This document shows, piece after piece, positions 1 through 41,036 of a stretch of 41,036 nt of DNA. A program made the translations under genes and the position numbers. Each line of letters opens with the position of its first letter. Within the stretch, counting starts at the first letter, position 1. Below the pieces are notes generated by a model that was not told the DNA's origin, searched no databases, and saw only the letters and a list, made by a program, of their open reading frames with translations. The stretch comes from an uncultured Pirellula sp. (GTDB lineage: Bacteria > Planctomycetota > Planctomycetia > Pirellulales > Pirellulaceae). The DNA lies in assembly GCA_903930765.1 (NCBI GenBank), contig CAIYZV010000201.1:1-41036 (forward strand). The letters are read 5' to 3'.

Positions 1-83
1 CAGCCGAATGGGCCTTAGCCCCGGTTTACGTGGTTTACCAAGGGTCTGAACAGCCGAAAACCGCGGCTAACGTCGACCGGCTG
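1..83. repeat. Imperfect inverted repeat, planctomycete-type intergenic element
   Basis: The left arm (1-27) begins CAGCCG and contains TTAGCC and CGGTTT. The right arm (57-83) carries the reverse complements of all three blocks (AAACCG, GGCTAA, CGGCTG) at matching spacing, with mismatches between them. The central spacer is about 29 bases. The element lies upstream of the PEP-CTERM gene and outside any gene. I recall similar CAGCCG/TTAGCC intergenic elements in Pirellulaceae genomes, but that recollection is not checked here. It may be cut by the window edge. Confidence 0.6.
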
Positions 84-205
84 ATCGTTGGAAAGTGTGA
101 AGCGAAACCGGGTTTGTAGTGGATCTTGCGAAAGATCCCGACATCGCGACTTCCCACCGATTCTTTAATTGGCAAGGATTTTTTTCTCAAAATACGCCAA
201 AAAGC

Positions 206-234
206 TTGACTGTTCCGTTTGCGCCGTTTATTCT
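206..234 (+). promoter_or_regulatory. Sigma70-like promoter of the PEP-CTERM gene
   Basis: TTGACT (206-211) and TATTCT (229-234) are separated by exactly 17 bases, one mismatch and two mismatches from the -35 and -10 consensus. Transcription would begin near 241, giving a leader of about 70 bases to the ATG at 314. This also argues against an in-frame start at 119, which would lie upstream of the promoter. The call rests on sequence alone. Confidence 0.55.
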
Positions 235-313
235 CTCTGCATGCATTTGCAAGTTACGTCTTGGACTCTTGCGCTTTGTTAAGTTCATGCCCGAAATCCC
301 GAGGAAGTCAACC

Positions 314-1051
314 ATGAGTAGATTGTTGTCAGTTTTTTTGGTTTGTTTGTTGATGAGCGAGTCGTATGGAAGTGTGGTCAGTGCTACTCTTACCCCCTCG
401 ATTGGACAATACCCTCTTTTGGGTGACCCCAGGTCATACGGATTAGTGGATCCGAACGGCGTAAGCACACCCCAGAATTTCGTAACCGGTACATCGACAT
501 GGGGATCGCCGAACCCCACCTCCTTGAAAAAGGAGGGATTTTCTGCTTCTGATATTGCCTACGTTTCTTTGAGCGGTTCATGGAATAACAGTGCAACGGC
601 AGGGACACGGTTGATTGGCTTGTTAGCACAAGCGAAAATGTCGTCGGCGGGTGCAGATTATGCTGATGCTGCGGGCGTGTTGAGCTTCACAGTCGGCTCA
701 GGCGTGGACGTGACGATTTCGACGTTATTTAACCCGTCGCCAGCGGGCGCGAACTCGTTCGCTAGTCTGTATGAAGACGGAGTTCTTGTAGTGGGGCCTG
801 CGTGGAGCCTTGCGGTTGGTAAAGCGTATGAATTGAGGGCTGGGGCACGCGTGACAGGCTCGTCACCAGTGACGACAGTTTCCGGGTATCCTTCGATCGA
901 CAGGATTTCGGAGAGCACGATCGATTTGATGTTTGTAGGCCCGACTGGCGGTGGCGGACAAGTCCCCGAGCCTGCATCGCTCGCTGTGTTCGGTTTGCTC
1001 GGTCTAGGTGGAGTCGCTGCGCGGCGTGCTCGCCGAATGCTCGGCATGTAA
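314..1051 (+). CDS. PEP-CTERM sorting domain-containing secreted protein
   Basis: A 245-residue exported protein. The N-terminus (MSRLLSVFLVCLLM) is a signal peptide. The C-terminus has the three-part PEP-CTERM signal: VPEPAS, a hydrophobic stretch (LAVFGLLGLGGVAA) and a basic tail (RRARR). In known systems an exosortase cleaves or processes this signal at the inner membrane. The middle of the protein is rich in Ser, Gly, Thr and Ala with no domain I recognise. The ATG at 314 is chosen because GAGGAAG sits just upstream, a promoter lies at 206-234 and the signal peptide begins there. The open frame extends back to 119, and an alternative ATG is at 287. It is a single-gene unit with its own terminator. 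An exosortase gene lies 34 kb downstream at 34901, but direct pairing is only inferred. The PEP-CTERM call is firm; the molecular role is unknown. Confidence 0.9.
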   Translation: MSRLLSVFLVCLLMSESYGSVVSATLTPSIGQYPLLGDPRSYGLVDPNGVSTPQNFVTGTSTWGSPNPTSLKKEGFSASDIAYVSLSGSWNNSATAGTRLIGLLAQAKMSSAGADYADAAGVLSFTVGSGVDVTISTLFNPSPAGANSFASLYEDGVLVVGPAWSLAVGKAYELRAGARVTGSSPVTTVSGYPSIDRISESTIDLMFVGPTGGGGQVPEPASLAVFGLLGLGGVAARRARRMLGM

Positions 1052-1085
1052 AAGCTCAACCGCCGATATCTCGGGTTAACATAGA

Positions 1086-1111
1086 CCCCTCTTTTGCGAG
1101 AGGGGTTTTTT
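1086..1111 (+). terminator. Rho-independent terminator after the PEP-CTERM gene
   Basis: A perfect 7-bp stem (CCCCTCT 1086-1092, AGAGGGG 1099-1105) with a six-base loop is followed directly by six T residues (1106-1111). It lies 35 bases after the stop codon at 1051, so the PEP-CTERM gene is transcribed apart from the polysaccharide genes. Confidence 0.9.
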
Positions 1112-2176
1112 ATTGAGCTCAAGTGAAAATGCACGAAAAGGTAATCAGGGACTTGCGTCCTTGATAGGCGATTTGATCTCAGTAGTAGCTTGACAACCTC
1201 AAGTCCCGTTTCAACCTAAACACTGCGGTTGACTCGGATCTTGATGCGAAAAGTATCGGTCGTGCCTTGGCAGATCTTGGGTATTCGCTGCACGGCAAAA
1301 GACTTTGGTGCTGGCGTAGTTGTTAACCGCAGCTTATGCCTTGCAAGCCTTTCATCCATCGGAACGCCAAGACAGTCGACAAATTCTCCCCATCTTTTCA
1401 AACTCTCTAGGCAGAGACCGTTGATTTAATTCCAGACTGATGGGCTCGGGGAACGGCGCAACGGTCGACCGTAACTGCCCTTCGCGGAACCTTCCGCATG
1501 GTGGTGTTTATCGAGTACGGCTTGAGAGGCTCTCTGAATTTGTGATGAAACGCTGTTCGCTTCGGGGCGGAATTTATGCAACGGAATTATCTATAGAAAG
1601 ATAGAGCGGCTGTTCGTATCCTCTTTATCGATCTACTTGGTCTCCTTCTTGAAGAGTGTTTGCCTAACGTAAATATAGGTATTCAAGGGGTTTGGCGATG
1701 TTTTCTTTGAGAATCCGATCATCTTGACGAGCGGTAAACCTCGAGTTGGTTAATTGCGGGACCTTTTTCGATACCATCGTGGTGGGTTGTTCGGATTGTG
1801 CAAGATCACGCATTGAGACGACAAGGTCGGCGACTTTATTTCCTCCTTCTAAAACGCACAATCGTTCGATCTTAATTGTTAGTTAGAGCTTTCGAGGATG
1901 CTTAAACTTTACTAACTGTGATTGTGTCCTAAACTTATGCGTTCTCATGGATGGTTCTCCAACAGCAGGGGAGTCTGCGTAGGGTTTGTGCCCGGTGGAG
2001 GTGAAACGGGGATGTGTAGAGTGTCACCGACGAGGGCGGAGCTTTAGACCCGACTCAGAAACCGCACGTGAACCCGTTGGGGTTTCGTTCGAAATCGTTG
2101 CTTCCCTAGTCTCGATTCGATCACACAGGGCGGGCGTGGCATCGCTCAATTGCTCTTCAGACGGCAAATGTATGTT
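1112..2176. other. About 1.1 kb without a convincing gene
   Basis: No open frame here has a recognisable motif together with a plausible start and ribosome-binding site. The stretch holds a small imperfect hairpin at 1144-1165, a TTGACA without a good -10 at 1190-1195, and palindromes at 1461-1497. On the minus strand a short protein-like frame (about 1664-1882) has an AGAAGGAGG-like sequence but no start codon at the right distance. A plus-strand frame opening with GTG at 1986 runs into the aminotransferase start and has unusual composition. The stretch probably contains the promoter and leader of the downstream sugar genes. Degraded gene remnants are possible. Confidence 0.5.
1461..1497. 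repeat. Two adjacent short palindromes in the long intergenic region
   Basis: ACGGTCGACCGT (1461-1472) is a perfect 12-bp palindrome. Twelve bases later, GCGGAACCTTCCGC (1484-1497) is a second inverted repeat that could form a small hairpin. They sit mid-gap, about 700 bases before wbpE. They could be operator sites or part of a structured leader; nothing else in the sequence identifies them. Confidence 0.4.
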
Positions 2177-3274
2177 ATGCAATTCATCGATCTGAAAACT
2201 CAATACCAACAACTCAAGCCAGGGATCGACGCGGCGATCCAAGAAGTCCTCAGTCACGGCCAGTTCATCATGGGGCCAGAGATCAAAGAACTCGAACGCG
2301 TTCTCGCAGAGTACGTCCAAGCAACACACTGCATCTCCGTTGCCAGTGGAACCGACAGCCTAGAGATCGCTCTTCGAGCACTCGACATAGGCCCAGGGGA
2401 TGAGGTCCTCACCATTCCATTCACTTGGATCAGTTCCAGCGAGGTCGTCTCACTGGTCGGCGCCACACCCGTTTTCATTGATATTGAACCATCCACTTAC
2501 AACATCGATGTCGAGCAGATCGAATCGAAAATCACGCCGCGAACCAAAGCGATCCTCGCGGTGAGCTTGTTCGGGCAAATGCCGGATTATCAACGGATCA
2601 ACGCGATCGCGGCCAAGCACAACATCGCCGTGATCGAGGATGCCGCACAGAGTTTTGGTGCTAGCCAACATGGAAAACGTAGTTGTGGTGTCACCGAGAT
2701 CGCAAGTACCAGCTTTTTTCCGGCGAAACCCCTTGGCTGTTACGGCGACGGTGGCGCGCTCTTCACGTCCAACGATGCATTGGCGGAGCGATTCATGGCC
2801 ATCCGTAACCATGGCGGCCTCAAGAGGCATCATCATACCTTGGTCGGGATGAACGGCCGGTTCGATACCTTGCAAGCTGCCGTCCTGCTAGCGAAGTGGC
2901 CAACGTTTGCATGGGAGGTTGAACAGCGGAACGCGATCGGTGCTCGATACTCCCGGTTGTTGGCCGACGTCTGCATCGTTCCCGAGGTTGCTCCCGGAAA
3001 CACACACGTCTATGCCCAGTATACGATCCGTGTGCCAAATCGCGATGCCCTTGCTACTCACTTGCAATCCCAAGGTATTCCCACGGCAGTCTACTACCCG
3101 AAATGCCTGCATGAACAACCGGTTTTTGAACCGTTAGGTTATCGGTGGGGGGATTTTCCAGAGTCCGAGAAAGCATCGCGCGAAGTGTTGAGCTTGCCCA
3201 TGCATCCGTTCCTCAGTGAATCCGACCAAGACCGAGTCGTCGCCGCCCTTCGAGACTTTTTCCGCGCGAACTAA
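2177..3274 (+). CDS. wbpE: DegT/DnrJ/EryC1 aminotransferase, WbpE-like (UDP-3-oxo-GlcNAcA 3-aminotransferase)
   Basis: A 365-residue PLP-dependent sugar aminotransferase. WbpE converts the 3-oxo intermediate of UDP-GlcNAcA to the 3-amino sugar, with glutamate as donor, in the cytoplasm. The start MQFIDLKTQYQQLK matches the typical opening of this subfamily, so the ATG at 2177 is preferred over in-frame ATGs at 2150 and 2168; no clear Shine-Dalgarno is seen. HGQFIMGPE (28-36), SGTDSL (57-62), EDAAQSFGA (154-162) and the PLP lysine K184 in FFPAKPLG are present. The length is normal for the family. The next gene starts 5 bases after the stop and encodes the oxidoreductase and acetyltransferase steps on either side of this reaction, which is the main support for substrate. 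Other DegT-family 3-aminotransferases (e.g. FdtB, QdtB) are the alternatives. Confidence 0.85.
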   Translation: MQFIDLKTQYQQLKPGIDAAIQEVLSHGQFIMGPEIKELERVLAEYVQATHCISVASGTDSLEIALRALDIGPGDEVLTIPFTWISSSEVVSLVGATPVFIDIEPSTYNIDVEQIESKITPRTKAILAVSLFGQMPDYQRINAIAAKHNIAVIEDAAQSFGASQHGKRSCGVTEIASTSFFPAKPLGCYGDGGALFTSNDALAERFMAIRNHGGLKRHHHTLVGMNGRFDTLQAAVLLAKWPTFAWEVEQRNAIGARYSRLLADVCIVPEVAPGNTHVYAQYTIRVPNRDALATHLQSQGIPTAVYYPKCLHEQPVFEPLGYRWGDFPESEKASREVLSLPMHPFLSESDQDRVVAALRDFFRAN

Positions 3275-3279
3275 ACTCC

Positions 3280-5001
3280 ATGAACATTCACACCATGCGC
3301 GATGTCGCATTGATCGGTGGAGGATATTGGGGCAAGAATCTTGCTCGAAACCTCCATGCTCTCGGCGTCCTGCACACATTGTGCGACACCCATGCGCAGA
3401 CACTCCATAACTTTAGCACCGGATATGAGGGGGTTGCGAAAACTACCTCGGTCGATGCCGTTCTCCAAGATGATTCCGTTACCAAGGTATTCATCGCCGC
3501 CCCGGCTGCACTGCACTATACGCTTGCGAAATCCGCATTGTTGCATGGCAAAGACGTCTTCGTAGAAAAGCCGTTGTGCTTGACCGTACCCGAAGCCGAA
3601 GAACTGGTCGCTTTAAGCAGTCGATTAGAGAGGATCTTGATGGTGGGGCATTTGCTCCAATACCATCCGTGCATCCAGAAGATCAAGGAACTCATCGCAA
3701 CTGGCGAGTTGGGGCGGTTGCAATACATCACCTCCAATCGGCTGAACCTTGGCAAAATCCGACGCGAAGAAAACGCGTTGTGGAGTTTTGCCCCGCACGA
3801 TTTGTCCGTCATCCTGTCCTTGGTAGGGGATCGCTTGCCCGTTTCGTTGCAATGCACCGGTGGAGGCTGGTTAACCCCTGGTGTTGCCGATACCACCCTA
3901 ACCTCGATGCGATTCGACGGTGAGGTGCTGGCTCATGTCTTCGTGAGTTGGTTGAATCCGTTCAAGGAGCAGAAACTGACCGTGGTCGGATCGCATGGAA
4001 TGGTGGTTTTCGATGACACGTTGGAATGGGATAAAAAGCTGGTGATGTATCGGCATCAAATCGCTTGGCAGGATGGACTCATTCCGACTGCCGGGAAAGT
4101 GATTGGCGAACCTGTTGAGGTTGTGACGTCCGAGCCATTGCGCAATGAATGCGAACACTTTATTGAGTGTTGTGCGCAACGGAGACAACCGCGCACCGAT
4201 GGAAAAGAGGGGTTGCAAGTGCTCAGGGTGCTGGCGATGGCCCAAACGAGTCTCGATGTTGCCGGGAGATCCGTCAGCGTACGTGATATTGCGTCAGCAC
4301 CTGCGGCGGAGTACTACGCGCACCCCAGTGCGATCGTTGACGAGGGTGCGACGATCGGAAAGGGGAGCAAGATTTGGCATTTTAGTCATATCAGTTCCGG
4401 GGCAAAACTGGGCGAAGATTGCAATCTTGGCCAAAACGTTTTTGTCGCTTCTGGAGTGACTATGGGGCGAAACGTCAAGGTTCAAAACAACGTGTCGATT
4501 TACGCGGGGACAGAGGTGCATGACGACGTGTTTCTGGGACCGTCGTGTGTTTTGACCAATGTCACCAACCCGCGGAGCCAAGTGGTCCGCAGGAACATTT
4601 ATGAGAAGACGGTTCTGCGGCGTGGTGCGACAATCGGCGCGAATGCGACGATTGTTTGCGGGGTGGATTTAGGTCGGTACAGTTTTGTGGCGGCTGGAGC
4701 TGTCGTCACGGACGATGTGCCGGATTATGGCATGGTGAAAGGGGTTCCAGCGAGGTTGTCTGGCTGGATGAGTCGGCACGGGCATGTATTGAGTTTTGAT
4801 GCGACCGGGATGGCGATATGCCCGGAGTCGGGGTTGGAGTATCGGTATGAAGAGACGGATGGTGTTGCTTCGGTGCATTGCGTGACTATTCCGGAGGATG
4901 CACCGTTGCCTGAGGGGTTGCGTATTGGAAGTCGTTCGTACGACACAGTGCGTGCGGAAAATCGACATCGGGATGATCGCCCATCGAAACCCCAAGCGTA
5001 A
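3280..5001 (+). CDS. Fusion: Gfo/Idh/MocA oxidoreductase (WbpB-like) + hexapeptide N-acetyltransferase (WbpD-like)
   Basis: A 573-residue two-domain enzyme. Residues 1 to about 335 are a Gfo/Idh/MocA dehydrogenase: the nucleotide-binding turn GGGYWGKN (13-20), EKP (96-98) and APHD (171-174, a likely active-site His). This matches WbpB/WlbA, which oxidises C3 of UDP-GlcNAcA. Residues 345 to about 497 are a left-handed beta-helix with hexapeptide repeats typical of WbpD, which N-acetylates the 3-amino group. A short tail with CPESG follows. In Pseudomonas these are separate proteins; here the first and third steps share one chain, and the second step (WbpE) is the gene just upstream. An in-frame ATG at 3295 is a possible alternative start. 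The last codons and the stop lie in a degenerate copy of an intergenic repeat, so the extreme C-terminus (RPSKPQA) may be repeat-derived. Confidence 0.88.
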   Translation: MNIHTMRDVALIGGGYWGKNLARNLHALGVLHTLCDTHAQTLHNFSTGYEGVAKTTSVDAVLQDDSVTKVFIAAPAALHYTLAKSALLHGKDVFVEKPLCLTVPEAEELVALSSRLERILMVGHLLQYHPCIQKIKELIATGELGRLQYITSNRLNLGKIRREENALWSFAPHDLSVILSLVGDRLPVSLQCTGGGWLTPGVADTTLTSMRFDGEVLAHVFVSWLNPFKEQKLTVVGSHGMVVFDDTLEWDKKLVMYRHQIAWQDGLIPTAGKVIGEPVEVVTSEPLRNECEHFIECCAQRRQPRTDGKEGLQVLRVLAMAQTSLDVAGRSVSVRDIASAPAAEYYAHPSAIVDEGATIGKGSKIWHFSHISSGAKLGEDCNLGQNVFVASGVTMGRNVKVQNNVSIYAGTEVHDDVFLGPSCVLTNVTNPRSQVVRRNIYEKTVLRRGATIGANATIVCGVDLGRYSFVAAGAVVTDDVPDYGMVKGVPARLSGWMSRHGHVLSFDATGMAICPESGLEYRYEETDGVASVHCVTIPEDAPLPEGLRIGSRSYDTVRAENRHRDDRPSKPQA

Positions 5002-5039
5002 GCGAAATCATCGGAGCCCTCAGCGTGAGCGCCGGGTGG
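4995..5039. repeat. 45-bp direct repeat, copy 1 (overlaps the 3' end of the fusion gene)
   Basis: Identical over 45 bases to 5147-5191. It begins AGCGTAAGCGAAATCATCGG and contains the CTCAGCGTGAG hairpin core. The TAA stop of the upstream gene (4999-5001) lies within it. The bases just before it are a diverged version of the sequence that precedes copy 2. Confidence 0.85.
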
Positions 5040-5058
5040 TGGGAAATAGAAAACCGGA

Positions 5059-5090
5059 TTTCACGCGAAGACGCGAAGACGCGAAGGGGA
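5059..5090. repeat. Short tandem repeat, three ACGCGAAG units
   Basis: ACGCGAAG occurs three times in perfect tandem (5063-5086), preceded by TTTC and followed by GGGGA. A diverged two-unit relative with ACGCAAAG lies at 5259-5283. I recall the TTTCACGCAAAGACGCAAAG type as a widespread intergenic element in several phyla. Confidence 0.8.
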
Positions 5091-5146
5091 AGCCGGGTAC
5101 GAAGATAGAGTTTTTGGGGTTGGTAGTTGATGCATTCGGAGCCCGC

Positions 5147-5191
5147 AGCGTAAGCGAAATCATCGGAGCCCTCAGCGTGAGCGCCGGGTGG
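5147..5191. repeat. 45-bp direct repeat, copy 2
   Basis: Perfect second copy of 4995-5039, offset by 152 bases. The preceding bases (from about 5135, CGGAGCCCGCAGCG) resemble the repeat's own core (CGGAGCCCTCAGCG), so the element looks like a tandem of two related half-units. Confidence 0.85.
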
Positions 5192-5258
5192 AGGGACGTA
5201 CCGAATTGGTAGATGCGGGGTTTAGATCGCCACTAGAATCGTGGGACCTAAAACCCTG

Positions 5259-5283
5259 TTTCACGCAAAGACGCAAAGGGGAT
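5259..5283. repeat. Short tandem repeat, two ACGCAAAG units
   Basis: TTTC is followed by ACGCAAAG twice (5263-5278) and GGGGAT. It is the diverged partner of the three-unit element at 5059-5090, in the same orientation. Confidence 0.7.
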
Positions 5284-5385
5284 TTTCGGTAAGTCCGAAT
5301 CCCTATCCGACGCCGAATCGCTCACCAAACCTAGCTGACCACGTTTACTCTGATTCTACTTTCTACTTTCAATCCTCTACTCTCT

Positions 5386-5400
5386 AGCCGCAAAGCGGCT
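5386..5400. repeat. Perfect hairpin AGCCGC-AAA-GCGGCT
   Basis: A 6-bp GC-rich stem with a three-base loop, 107 bases upstream of wbpA. There is no T-run after it, so it is not a standard terminator. Confidence 0.5.
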
Positions 5401-5507
5401 ACCCACTTGCTTACACGCGTGACTCGGACGGCTATTAGCCCGATGTTCTGTAAATCAATGATTCGGATTGGTATTATTATTGTTCTTCGAATGGAAATAA
5501 CTTCTCC

Positions 5508-6788
5508 ATGATTGCCATCGTTGGGCTTGGTTATGTCGGCTTGCCCCTTTCCCTGCAATTCTGTTCGAAGGGACAGCAGGTTTTGGGGTTGGACATCGAC
5601 CCAGAGAAAGTTGAAAGCCTACAGCGCGGGGAAAGCTACATCCATCACATCCCTGGTTCCACGGTCGCAGAGCATGTCCATAGTGGACGATTCCAGGCAA
5701 GTAACACTTTTTCGCGGGTGAGCGAATGCGAGGCGGTGATCATTTGCGTTCCGACGCCACTGAACAAGAATCGCGAACCCGATATCTCCTACATTTTGTC
5801 GACGGGTCGATCGATCGCGGCACACTTGCGACCAGGAATGTTGGTCGTACTCGAGTCGACCACATATCCAGGAACCACCGATGAGGACCTTCGGGCAGTC
5901 CTGGAATCCGGGTCAGGTTTGGTTGCTGGAAAAGACTTTCACCTGGCCTTTTCGCCAGAGCGGGAGGACCCAGGGAATCCGAACAGTGTCGTGGAGAAAA
6001 TACCGAAGGTCGTTGGTGGGTATACTCCTGAATGCTTGAAGGCAGCTACATCGCTCTACCAGAGCGCTCTCAATAGTGTTGTACCTGTATCCAGTTGTCG
6101 GGCTGCCGAGGCGACCAAGCTGCTTGAAAACATCTTCCGTAGCGTCAACATTGCGCTCGTGAATGAGCTTAAGGTTGTTTACGAAGCGATGGGGATTGAT
6201 ATTTGGGAGATCATCGCCGCGGCGAAAACGAAACCATTTGGCTACATGGCGTTTTACCCCGGGCCTGGACTGGGTGGGCATTGCATACCCATTGATCCGT
6301 TTTACTTGACGTGGAAAGCGAGAGAGTACCAAAAATCGACACGCTTCATTGAACTCGCTGGCGAAGTGAATGTGTCGATGCCGGACTACGTCGTGTTGAA
6401 ATTGACGGAAGCCTTGAACGCTAGACGCAAACCCGTGAATGGCAGCCGGATCCTGCTCGTCGGTTTGGCGTACAAGGCGGAGGTGGACGACGCACGCGAG
6501 TCCCCTGGTTATACGTTGATGGATAAATTGAAGGAGCGCGGTGCTGAACTCGCGTACTACGATCCCTATATTCCTGTGATTCGTCCGAGTCGCGAGCATG
6601 GACACTGGGCGGGTACGGAATGCGTTCCTTGGACGCAGGCAGAGATAGGCAAGTACGATGCTGTCGTGATCGCTACGGCCCACCGATCTGTCGATTACTA
6701 CGAACTAGCGCAATGGTCGAAACTCGTCCTCGACACTCGAAACGCCATGCATGGCATCGTTGGTCCGGCACAGGTTGTCAAAGCCTAA
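5508..6788 (+). CDS. wbpA: UDP-N-acetylglucosamine 6-dehydrogenase, WbpA-like
   Basis: A 426-residue nucleotide-sugar dehydrogenase that oxidises C6 of UDP-GlcNAc to UDP-GlcNAcA with two NAD+, the first step of the pathway served by the two genes upstream. It has GLGYVGLP (6-13), CVPTPL (80-85), the LESTTYPGTT loop (115-124), a central dimerisation domain, and the catalytic Cys C259 in GLGGHCIPIDP. GLAYK with downstream DDARESP marks the C-terminal UDP-binding domain. Length and motif order are those of the WbpA/WecC group rather than GDP-mannose dehydrogenase. The start is the first ATG and places the Rossmann motif at the N-terminus; only a weak GGAAA lies upstream. UDP-GalNAc or UDP-ManNAc as substrate cannot be excluded from sequence. 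Confidence 0.9.
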   Translation: MIAIVGLGYVGLPLSLQFCSKGQQVLGLDIDPEKVESLQRGESYIHHIPGSTVAEHVHSGRFQASNTFSRVSECEAVIICVPTPLNKNREPDISYILSTGRSIAAHLRPGMLVVLESTTYPGTTDEDLRAVLESGSGLVAGKDFHLAFSPEREDPGNPNSVVEKIPKVVGGYTPECLKAATSLYQSALNSVVPVSSCRAAEATKLLENIFRSVNIALVNELKVVYEAMGIDIWEIIAAAKTKPFGYMAFYPGPGLGGHCIPIDPFYLTWKAREYQKSTRFIELAGEVNVSMPDYVVLKLTEALNARRKPVNGSRILLVGLAYKAEVDDARESPGYTLMDKLKERGAELAYYDPYIPVIRPSREHGHWAGTECVPWTQAEIGKYDAVVIATAHRSVDYYELAQWSKLVLDTRNAMHGIVGPAQVVKA

Positions 6789-7067
6789 GTTTGCGCCTCG
6801 GTCGAACAATTCGTGCACGGGGTTAGAGTCGCTTACCATCGGTCAATGCTGCTTTTTACTGATCGACTGTTTTGCGACGCAACACTTATCCAGAAGTAAT
6901 CCTGACAGGTGCATGGTAGACGCTCGGTCGCGATCGCCGAATGGGGCAAACGCGAAAGTTACCTGTAGGCATTGGGGGCCGTCACTGAAGGTCAAATCCT
7001 GCGAGGTCAATGGACCCCTTGGAAATTACAGAATACCCATTCGTTATGCGATCGGGATACGCGAATC

Positions 7068-7892
7068 ATGACAAAGAAGATTTGGATATTAGAACCGGGA
7101 AGAACAGAGCGCAACTATTGGAGCGACCTATGGGACTACCGCGAGTTGTTCCAGGTATTGGCGTGGCGCGATGTGTCGGTACGTTACAAGCAGACGGTCA
7201 TTGGGTTACTCTGGGCGGTACTGCGTCCGTTTCTTACGATGATCGTTTTCACGGTTGTTTTTGGAAGGATCGCGAATTTGCCGAGCGATGGTGCGGCCCC
7301 GTATGCGCTGATGGTCTTTTCCGGCATGTTACCATGGACCTTTTTCTCGACCGCGCTTGCGGACGCATCCAATAGTTTGGTGGGTAACGCGAATTTGATC
7401 AGCAAAGTTTATTTTCCACGCTTGATCGTACCCACGGCGACGGTCGTGGTAGCGTTGGTGGATTTCCTGATCAGCTTTTCAATCCTGTTGGGGATGATGG
7501 TGTGGTACCATTGGTTGCCTGGATGGCAGATTCTCTTTTTGCCTCTTTTTATTGTGGTCGCATTTCTTGCGAGTTTAGGGCCGAGCCTTTGGATCACAGC
7601 CTTGAATGTGAAATACAGAGACTTTCGTTACGTCATACCGTTCCTGGTTCAGTTCGGGCTCTATATATCCCCAGTCGGTTTCAGTAGTGGGGTGATCCCT
7701 GAGAAGTGGCGGTTCTGGTATTCCTTGAACCCTGTAGTGGGAGTCATCGATGGATTCCGTTGGTGCATTTTGGGCGAACGGGAGATGTATTGGCCAGGGT
7801 TCCTGGCGAGTTTTGGGGTCACGGCTTTCTTCCTATGGTTCGGAATCCGTGAATTTCGAAAAATGGAACGGCATTTCGCCGATCTGATCTAA
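7068..7892 (+). CDS. wzm: ABC-2 type polysaccharide export permease (Wzm)
   Basis: A 274-residue inner-membrane protein, the channel half of an ABC exporter that moves an undecaprenyl-linked glycan to the periplasm. About six membrane segments are visible (roughly 45-66, 78-98, 119-145, 153-176, 187-206, 243-261). Family landmarks include WRDVSVRYKQTVIG near the N-terminus, NANLISKVYFPR (108-119) and NPVVGVIDGFRW (221-232). The ATG at 7068 is chosen because it gives the normal short cytoplasmic N-terminus; the frame is open back to 6972 but that extension has no family-like sequence. The 279 bases before it show nothing notable. The partner ATPase follows 22 bases after the stop. Confidence 0.92.
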   Translation: MTKKIWILEPGRTERNYWSDLWDYRELFQVLAWRDVSVRYKQTVIGLLWAVLRPFLTMIVFTVVFGRIANLPSDGAAPYALMVFSGMLPWTFFSTALADASNSLVGNANLISKVYFPRLIVPTATVVVALVDFLISFSILLGMMVWYHWLPGWQILFLPLFIVVAFLASLGPSLWITALNVKYRDFRYVIPFLVQFGLYISPVGFSSGVIPEKWRFWYSLNPVVGVIDGFRWCILGEREMYWPGFLASFGVTAFFLWFGIREFRKMERHFADLI

Positions 7893-7914
7893 CGCGACAT
7901 TCGGCTGCCAAATC

Positions 7915-9189
7915 GTGTCCATTCCAATGATCTCTGTTGAACATCTAAGTAAGTCCTATCTCGTCGGCCATCAGTTGGCCCGCGAGCAACGCTACACGGC
8001 GATGCGCGATGTCATAGGGTTGCAAATCAAGAATTTTTGCCGCAAAGCCTATGATATGGCCCGAGGGCGACAGATCGTACAGGGGGATGAAGTTGAAGAG
8101 TTTTGGGCATTGGACGATGTGTCGTTTGAGGTGAAACCGGGCGAGGTAGTCGGTATCATCGGCAATAATGGCGCAGGAAAATCGACCTTGCTTAAGGTCC
8201 TGAGTCGGATCACTGAGCCGACACGTGGGAGGGTTCAATTAGGGGGACGCGTCGCTTCCTTGCTCGAGGTAGGAACCGGTTTTCATCCCGAGCTTACAGG
8301 CCGTGAGAATGTCTTTCTCAATGGCGCAATTCTTGGGATGACACGCGTCGAAATCAAACGAAAGTTTGACGAGATCGTTCAGTTTGCCGAAGTCGAAAAG
8401 TTCCTGGATACCCCGGTGAAACGGTACTCGAGTGGCATGTATGTACGGTTGGCCTTTGCCGTTGCCGCGCATCTGGAACCGGAAATTCTCGTCGTTGACG
8501 AAGTCTTAGCGGTTGGCGATATCGGATTCCAAAAAAAGTGTCTCAACAAACTCAGCGAGGTCTCGGGCGAGGGACGCACGGTGCTGTTGGTGAGTCACAA
8601 TCTGACGGCGATTCGTAGGCTTTGCACGAAGGGAGTGCTTCTACAGCATGGGCGAGTTCGCAAAGTTGGGGACATCGAGTCGGTCGCGGATGCATACATA
8701 GATGACGGTGAGGAGTCACTACCTGTCTTCAGCCAACCGAATGATAAGGAAAAGGGAGTGACATTGACATCCGTGGTTGTCGGTGGTGATGAGGGTACAG
8801 CGAAGAACACATTTGGCTACAACGAGAGGATTCATTTCTCGATTGAGTATGAGGTGAATTTCCCCGTTCGACAATTCCAGGTTTGGGTGGGAATACGTAC
8901 GGTCGAGGAGTCTTGGGTTTTCAACACGGCAGACAATGACACGGAGGAGAGCGAACCGGACTACAGGCGTATTCCGGGTAAGTACAGGGCTGAGTTTTCA
9001 GTCGCGGAAAGGTTTTTGAATGCCGGGCGTTACTACCCTGTGATTGGAATTTCGCATGGTCCTTCGCGAACGATCTATGATCGCGTCGAACTTCCTACGT
9101 TTGCGATTTCAGAGGTTGACGTACCAGAGATCGGGCGTCCTGGTGTGGTCGCTCCGCTGATCCCTTGGAAGACGTATCTATCCGATTGA
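7915..9189 (+). CDS. wzt: ABC transporter ATPase for polysaccharide export, Wzt with C-terminal substrate domain
   Basis: A 424-residue ATPase partner of the permease before it. Walker A GNNGAGKS (83-90), signature YSSGM (171-175), Walker B ILVVDE (191-196) and the H-loop SH (227-228) are intact. About 150 residues beyond the ATPase domain (280-424) form the beta-rich Wzt C-terminal domain, which in characterised systems binds the modified non-reducing end of the finished polymer. That implies a capped glycan made by chain extension. The chosen start is GTG at 7915 (MSIPMISVEHL); an ATG four codons later at 7927 is an equally possible start, and neither has a good Shine-Dalgarno. Confidence 0.92.
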   Translation: MSIPMISVEHLSKSYLVGHQLAREQRYTAMRDVIGLQIKNFCRKAYDMARGRQIVQGDEVEEFWALDDVSFEVKPGEVVGIIGNNGAGKSTLLKVLSRITEPTRGRVQLGGRVASLLEVGTGFHPELTGRENVFLNGAILGMTRVEIKRKFDEIVQFAEVEKFLDTPVKRYSSGMYVRLAFAVAAHLEPEILVVDEVLAVGDIGFQKKCLNKLSEVSGEGRTVLLVSHNLTAIRRLCTKGVLLQHGRVRKVGDIESVADAYIDDGEESLPVFSQPNDKEKGVTLTSVVVGGDEGTAKNTFGYNERIHFSIEYEVNFPVRQFQVWVGIRTVEESWVFNTADNDTEESEPDYRRIPGKYRAEFSVAERFLNAGRYYPVIGISHGPSRTIYDRVELPTFAISEVDVPEIGRPGVVAPLIPWKTYLSD

Positions 9190-9535
9190 GATTTGGTGCA
9201 TCGGTTGCAGTAAGGGTGTTATTCGGTTGCACGTTACCATATTCGCTTCCTTCGATCCGATTCGGAAGTCCCCAGACTGCAACTCGAAGACTGTTTAAAC
9301 GCCCCGAGTGACTCGTGGGATAGTCCGAGGCTTCGGCGGAGTGCACAAGTATTCTGCGTATTAGATAATCGTGTGGTTCGAGTTGGATGAATTTGAGCGA
9401 AATGGTCATGATGCTATTTCGCAATATTTGCTTGGAGAGCGTGATTATCGGCTTTGGGAATCAACCCCTTCGACAATCTTTGCGCGAGCGATACATTTCG
9501 AAAGACACCCAGGTCGATTCAGGTAAGTATTTCAA
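9190..9535. other. 346-bp gap before the legionaminic acid operon
   Basis: No gene seen. It contains an 8-base direct repeat CGGTTGCA (9202-9209 and 9224-9231), 22 bases apart (two helical turns), just after wzt. This could be an operator or chance. The promoter of the leg operon probably lies here, but I cannot place -35 and -10 elements with confidence. Confidence 0.4.
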
Positions 9536-10534
9536 ATGGCACATGTACTAGTAACTGGAGCAGATGGCTTTATTGGCTCGCACTTGACCGAGGCGTTGGT
9601 TCGTGCGGGACATCGCGTGCGTGCGTTTGTGCAATACAACTCGTTTAATTCCTGGGGTTGGCTCGATCGATGTGAATCCGACGTGCGAGGGCATTTTGAT
9701 GTTTTCGCCGGTGATGTACGCGATCCGTTTGCAGTCCGAGAAGCGATGCGAGAGATTGAAACCGTTTACCATCTCGCGTCGCTTATCGCGATACCCTACA
9801 GCTACACCGCACCGTCAAGTTACATCGAGACCAATGTCTCGGGAACGCTCAATGTTGTCCAGGCGGCAAGAGATCTGGGCACGAAACGCGTCGTTCACAC
9901 TTCCACCAGTGAGGTGTACGGGACAGCGAAATTCGTGCCGATCACCGAAGAGCATCCCTTGCAGGGCCAGTCTCCTTACTCGGCATCGAAAATCGGTGCA
10001 GACCAGATCGCAATCTCTTTCTACCACTCCTTTGGAACACCGATTTCCATTGTGCGACCCTTCAACACGTTTGGCCCTCGCCAATCCGCGCGGGCTATCA
10101 TCCCGACGATTATCTCACAGATCGCCGATGGAAAGAGGGAACTTCATGTAGGTGATCTTCGGCCGACACGGGACTTCAACTATGTGGCTGACACAGTTCG
10201 AGGGTTCCTCGCGGTTGGGGATTCGGATCAAACGGTCGGAGAGGTTGTCAATATTGGTACTGGTTTCGAGATCAGTATTGGGGATTTGGTGGCATTGATC
10301 ATTGATGTGATGGGTAAGGAAGTTACGATTGCACTCGACGAAAATCGGTTGAGGCCCGCCGAGAGCGAGGTTTTCCGATTATGCGCCAGTGCTGAGAAAG
10401 CCAAGAGGCTGACCGGTTGGTCGCCAGAGTTCGCTGGACTCGATGGATTGCGGCGAGGGCTCGAATTGACCGTCGATTGGTTTACGAACGCGAATAATCT
10501 ATCCATGTATAAGACAGGATTGTACAACGTATGA
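9536..10534 (+). CDS. legB: NAD-dependent nucleotide-sugar 4,6-dehydratase, LegB-like
   Basis: A 332-residue extended short-chain dehydrogenase, probably the first committed step of legionaminic acid synthesis: conversion of GDP-GlcNAc to the 4-keto-6-deoxy sugar. GADGFIGS (8-15) is the NAD-binding motif. TSE (124-126) in HTSTSEVYG is the dehydratase signature, distinguishing it from simple epimerases, and Y148/K152 (YSASK) is the catalytic pair. RPFNTFGPRQS and TRDFNYV are typical of the family. AGGTAAG lies about nine bases before the ATG. The next gene overlaps by 4 bases (ATGA), and the six genes after it match the rest of the leg pathway, which supports LegB over related dehydratases. 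Confidence 0.85.
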   Translation: MAHVLVTGADGFIGSHLTEALVRAGHRVRAFVQYNSFNSWGWLDRCESDVRGHFDVFAGDVRDPFAVREAMREIETVYHLASLIAIPYSYTAPSSYIETNVSGTLNVVQAARDLGTKRVVHTSTSEVYGTAKFVPITEEHPLQGQSPYSASKIGADQIAISFYHSFGTPISIVRPFNTFGPRQSARAIIPTIISQIADGKRELHVGDLRPTRDFNYVADTVRGFLAVGDSDQTVGEVVNIGTGFEISIGDLVALIIDVMGKEVTIALDENRLRPAESEVFRLCASAEKAKRLTGWSPEFAGLDGLRRGLELTVDWFTNANNLSMYKTGLYNV

Positions 10535-11712
10535 GCACGGAGTTCGTAAACTCCGTGGTTGCGGCCATCCGTAACGTTACGGGCGGCCCCAGTGCGCTCC
10601 ATGAGCCGATTTTTCAAGGCATGGAGGGCCGGTATGTGCAGCAATGCGTCGACACTGGCTGGGTTTCATCCGTTGGTGCGTTTGTGGATCGCGTGGAATC
10701 GGATTTGTGCGGCATCACAGGGACAAAATTTGCAATCGCGACAGTGAATGGCACCTCGGCGTTGCATATCGCATTACTGCTCGCCGGTGTTCAAAGAAAC
10801 GAAGAAGTTATCGTTCCAGCCCTGACGTTTGTTGGAACGGCGAACGCTATTTCGTATTGTGGAGCGGTTCCCCATTTTGTGGATGTGTGTTCGAAAACAC
10901 TAGGAATGGATGCTGAGTTACTAGAAGAGTATCTCGAAGCCGTTGCGGAAGTTGTAGGGGACGGGGTACGAAATCGCCAAACCGGCCGCCGGATTGCTGC
11001 GATTGTCCCAATGCATACATTTGGTCATCCCTGCGATATTGTGTCGCTTGGTGCGTTGGCGAATCGATATCGTATCCCTTTGGTCGAAGATGCTGCCGAA
11101 TCGTTGGGTAGTTTGTACCAGCAAAAACACACAGGCACGTTCGGGAGGTTGGGTATTCTGAGTTTCAATGGGAACAAGATCGTAACGTCAGGGGGGGGAG
11201 GAGCCATTCTCACTGACGACCCTGCTCTCGCACGGCAGGCGAAGCATTTAACAACCACCGCGAAGGTTCCCCACAAATGGGAGTACATCCACGATTGCAC
11301 CGGTTTCAACTATCGAATGCCCAACATCAATGCAGCTCTCGCCTGTGCCCAGTTGGAACAGTTGCCTCAATTTATCGAGATAAAACGCTCGACGGCGTTG
11401 CTTTACCAAGAGGCTTTCTCGGGAATCGATGGAGTGACTGTTATTGTGGAACCAGAGGGGTGCAAGAGCAATTACTGGCTCAATGCGATCAGGCTGGATA
11501 ACGGTCGTCAGCAGGATCGCGATTTGATCCTGCGAGCGACAAATGACGCAGGCTTACAGACCCGCCCCTGTTGGACACCCTTGAATCGTTTGGCGATGTA
11601 CCAAGGGTCCCCGGCATCATCGCTCAGAACGACCGATGAACTTTATGCGCAGATCATCAACGTGCCGAGTGGTGTCGGTATTGGGTTGACCCGGCGGGGG
11701 GAACGTCCATGA
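10531..11712 (+). CDS. legC: PLP-dependent aminotransferase, LegC-like
   Basis: A 393-residue DegT-family aminotransferase. LegC transfers an amino group to C4 of the 4-keto-6-deoxy intermediate made by LegB. Landmarks are HEPIFQGMEGRYV (24-36), CVDTGWVSSVG (39-49), NGTSAL (73-78), EDAAESLG (186-193) and the PLP lysine K216 in SFNGNKIVTSGGGG (211-224). The subfamily-specific opening and the WVSSVG segment are what I recognise as LegC. The ATG overlaps the legB stop, and its own stop overlaps the next start, both in ATGA form, so translation is probably coupled. Confidence 0.87.
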   Translation: MSTEFVNSVVAAIRNVTGGPSALHEPIFQGMEGRYVQQCVDTGWVSSVGAFVDRVESDLCGITGTKFAIATVNGTSALHIALLLAGVQRNEEVIVPALTFVGTANAISYCGAVPHFVDVCSKTLGMDAELLEEYLEAVAEVVGDGVRNRQTGRRIAAIVPMHTFGHPCDIVSLGALANRYRIPLVEDAAESLGSLYQQKHTGTFGRLGILSFNGNKIVTSGGGGAILTDDPALARQAKHLTTTAKVPHKWEYIHDCTGFNYRMPNINAALACAQLEQLPQFIEIKRSTALLYQEAFSGIDGVTVIVEPEGCKSNYWLNAIRLDNGRQQDRDLILRATNDAGLQTRPCWTPLNRLAMYQGSPASSLRTTDELYAQIINVPSGVGIGLTRRGERP

Positions 11713-12353
11713 AACGGAGATTGCTTTTGATCGGAGCAGGCGGGCATTGCCGGAGCTTGATCGAATCGATTGAAAGCACTGACCGTTATGAAATTGCGGG
11801 AGTGGTGGGTCTCGCGAATGAAGTTGGGATGACGATCCTCGGGTATCGAGTTCTGGGGAGTGATCATGATCTGCAGGATCTCGTGAGCGAGATTCCGCTC
11901 GCGATGGTCGCGGTGGGGCAAATCGGATCTGCGTCTCTTAGGATACGTTTTTTCGAACAGCTAGTTGCCCAGGGTGTTGAGTTGGCGACGGTGGTAGCAT
12001 CCACCGCGATCGTTTCGCGCCATGCGGAGATTGGTGCTGGGAGCGTGGTAATGCACGGAGCCATCATCAATGCTGGCGCTCGCATTGGAGTCAATTGCAT
12101 CATCAACTCGAGAGCATTGATCGAGCACGATGCGGTTGTTGGGGATCACTGCCACGTATCGACGGCCGCGGTCCTCAACGGAGGTGCCTCGCTGGGTAGA
12201 GAGAGTTTTCTCGGGAGCGGAGCGATCACGCATCAATGCGTCCGAATTGGCGATCGTTGTGTGGTTGGAGCTGGAGTGATCGTTAGAAGCGATGTTGAGT
12301 CCAATTCGGTCGTGCGTTATTTGCGAGCGGAAGATCGGGCGGTTAAGAAATGA
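11709..12353 (+). CDS. legH: Sugar N-acetyltransferase, LegH (NeuD/PglD family)
   Basis: A 214-residue acetyltransferase that would acetylate the new 4-amino group using acetyl-CoA, giving the 2,4-diacetamido-2,4,6-trideoxy sugar. The N-terminal part has LIGAGGHCRS (7-16), the substrate-binding fold of the NeuD family. From about residue 95 hexapeptide repeats form a left-handed beta-helix. H140 in IEHDAVVGDHC is in the position of the catalytic histidine of PglD-type enzymes. It sits between the aminotransferase and synthase genes with 4-base overlaps on both sides. Confidence 0.87.
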   Translation: MKRRLLLIGAGGHCRSLIESIESTDRYEIAGVVGLANEVGMTILGYRVLGSDHDLQDLVSEIPLAMVAVGQIGSASLRIRFFEQLVAQGVELATVVASTAIVSRHAEIGAGSVVMHGAIINAGARIGVNCIINSRALIEHDAVVGDHCHVSTAAVLNGGASLGRESFLGSGAITHQCVRIGDRCVVGAGVIVRSDVESNSVVRYLRAEDRAVKK

Positions 12354-13357
12354 TCCCACGTGTGCTGATCATCGCTGAGGCCGGTGTAAATCATAACGGT
12401 TGCCTCAAGCGCGCGTTCGAGTTGATCGACGCTGCGTCAGCGGCGGGAGTCGACTATGTCAAATTCCAGAGCTTTCAGGCGAAATCGCTTGTCACCAAGG
12501 CGGGCGAAAAGGCGAGTTATCAGAAACAGGCTGGCGACGCGAATGAGTCCCAGTATGAGATGATTCGAAAATTGGAGTTGAGCGCTACGGATCATGAGCG
12601 TCTCATTGAGCATTGCTCGTCTCGCGGCGTGAAGTTTCTATCAACGGCTTTTGATCATTCGAGTTTTGATTTACTTTGCCGCGTTGGGATCGATCGGGTC
12701 AAAATACCGTCGGGTGAGATCACCAACGTGCCCTATCTGAGGCGTGTGGGGGCGGTTGGTTTACCGGTGATTCTCTCGACGGGAATGTCAACGCTTGCTG
12801 AGATCGAGTTTGCTATTGAAACCCTCGAACTGGTTGGGATGTGTCGCCAGGATCTGACAGTACTGCATTGCAATACAGAGTATCCGACGCCGATGCACGA
12901 TGTAAACTTACGAGCGATGGTTACGATTCGGGACGCATTCCACGTCGCGGTGGGTTACTCGGATCATACGCTCGGGATTGAGATTCCCGTCGCAGCGGTA
13001 GCCATGGGAGCCTGTGTTATCGAAAAGCACTTTACGTTGGATCGCAGTTTACCGGGGCCGGATCATGCTGCTAGTTTAGAGCCCGGCGAGTTGATCGCCA
13101 TGGTGCGATCCATTCGCAATGTTGAATTGGCGTTAGGAGACGGGCTTAAACGCCCCAGCAAGAGCGAGGCGCCCAACAAAAATGTGGCTCGCAAGTCCAT
13201 CGTGGCGTCGCGGCCGATTCTCAAGGGCGAATTGTTTACCAGCGAGAATTTGACGGTCAAGCGTCCGGGGCATGGGATCAGTCCAGCGCTATGGGATCAA
13301 TGCATCGGAAGGGTCGCAACGCGCGATTACTTCGAGGATGAGGTGATCCAGTGGTAA
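12350..13357 (+). CDS. legI: N,N'-diacetyllegionaminate synthase, NeuB family
   Basis: A 335-residue synthase that condenses 2,4-diacetamido-2,4,6-trideoxymannose with phosphoenolpyruvate to give legionaminic acid. IIAEAGVNHNG (7-17), VKFQSF (37-42), KIPSGEITN (117-125), STGMST (143-148), HCNTEYPTP (176-184), GYSDHT (200-205) and EKHFTLDR (223-230) are all NeuB-family landmarks. The last 60 residues are an antifreeze-like SAF domain (GHGISP). It could be a sialic or pseudaminic synthase on sequence alone; the surrounding leg genes favour legionaminate. The ATG overlaps the legH stop by 4 bases. Confidence 0.9.
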   Translation: MIPRVLIIAEAGVNHNGCLKRAFELIDAASAAGVDYVKFQSFQAKSLVTKAGEKASYQKQAGDANESQYEMIRKLELSATDHERLIEHCSSRGVKFLSTAFDHSSFDLLCRVGIDRVKIPSGEITNVPYLRRVGAVGLPVILSTGMSTLAEIEFAIETLELVGMCRQDLTVLHCNTEYPTPMHDVNLRAMVTIRDAFHVAVGYSDHTLGIEIPVAAVAMGACVIEKHFTLDRSLPGPDHAASLEPGELIAMVRSIRNVELALGDGLKRPSKSEAPNKNVARKSIVASRPILKGELFTSENLTVKRPGHGISPALWDQCIGRVATRDYFEDEVIQW

Positions 13358-14526
13358 ACAAAAAAAGAATCTGCGTGGTGACTGGCAGTCGAGCGGAGTA
13401 TGGTTTGTTGCGGCATCTCATGGACGCGATAAAGGCCTCTGAATGGTTGTCGCTTCAGTTGATTGTTACTGGGATGCATCTGTCGCCAGAGTTTGGTTCG
13501 ACATATCAGGAGATCGAAGCAGACGGTTTCCGAATCGATCGCAAAGTGGAGATGTTGCTGTCTTCAGATACGCCCGTTGGCATCGGCAAATCGACGGGGC
13601 TCGGAACGATCGGCATGGCGGATGCCATCGATCAACTCAAGCCCGACATGATGCTCGTCCTAGGAGATCGGTTCGAAGTTTTGGCGGCGGTGATTGCTGC
13701 ATTGTATGCCAGGATTCCGGTCGCACACATTCATGGTGGCGAGACGACCGTGGGTGCCTTTGACGAAGGAATCCGTCATGCGATCACGAAAATGTCCCAC
13801 CTGCACTTTGTCTCCACGGAGCAGAGTCGGCGCCGAGTGATCCAATTGGGAGAGAATCCACGCCATGTATTCCATGTGGGAGGGTTGGGAGTCGACGCAA
13901 TTCGACGCCTCGATTGGCTCAGTTTCGAAGAAGTTGAGCAACGGGTCGGGATATCGCTAAGCCCTCGTTTTCTGTTGATTACCTTCCATCCGGTGACGTT
14001 AGAAACATCGACTGCGGAACAACAGTTCCGTGAATTGCTTGCCGCGATTTCGAAATTGGAGGACATGAAGTGCGTGTTTACGCTTTCGAATGCGGACACG
14101 GACGGGAGAGTGATTTCGGGGCTAGTAAAAGAGTTTGTTGGCCAGCGAAGCGATTCTGCGGTTGCCCACGTGTCGTTGGGGCAAAGGAACTACTTATCTG
14201 CGGCAAAATATGCCTATGCCGTTGTCGGGAACTCATCAAGTGGCTTGCTCGAGGTTCCATCGTTGGGTACCCCGACCATCAATATCGGAGATCGGCAAAA
14301 AGGGCGGGAAACGGCACCGAGTGTGATCTCGTGCAATGCCACGTCTCAGGAGATTTTCCATTCATTGACGATGCTCGAGGATGGGAGTTTTCAGGAATCG
14401 ATCCGAGCAGGCACGAATCCTTACGAGCGACTGGGCACAGTCGAAGAGATAGTCAAGACATTAGAAACGTTTTCAATCAACGAATCTACCGTCAAGAAAT
14501 GCTTTTATGACCTCCCGGCGTCATGA
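13351..14526 (+). CDS. legG: Hydrolysing nucleotide-sugar 2-epimerase, LegG
   Basis: A 391-residue enzyme of the UDP-GlcNAc 2-epimerase (hydrolysing) family. It would release and epimerise the LegH product to 2,4-diacetamido-2,4,6-trideoxymannose, the substrate of LegI. Motifs include VTGSRAEYGLL (10-20), GDRFEVLAA (near 106-114), HIHGGETT (near 127-134) and HPVTLE. It begins with GTG at 13351, overlapping the legI stop by 7 bases, and no later start gives the SRAEYG motif. The gene order synthase then epimerase is common in neu and leg clusters. Confidence 0.88.
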   Translation: MVNKKRICVVTGSRAEYGLLRHLMDAIKASEWLSLQLIVTGMHLSPEFGSTYQEIEADGFRIDRKVEMLLSSDTPVGIGKSTGLGTIGMADAIDQLKPDMMLVLGDRFEVLAAVIAALYARIPVAHIHGGETTVGAFDEGIRHAITKMSHLHFVSTEQSRRRVIQLGENPRHVFHVGGLGVDAIRRLDWLSFEEVEQRVGISLSPRFLLITFHPVTLETSTAEQQFRELLAAISKLEDMKCVFTLSNADTDGRVISGLVKEFVGQRSDSAVAHVSLGQRNYLSAAKYAYAVVGNSSSGLLEVPSLGTPTINIGDRQKGRETAPSVISCNATSQEIFHSLTMLEDGSFQESIRAGTNPYERLGTVEEIVKTLETFSINESTVKKCFYDLPAS

Positions 14527-14548
14527 GATTGAGTGATCGAGTCGGAAA

Positions 14549-15625
14549 ATGCAATTAAGTGATTACCTCAGCAAGGCGACGATCTCGATTCGGGAGGCCG
14601 CCGAGAAAATCGACACCAACGGTAGGCAACTGATGTTGGTCGTCGACGATGATGAGAAGCTCATCGGAATCGTAACCGATGGTGACATTCGTCGTGGAAT
14701 GTTGGCGGGGCTAGGCCTGGATTCACCCGTGAAAGCGATCATGGGAACCAATCCGGTTACGGTCAGCGAAGAATGTACTTCGCAAGAAGCGGAAGCGATC
14801 CTGCACGGGCTGGTCATCAATCATATTCCTATCGTGGATAGGGCTGGACGCGTGGTGGGTATCTTTACCCGGGATACTATCATCCACGATGAGATTCTGC
14901 CCAATACCGCTGTTTTGATGGCGGGTGGCGAAGGAGTTCGCCTCCGTCCATTGACGATGGATTGCCCCAAGCCACTTTTGAAGATCGGTGGTAAACCGAT
15001 TCTGGAAACATCCATCGAGTTGCTTCGAGATAGTGGGTTTAGAAAGTTCATCATCACCGTTCAGTACCTGGCTGAAAAAATCGTTGAGCACTTTAGAGAT
15101 GGAAGTCGATGGGGGGTCTCCATCGAATACATCCACGAAACTGAGCAGCTCGGGACCGCAGGGGCTTTAAGGTATCTGACGAGCAAATTGAGCGAACCGT
15201 TGCTGGTGATGAACGGAGATCTATTGACGCGAGTGAACTACAAGCACCTTTTGCACTACCATAAGAAGCATCAAGCGACAGCCACGATGTGTGTCAAGCA
15301 GGTTGCCCAGCAGATACCCTTTGGCGTGGTTGAATTGGAGGGCAATGAGGTTCGTTCGATCGAGGAAAAACCGACATCTCGGTACTTTATCAACTCCGGA
15401 ATCTACGTGATCAATCCTGAGGCTGTTCAGGCAATTCCGGTCACATCCCAGTATCACATGACGACCTTCTTTGGGGATCTTAAGGCAAAAGGATGCAAAA
15501 CCATCGCCTATCCTATTCGAGAGTATTGGCAAGATATCGGGCAGCCTGAGGATTTCGATTCTGCATGCAAAGAGTTTGGCAAGCACTTTCAGAACGTGTT
15601 GGGTCGAGGATTCGATGCTAGGTAA
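14549..15625 (+). CDS. ptmE: CBS-domain nucleotidyltransferase, PtmE-like (glucosamine-1-P guanylyltransferase)
   Basis: A 358-residue protein. Residues 1 to about 118 are a pair of CBS motifs (IVTDGDIRRG at 41-50, GIFTRDT at 104-110). Residues about 120-350 are an NTP transferase with LMAGGEGVRLRPLT (123-136) and CPKPLL (139-144). In Campylobacter, PtmE makes GDP-glucosamine from GlcN-1-P and GTP, supplying the GDP-linked route to legionaminic acid. The same two-part architecture and gene context are seen here. GTP specificity is inferred from the family. The gene starts 22 bases after legG, and its end overlaps legF by 11 bases. Confidence 0.85.
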   Translation: MQLSDYLSKATISIREAAEKIDTNGRQLMLVVDDDEKLIGIVTDGDIRRGMLAGLGLDSPVKAIMGTNPVTVSEECTSQEAEAILHGLVINHIPIVDRAGRVVGIFTRDTIIHDEILPNTAVLMAGGEGVRLRPLTMDCPKPLLKIGGKPILETSIELLRDSGFRKFIITVQYLAEKIVEHFRDGSRWGVSIEYIHETEQLGTAGALRYLTSKLSEPLLVMNGDLLTRVNYKHLLHYHKKHQATATMCVKQVAQQIPFGVVELEGNEVRSIEEKPTSRYFINSGIYVINPEAVQAIPVTSQYHMTTFFGDLKAKGCKTIAYPIREYWQDIGQPEDFDSACKEFGKHFQNVLGRGFDAR

Positions 15626-16313
15626 CAACCGAGTTCTCGGGATTATCCCTGCCCGAGGTGGCAGTGTTGGGATTCCGAACAAAAACATTCGCCAACTGCA
15701 CGGTAAGCCGCTGATCGCATGGACGATCGAATCGGGTAAGAAGTCTACCGTCATTGACAGATTGATCGTATCGACTGATTCTGAAGCGATTGCCGATGTG
15801 TCGCGTTTTTATGGCTGCGACGTGCCATTCATGCGTCCAGCGGAATTTGCGGCGAGCGACTCCCCAGGTGAATTAACTGTGATTCACGCACTGGAGCAGT
15901 TGGGAGGATTTGACATCGTGGTGCTATTGCAACCGACGTCTCCGTTGCGGTCAAGCGACGATATCGACAGTGCGGTGCGATTGCTTGTTGAAACCGAGTC
16001 AGAATCGTGCATCAGTGTGACGGAATCACATCCGCATCCCAATTGGATGAAACGCATGGTTCACGGTAAGCTTCGACCATTCCTCACCGATGCGATCGCG
16101 CCGACGAGACAATCGCTTGAGCCCGTCTACGGCATGAACGGGGCTGTTTACGTTGCGAAGGTAAAAGCATTTTTGGAAGCTCGTGGTTTCCATACAGATA
16201 ACATTGCGGGTTACGTGATGCCAGCTCATCGTTCTTTGGATATCGATACGGAGTATGATTTGATTCTCTGTGAGAGACTCATTCAATTCGCTGAGAGCGG
16301 AGGTTCGTTTTGA
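15615..16313 (+). CDS. legF: CMP-legionaminic acid synthetase (acylneuraminate cytidylyltransferase family)
   Basis: A 232-residue enzyme that activates legionaminic acid with CTP. It has the family opening IIPARGGS (10-17), PNKNIR (21-26), STDS, LLQPTSPLRSSDDI and, near the end, LDIDTEYD. The ATG at 15615, inside the end of ptmE and preceded by GAGG, places the CTP-binding loop at the N-terminus; the open frame upstream of it has no family sequence. One oddity: the residue after GGS is Val (V18), where the better-known enzymes have Lys (SKG); the second lysine of the loop (K23) is kept. The stop overlaps the next ATG-containing start by 4 bases. Confidence 0.88.
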   Translation: MLGNNRVLGIIPARGGSVGIPNKNIRQLHGKPLIAWTIESGKKSTVIDRLIVSTDSEAIADVSRFYGCDVPFMRPAEFAASDSPGELTVIHALEQLGGFDIVVLLQPTSPLRSSDDIDSAVRLLVETESESCISVTESHPHPNWMKRMVHGKLRPFLTDAIAPTRQSLEPVYGMNGAVYVAKVKAFLEARGFHTDNIAGYVMPAHRSLDIDTEYDLILCERLIQFAESGGSF

Positions 16314-17164
16314 ATAAAAAGAATATCCGCGTCATCCCTCGCATGGACATCAAAGGGCCTAATTTAGTTAAAGGGATTCATCTTGAAGGTTTGCGGGTAC
16401 TAGGCAGCCCTGAGGAATTTTCCAAATACTATTACGAGAATGGCGCGGACGAACTTCTGTACATGGATGTGGTAGCAAGTCTTTACGGACGGAACAGCCT
16501 TTTTGACATCATTCAGCGTACAGCCAAGCATGCGTATATTCCGTTAACGGTGGGTGGTGGGATTCGAGGCATAGAGGATATTCGAACCGCCCTGAGGGCG
16601 GGCGCGGATAAGGTTTGTTTGAACACAGCGGCGGTGAGGAATCCGGAGTTGATTCAGAGTGCATCCAAGCGATTTGGATCGTCCACCATTGTTATAGCGA
16701 TTGAAGCGATCAAGCAACCCGATGGGAGATATCTCGCATTCACGGATAACGGGAGAGAGGAGACAGGGCTTGACGCGTTCGAGTGGGCGCAGCAAGCCGA
16801 AGCGTTGGGGGCAGGAGAGATCGTTGCAACCTCCGTGGATCGAGAAGGAACTGGATCAGGGTATGATTGTGAATTTGTGCGAAGGATGGCGGATTCACTC
16901 TCGATTCCCGTCATTGCGCATGGTGGTCCCGGGAACGCGCGGCATGTGCAGGAGGTCGTAACAATGGGGCGCGCGGATGCAGTCGCTGTCGCGTCGATCC
17001 TTCACTATCACTACATTCAATTGCGAAACGACACATTTTCTTCGTCGAGCGAGGGTAACACAGAGTTTCTGAAACGCGGGTCGCAATCGAGAAGACTCGC
17101 CCCCTCGAGTATCTCGGCAATCAAGGAATGTGTGCGAAGCGAGACCCTTGATTGTCGGGTTTGA
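16310..17164 (+). CDS. HisF-like protein, ammonia-channel partner of sugar amidotransferase (module 1)
   Basis: A 284-residue (beta/alpha)8-barrel homologous to the synthase subunit of imidazole glycerol phosphate synthase, but in a sugar operon. VIPRMDIKG (8-16) retains the first catalytic aspartate of true HisF (D13), but the second is replaced by glutamate (E132 in IAIEAIKQ). TVGGGIRG (80-87) and the late AHGGPGNA are the phosphate-binding loops. A C-terminal extension of about 35 residues is absent from histidine-pathway HisF. Other members of this sugar-associated group, as I recall them, share the Glu. It probably passes ammonia from the HisH-like glutaminase to the amidotransferase at 17838. 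It is not a histidine biosynthesis gene: no other his genes are nearby. It begins with TTG at 16310 (TTGAATAAAAAG), overlapping the legF stop. Confidence 0.85.
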
Positions 17165-17180
17165 AACCGGCGTAGGTACG

Positions 17181-17825
17181 ATGAGTACAGTAATAATCGA
17201 CTACCAACTCGGAAATCTTTTCAGCGTTCACCGCGCCTGTTCAGCGGTTGGAATGGATGTGAAAATTTCCTCGTCTGCCGAGGATTTGCTCAAGGCGGAT
17301 CGAGCCATTCTTCCTGGTGTGGGCGCTTTTCCGGATGCGATTGAGAACCTCGAGCGACTAGGGCTTGTCGATGCGATTCGCGAATTTGTTGCGATTCGGA
17401 AACCGCTGATGGGTGTCTGCTTGGGGATGCAATTGCTTTTTACTTCGAGCGAGGAGTTTGGGCATTCAAAGGGCTTGGATCTCGTCAAAGGGTGTATTCG
17501 CAAGCTTCCCAACCAAGAAGTTGGCGGCTTGCATTATAAGGTTCCCCATATCGGATGGGCTCAGTTGCAACTCACCGAGCGAGGTTACGCGTCCGATTCG
17601 CCTTTACGATCCATCAGTGAGCGATCGTACATGTATTTCGTTCATTCGTTCTACGCGGAAGCCCAGCAGGAGTCTGCAGCAGCGTTTACGCATTATGGGA
17701 ACCATGTTTTTTGTTCTGCGATCCGGCAGGACAACCTATTTGCCGTTCAGTTCCACCCCGAGAAGAGCGGTGAACTGGGGCTTGCGATTTACAGAGACTG
17801 GTCAAGTTTCAAAACCACCTGTTAG
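17181..17825 (+). CDS. HisH-like glutamine amidotransferase (module 1)
   Basis: A 214-residue class I glutaminase that releases ammonia from glutamine for the HisF-like partner. The nucleophile C80 is in GVCLGMQLL (78-86), and the other triad members H192 and E194 are in FHPEKS. PGVGAF (45-50) forms the oxyanion region. The ATG at 17181 gives the standard N-terminus VIIDYQLGNL; upstream in-frame sequence from 17130 overlaps the hisF-like gene and is not family-like. It lies 16 bases after the hisF-like gene and 12 bases before the amidotransferase. With an intact triad it should be active. Confidence 0.88.
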   Translation: MSTVIIDYQLGNLFSVHRACSAVGMDVKISSSAEDLLKADRAILPGVGAFPDAIENLERLGLVDAIREFVAIRKPLMGVCLGMQLLFTSSEEFGHSKGLDLVKGCIRKLPNQEVGGLHYKVPHIGWAQLQLTERGYASDSPLRSISERSYMYFVHSFYAEAQQESAAAFTHYGNHVFCSAIRQDNLFAVQFHPEKSGELGLAIYRDWSSFKTTC

Positions 17826-17837
17826 GAACCACAATTC

Positions 17838-19076
17838 GTGAACGACAACAAAATAGATCTCGAAAGCGATTCGAATCTGGAAGCATTTTACGGCTTGCCG
17901 CGACAGGTTAAGTTTTGCTGCAGGTGCGTCATGTCGAATCAACGACCTGCCTCGGCCGTTGAGTTTCGGCATACGATTGACTCGAAGAAAGAGACGCTCG
18001 CGTTCGACGAAGACGGGGTTTGCGATGCCTGCCGCGTTGCAGAGGCAAAGGAGAAGATCGATTGGAAGTCAAGAGAAGATCAGCTATTGGAACTCTTGGA
18101 CAAGTACCGGCGCAACGATGGTCAGTATGATTGCATCGTTCCGGGAAGCGGTGGTAAAGATAGTTGCTATCAATCGCACGTGTTGAAGTACAAGTACGGG
18201 ATGAATCCTCTGACGGTGACATGGCCACCGATCCTCTATACCGACTATGGGTACGAGAATTGGAAGAACTGGATCGATGTTGGTGGGTTTGATAATTTGT
18301 CGTTCCGTCGGAATGGACGAGTCATGAAGCTTTTGACGCGTCTATCGATCGAAAATCTATTCCATCCGTTCCAGACTTTTATTCTCGGACAGAAGAATCT
18401 CGGTCCGAAACTAGCTGCGAAACTGGGTATTCCGTTGGTGTTTTATGGTGAGAATGAGGCAGAGTACGGGAACCCAATCGCCGACACCTCAACATCGCTT
18501 CGAAGTAAGAGCTTTCACACGTACCAGAATGTTGATGAGGTGTTTCTGGGTGGCGTTTCGATTCGCGAGCTTCGCGATAGGTACGACCTGTCGATCAATG
18601 ACCTAACTGCCTTTTTACCTGCCCCGGCGGAGGAGATCGCAAGGACGGATGTCCAAGTACACTACCTTGGGTATTACCTGAAATGGACACCACAGGAAGT
18701 GTATTACTACGCGGTGGATCATTGCGGATTCAAGGCGAGGCCGTTCAGGACCCAGGGTACGTATAGCAAGTACAACAGCATTGATGACAAGATCGATGAT
18801 CTGCATTATTGGACGACCTTTATCAAATTTGGGATCGGAAGGGCGACGTACGATGCATCCCAGGAGATCAGAAATAGGCACTTGACCCGGGAGGAAGGTG
18901 TCGCGTTGGTGAAGCGGTTTGATGGTGAGTTCCCCGATCGCTACATCGATGACGTGATGGACTATCTCGAAATGGATCGCGAGCAATTTATTGCAATGGC
19001 CGACAGATTCCGTTCACCGCATCTTTGGCGCCGATCCGAGGGCGGAGAGTGGCAACTTAGGCATCACGTGGAATGA
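17838..19076 (+). CDS. N-acetyl sugar amidotransferase (module 1), PseA/WbpG family
   Basis: A 412-residue ATP-dependent enzyme that converts an N-acetyl group on a sugar to acetamidino, using ammonia supplied by HisH/HisF-like partners. Two CxxC pairs (C27/C30 and C62/C65) look like a zinc site. The PP-loop PGSGGKDS (102-109) is the ATP-pyrophosphatase motif. GENEAEYG and RPFRTQGTYSKYNSIDDK are further conserved-looking blocks. GTG at 17838 is the start, with TAGGA about 12 bases upstream. Because it follows the leg genes without a break, its likely substrate is a legionaminic acid intermediate, giving an acetamidino form, as PseA does for pseudaminic acid. The exact substrate is inferred. 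Confidence 0.85.
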   Translation: MNDNKIDLESDSNLEAFYGLPRQVKFCCRCVMSNQRPASAVEFRHTIDSKKETLAFDEDGVCDACRVAEAKEKIDWKSREDQLLELLDKYRRNDGQYDCIVPGSGGKDSCYQSHVLKYKYGMNPLTVTWPPILYTDYGYENWKNWIDVGGFDNLSFRRNGRVMKLLTRLSIENLFHPFQTFILGQKNLGPKLAAKLGIPLVFYGENEAEYGNPIADTSTSLRSKSFHTYQNVDEVFLGGVSIRELRDRYDLSINDLTAFLPAPAEEIARTDVQVHYLGYYLKWTPQEVYYYAVDHCGFKARPFRTQGTYSKYNSIDDKIDDLHYWTTFIKFGIGRATYDASQEIRNRHLTREEGVALVKRFDGEFPDRYIDDVMDYLEMDREQFIAMADRFRSPHLWRRSEGGEWQLRHHVE

Positions 19077-19112
19077 TCCCGAACCGGATTACGCCGAGTG
19101 TTCTATAAGTGA

Positions 19113-20576
19113 ATGATGGATTACGACGAGATCAAGCGTTGTTTGGGCGATTTTGAGGAGAAGTACGATGTATACCGGTACTTGTTCGAGGGGTGGAGTG
19201 TTTGGTCATTGCTTCGCCACTCGGTAACGCACGCTCTCGTGCGAAAGGACTCGTTGCCAGTTCCGCCGAAGCACGCGTCAAAAATTATGAGTCGCCGCGA
19301 GCGAATCATCGAGACCGCAAAGGATTTGCTGTTCTTAGTTCGACCGAGGCGATATCGTTCCACGCTCGTTGTCACATGTTCGAGCGTGCACACGGAATCG
19401 GCATTGGGCAAGGCCAAGGACTGGTTGTTTGATGATTACTGCGGATCCTTCAAAAACCTTGTGAAGCTTGAACGGATTAATAATCGGAGCTTCTTCGAGC
19501 ATCATGGAAAGCAATTTATCCCACGGCAATTGTCGGATTGCGGATTCCACGCCTTGACCCGATTTTCGCGGGTAGGTTCCTTGAGCGATCGCGAAAAGTC
19601 GGACGTCGCGGAATTATCAGGGCAGATCGAAAGCGAGTTTCAGATTGATGGTTGTTCGGAAAAAGAACTCGAGCAACGATTGAGTAATTTTGCCCGCTCG
19701 AAGAAAGTTTGGGGGTTCATTTGCAAGAGACTGAAGGCCAATCTCATTGTATGCGACGACGGATATTACCAGCATGGTTTGATTGCTGGGGCCAAGGAGA
19801 TGGGATGCGGTGTGATTGAATTACAGCATGGTGCGTTTGTTCCATCTGGCCCTGAGTATGGATGGCCATCCCAGGCTTACAAGTATCGCGAGACAATTCC
19901 GCTCCCAGATCGTCTATTTCTCTTCGGTGAGCATTCAAAAGAGATGCTCGATCGAGATGACTTTTGGCGCGAGCGCATTCGAGTGATCGGAAGTTCTCGA
20001 ATCGACGCGTACCGCTTCGACTCGGAATCGACCGTAAAGAGTAGTAGCGGACCGGTTCGCATACTCTTTACGAGTCAAGGTATTTGTGCGGAGCAAGTGG
20101 TTCTGTTTTTAAAAGATTTCATGCGATTGTTTCAGCCATGGCGAGATGTACAACTGGTGATACGATTGCATCCTGCTTTTGACTTTCATCCGGAAATCTA
20201 TCGCGATGGGTTCGTAGGCGATAGTAGGGTAACGATCATGGATTCGAAAGGTGCGGAATCCGTATATGGATCCCTAAAAGCAGCTGATTTGCATCTTAGC
20301 GTATCCTCAACCTGCCACTTCGATGCTTTGGCATTGGGAACCCCGAGCGTTGTGCTGGCATTTCCGTCCCATGAGATCATGAGTGATCTTTGGGAGCGGG
20401 GCCACGCAGGGTTTGCAAGAACACCGATCGATTTATACGACTATGCAAGAGCGATTGTGGGACAACGCGCGCCTCGAGAGTTATCGGATTTTTATTACAA
20501 ATCCGGAGCAAAGAGGAATTTCGAGCATGAGGTTTCCGAGTATTTTCGAAATCAAAGGTCGACCGTTGTTGCTTAG
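19113..20576 (+). CDS. Probable GT-B glycosyltransferase, KpsS/capsule-synthesis-like
   Basis: A 487-residue protein without a membrane segment. Its C-terminal half resembles capsule-type GT-B transferases: ELQHGAF (236-242), RLHP (351-354) and SVSSTCHFDALALGTPSV (397-413), a pattern seen in Kdo-, sialic-acid- and glycerol-phosphate-transferring capsule enzymes. The N-terminal 200 residues are not recognised. It sits between the two amidination modules, right after the CMP-legionaminate genes, so a CMP-nonulosonate transferase is a reasonable guess, but no donor can be read from the sequence. Two adjacent ATGs (19113 and 19116) are possible starts. The fold assignment is fairly confident, the specificity is not. 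Confidence 0.65.
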   Translation: MMDYDEIKRCLGDFEEKYDVYRYLFEGWSVWSLLRHSVTHALVRKDSLPVPPKHASKIMSRRERIIETAKDLLFLVRPRRYRSTLVVTCSSVHTESALGKAKDWLFDDYCGSFKNLVKLERINNRSFFEHHGKQFIPRQLSDCGFHALTRFSRVGSLSDREKSDVAELSGQIESEFQIDGCSEKELEQRLSNFARSKKVWGFICKRLKANLIVCDDGYYQHGLIAGAKEMGCGVIELQHGAFVPSGPEYGWPSQAYKYRETIPLPDRLFLFGEHSKEMLDRDDFWRERIRVIGSSRIDAYRFDSESTVKSSSGPVRILFTSQGICAEQVVLFLKDFMRLFQPWRDVQLVIRLHPAFDFHPEIYRDGFVGDSRVTIMDSKGAESVYGSLKAADLHLSVSSTCHFDALALGTPSVVLAFPSHEIMSDLWERGHAGFARTPIDLYDYARAIVGQRAPRELSDFYYKSGAKRNFEHEVSEYFRNQRSTVVA

Positions 20577-20590
20577 TCCGCTTAGAAGAT

Positions 20591-20779
20591 ATGACAGTTG
20601 AAGAATCATCCAACGGCAACCTAGACGTGACTAAAGGCAAACAGTCGGCAAGCGACATTGGGGTTTTCAACGGGCTTCGTCCGGATGGCATTGGAGCCCA
20701 ATCTTCTCGTTGTCGAGGGAATCGTTGTGGGCCATCTCTGCCGCTTGCTCAATTTCTGGTGAGAACTCGGAAGCGATGA
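20591..20779 (+). CDS. Possible small protein (62 aa) linking the GT gene to module 2
   Basis: An ATG-initiated 62-codon frame that begins 15 bases after the stop of the preceding gene. Its TGA overlaps the ATG of the hisH-like gene (ATGA at 20776-20779), the same coupling seen at many junctions in this operon. The product is polar, with an acidic start (MTVEESS) and a basic Arg/Lys-rich C-terminus (VRTRKR); no motif, membrane segment or signal peptide is recognised. The Shine-Dalgarno is weak (AGAAG). It may be a real small gene, a fragment of a deleted gene, or a chance frame in a 199-base gap. Confidence 0.3.
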   Translation: MTVEESSNGNLDVTKGKQSASDIGVFNGLRPDGIGAQSSRCRGNRCGPSLPLAQFLVRTRKR

Positions 20780-21420
20780 TCACGATCGTTGACTACGATA
20801 CCGGCAATCTTCGATCGGTTCAAAACATGCTGCGTAGCATTGGTGTTGATTCGCAATTCGCAAGGACTGCGAGAGAATTAGAGTCGGCATCGAGGATCAT
20901 ACTCCCTGGGGTTGGGCAGTTTGCCTATGGAATGCGAAGGCTGATGGAACGCGATTTCATCGGAGTCCTGCGTGATAAGGTACTCGGCCAGGGAACTCCG
21001 GTGCTGGGAATTTGCCTGGGCGCCCAGTTGCTCACTCGGAGAAGCGACGAGGGCGATGTCGACGGACTCGGTTGGATCGCCGCGGACACGCGGCATTTCG
21101 ATACGGCGTTGCTCCCGAAGGGAACCCGAATACCTCATATGGGCTGGACCGATACGGATTATTGTCCGGCACACCCGATTTTCGATGGCGTTATGGATAC
21201 CCCTCGATACTACTATGTCCATTCCTATCACATGGTTTGTGACAATCCATCGGACGAGCTATGCCACGCGTTTCATGGATACCGTTTTACCTCTGGCATC
21301 GCGAGGGAAAACATCGTTGGAGTGCAGTTTCATCCCGAGAAGAGTCATCGTTTCGGAAAGCTGTTGCTCGCTAATTTTGCAAAATGGTCCCCTGAAGGTA
21401 ATCCTAACGAGGGATCATGA
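20776..21420 (+). CDS. HisH-like glutamine amidotransferase (module 2), HisH2 type
   Basis: A 214-residue class I glutaminase, distinct in sequence from the module 1 copy. The triad is intact: C80 in GICLGAQLL (78-86), and H186 and E188 in FHPEKS. PGVGQF (44-49) corresponds to the oxyanion loop. The ATG at 20776 gives the normal start MITIVDYDTGNL; upstream codons back to 20710 are not family-like. It overlaps the hisF-like gene by 4 bases. It is expected to supply ammonia through the HisF-like protein to the amidotransferase at 22232, as HisH2 does for WbpG in the Pseudomonas aeruginosa O5 cluster. Confidence 0.87.
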   Translation: MITIVDYDTGNLRSVQNMLRSIGVDSQFARTARELESASRIILPGVGQFAYGMRRLMERDFIGVLRDKVLGQGTPVLGICLGAQLLTRRSDEGDVDGLGWIAADTRHFDTALLPKGTRIPHMGWTDTDYCPAHPIFDGVMDTPRYYYVHSYHMVCDNPSDELCHAFHGYRFTSGIARENIVGVQFHPEKSHRFGKLLLANFAKWSPEGNPNEGS

Positions 21421-22217
21421 ATCGCATTCGAGTGATCCCTACGTTGCTTCTCGATCGTGACGGAAGATTGGTAAAGACGATCCGTTTCGGTAAGCGTACC
21501 TACATCGGTGATCCAATCAACGCGGTTCGAATCTTTAATGAGAAGGAGGTCGATGAGCTTATCTTGCTTGACATCGATGCGACTTTAGACGCGAGAACTC
21601 CTGACTATGCGAGGATCGAAGACATCGTCAGCGAAGCCTTTATGCCGGTTGCATTCGGCGGTGGGATCACGTCGGTTGAGCAAATGGCGACGGTGATGCG
21701 GTGCGGCGTCGAGAAGGTAGTTCTTAATGCAGCTCTGCACAAAAACAAGGACTTGATTGGCGAGGCTGCATCGAGATTCGGTAGTCAAAGCGTTGTTGGC
21801 TCTATCGATGTCAAAAAAGCATTTTTCGGAGGGTACATAGCGACCTCGCATTCCGGAAAGAAACGTCTCAGCGGAATTCCAGAGGACATTGCGAGCTATC
21901 TGGAGCGTTGTGGGGTTGGCGAACTGATCGTTACTTCGATGGACCGCGATGGAACGCGAAAGGGGTACGACCTACCGTTGTTAAAAGGGATTGCGGATCG
22001 GGTAGGTATTCCTGTGATCGCATGTGGTGGGGCGGACAGTCTAGAGCATTTCGTAGAAGCGCATGACATTGCCGGGTGCACGGCTGTGGCGGCAGGCAGT
22101 ATGTTTTTATTTCAGAGTTCTACGCAGGGGGTATTGATCAGCTACCCGACACGAAATGAACTCGAGACGCGGGTGTTCTCGCGATTGCGATGCAATCAGG
22201 GCTTGCAAACGACATAG
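21417..22217 (+). CDS. HisF-like protein (module 2), HisF2 type
   Basis: A 266-residue barrel close in pattern to Pseudomonas HisF2: VIPTLLLDRDG (6-16), IFNEKEVDELILLDID (39-54), GSQSVVGSID (122-131) and IACGGADS. Leucine (L11) occupies the place of the first catalytic aspartate of histidine-pathway HisF, whereas the second (D131) is kept, the reverse of the module 1 protein. This fits a role as ammonia conduit rather than imidazole glycerol phosphate synthase. The ATG overlaps the hisH-like stop (ATGA). Confidence 0.87.
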   Translation: MNRIRVIPTLLLDRDGRLVKTIRFGKRTYIGDPINAVRIFNEKEVDELILLDIDATLDARTPDYARIEDIVSEAFMPVAFGGGITSVEQMATVMRCGVEKVVLNAALHKNKDLIGEAASRFGSQSVVGSIDVKKAFFGGYIATSHSGKKRLSGIPEDIASYLERCGVGELIVTSMDRDGTRKGYDLPLLKGIADRVGIPVIACGGADSLEHFVEAHDIAGCTAVAAGSMFLFQSSTQGVLISYPTRNELETRVFSRLRCNQGLQTT

Positions 22218-22231
22218 GGCCGATCCAGATT

Positions 22232-23407
22232 ATGATGCAAGAAACTACAAAACTGGAAACGGCTCCGAGCGATCCGGGCTATCGGATATGCGCAAAGACC
22301 ATCATGGATACGTCGGATCGTTTAATATCCTTCGATTCCAATGGTGTTTCCAACCACTACTACGACTATTTCGAGCAGGAAAAATCTCACGTGCTGAGAG
22401 GGGTGGAGGGAGAAGATCGTCTTAAGGAGATGGCGAATCGCATTTCTCGCCACGGCGCAGGTCGCAAATATGATTGCATCTTGGGTCTCAGCGGAGGCGT
22501 CGATAGTACATACCTTTGTTTGCTCGCAAAACAGTTAGGTCTCCGTCCATTGGTCGTTCATTTCGACAATGGATGGAACTCGGAACTGGCTGTCAACAAC
22601 ATCGAAAACACGGTGAGACGCCTAGGTTTCGACCTGTACACTTATGTATGCGATTGGATGGAATTTCGCGAGTTGCAGCGGTCGTATTTTGCAGCGAACG
22701 TCGTTGACATCGAGGTGCTAACCGATCACGCCTTCATGGCGACCCTATATCGGCAATCACTCAAGCATCGGATAAAATATGTATTAGGCGGGATGAATTG
22801 CGTCACGGAGGCGATTCTACCTAGCGATTGGATCTTTAACAAAAACGATTTGACGAATATTAGGGGAATCCAGAGTCGATTCGGCGAGAGATCGTTTTCC
22901 GCGTTGCGTTCGTATCCCAGCATGGGACCAGAACGGCGACTTTATATACAGAGAGCGCTCGGGATTGAAGTGCTTAGTCCATTGAACTGGGTCGACTATC
23001 GGTACGATCAAGTCAAAGAGCAGATCAAAGAGGAGTTGGGTTGGCGCGACTATGGTGGCAAGCATTACGAGTCGGTGTTCACCCGTTTTTATCAGGGGTA
23101 TATACTTCCGAACAAGTTCAAATTCGATAAGCGTCGCGCCCACTTATCAACCTTGATTTGCTCGGGTCAAATGACTCGCGATGAGGCGTTAGCGAGCATC
23201 ACGCAACCAGGGTACGACGAAGTGTTCCTGCGGCAAGATTTAGCCTTCGTTTTGAAAAAACTAGGTTTCACGATCAGTCAATTCGAGCAGTATTTGGTTG
23301 CACCGCGAGTTGAACATAGCGCATACGGCGTATCGCGAGGCTTGCATGAACGATACGCTTGGCTCTACTGGCTTTGGCGTAAGACAAAGCGTCTTGTCCA
23401 AAGGTAG
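22232..23407 (+). CDS. N-acetyl sugar amidotransferase (module 2), WbpG-like
   Basis: A 391-residue member of the same amidotransferase family as the gene at 17838. The PP-loop SGGVDS (87-92) is intact and the GGMNCVTEAILPSDW segment is typical. The N-terminal region that normally carries two Cys pairs has only one cysteine there (C20 in RICAKT); the second pair is replaced (GVSNHYY, 38-44). The zinc site is therefore probably absent, although the surrounding IMDTSD and SFDSNG framework remains. In-frame ATGs at 22190 (overlapping the hisF-like gene), 22232 and 22235 are possible; 22232 avoids a 28-base overlap. WbpG acts on the diacetamido-uronic acid in Pseudomonas, so the wbp-type sugar made by 2177-6788 is a candidate substrate. 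Confidence 0.82.
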   Translation: MMQETTKLETAPSDPGYRICAKTIMDTSDRLISFDSNGVSNHYYDYFEQEKSHVLRGVEGEDRLKEMANRISRHGAGRKYDCILGLSGGVDSTYLCLLAKQLGLRPLVVHFDNGWNSELAVNNIENTVRRLGFDLYTYVCDWMEFRELQRSYFAANVVDIEVLTDHAFMATLYRQSLKHRIKYVLGGMNCVTEAILPSDWIFNKNDLTNIRGIQSRFGERSFSALRSYPSMGPERRLYIQRALGIEVLSPLNWVDYRYDQVKEQIKEELGWRDYGGKHYESVFTRFYQGYILPNKFKFDKRRAHLSTLICSGQMTRDEALASITQPGYDEVFLRQDLAFVLKKLGFTISQFEQYLVAPRVEHSAYGVSRGLHERYAWLYWLWRKTKRLVQR

Positions 23408-23440
23408 TTTATACGAATAAGTGTAGATTGTCGCTCGAAT

Positions 23441-24613
23441 ATGTTGAAAGCAAAAACTTGTATTCGGTACCTTGAAGGACTCGAGAGGATTCTCATTATT
23501 TCGCCTCAGCCTTGGACCGGATTTAAGGTGTCGAAGCATCATTACGCCAAGGAACTAGCCAAATTAGGGAATAAGGTATATTTCTTGAATCCGCCCAATG
23601 CCGAAAGGCGGATGCGTGGGATTCATGTCGCAGGGGCTGACTTCGAGCATGGACGGATCGAAACGGTTGATTACCGAACTTGGTTTCCGTACATCATCAA
23701 GTTCCACTCGAAAGTACTTTTTGATATCGGAATGCGAATTCAGGCGAAAAGGATTCTGATGCGCCTTGGAGAGAAACCGACTTTAGTTTGGGACTTCGAT
23801 GAAAGCTATCAGTTCTTTGATCTTCGATGGTTTGGTGCTGGAATAAATATTTTTCACCCTGTCGACCAAGTTTCATCAAGTATGAATACAAGCAAGTATG
23901 CGGACTTCGTTCTATCCGTTGACGCTTCGATCACGAAGCGATTGACTAGAAACGATGCGCCAACTCTAATTGTTCCGCATGGTTTATGCTGTGAGTACGA
24001 GCAGTATGGAATTGAAAGGCTGTCATACAGAGCCACGGGAAATCGGGACGGATCTCGATTTGGCGATCCAATTCGTGTTGGTTATGTTGGGAATCTCCTC
24101 GCGCGTTCAATCGACAGGCCCGCATTCCTTAAGATCATAGATAGCCATCCCTCAGTTCAGTTTGAGCTTTTTGGGCCTTGGGAGGTAAGCGAGGGTCAAC
24201 CCAAAGATATCGTCGAGTGGTTGAACACGATTCGAAACCGGGATAACGTTCGACTCCATGGTTTGGTAAGTCAAGAGCGAATTTTACAGGAGGCGCCAAA
24301 GGTGCATCTTTGGTTAGTTTGCTATGATTCCACTCTTGATCAAAATGGGGGGACGAACAGTCATAAGGTCTTAGAGTATTTGGCTACGGGAAGCCCAGTT
24401 GTTTCCAACCTACTCGATGCCTATGCCGAATCAGGACTCCTTGTAACACCGCAGGAGAAGGGAAATCGAAAACTTCCAATGGTTTTCGCGGACGCAATTT
24501 TGCGTCTTCCCGCGTTGCATAGTGTCGAATCGCGTCGGCAGCGAATTGAGTATGCACTTGAGCATGGATATCGATATCATTTAAAACGAATTCAAGAGTT
24601 CATCAACCATTGA
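23441..24613 (+). CDS. GT-B glycosyltransferase (family 1/4-like)
   Basis: A 390-residue cytosolic-face transferase. The N-terminal domain begins with a Rossmann-like strand (RILIISPQPW, 16-25). The C-terminal domain starts near residue 212 (IRVGYVGNL) and contains NSHKVLEYLATGSPVVS, the donor-binding region with its conserved Glu. VPHG (near 182) is the interdomain segment. It resembles the TuaH-like transferases annotated in capsule clusters. Acceptor and donor cannot be predicted. The coding sequence is more A+T-rich than the genes before it. Confidence 0.75.
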   Translation: MLKAKTCIRYLEGLERILIISPQPWTGFKVSKHHYAKELAKLGNKVYFLNPPNAERRMRGIHVAGADFEHGRIETVDYRTWFPYIIKFHSKVLFDIGMRIQAKRILMRLGEKPTLVWDFDESYQFFDLRWFGAGINIFHPVDQVSSSMNTSKYADFVLSVDASITKRLTRNDAPTLIVPHGLCCEYEQYGIERLSYRATGNRDGSRFGDPIRVGYVGNLLARSIDRPAFLKIIDSHPSVQFELFGPWEVSEGQPKDIVEWLNTIRNRDNVRLHGLVSQERILQEAPKVHLWLVCYDSTLDQNGGTNSHKVLEYLATGSPVVSNLLDAYAESGLLVTPQEKGNRKLPMVFADAILRLPALHSVESRRQRIEYALEHGYRYHLKRIQEFINH

Positions 24614-24731
24614 TATATGCATGGGATGATTTAGGGGCCATTCATCGGAATTGAGTGGTAGTAAGACGATCCTATGTATCAAAACTTTCCGTTTAGATTG
24701 CGAGTCGTTCAGCCGAGAAGGTGGATTTGCT

Positions 24732-25895
24732 ATGACGAGTGTTCGCATTGCCATTGCTACGTCAGGGCGTTTTCACGTCTGCGATCTTGCTAGGGAGTTG
24801 AGTCATCTTGGAAATGCTGTATCTTTTTACTCTTTAGTTTCACCTAGTAGAACAGAGAAATTCGGGTTGCCAAAAGAATGCAATCGCTGGATGCTACCGC
24901 GTGTCTGGCCATGGGCTATTTGGGCGAGATTTGCGCAATCGTCGGGGGCTAGGGAGCGAGCGACGGCAAGGCTGAATTTAGAACTCGATCGGGTTATTTC
25001 GAAGTGCTTAGAGCACTGTGATGCATTTATTGGAATGTCTGGATTGTCGAATCGTTCTGCCGTTACGGCTAGGACGAGGTATAACGCGAGAGTTTGGATT
25101 GAACGAGGAAGTACACATATTCTGTGTCAAAAGCGGATCCTCGATTCGCTTCCCGGAGTGACGAGAGTGTCGGACGAAACCGTGCGACGTGAGTTATTGG
25201 ATTACAAGAATTCCGACTATGTCAGCGTCCTGTCTCAGCACTGTTTAGAGAGTTTTATTGAGCATGGGGTTGATGGATCAAGGTTATTTCGCAACCCGCT
25301 TGGTGTAGATCTATCGATCTTTCGTCCGACCGAAAGTCCGATTGGTGATGAGCCGACAATCATTATGACCGGTAACTGGTCGTACCAAAAAGGATGCCAT
25401 TGGCTTGTTGAGGCTTGGAAACGGCTGCCAGGGGTGCGTTTATTGCACGTGGGCAAGGTCGGGGATTGTCCGCTACCTAAGGATCCGGGGTTTGAACATC
25501 ATGAGCCGGTGGATCAAAACCATCTTATTGATTTTTATCGACGGGCCCATGTCTTTGTTTTGGCGTCGGCGCAGGATGGATTAGCAACTGTCCAGCCACA
25601 AGCATTAGCATGTGGATTGAGATTAGTTTGCACGACGCGCACCGGGGGAGCCGACCTGCGGCAGTTTGTGTTGGATTCGGATGTGATCTCGGTAGTCGAT
25701 CCAGGTGATGTCGGCTCGTTAGCGAATGCGATTCGAGAGCAATTGCGTATGTCGCTTCTGGAGTCAGGTGTCCGTATTCGGCTTTGCGGCTCCGCAAAGG
25801 AGGATTTGTCCTGGGGGGGGTATGCTAGGCGGTACGATACCGAGATACGAAGCAAATTGGGATTAATTGGATCGGTCCAATCCTGCGAGCGATGA
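24732..25895 (+). CDS. Glycosyltransferase family 4-like protein
   Basis: A 387-residue GT-B transferase. N-terminal RIAIATSGRFHVCDLARELSH is a typical opening with a short phosphate loop. NPLGVDLSIFRP marks the interdomain junction, MTGNWSYQKGCHWLVEAW starts the second domain, and SAQDGLATVQPQALACG holds the donor-site motif, with Gln where many relatives have the second Glu. The ATG at 24732 has a GAAGGTGG site upstream; the frame continues upstream to a TTG at 24651 without family-like sequence. Donor and acceptor are unknown. Confidence 0.8.
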   Translation: MTSVRIAIATSGRFHVCDLARELSHLGNAVSFYSLVSPSRTEKFGLPKECNRWMLPRVWPWAIWARFAQSSGARERATARLNLELDRVISKCLEHCDAFIGMSGLSNRSAVTARTRYNARVWIERGSTHILCQKRILDSLPGVTRVSDETVRRELLDYKNSDYVSVLSQHCLESFIEHGVDGSRLFRNPLGVDLSIFRPTESPIGDEPTIIMTGNWSYQKGCHWLVEAWKRLPGVRLLHVGKVGDCPLPKDPGFEHHEPVDQNHLIDFYRRAHVFVLASAQDGLATVQPQALACGLRLVCTTRTGGADLRQFVLDSDVISVVDPGDVGSLANAIREQLRMSLLESGVRIRLCGSAKEDLSWGGYARRYDTEIRSKLGLIGSVQSCER

Positions 25896-25917
25896 TTCAC
25901 GAATTGCTTACATACAC

Positions 25918-27039
25918 ATGATGCGTATCGCCTTTGTGCAGTACACGTCGCCGGCTGCGTATCCGCCCATCATGAATGCGGCTAGGATCTGCCGTGATAG
26001 CGGACTGAGGGTGTCGTTGTGGGGCGTGCAGTCTCAAGGGGCCGCGGGATCGTTGCAGATGGATGCATGTCAGGGTATGGATCTGAGCTTAATGCCCTTT
26101 TGCGCACCTGGAGTTTGGCAAAAATTTCATTACCTTCGGTTTTTCATCGTTTGTTTATTGCGTTGCCTATGGTTCCGCCCTTCGGTCGTCTATTGCTCTG
26201 ATCTCTGGTCGTATCCTATAGGTTTGGTTCTATCGCAAGTGCTCGGTTTTCGAGTCGTAGCGCATGAACATGATTCGCCAGCATCCGACGGTAGTTTTGC
26301 GATTCGAGTCTGTTTGTCGTGTCGTGAGATGTTGTTTCGCAGGTCACTGGTGGTGTTTCCGCAGAGAGAACGATCTGAGATTGCCGCGAAATCGCTCACG
26401 ATTCAATCCAAGGTCGTTGTTTGGAATTGTCCGCGAATGGATGAGGTCGTGGATGCCATCCCCGTTGAATCGAGGGAATCGATCACTCTTTGGTATCATG
26501 GATCGATTGTTCCGAGTCAATTTCCATCAACCATCATTCAAGCAATGGCAATCTTGCCAGGAGATTACCGACTCCGGTTTGCGGGGTATGAGACGATCGG
26601 TAGCCGTGGTTATATCGCTTCCCTGATGGATCTCGCTCGCACACTCGGCATCGCTGATCGCATCGAGTATGTAGGTGCAATTCCGACGCGGTGTGGGTTG
26701 TTCACGCATGCGAGTCAGTGTGATGTGGGGCTCGCATTGTTCGACCGACAATTTCGAGAGCCTATGGTTGGCGCATCGAATAAGCCTTTTGATTACCTGG
26801 CATGCGGTTTGGTCGTGCTGGCAAACGGATCGAGCGAATGGGTTGAATTTTTTAAGGAAATTCCAGCCGTTTTCCACGCCGACCCTGCAGATCCGGACGC
26901 AATCGCAGCAGCACTGAAGTGTTTGGTTGGAGAGGCAAGTACCATGCTATCGGTGCGACACGAGGGCATCCAAAAAATACGCGATGATTGGAATTATGAA
27001 ACTCAATTCCAACAGGTTTTGGAGGCTATCCGATGTTAG
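25918..27039 (+). CDS. Glycosyltransferase (GT-B, family 4-like)
   Basis: A 373-residue protein starting MMRIAFVQYTSPAAYPP. The first domain includes a hydrophobic stretch (YLRFFIVCLLRCLWF, about 71-85), perhaps for membrane association, followed by VVYCSDLWSYPIG and AHEHDSP. The second domain has LWYHGSIVPSQFP and GASNKPFDYLACGLVVLA, the donor-binding end. It lies 22 bases after the previous gene. Two consecutive ATGs (25918 and 25921) are both possible; the frame also runs back to 25867 inside the previous gene. Confidence 0.75.
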   Translation: MMRIAFVQYTSPAAYPPIMNAARICRDSGLRVSLWGVQSQGAAGSLQMDACQGMDLSLMPFCAPGVWQKFHYLRFFIVCLLRCLWFRPSVVYCSDLWSYPIGLVLSQVLGFRVVAHEHDSPASDGSFAIRVCLSCREMLFRRSLVVFPQRERSEIAAKSLTIQSKVVVWNCPRMDEVVDAIPVESRESITLWYHGSIVPSQFPSTIIQAMAILPGDYRLRFAGYETIGSRGYIASLMDLARTLGIADRIEYVGAIPTRCGLFTHASQCDVGLALFDRQFREPMVGASNKPFDYLACGLVVLANGSSEWVEFFKEIPAVFHADPADPDAIAAALKCLVGEASTMLSVRHEGIQKIRDDWNYETQFQQVLEAIRC

Positions 27040-27109
27040 TACCTAGCATTATCGAGGTAGCAATCGGGGTGAATGATCACGAATGTTTAAGCGGTAGCCG
27101 GATAGTATC

Positions 27110-28327
27110 TTGTTAGGAGTCTTAACCAGTCATCCAATCCAGTACCAAGTTCCATTGTGGCGTGCGATTCAACAGCGGGGAATTGCAAACAAGGTATGGT
27201 TTCTTACCGATCACGGGCTGTGTAACTCACTCGATCGTGAGTTTGGGGTTCAATTCGCGTGGGACGTTGATTTGCTTGGTGGGTATGAGCACGAATTTCT
27301 GTCGCTGCACCAACCGGTGGATATGGCGAGGTTCCGCGGGGTTCGGCTCAAGGAAGATTTGGGGCTGAGGTTGAAATCGGTAAAGGCAACCCATCTTTGG
27401 GTGGAAGGATGGCGGTACCAGGCATTCTGGCAAGCGACCCAATATGCAACGAAAGCTGGTGTGCGAATCGTCATGAGAGGCGAGACGAATGCGCTCGGGC
27501 GGCGGGGAGTTGCCAAAAGAATGGCGAGGAAGTTGTTTCTGCGGCCGTTATTGGCAAAGGTAGATGCCTTTCTTTGCATTGGTATGCAGAATCGGCGATT
27601 CTATGAGCAGCATGGTGTTTCCTCGAATCGCATGTTGATGGCTCCGTATTGTGTGGACAACGATTATTTTGTTTCGGCGGCTGAACGCCTACGACCAGAA
27701 CGAGCGCGACTTCGGGCGAAGTGGGGGATTGCGGACGACGCAGTGGTGGTGCTGTTTTGCGGCAAATTCATCGCGAAAAAGCATCCGATGCATTTGGTAG
27801 AAGCGGCAAGGCTATTGATGCCTGAGTGTCCGAAACTTCACTTGCTGTTTGTGGGTGGTGGAGACCAAGGTGGCCAGTTGCGTGAGAGTCTTTCCGTAGT
27901 TTACGATCAGGAACTCGGTGGTGGGCACGACGCATCCGTGAAGGAGGGAATGCCACGAGCGACGTTCGCGGGGTTCCTCAATCAGAGTCAAGTTCCCGAA
28001 GCGTATGCGGTCGCCGATATGTTGGTATTGCCAAGTGATCATGGTGAGACGTGGGGGTTGGTGGTGAACGAGGCTATGGCGAGTGGCATTCCTGCGGTGG
28101 TTAGCGATCGAGTAGGGTGCGCCGTCGATTTACCTCAAGTGCTTGACCCGAAGTTGGTGTATCGATTTGGGGAAATTGAGGGATTGAAGCGTGCCATCCA
28201 GCACTGCGATCAGTCTCGATTCTCGAGAGAAGCGGTTCGAGTCGTCGCGGGGCGATGCCATTTGATGCACACCGTGTGTGCGATTGAGACAGTGCTCTAT
28301 GGCCAGAGCGGTACGCTTCGGGATTAG
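27110..28327 (+). CDS. Glycosyltransferase family 4
   Basis: A 405-residue GT4 transferase. GVLTSHPIQYQVPLWR (3-18) is the classic opening; FCGKFIAKKHP (216-226) and FVGGGDQGG begin the second domain; SDHGETWGLVVNEAMASG (309-326) contains the E-x7-E donor motif (E313, E321). Translation appears to begin at TTG 27110, since no ATG or GTG lies early enough to include the opening strand; no Shine-Dalgarno is evident. The 70 bases before it are free of features. Confidence 0.85.
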   Translation: MLGVLTSHPIQYQVPLWRAIQQRGIANKVWFLTDHGLCNSLDREFGVQFAWDVDLLGGYEHEFLSLHQPVDMARFRGVRLKEDLGLRLKSVKATHLWVEGWRYQAFWQATQYATKAGVRIVMRGETNALGRRGVAKRMARKLFLRPLLAKVDAFLCIGMQNRRFYEQHGVSSNRMLMAPYCVDNDYFVSAAERLRPERARLRAKWGIADDAVVVLFCGKFIAKKHPMHLVEAARLLMPECPKLHLLFVGGGDQGGQLRESLSVVYDQELGGGHDASVKEGMPRATFAGFLNQSQVPEAYAVADMLVLPSDHGETWGLVVNEAMASGIPAVVSDRVGCAVDLPQVLDPKLVYRFGEIEGLKRAIQHCDQSRFSREAVRVVAGRCHLMHTVCAIETVLYGQSGTLRD

Positions 28328-28343
28328 GGGTTTTAGGGAACCG

Positions 28344-29435
28344 ATGATGAGTATCAATCTGCATCCCACGAATCATCCTGACCGACTCGATCGCATTGTG
28401 ATCGTCGGGAATGGTGGAGATTGCCATGTTGGGGCTCATTTCATGGAGGCGGCAGATCTCCTTGGCTGGGAATCGCAACTGGTTGACATTGAGAAAATCC
28501 GTGCATCGAAATGGCGGATGAGAGTTTATTGGCGTTTACTGGGTCGTCGCGATCCGCGTGCAGGAGTTCTCAAGCGAAGGCTGAATGAAGCCTGTGACAG
28601 GTTTCGGCCAAATTGGGTGCTGGTAACCGGTCGTATTCCGATAGATACGTCAACGATTCAAGGGTTACAGCGTCGTGGGTTGCGGATGGTCAATTTTATG
28701 ACGGATGACCCATGGAATCCGCTTTATCATAGCAACTTTTTATTAAAGGGATTGCGGGAATACGACGCGATCTTTACCCCCCGGCAGTCGAATATCGGGG
28801 ATTTTGAGCGATTGAAGGTACAGCATGTCGAGTATCTCCCCTTTGGTTACAGTGCTAGCAAGCATGAAGCTGCTCCATCTAGCTCCTGTGCCGACAGTCT
28901 TAGTGACGTGCTTTTTGTCGGTGGAGCTGACGTAGATCGAGTTGTCTACGCGAGGGCTTTTAGGGAAGCAGGACTAAATTTAATGCTTTTCGGTGGAAAC
29001 TGGGACCGATATCCAGATCTGAGGTCAGCATGGATGGGAATCGGGAATCTTGACACGATCCGATCAGCGTGCTTGAGGTGCAAAGTTACTCTTGTTCTCC
29101 CCCGACATGCTAACCGTGATGGGCATGTAATGAGATCGTATGAGTCTGCAGCATCAAGAAGTTGTATCCTTGCTGAAGACACAAGTGATCACCGGCGAAT
29201 GTTTTCAGATGAGGTATGCAAATCAACGCTCTTTACAAATTTGTCGGATATGATAAGCAAGGCGAGGCTATTGGTTGGAGAGGATCAACTGCGTAAATCT
29301 TCGAGAAAAGATGCCTATGAGAGGATTGTAGCAAATGGTCGAAATACGTATTGTGATCGTTTAATGTCGATAGCGAAATCAATTGAAACGCTGAGGATTC
29401 GCTATGATGAGCTGAAGGATCGTAAGAGAATATGA
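28344..29435 (+). CDS. CgeB-like glycosyltransferase
   Basis: A 363-residue protein resembling the CgeB family (spore-maturation and surface-glycan GT-B proteins). IVIVGNGGDCHVG near the N-terminus, NFMTDDPWNP (about 118-127) and FGYSASKH, then VLFVGGADVDR, HANRDGHVMRSYESAASRS and EDTSDHRRMF follow the family order, ending in a glycosyltransferase 1-type C-terminal region. AGGGAACCG directly precedes the ATG pair at 28344/28347. The stop overlaps the polymerase-like gene by 4 bases. Donor and acceptor are unknown. Confidence 0.72.
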   Translation: MMSINLHPTNHPDRLDRIVIVGNGGDCHVGAHFMEAADLLGWESQLVDIEKIRASKWRMRVYWRLLGRRDPRAGVLKRRLNEACDRFRPNWVLVTGRIPIDTSTIQGLQRRGLRMVNFMTDDPWNPLYHSNFLLKGLREYDAIFTPRQSNIGDFERLKVQHVEYLPFGYSASKHEAAPSSSCADSLSDVLFVGGADVDRVVYARAFREAGLNLMLFGGNWDRYPDLRSAWMGIGNLDTIRSACLRCKVTLVLPRHANRDGHVMRSYESAASRSCILAEDTSDHRRMFSDEVCKSTLFTNLSDMISKARLLVGEDQLRKSSRKDAYERIVANGRNTYCDRLMSIAKSIETLRIRYDELKDRKRI

Positions 29436-30928
29436 TTGGTGAAAGGGGAAACTCACGGGTAACTCGTGGTGCAATTGTTCCAGCGATGCTACCACAAATC
29501 TATTGGGGGGTATTAGTCGGGATATTGGTTTACTGTTACTCAATAGCGGAAGAATCAACTTCGCTAGTACTTTTTCTCGCGACGGCATTGGTGGTTGTTT
29601 CAGCAATTCCTCTATTTCTCTTTCTCCGCTTTCCGGAGCGGCACTCAGTAATACCCGTATTTGCATTCAATTCGCTGTATTATGGCCTTGCATTTGGTTT
29701 GGTTTCGTTTTTTCACTTCGATCGGAAGTTCGAGATATATCGAGACATTGATAGGCTACAGTATGCATTGGTGTTGGTGATTATTGGTTTGCTATCCCAG
29801 TTTTGCGGATACCGCTTAGTCTCGAAGCAAATCAGGACCAGAAATCAGTCAACGCAAAAGAGCATGGAATTGAGTTCGGAGGAGTTGAAAGTTATAGGAT
29901 GGACGTTTACAGTCGGAGCATTGCTTGCGCTCGTTTTTGCATCTATTCTGCGAATTCCAACGCTGGGGCAGCTAATCCGCTTGTTTTCACTGGCTGGGCC
30001 CGCCATTCTCTTTTATTTCCACTTAAGGCGGGGATTGTCTCCATCTGAAATCGCGATTTTCCTGACCTCAACGTTTTACCTAATTTGGCAGGGGTTCTTG
30101 TCTGGTTCGTTCGCTGAGGGATTAAGGTTTGGGTTAATTCTTAGCTTGGTTGCGTTGGTGTCAAAACGATTCTATGTTTTCGTCTTCCTGGTCGTATTGT
30201 TTGGTTCACTATTGTTCCTAATCAATCCGATCAAGATGGAGTACCGTGCTCGAACATGGCTTTCAAATGATGCTGGGCAATTGACCTCCCTTGATAAGTC
30301 TGAGATTTTGGTTGATTGCGTCATCCGGCACTGGAGCGTGGGTCCAACGGAAACTGCCTTTCTCAGTGGGAATAAGGGGACGTTAGACCGATTGAATCAG
30401 ATGGGACTTTTCATGGCGGTGATCGCTAAGACTCCCACAAATGTTCCATTTTGGTACGGGGAGACAATCTATGACATCGTTCCCAGTATGATTCCTCGCA
30501 TTCTCTGGCCTGGAAAGCCAACAAAAAGGTTAGGGAACGATTTCGGCCATCGGTACGGTCTTCTTCATTCTAGAGACAATTCAACATCATTGAATCTTCC
30601 GTGGATTGTGGAGCTTTTTGCAAATTTCGGTGCGATTGGAATATGTGTTGGGATGTTCATAATTGGTTCCGCTTTTGGATACATTGAAAAGGTGCTTCTA
30701 AACAGGAGTATTGAAACAGGGAGCGAGGTTCTTTTGATTGGTTTGTTTGCACCGCTAAGTTTTCCTGAATCCAACATTTCTTTGCTCTGGGGAGGAATTG
30801 TTTTGGGCTGGATTGCGATTCTTGCAACAGCAAAAATTTTCAAGATGCTCGATCTTTTTCAGCGTCGCCGGTTTGAGAGAAGGCTTATAAGATTGAAGCA
30901 ATTAGATCGTTCCCGACAGAAAATATGA
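29432..30928 (+). CDS. O-antigen polymerase-like membrane protein (Wzy-type)
   Basis: A 498-residue polytopic protein with about eleven hydrophobic segments (for example near 23-45, 47-65, 108-128, 155-175, 232-265, 400-425, 440-478). A large extra-membrane loop lies between roughly 270 and 400. The loop has VPSMIPRILWPGKP followed by LPWIVELFANFG, the pattern of O-antigen and exopolysaccharide polymerases. Proteins of this type join lipid-linked repeat units in the periplasm, or ligate glycans. Finding one together with an ABC exporter is unusual. The gene is clearly A+T-rich compared with its neighbours downstream. It is coupled by ATGA overlaps on both sides. Confidence 0.78.
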   Translation: MIGERGNSRVTRGAIVPAMLPQIYWGVLVGILVYCYSIAEESTSLVLFLATALVVVSAIPLFLFLRFPERHSVIPVFAFNSLYYGLAFGLVSFFHFDRKFEIYRDIDRLQYALVLVIIGLLSQFCGYRLVSKQIRTRNQSTQKSMELSSEELKVIGWTFTVGALLALVFASILRIPTLGQLIRLFSLAGPAILFYFHLRRGLSPSEIAIFLTSTFYLIWQGFLSGSFAEGLRFGLILSLVALVSKRFYVFVFLVVLFGSLLFLINPIKMEYRARTWLSNDAGQLTSLDKSEILVDCVIRHWSVGPTETAFLSGNKGTLDRLNQMGLFMAVIAKTPTNVPFWYGETIYDIVPSMIPRILWPGKPTKRLGNDFGHRYGLLHSRDNSTSLNLPWIVELFANFGAIGICVGMFIIGSAFGYIEKVLLNRSIETGSEVLLIGLFAPLSFPESNISLLWGGIVLGWIAILATAKIFKMLDLFQRRRFERRLIRLKQLDRSRQKI

Positions 30929-31947
30929 CTTGTCTGCAGCATTATCAGCGCAAGCGTAGGCCGCATGCGAACTACAGTTTGGAGTTCATCTTCCAGGATG
31001 TTCGCGATCGGCTCAGATCAAAACAATCCATCGACCTAATCGTTGCGCCCTACTTGAGCAAGGGTGTATTTCGTCGTATTGGGATTGTCCTACACGCTTG
31101 GTGGTGTCAGCGTGGGATCATGCATGTGACCGGTGACATTAATTTCGCGGCGATACTCCTCAGGCCACGCTCCAGTGTATTAACGATACTCGACTGTGGT
31201 TTTGCAACGCGACGTGGGGCTATTACACGTACCCTGCTAAAGTTTTTCTGGCTGGATTTGCCCGTTTCCCGAATGCGGTACATCACCACCATTTCCGAGT
31301 TCTCTAAGCAAGAAATAATACGACTGACCGGTTGTGCAGAAGAGAAAATCACCGTGATTCCTGTGGCAATCTCGGACCAATTCGTTCCTGTGCCGAGGCG
31401 GTTACGAGAGGATGAACTCGCTCGAGTTTTGGTGGTTGGAACCGCTCACAATAAAAATATCCAGCGGATCGCTGAAGCGCTAAAAGGGATTCGTTGTCGG
31501 CTTCGCATTATCGGTGAACCCTCGACGGATGATCTCGCCGCGTTGAAAGTCAACGGCATCGATTTTGAGAACGAAGTGGATTTGAGTTCGGCTCAGATTG
31601 TCGACGCGTATCGGCATTGCGATCTATTGCTGTTCCCCTCCACGTACGAGGGGTTTGGGATGCCTATCCTCGAGGCGCAAGCGACTGGACGTCCCGTGGT
31701 AACAAGCAATGTTGCATCCATGCCTGATGTTGCTGGTGATGCTGCTTGTTTGGTCGACCCATTTTCAACGGATGCGATCCGAGATGGAGTCCTCAGGGTG
31801 ATTGAGGACGCCGATTATCGCGAGGAACTGGTTCGGCGGGGGGGAGAGAACGTGAAGAGATTTCACCCCGATGTGATCGCCGACGCATACTATTCGCTTT
31901 ACCGTAAAATCGAAGATAGCTTGGTAGGCCGGAGTGGTCGAGGTTGA
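30925..31947 (+). CDS. Glycosyltransferase family 4
   Basis: A 340-residue GT4 enzyme. The first domain is somewhat reduced, with HVTGDINF (67-74) and TTISEFSKQEI (121-131). LVVGTAHNKNIQRIAEAL (169-186) begins the donor-binding domain, and FPSTYEGFGMPILEAQATG (237-255) contains the E-x7-E motif (E242, E250). Overall it resembles mannosyltransferase-type GT4 proteins. The ATG overlaps the polymerase stop, and its own stop overlaps the next TTG start by 4 bases. Confidence 0.87.
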   Translation: MTCLQHYQRKRRPHANYSLEFIFQDVRDRLRSKQSIDLIVAPYLSKGVFRRIGIVLHAWWCQRGIMHVTGDINFAAILLRPRSSVLTILDCGFATRRGAITRTLLKFFWLDLPVSRMRYITTISEFSKQEIIRLTGCAEEKITVIPVAISDQFVPVPRRLREDELARVLVVGTAHNKNIQRIAEALKGIRCRLRIIGEPSTDDLAALKVNGIDFENEVDLSSAQIVDAYRHCDLLLFPSTYEGFGMPILEAQATGRPVVTSNVASMPDVAGDAACLVDPFSTDAIRDGVLRVIEDADYREELVRRGGENVKRFHPDVIADAYYSLYRKIEDSLVGRSGRG

Positions 31948-33071
31948 GGATACTGCATGTAGTAAGGGATTTGGATGCGCGATCCGGTGGGCCATCCCGA
32001 TCTGTCACCGCTACCGCAGAGTACCTTTCACGCGAAGGTGTCGAGTGTGGTGTTCTCTACTCACGTCAAAAGGGTGAGGTCTTCTACCGCGCTGGGAAAG
32101 TTGAGCGATTCGCTCGGCATGAGATTCCAGGAAAGGTGAGTGCAAGCAACCTGGATGCCGTGCTTTGCGACCGACAGATCGACGTGTTGCACATCCACGG
32201 AATTTGGACACGCTGGTTGCATCATGCGTGTGTCAATGCTTCGCGCCGATCGCTACCTTACGCGATCGCACCACGTGGAATGTTAGAGCCTTGGGCAATG
32301 AAGCAGAAGTGGCTCAAGAAACGATTAGCGTGGTGGACCTATCAACGACGTGACTTGCAATCCGCAGCGCGTATTCATGCCACCTCGGAACTCGAGAAAC
32401 AGGCGATAGAGGCTTTGGGGATAAAGACAACCTGTGTTGTCATTCCAAACGGTGTGGAGATTCCAGAATCGGTTGCCGTACAACCCAATTCGCACGACTC
32501 CGGCAAGCGGCGAGTTTTGTTCCTGTCCCGGCTGCATCCCAAAAAGGGAGCGGACCTGCTGGTCGAGGCTTGGGCTCGCGTGCACCCTGTCGGATGGGAA
32601 TGCGTGATTGCGGGTCCTGACGATTCCGGGTACGCCAACGAGATACAACGATTGATCGCGAAGTATCGATTGGAAGGGTCGGTCACGGTGGCTCCAGAGA
32701 TCGAGGATCAAGAAAAGTGGCAGGCTTATCGAGAGTCAAGTCTATTCGTATTGCCGTCGCACAGTGAAAATTTTGGCTTGGTGGTCGCAGAAGCTTTCGG
32801 GGCCGGTTTGCCAGTGATCACGACGACGAAGACGCCTTGGGCAAGGGTGAACACCGACATGAGTGGTTGGTGTGTGGAGGATACGATCGACGCAATCGCT
32901 TCGGCACTCCGTGAAGCGACGGGTTTCGATCCCCAAGTTTTAAGCGAAATGGGTGCGAGGGGACGCGCCGTGGTGGAACGCGAGTACTCGTGGGGAGCAA
33001 CCGCGACCAAGCTGAAGTGCATGTACCAAGCGATGGGCGATGCGAGAACAGAGCGAAGCGGTTCTGTTTAG
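31944..33071 (+). CDS. Glycosyltransferase family 4
   Basis: A 375-residue GT4 transferase starting at TTG 31944 (MRILHVVRDLDARSGGPSRS), which overlaps the preceding stop by 4 bases. HIHGIW (83-88), APRGMLEPWA (109-118), LFLSRLHPKKGADLLVEAW (192-210) and PSHSENFGLVVAEAFGAG (271-288; E275, E283) are all standard for the family. It is the last gene before a 56-base gap and the carbamoyltransferase. A weak inverted repeat (AACAGA/TCTGTT) lies at its 3' end. Confidence 0.88.
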   Translation: MRILHVVRDLDARSGGPSRSVTATAEYLSREGVECGVLYSRQKGEVFYRAGKVERFARHEIPGKVSASNLDAVLCDRQIDVLHIHGIWTRWLHHACVNASRRSLPYAIAPRGMLEPWAMKQKWLKKRLAWWTYQRRDLQSAARIHATSELEKQAIEALGIKTTCVVIPNGVEIPESVAVQPNSHDSGKRRVLFLSRLHPKKGADLLVEAWARVHPVGWECVIAGPDDSGYANEIQRLIAKYRLEGSVTVAPEIEDQEKWQAYRESSLFVLPSHSENFGLVVAEAFGAGLPVITTTKTPWARVNTDMSGWCVEDTIDAIASALREATGFDPQVLSEMGARGRAVVEREYSWGATATKLKCMYQAMGDARTERSGSV

Positions 33072-33127
33072 GGTGCTGACTGCGGTTTTTTTACAGGCCG
33101 ATTGCTAATAGCGAAACCGATCCAAAT

Positions 33128-34876
33128 ATGACAATCATCCTAGGACTGAACGCTTATCATGGGGATGCATCCGCGGGGCTGGTGCGCGATGGTGTTTTGC
33201 TGTCGGCGGTGGAGGAGGAGCGATTCAATCGGATCAAGCATTGGGCAGGGTTCCCGATCGAGTCGATTCGATATTGCCTAGAAAATGCTGGGATCGGGAT
33301 TGGGGATGTCGACCACGTGGCGATCTCCTTCAATCCCAAGGCAAACATCGCACGGCGGCTCGGGTATGTGGTTAGCCATTTGCCATCCGCAAGTGCCATC
33401 CTCGATCGACTCAGGAGGCAATCGCGTGTTCTGAGCTTGGAGGATCAACTCGCGAGTGGGCTGGGGGTAGCCCGTTCGGCGATTCGGGCCCAGTTTCATC
33501 GGATCGAACATCACCAAACCCACGTCGCCGCCGGGTTCTTGATCTCCCCGTTCGACGAGGCAGCGGTGCTGTCGGTCGACGGCATGGGAGATTTTACCAG
33601 CACGATGACCGCTCACGCCAAAGGATGCAATTGGCAGGAGTTGAGCCGTGTCTACTATCCTCACTCGTTGGGTTTCCTCTACACGGCAATCACCATGTAC
33701 TTGGGATTCCCGTACTATGGCGATGAGTACAAGGTGATGGGATTGGCACCGTATGGGGAGCCGGAGTTCGTTGAGTTCTTCCGACGCATGATTCGGCCGG
33801 TCGGGGATACCTTTGAACTGAATCTCGATTACTTCACACATCATCGTCATGGGATCAAAATGAAGTGGAATGACGGGGCGCCGATCATTGAACCGTTTTC
33901 CAGCGATCGGTTGGTCAAGGAATTAGGGCCAGCGCGGGGAAAAGGAGAGGAGTTGACCTCGCGGCATGACAACATCGCAAAATCACTCCAGGTGGTCACC
34001 GAGGAAATCATAATTCACTTGCTCGAGCGGTTGCATGAAAGGACCAAGAGCGAGAATGTCTGCATGACTGGAGGTTGCGCCATGAACTCGGTAGCCAATG
34101 GCAAAATCACCAGTCGGACACCGTTTAAGAACGTCTATGTCCCTGCGGGTGCTGCGGACAATGGTACCGCGTTCGGTGCCGCCTTCTATGTTTGGAATCA
34201 GCGATTAGGGAAGCCAAGAGCGTTTGTGCAGGATCACGCGTATTTGGGCTATGAAGCGAGCGACGCCGAGTGCTTGTCAGCGATCCAGGCGTCAGGTTTG
34301 CCTTACGAGGAATTGGGAGAGGAAGCGTTAGTCGATCGAACCACCGATTTGATCTTGGATGGAAAGGTGGTCGGCTGGTTCCAGGGCCGCATGGAGTTCG
34401 GAGCCAGGGCACTAGGGAATCGTTCGTTGATTGCGGACCCTCGGCGAACCGACATGCGGGACATCATCAACTTGCGGATCAAGTTCCGCGAGAAATTCCG
34501 GCCGTTTGCACCGAGCATCTTGGAGGAGTATGTTGGCGAGTGGTTTGATATTTGTGAGCACGCGCCTTACATGGAGAAGGTGCTTCCCATCCGTCCCGAG
34601 AAGCGAGCGTTGATTCCTGCGGTCACTCATGTGGATGGAAGTGGTCGATTGCAATCGGTGTCGGCGAAAACGAATCCTTTGTACCATCGGCTCATTTCGC
34701 GGTTTTACGAAAAGACTGGCGTACCGATTCTGCTCAACACGTCGCTTAACGAAAATGAGCCAATCGTGCGTCTACCGAAAGAAGCGATATCTTGTTTTCT
34801 TCGAACTGCTATGGATGCGATCGTTCTCGGAAAATACGTGGTGAGGCGACACCCTACGGCTCATGAAGCCCTCTAG
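33128..34876 (+). CDS. Carbamoyltransferase, NodU/CmcH family
   Basis: A 582-residue enzyme that transfers a carbamoyl group from carbamoyl phosphate, through a carbamoyl-adenylate, to a hydroxyl of a sugar or small molecule. LGLNAYHGDASAGLV (5-19), VEEERFNRIKH (28-38), HHQTHVAAGF (128-137), SVDGMGD (149-155), TGGCAMN and the C-terminal MEFGARALGNRS are all present, and the length is normal. In a polysaccharide locus it most likely carbamoylates the glycan, as in nodulation factors and some capsules. The substrate is inferred from context only. The next gene, the exosortase, starts 24 bases after the stop. Confidence 0.92.
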   Translation: MTIILGLNAYHGDASAGLVRDGVLLSAVEEERFNRIKHWAGFPIESIRYCLENAGIGIGDVDHVAISFNPKANIARRLGYVVSHLPSASAILDRLRRQSRVLSLEDQLASGLGVARSAIRAQFHRIEHHQTHVAAGFLISPFDEAAVLSVDGMGDFTSTMTAHAKGCNWQELSRVYYPHSLGFLYTAITMYLGFPYYGDEYKVMGLAPYGEPEFVEFFRRMIRPVGDTFELNLDYFTHHRHGIKMKWNDGAPIIEPFSSDRLVKELGPARGKGEELTSRHDNIAKSLQVVTEEIIIHLLERLHERTKSENVCMTGGCAMNSVANGKITSRTPFKNVYVPAGAADNGTAFGAAFYVWNQRLGKPRAFVQDHAYLGYEASDAECLSAIQASGLPYEELGEEALVDRTTDLILDGKVVGWFQGRMEFGARALGNRSLIADPRRTDMRDIINLRIKFREKFRPFAPSILEEYVGEWFDICEHAPYMEKVLPIRPEKRALIPAVTHVDGSGRLQSVSAKTNPLYHRLISRFYEKTGVPILLNTSLNENEPIVRLPKEAISCFLRTAMDAIVLGKYVVRRHPTAHEAL

Positions 34877-34900
34877 GGAAATTGTCTTTGAGCCGTTGCA

Positions 34901-36547
34901 ATGAGTGAGCAATCCAACCGTTTTTCGATCACTCGCTGGGATGCATTTTCATTGGTGATACCGGCAATCGCATTGTCGCCATTGTTGTATTCGCAGGGGA
35001 CGTTTTTGTGGGGGAAGCAGCACCTGCAATTTTTTCCCCTCGCGATTGCGGCGGTTTGTTATTTTTTCGCGACGGAATGGGATCCGGCGGTAGCGGTCGA
35101 ACCACGAAAGCAGGCCTATGCCAAGATCCTTTCTTGGTTGGTGATGGCGTTAGTTGCGGTAAGTTCGCTGCTATATAGTTCGTGGCTGGCGCATGCCACG
35201 ATGGTGATAGCCCTCTTTACCTGGGCCTTGGGGCGTGTCGGCAACTTGTCGCTGTTGAGATTGATCGGCATTTGTGGTTTGGTAGCCATCACGATTCCGT
35301 TCCCCTTTGGTGGCGATCACGCATTGATCGAATGGCTGCAAAAGGCGTCGTCGCTCGCTTGTAGTCGCATGATGGATGTTTTAGGGATCGTCCACGTTCG
35401 AAGCGGCAATATCATGGAGATCACCGCAAAACCATTGTTTGTGGAAGAGGCCTGCAGCGGAGTTGACAGCCAGTATGCGTTGATGGCCGTAGCGGGTGTG
35501 TTGCTCCTCATTGGACGAGCGAGTTTGTGGGTTTCCATTGCGACGATCGTGACCGTTCCGATTTGGGCCATCTTAGGAAATATCCTCCGGATTTTCGCCA
35601 TCGTTCTCGGCCTCGAGTATTGGAACCTCGACCTTTCCGAGGGGACCAAGCACATGTTGCTCGGGTTAGTTTGTTTTTCGATGGCGGCTTGGGCACATTG
35701 GAGTTCTGTGCAATTCTTGAATTATCTCGAGACATTTCGTATTCCTCTGCAACCATCGGTCGGGCCATCCATGCGCGATGATTCCGCAGAGAGTTGTCGG
35801 ATCCAGGGTTATCCCGGCCCCTTTCTATTTCCTCTGTGCTGCTCGCTCATCCTGTTCGCACCTGTTGGCTGGTTTCTGATTATCGGCAATGAAACTCACA
35901 ATGCCATACCTATCATCGAAGAGGAGGTTGTTGCGAGATTTCCCGGTCGAGACGCGAATTTCTCAAAGGGATTTGGAAACTATGTTGGTTTTGAGACGCA
36001 AACGCGATCCCGCGGCGACTTCCAGGGGCAGTACTCAAGGTGTTGGGCATTCGCAACCGATCGAGGTTCTGAGACCATCTCGCTCGATATGCCTTTTCGA
36101 GGATGGCATCCGTTATGGATATGTTACCAATCGGGAGGTTGGGACCTAGTTAGCAGTGAGTTGGTCTCAGTGGAAAATGAAGCATCGGCATTGGCTTGGC
36201 CAGTTTACGAAGCTTTGTTAGCAAACGAATTCGGCGAGCATGCGGTCTTGTACTTTGTCCTGTTTGATCGGAATGGTGAGCCTTACCGGCATGAAGGTAC
36301 GAGGCTGTTCCGAGCGCAACGAAATCGCCAGTACCGAACCCTGTACCAGGAGGTTGTGGCACTCGCCAAGCGATTGCAAGGAGATACGTTGCCCCTAACT
36401 TTCCAGTTGCAAATGCTAGCCAAGTCTGGGTCGCCCTACACTCATGCAGAGTTGATTGGGTTGCGTGAGCGGTTTGTTGCGATGCGGGATAGGGCAATGA
36501 AGGAATTTTACCCAGCGTTGCAATCGATGCCCGAGGCCGTTCGGTGA
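34901..36547 (+). CDS. Exosortase with C-terminal extension (possibly XrtU type)
   Basis: A 548-residue inner-membrane protein. The first 280 residues contain about eight membrane segments and the exosortase active-site residues: C185 in EEACSGVDS (182-190), R230 in GNILRI (226-231) and H251 in TKHMLLG (249-255). Exosortases process PEP-CTERM-type proteins at the membrane. After another hydrophobic segment (about 307-328) comes a domain of about 215 residues, in the position where EpsI-type domains follow exosortases in other systems; I cannot identify it firmly. The long form in a planctomycete-like locus suggests the XrtU group, but that is a guess. The family call is firm. The PEP-CTERM protein at 314 is a possible substrate. 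Confidence 0.85.
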   Translation: MSEQSNRFSITRWDAFSLVIPAIALSPLLYSQGTFLWGKQHLQFFPLAIAAVCYFFATEWDPAVAVEPRKQAYAKILSWLVMALVAVSSLLYSSWLAHATMVIALFTWALGRVGNLSLLRLIGICGLVAITIPFPFGGDHALIEWLQKASSLACSRMMDVLGIVHVRSGNIMEITAKPLFVEEACSGVDSQYALMAVAGVLLLIGRASLWVSIATIVTVPIWAILGNILRIFAIVLGLEYWNLDLSEGTKHMLLGLVCFSMAAWAHWSSVQFLNYLETFRIPLQPSVGPSMRDDSAESCRIQGYPGPFLFPLCCSLILFAPVGWFLIIGNETHNAIPIIEEEVVARFPGRDANFSKGFGNYVGFETQTRSRGDFQGQYSRCWAFATDRGSETISLDMPFRGWHPLWICYQSGGWDLVSSELVSVENEASALAWPVYEALLANEFGEHAVLYFVLFDRNGEPYRHEGTRLFRAQRNRQYRTLYQEVVALAKRLQGDTLPLTFQLQMLAKSGSPYTHAELIGLRERFVAMRDRAMKEFYPALQSMPEAVR

Positions 36548-36560
36548 GGGATTTAGACCC

Positions 36561-38126
36561 GTGACTACAAGATCGCAGTATTGGGAATGGAGCAAACCGT
36601 CGCTCGTGCTGGCGATCGTGACTGCGCTGTTCGCTTTGGCGAGCGTCTACACGCAGCGTCGCATTCAGGGGTACTATCGAGGCATTGTCTCGTCGACCTT
36701 GGAGAGTGTAGCGGACAGGACCCCGGTAAGTATCGCTGAAATCCAGCGTGCCGAGCTTGCGAACAAGCGGTTGGGGCAGCAGGCATCCGAGCCATCCGAG
36801 TTGCAATTCTCGGCCGCGAAATTGGCCAACGATGCATCGATGATGCATGCATCACGGGCGATAGCGTTTCGAGAGGCAGGAGAATTGCAACGGTCCGTCG
36901 AAGAAATAGAGCGAAGCCGAATGGCTACGCGTCGAACGGTGGATTCGATGCGTCGGCTGGGGAAAATGAATGGAACCATGGCCGCAGGCGCAAGGCTATG
37001 GTTGCTGGGAGAGAGTGTTCCAAGCGGCCCGCTCATGGAAGTGGATTGGCATTCCTACTGGCATGAGATCAGATCGCAGGCGCTCCAAGCGATTGCGGAT
37101 TCGGAGACGGATGAGGCGTTGGCGTTGAATGCTATTCGACTGAGTGCATTGAGCACACTGTCGACCGCTATGGATTTAACCGCCGGTGAAGGGGTGAAGG
37201 ATCGCGCCCATCGCCGCGGTGAGGTGGAGAACGCATTGAACGAGGTGGTGACGGTAGCGGATTTGGATCCTCGATGTTTCATGATACGGATCGAGGGGAT
37301 GGAATGCTTGGAGCCTGGGCAAGGCGTTCTGATCGCACGGTCCCGGTTTAAGGATTTGTTGGCGGGTGAAGGCGAAATCCACGGGTTGGATGGCAGGCAA
37401 CGCGAGATGGAACGGATCGATTCGGTATTTGTGTCCCTCCTTGTATTGGATAGTACGGACGAAGCATTTGCGTATGCGATGAATCAATTGGCGGCAAGGA
37501 CGCTTGTGGATCCCGAAGCACTCCGCGCCGTGCTCACTCAATCCGTGATGAGAGCCATCGGTCGCGCCTATTGGTTTCCGAATGCGGAGGCGACTACGAA
37601 TTCGAAGCGGATTGCGGGGCTCATCAAAGGGTTGTTTGTGCTGGGGATCAAGTATCCACAGGCCTTAGAGCTCGTAGATCGAATCGTATTTTTACCTGGT
37701 TCGGATGCCGTTGCAGGCGAATTGGGTGAAGCCCTTTCGCGGGAGAGTGGTGCGGGGATAGCCACTGGCATCGATTGGTTGCGAGACCGGTTTGTTTTAC
37801 GTGAAAACGTGGGTGGGGATACGAACCGTGCATCCTTGGTTGGAGTGGACGATGAATTGGCGGTGCCCATGCTCGGATTCATCGGATACATGATCCGCGA
37901 GAAGCAAGGTGGATCTGATGTCGCTATCGGCGCGATCGATGACATGGCACGAAATTGGCCATGGATTGGGGAATTGAGGGTTGCGCAGGCCATGCTGGCG
38001 ACGGAGTTAGGACGCGATGACCAAGCCATTGCGATTTTGGCGGAATTGAATGAAAAGATTCCGGACAATGCACAGATACAGAACATGCTCGTGCAGGCCT
38101 ACGAGCGGGCGTTGAAAAAAAGATGA
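36561..38126 (+). CDS. Membrane-anchored helical protein of unknown function, exosortase-linked
   Basis: A 521-residue protein that starts with GTG at 36561, 13 bases after the exosortase stop, and overlaps the next gene by 4 bases. A single N-terminal hydrophobic segment (about 13-29) would anchor it in the inner membrane. The rest is mostly alpha-helical and polar, and the last 60 residues look TPR-like (MLATELGRDDQAIAILAEL). No catalytic motif is recognised. The tight coupling to the exosortase suggests a partner or scaffold role, which is inference. I do not recognise the family. Confidence 0.7.
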   Translation: MTTRSQYWEWSKPSLVLAIVTALFALASVYTQRRIQGYYRGIVSSTLESVADRTPVSIAEIQRAELANKRLGQQASEPSELQFSAAKLANDASMMHASRAIAFREAGELQRSVEEIERSRMATRRTVDSMRRLGKMNGTMAAGARLWLLGESVPSGPLMEVDWHSYWHEIRSQALQAIADSETDEALALNAIRLSALSTLSTAMDLTAGEGVKDRAHRRGEVENALNEVVTVADLDPRCFMIRIEGMECLEPGQGVLIARSRFKDLLAGEGEIHGLDGRQREMERIDSVFVSLLVLDSTDEAFAYAMNQLAARTLVDPEALRAVLTQSVMRAIGRAYWFPNAEATTNSKRIAGLIKGLFVLGIKYPQALELVDRIVFLPGSDAVAGELGEALSRESGAGIATGIDWLRDRFVLRENVGGDTNRASLVGVDDELAVPMLGFIGYMIREKQGGSDVAIGAIDDMARNWPWIGELRVAQAMLATELGRDDQAIAILAELNEKIPDNAQIQNMLVQAYERALKKR

Positions 38127-38890
38127 CACGTGTTTCCATCATCACCGCAGTGTACAACCGCGTTTCAACGATTGAATGCGCGTTGCAATCCATTCGGTCT
38201 CAGAAAAATGCTGAGATTGAGTTGATCGTAGTGGATGGGATGTCCAACGACGGTACCGCAGAGGTTTTGGAGCGGAATCGATCGCGGATCGATACGTTGA
38301 TCCAGGAACCGGACGATGGTATTTATGATGCGCTGAACAAGGGATTGGAGGCAGCGAGCGGAGATGTTGTGGGGTTTCTCCACGCAGACGATTTTTTCGC
38401 AAGCGATAGCGTGATCCAAAGTGTCGTCGGCCAGTTTGACGGATCGGAGTGCGACGGGGTCTACGGAGATCTATTGTATGTTTCCGCGGAAGATCCAAGA
38501 AAAGTGATTCGGTACTGGCGAGCGGGGCACTTTAGCCAGGGGACGCTTCGGTGGGGATGGATGCCACCTCACCCCACGGTCTATCTGAGACGAGATGCTT
38601 ATCGGATGCTTGGCGGTTTCCGAACCGATCTACAGATTGCGGCGGACTATGAGATTCTGGTGAGGATGTTTGCGAAGCATCGGCTCAAGATGCGGTACCT
38701 CGAGGAGATCCTTGTGAAGATGCGGGTTGGTGGGAAGAGCAACGCATCGCTCCGGAATCGGATGCTCGCGAATCGGGAAGATAGAAGGGCTTGGGCGATT
38801 AATGGCATGCGACCGCCAACGGGGTTGCGGTTTACGAAACCGTTGCGCAAGTTGTCGCAGTACTGGCGGCGACCGAGTCGTGGAGGGTAG
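38123..38890 (+). CDS. Glycosyltransferase family 2
   Basis: A 255-residue GT-A transferase. VSIITAVYNRVSTIECALQS (4-23) is the standard opening. VVDGMSNDGT and EPDDGIYDALNKGLEAASGD belong to the WcaA-like subgroup, and LHADD carries the metal-binding aspartates. PHPTVYLRRDAYRMLGGF is the acceptor-side segment. There is no membrane segment. It is the last gene of the exosortase unit, coupled by ATGA to the protein before it. Confidence 0.9.
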   Translation: MTRVSIITAVYNRVSTIECALQSIRSQKNAEIELIVVDGMSNDGTAEVLERNRSRIDTLIQEPDDGIYDALNKGLEAASGDVVGFLHADDFFASDSVIQSVVGQFDGSECDGVYGDLLYVSAEDPRKVIRYWRAGHFSQGTLRWGWMPPHPTVYLRRDAYRMLGGFRTDLQIAADYEILVRMFAKHRLKMRYLEEILVKMRVGGKSNASLRNRMLANREDRRAWAINGMRPPTGLRFTKPLRKLSQYWRRPSRGG

Positions 38891-39030
38891 GAGTCGCATT
38901 TGGGTCGCGACTGTGCCCAAAAATGGTTTGTTGCTCGGGCGTTTGCGCCGGCCTATTCGTGAAGCGATGTTTGGTGAAACCGTTATTTCACGAACACTTC
39001 ATGAGAACGGGGCGTGGACCTGCCGGTTTT

Positions 39031-39053
39031 CACTACGACAATTTGACGTAGTG
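39031..39053. repeat. Hairpin CACTACG / CGTAGTG
   Basis: A perfect 7-bp inverted repeat with a nine-base loop, about 140 bases after the GT2 gene. No T-run follows, so it may be an operator or mRNA 3' structure rather than a terminator. Confidence 0.45.
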
Positions 39054-39107
39054 GGTTATAGTGTTTGGTACTCGCTCGTGACAAACTGAATGAGATTTGG
39101 CCTCTAC

Positions 39108-39134
39108 CGTGCTGGCTGTGTTGAAGCCGGCACG
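39108..39134 (+). terminator. Strong GC-rich hairpin, possible transcription end
   Basis: A 10-bp stem (CGTGCTGGCT 39108-39117 with AGCCGGCACG 39125-39134, one G-U pair) and a seven-base loop. It is followed by ATTGCTTGG rather than a run of T, so it is at best an imperfect terminator. It sits about 218 bases after the GT2 stop and 124 bases before the next ATG. Confidence 0.35.
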
Positions 39135-39258
39135 ATTGCTTGGATCCGCAATTAAGAAATACGATTCGACCGCCGAGAAAATCGCCCGTGCTTGATAGTT
39201 TGACTCTAATTACCGTTCGTGCACTGCGTGCGCGATCCTATGACGCTGGGAGAAAACC

Positions 39259-41036
39259 ATGTGCGGCATAGGGGGGATCATCGACCGTTCGACGGCAGGT
39301 GCGGCAACGGTGCGTTCGCGCTGTGAGCGGATGGCGACTGCGATGGTGCATCGTGGCCCGGATGATTTCGGATCGTACTACGATGTCGACCAAGGTGTCG
39401 GTTTGGTGCACCGCCGATTGTCGATTATCGATTTGTCGGAGGCTGGCCATCAGCCGATGGTGACAGCGGATGGTCGCTACACCATTGTGTTCAATGGCGA
39501 AATCTACAATTACGGGAAACTGCGAGACGATTTGCAAGGCCACGGGGAGGTTTTTGTCGGGCACTCCGATACCGAGGTATTGCTTCGTTGGTATCAGCGA
39601 GAAGGAATTGCGTGCCTCGATCGCATTGAAGGGATGTATGCATTTGCGGTTTGGGATCATGTTTCCAAATCTCTTACGATCGCGCGAGGTCCATTCGGAA
39701 TCAAGCCGTTGTATTATTGGGAACAAGGGGACAGTTTCGCGTTTGCATCTGAGGTTCGGGCGTTGCTGGAAGCGGATTTAGGACCTCGCGAATTATCGGC
39801 GGCGGGTGCGCTCGGTTATTTCATGCATGGGTCACTCCAAGAGCCCGACACACTGATTCAGGGGGTGAGGATGTTGCCCGCGGGATCGTGGCTGGAATGG
39901 AAGGGTGGAGAAGTAACGGTTCGAAACGACTGGACGCCCAAGTTTCCGTCGGAGCGAATCTTTGATCGGGAGCGGGCGGTTCGAATAACGAGCGAGGCGC
40001 TCGAGGCGAGTGTCGAGCGTCATTTCGTGAGCGATGTTCCGGTCGGGATCTTTCTGAGTGGAGGATTGGATTCGACGGCGTTATTGGCGTTGGCAAAACG
40101 TTTGGGAAAGCGTGAAATTCATACGTTTTGTATCTCTTTTGATGAGTCCGACTACAACGAAGGGGATGTTGCTGCCCGGACAGCGGCGCATTTTGGTGCG
40201 GTTCATCATGAGTGGCGATTGAAATCAGGTGAAGCAAAAGCATTGTTGGCGGAGTTCAAAGAATCGATCGACCAACCGAGTGTGGACGGCTTCAACACGT
40301 TTTGCGTCTCACGATTTGCCAGCCGCTGCGGTTTGAAAGTGGTACTCTCTGGATTAGGGGGGGACGAGGTCTTCGGCAGTTATCCATCGTTCATCCTAGT
40401 TCCACGGATGCAATCGTGGCATCGTCGGTTAGGGATGCCTTTGGTTCGCGGCTTGTTCGGTTCTGCATGTCGGTTTGCGCCTGCGTATACCTCCTTGGCA
40501 CGGTTCGGTAGGTTTCTCGAATCCGATGGAAGTGGTCTCGAAGCCTATCAAGCCGTTCGGTCGATCTACTCTGAAGAGGACGCCGCTGAATTGGTGAAGC
40601 GATACGGTGGGGAAGTGTCGAGCGATGAATCGAGCGGGGCATTGGAATTTGACGGAATCAGCGAGCTAGGATTCGGTGACCAAGTTACCTATTTCGAGCT
40701 CACCCGTTACATGTTGAATCAGTTGCTGCGAGATTCCGATGTGATGAGCATGGCGCATGGATTGGAACTGCGCGTGCCCTTCGTGGACCGGCAGCTCTTT
40801 CATACCCTTGCCACGATCGCACCAGAAATTCGGATCAGTCCGAATAAGGATCTGCTGGTCGAAGCGGTCCCGGAGATTCCTGATTGGGTAAGGAATCAGC
40901 CAAAGCGCGGTTTTTCTTTTCCCTTTGCCCAGTGGATTGGCGAGTCTTGGAAAAGTGATTTTGAGGAGATCCGGCGCGGTTTGCCCGACGGTTCCACGAA
41001 GTGGTATCACGTTTGGGCGGTTTTTGTATTCGAGGA
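39259..41036 (+). CDS. asnB: Asparagine synthase-type glutamine amidotransferase (partial, runs off window)
   Basis: 592 codons are visible with no stop, so the 3' end lies beyond the window. MCGIGGI puts the N-terminal nucleophile at C2. HRGPDD (31-36), FNGEIYNY (78-85) and GHSDTE (101-106) form the glutaminase site, and SGGLDS (267-272) is the synthetase PP-loop; LGGDEVFGSYP and LELRVPFVD follow. GGGAG lies nine bases before the ATG. Members of this family occur in exosortase-linked exopolysaccharide clusters, where they are thought to amidate a sugar or protein rather than make free asparagine; the neighbouring exosortase favours that reading. In FGIKP the usual preceding RDP is RGP. True asparagine synthetase cannot be excluded. 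Confidence 0.92.
   Translation, partial: MCGIGGIIDRSTAGAATVRSRCERMATAMVHRGPDDFGSYYDVDQGVGLVHRRLSIIDLSEAGHQPMVTADGRYTIVFNGEIYNYGKLRDDLQGHGEVFVGHSDTEVLLRWYQREGIACLDRIEGMYAFAVWDHVSKSLTIARGPFGIKPLYYWEQGDSFAFASEVRALLEADLGPRELSAAGALGYFMHGSLQEPDTLIQGVRMLPAGSWLEWKGGEVTVRNDWTPKFPSERIFDRERAVRITSEALEASVERHFVSDVPVGIFLSGGLDSTALLALAKRLGKREIHTFCISFDESDYNEGDVAARTAAHFGAVHHEWRLKSGEAKALLAEFKESIDQPSVDGFNTFCVSRFASRCGLKVVLSGLGGDEVFGSYPSFILVPRMQSWHRRLGMPLVRGLFGSACRFAPAYTSLARFGRFLESDGSGLEAYQAVRSIYSEEDAAELVKRYGGEVSSDESSGALEFDGISELGFGDQVTYFELTRYMLNQLLRDSDVMSMAHGLELRVPFVDRQLFHTLATIAPEIRISPNKDLLVEAVPEIPDWVRNQPKRGFSFPFAQWIGESWKSDFEEIRRGLPDGSTKWYHVWAVFVFE

Follow-up and report, generated by a model that had tools for sequence, protein, structure and literature searches.

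The closest described relatives of the locus analysed here are the WbpG/HisH2/HisF2 system for ManNAc3NAmA in Pseudomonas aeruginosa, together with AglZ, and the N-acetyl sugar amidotransferase (NASAT) of Legionella pneumophila (PDB 8WEX) along with the PtmG step of Leg5Am7Ac synthesis. Campylobacter coli VC167 produces two nonulosonic acids with acetamidino groups, PseAm and LegAm (PMC3958885). We likewise propose two acetamidino sugars in one organism; however, both sugars of VC167 are nonulosonic acids on flagellin, whereas ours would be a nonulosonic acid and a probable diamino hexuronic acid served by two HisF/HisH pairs. In Sphingomonas sp. LM7, transposon hits in the WbuX, AglZ/HisF2, HisH, aminotransferase, acetyltransferase and MviM genes of cluster B gave altered, non-mucoid colonies, as reported in the section of PMC11340318 on that cluster. 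A strain of LM7 in which wzy of that cluster was deleted remained mucoid (PMC11340318), so these phenotypes may reflect dead-end intermediates. As in our locus, WbuX, AglZ/HisF2, HisH, a PLP aminotransferase, an acetyltransferase, an MviM dehydrogenase and a GT4 lie in one cluster in LM7, although no leg genes are among the hit genes listed there (PMC11340318). In the open-licence full-text literature, we recognised no description of two such modules in one system.

Layout of the locus and its sugar pathways

The window, by which we mean the whole 41,036-nt stretch analysed (contig CAIYZV010000201.1 of an uncultured Pirellula sp.), contains two complete HisF/HisH/WbuX sets within 16310-23407. 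The six genes are open frames on the + strand, as are all other window genes described below, and they bear out the two full modules read from the sequence in a first-pass annotation. The gene order was also found to differ as that annotation had described, with HisF-HisH-WbuX in module A and HisH-HisF-WbuX in module B. Because the paralogues share only 27% (WbuX, over 121 aa), 34% (HisF) and 32% (HisH) identity, a recent tandem duplication is excluded.

The first-pass annotation had further claimed that leg-type and wbp-type pathways are both present. The leg genes (9536-16313) and the wbp-like genes (2150-6788) both lie outside 16310-23407; the leg-type pathway was borne out by the four enzymes named next, and for the wbp type the matching enzyme classes were seen. 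LegB 4,6-dehydratase (9536..10534; TIGR04180, 516 bits, cut-off 475), LegC aminotransferase (10531..11712; TIGR04181, 517 bits, cut-off 420), NeuB/LegI nonulosonate synthase (12350..13357; TIGR03569, 494 bits, cut-off 399.7) and NeuC/LegG hydrolysing 2-epimerase (13351..14526; TIGR03568, 469 bits, cut-off 235.9) all scored over their cut-offs, the last two with the NeuB and NeuC models. The same operon encodes a NeuD-type sugar acetyltransferase (11709..12353; TIGR03570, 184 bits, cut-off 160.8), a PtmE-like protein with nucleotidyltransferase and CBS-type matches (14549..15625), and a LegF/PseF-like CMP-sugar synthetase (open frame 15471..16313, in-frame ATG at 15615; TIGR03584, 148 bits, under the cut-off of 205.7).

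The wbp-like genes encode a DegT/AHBA-type, WbpE-like aminotransferase (2150..3274), with PseC/ArnB-like scores that were all under the equivalog cut-offs and relatives near B-clade WbuX; a fusion of a WbpB-like Gfo/Idh/MocA dehydrogenase and a WbpD-like hexapeptide acetyltransferase (3280..5001; Pfam PF01408 and PF00132), which scored 135.5 bits with the UDP-GlcNAc 3-dehydrogenase model, under its cut-off of 450; and a WbpA-like nucleotide-sugar 6-dehydrogenase (5508..6788), which passed the TIGR03026 subfamily model (420 bits, cut-off 189.8) with no specific equivalog above cut-off. The right enzyme classes for the WbpA/B/E/D route to UDP-GlcNAc3NAcA are in the window, and no equivalog cut-off for specificity was reached. 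The cluster resembles the WbpG/HisH2/HisF2 system in encoding WbpA-, WbpB-D- and WbpE-like enzymes, but WbpB and WbpD are fused here and the window cluster yielded no WbpI-type 2-epimerase. The WbpI 2-epimerase is needed for the manno configuration. In the whole genome, no WecB/WbpI-type non-hydrolysing UDP-GlcNAc 2-epimerase matched over cut-off, and two fragments lie at contig edges elsewhere.

The two modules and the cysteine-poor WbuX of module B

Module A forms the end of the leg operon. Its WbuX/PtmG-type amidotransferase (17838..19076; TIGR03573, 364.7 bits, cut-off 203.2) has the PP-loop SGGKDS and the CCCC zinc motif of the WbuX family, and it matched the Legionella structure 8wex with 560 bits. 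The 32-residue Cys spacing is common to WbuX of the module A type and LpNASAT (PMC10607449). Judged from these features, module A is of the legionaminic-acid type; it differs from the Legionella NASAT/PtmG system in that it precedes a second module. The HisF-like ammonia channel partner of module A (16310..17164) scored 256.9 bits with WbuZ, 255.1 bits with HisF and 194.8 bits with the AglZ/HisF2 model NF038364 (cut-off 310), all under cut-off. The HisH-like glutaminase (17130..17825, in-frame ATG at 17181; TIGR01855, 196 bits) has an intact C/H/E triad.

In module B, the triad of the HisH-like glutaminase (20710..21420, in-frame ATG at 20776; TIGR01855, 201 bits) is also intact, and the HisF-like protein (21417..22217) passed the AglZ/HisF2 model (NF038364, 320.2 bits). 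It is scarcely credible that the HisF and HisH proteins of the window are spare copies for histidine biosynthesis, despite their family resemblance and the scores of the two HisH proteins, each of which is over the cut-off of the general HisH model. Separate histidine hisF (C504) and hisH (C161) genes in the genome outscore the window copies. Furthermore, D11 and D130, which we take to be the catalytic aspartates of HisF, are not both kept in either protein: D130 is replaced by E in module A, where D11 is kept, and D11 by L in module B, where D130 is kept. These changes are typical of their clades, and neither protein has the aspartate pair of an IGP synthase.

The WbuX-like enzyme of module B (22190..23407) scored above the family cut-off (TIGR03573, 261.5 bits, cut-off 203.2), and its PP-loop, SGGVDS, is intact. 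It lacks three of the zinc cysteines: C34, T37, S54 and Y57 stand where the family has CxxC...CxxC, leaving one of four. The tetracysteine zinc motif is characteristic of the NASAT family, as stated in the part of PMC10607449 that deals with it. On its sequence, we file the enzyme as one that probably works like this family yet is not a full member. Of 120 B-clade relatives with a readable N-terminus, 44 have lost one to three cysteines and 76 are CCCC (the N-terminal cysteine region was missing in 2 of 122 B-clade, 2 of 22 A-clade and 1 of 32 other rows). The first cysteine is kept in all 45 cysteine-lost proteins, the window protein included. We rejected the idea that the cysteines decayed in the window gene alone.

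That module B WbuX is decaying or non-catalytic is, in our judgement, highly improbable, even though three of the four cysteines of a motif given as family-characteristic in PMC10607449 are gone. Besides the shared losses and the intact PP-loop, 36 of the 44 cysteine-lost relatives have HisF and HisH within 10 kb, and 29 of the 44 have, at the same range, a relative (at least 100 bits) of the glycosyltransferase downstream of module B (GT1, 23441..24613), compared with 2 of the 76 CCCC proteins. The predicted fold is also confident (mean pLDDT 91.0). A fold search with this prediction returned 8wex first (E 1.4e-14, TM 0.63-0.67, rmsd 5.3-5.7), followed by 1q15 (E 2.6e-6), so that module B WbuX is predicted to fold like 8wex. 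We know of no biochemistry on any cysteine-lost enzyme, and we recognised no description of a zinc-free NASAT in the open-licence full-text literature. These findings call into question the need for the zinc tetracysteine site in the N-acetyl sugar amidotransferase family.

Clades, neighbourhoods and double loci

After filtering by score, length and duplication, 176 of the 195 WbuX-like matches were kept for tree building. In the tree of 178 WbuX proteins, modules A and B did not come together as a single compact clade sharing its partners; they fell into separate clades, with support of 100 each, and their neighbours differ. A more careful tree of the B clade took in each of the 45 cysteine-lost rows and one CCCC row in two. 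At least three leg genes were found within 10 kb of 13 of 22 A-clade loci compared with 1 of 122 B-clade loci, and WbpB or WbpE within the same distance of 2 of 22 and 41 of 122, respectively. The 3280..5001 fusion had relatives (at least 45% identity) within 10 kb of WbuX in 9 of 122 cases in the B clade and in 0 of 22 in the A clade. In a later set of Gammaproteobacteria, which excludes genome G400 (L108 of the first set), leg genes accompanied 8 of 15 A-type and 0 of 10 B-type loci, and wbp genes 0 of 15 and 2 of 10. Some leg clusters use a WbuX that does not belong to clade A (4 of 32 rows of the rest group and 4 of 17 in the later set). The analysis offers sequence markers that may help to distinguish legionaminic-acid modules from other modules.

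Double A and B modules were found in at least 2 of 1,156 genomes. Among the Bacteroidota-class genomes, 129 scored over cut-off; the analysis covered the genomes that gave L148-L149 and L156-L195, selected because they had co-located pairs or scored highly. Contig JAFKGQ010000003.1 of Chitinophagaceae bacterium SCN18 (L073, L148, L149), which comes from our sequence scan and not from a paper, has the order leg-HisF-HisH-WbuX(A)-GTx-HisH-HisF-WbuX(B), as in the window, followed by WbpB-, WbpD- and WbpE-class genes and then GT1. None of these WbpB/D/E-class genes reached the equivalog cut-off for that pathway, and they lie between module B and GT1, whereas the wbp-like genes of the window end 14 kb upstream of module B. 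Because this contig repeats leg-A-GT-B with WbpB/D/E-class genes directly after B, and because the two WbuX clades have different neighbours, the earlier suggestion of one module per sugar is supported at the genomic level; the products would be Leg5Am7Ac and a 2,3-diamino uronic acid bearing an amidino group.

In the window as well as in L073, the leg operon is followed by both modules, which might suggest that both act on legionaminic acid, redundantly or to give a 5,7-di-acetamidino sugar. We regard this as very unlikely, since L073 is itself the single B-clade locus with three or more leg genes nearby and none of the 10 B-type loci in the later set has leg genes. Two Chloroflexi loci, L129 and L137, were considered as cases of module B in a Leg pathway and rejected, no LegC, LegI or LegG being over thresholds near either module; the LegB-like protein at L129, a locus also scanned under the label L154, scored under the LegB cut-off.

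Proposed assignment of the modules to sugars

We consider it probable that the locus builds a surface glycan in which two acidic sugars are amidinated independently, with module A acting on legionaminic acid and module B on a 2,3-diacetamido-2,3-dideoxyhexuronic acid handled by GT1. In each module, HisH would free ammonia from glutamine, HisF, apparently no longer an IGP synthase, would hand it on, and the WbuX-like PP-loop enzyme would use ATP to convert an acetamido into an acetamidino group. Module A may convert CMP-Leg5Ac7Ac from the adjoining leg operon into Leg5Am7Ac, a conversion that has been proposed for PtmG and for its homologue in Legionella. Module B, with the zinc site lost in its WbuX-like enzyme, would act on the product of the WbpA/B-D/E-like enzymes, and both sugars would then be transferred into one glycan. 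The partial charge offset predicted in the first-pass annotation would follow chemically, each target then having one carboxylate and one amidinium. The arrangement hints at specialisation among ammonia-fed amidation modules, with a separate glutaminase for each.

WbuX and LfnA act on FucNAc to give FucNAm. Module B might accordingly act on another N-acetyl sugar such as FucNAc, with module A amidinating legionaminic acid and the wbp genes supplying an unmodified uronic acid. At the thresholds used, 76 of 122 B-clade loci had no leg, PseI or wbp marker within 10 kb, and the same held for 9 of 22 in the A clade. Chloroflexi members of the B clade have a LegB-like dehydratase nearby that scored under the LegB cut-off, and L154 is near a gene whose start looks WecB-like by eye. 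Module B HisF also matched WbuZ at 261.5 bits, short of that model's cut-off (299.7), yet it is the AglZ/HisF2 model that it passes. WbpB and WbpE together neighbour 20 of 44 cysteine-lost compared with 7 of 76 CCCC B-clade WbuX, although a tree-corrected pairs test of cysteine loss against wbp had only 6 pairs (median p 0.6). In addition, WbpB/D/E-class genes adjoin module B in the Chitinophagaceae double locus (G392), and no FucNAc-pathway model was over cut-off among the matches listed for 31 window proteins. We therefore consider another substrate for module B unlikely.

For the diamino uronic acid reading of module B, GT1 is the likely candidate transferase. The glycosyltransferase-like gene that separates the modules (19113..20576) is a candidate for the CMP-Leg transferase. 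It had no Pfam match, and its matches to surface-polysaccharide models were weak and far under cut-off; its homologue in the same position on the Chitinophagaceae contig (23% identity) scored 18.6 bits with PF05159 (cut-off 20). The AlphaFold model of its product, built from 3 sequences, was too poor to use (mean pLDDT 41.5). At E 0.001, no further WbuX was detected beyond the two modules in the genome, which is 96% complete.

More tentatively, and with doubts that somewhat outweigh our confidence, we propose that a zinc-free NASAT branch, with one invariant cysteine and a dedicated neighbouring GT, acts on 2,3-diamino uronic acids and is joined here with a Legionella-type Leg module in a block exchanged between phyla, giving one doubly zwitterionic glycan in which each of the two different acidic sugars has an amidinium of its own to neutralise it. 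Such a glycan, should the prediction hold, would be a zwitterionic polymer found in nature that uses one cation chemistry on two different sugar backbones. The cysteine-lost subgroup also includes the sphingomonad WbuX members L081, L090 and L092.

Two modules and their surroundings

All six genes that the first-pass annotation had assigned to two amidotransferase modules were found where it had placed them. Module A (HisF-HisH-WbuX) spans 16310-19076 and module B (HisH-HisF-WbuX) spans 20710-23407, with a single glycosyltransferase-like gene between them (19113-20576). The A and B proteins share 27% identity over 121 residues for WbuX, 34% for HisF and 32% for HisH; no further WbuX was found in the window's genome at E 0.001. 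Separate hisF and hisH genes lie on contigs C504 and C161 of this genome, and both outscored the module copies with the histidine-family models used. The glutaminase triad is intact in HisH of both modules, whereas HisF_A carries E for D130 and HisF_B carries L for D11, changes at the catalytic aspartates of HisF that are typical of their clades (16/18 and 51/59 partner genes, respectively). Each module thus looks like an ammonia-delivery pair with an ATP-using amidotransferase rather than a set of histidine enzymes.

The legionaminic acid operon upstream of module A contains LegB, LegC, NeuD-type, NeuB/LegI and NeuC/LegG genes, all over their cut-offs, followed by PtmE-like and LegF-like genes. 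The stretch 2150-6788, before this operon, encodes a WbpE-like aminotransferase, a WbpB-D fusion of dehydrogenase and acetyltransferase, and a nucleotide-sugar dehydrogenase, none of which reached an equivalog cut-off for WbpA-E specificity. The fused gene (3280-5001) joins a WbpB-like dehydrogenase to a WbpD-like acetyltransferase, and a 51% relative of similar length occurs in another collected locus, L057. Downstream of the modules are glycosyltransferases, a weakly Wzy-like protein, a carbamoyltransferase and exosortase U. An ABC exporter (Wzm/Wzt type, 6972-9189) is encoded alongside the weakly Wzy-like protein (29432-30928), so that the genes do not single out one export route. The carbamoyltransferase (33128-34876) is NodU-type; of the 122 B-clade WbuX genes, 5 have a homologue of it nearby. 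The exosortase U domain (34901-36547) scored 107 bits against a cut-off of 40, and a PEP-CTERM protein is encoded at 119-1051, which points to a possible link between the glycan genes and a protein-sorting system.

WbuX clades and candidate substrates

WbuX genes were collected from a sample of the window's phylum (392 genomes searched, 24 over the WbuX cut-off) and from the class of a Chitinophagaceae genome (395 genomes, 129 over the cut-off, part of which were fetched). A further 80 loci came from scanning named genomes that carry relatives of module B. In a FastTree phylogeny of the 176 proteins left after filters and the two window proteins, WbuX of module A fell in a clade with 22 others and that of module B with 122 others (support 100 each). 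With marker thresholds of our own choosing, and with neighbours hidden on short contigs, three or more leg genes lay within 10 kb in 13/22 A-clade but 1/122 B-clade cases (Fisher p 6e-12, related loci not being independent); the sole B-clade case, L073, is a double locus. WbpB or WbpE lay within 10 kb in 2/22 and 41/122 cases, respectively (p 0.02), and many B-clade loci had no marker gene nearby. Of the other 32 proteins, 15 had PseI, a pseudaminic acid context, and 4 had a leg context; leg clusters can thus use a WbuX outside the A clade. Among 42 Gammaproteobacteria WbuX genes from 37 genomes (38 of 369 searched matched, the 38th being L108 of the first set), typed by best match and some on short contigs, leg and wbp contexts accompanied 8/15 and 0/15 A-type and 0/10 and 2/10 B-type genes; of the remaining 17, 4 had a leg and 5 a PseI context. 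Gene order tracked the WbuX clade: where HisF and HisH both lay within 4 kb of WbuX on the same strand, HisF came first in 17/17 A-clade cases (L073 among them, its module B pair counted too) and HisH in 61/61 B-clade and 24/24 other cases.

Every substrate assignment is based on homology and neighbourhood. WbuX of module A matched the Legionella pneumophila amidotransferase structure 8wex (LpNASAT) with 560 bits and retains all four zinc cysteines, the second and third spaced by 32 residues, identical to Cys47-Cys79 in LpNASAT (PMC10607449). The PtmG homologue of Legionella is described as converting CMP-Leg5Ac7Ac to CMP-Leg5Am7Ac (PMC3766260), and we infer Leg5Am7Ac as the putative product of module A. 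When 34 A-type proteins were placed in a tree, WbuX of module A grouped (99/96) with nine from the Bacteroidota sample, away from the single member of its own family, a pattern suggestive of horizontal transfer.

The strongest evidence on module B comes from a Chitinophagaceae contig (L073; L148 and L149 are from the same genome, G392). It carries LegB, LegC, LegI, LegG, PtmE and LegF, followed by HisF, HisH, WbuX (74% to A), a glycosyltransferase, HisH, HisF and WbuX (50% to B), and then a WbpB/D/E-class dehydrogenase, acetyltransferase and aminotransferase and a glycosyltransferase resembling GT1, the gene after module B in the window (23441-24613). The order is common to both, although in the window the wbp-like genes lie upstream of the leg operon instead. 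HisF_B passed the AglZ/HisF2 model (320.2, cut-off 310), whereas HisF_A failed (194.8). We infer that module B would amidinate a 2,3-diamino uronic acid; no 2-epimerase over the cut-off was found in the window's genome, which makes the gluco form likelier.

Zinc motif loss in the B clade

The WbuX family is described as carrying a tetracysteine zinc motif (CCCC; PMC10607449). Among proteins readable in this region, all four cysteines were kept by 21/21 of the A clade, counting the window's, by 31/31 of the others and, in the B clade without the window, by 76/120, with cysteine loss in 44/120. Judged by spacing pattern, none of the 42 Gammaproteobacteria genes had the loss. WbuX of module B reads C-T-S-Y at the four positions; with it counted, all 45 cysteine-lost proteins retain the first cysteine, and 36 of them have Tyr or Trp at the fourth position. 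Eight changes are required on an 83-row tree, so that the loss arose or reverted several times. WbpB plus WbpE accompanied 20/44 cysteine-lost and 7/76 CCCC proteins (p 9e-6, kinship ignored); a tree-corrected pairs test (six pairs, median p 0.6) spoke neither for nor against this association. A GT1-like gene of at least 100 bits lay within 10 kb in 29/44 and 2/76 cases, respectively (p 1e-14, kinship ignored; 29/44 and 9/76 at 50 bits), and in 16 of these 29 cysteine-lost loci it started within 60 bases of the WbuX end. The predicted model of module B WbuX was confident (pLDDT 91.0), with 8wex as its best match (TM 0.63-0.67); this protein should therefore work like its enzyme family despite one missing family mark.

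Double loci and precedents

Across the three samples, double A and B triads were found in at least 2 of 1,156 genomes, namely that of the window and that of the Chitinophagaceae contig. In L147 and in G393, A- and B-type WbuX share one contig stretch, but a second triad of A or B type is absent. Pseudaminic-type and B-type triads co-occur in G406 (L164) and probably in G682 (L160, L161). Campylobacter coli is known to make two amidinated nonulosonic acids (PMC3958885). In Sphingomonas LM7 (PMC11340318), one screen for non-mucoid colonies recovered transposon hits both in a B-like module and in sugar genes of its cluster, though deleting wzy from that cluster left the colonies mucoid.

Several fetched loci have two WbuX per single HisF/HisH pair (e.g. 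L076, L112, L144, L156 and L157). Closely spaced WbuX-like pairs occur in six genomes (L039, L063, L159, L202, L229 and L231); the first gene's PP-loop could be read in five pairs (L202 was not matched by the pattern), and the second gene of each has a deviant PP-loop, e.g. SGTGDD or VGDAED, and is perhaps an inactive partner. Glycan loci in G682 (L160-L161) and G393 (L150-L152) contain four or five WbuX and about two HisF/HisH pairs, which suggests that their WbuX genes share ammonia suppliers.
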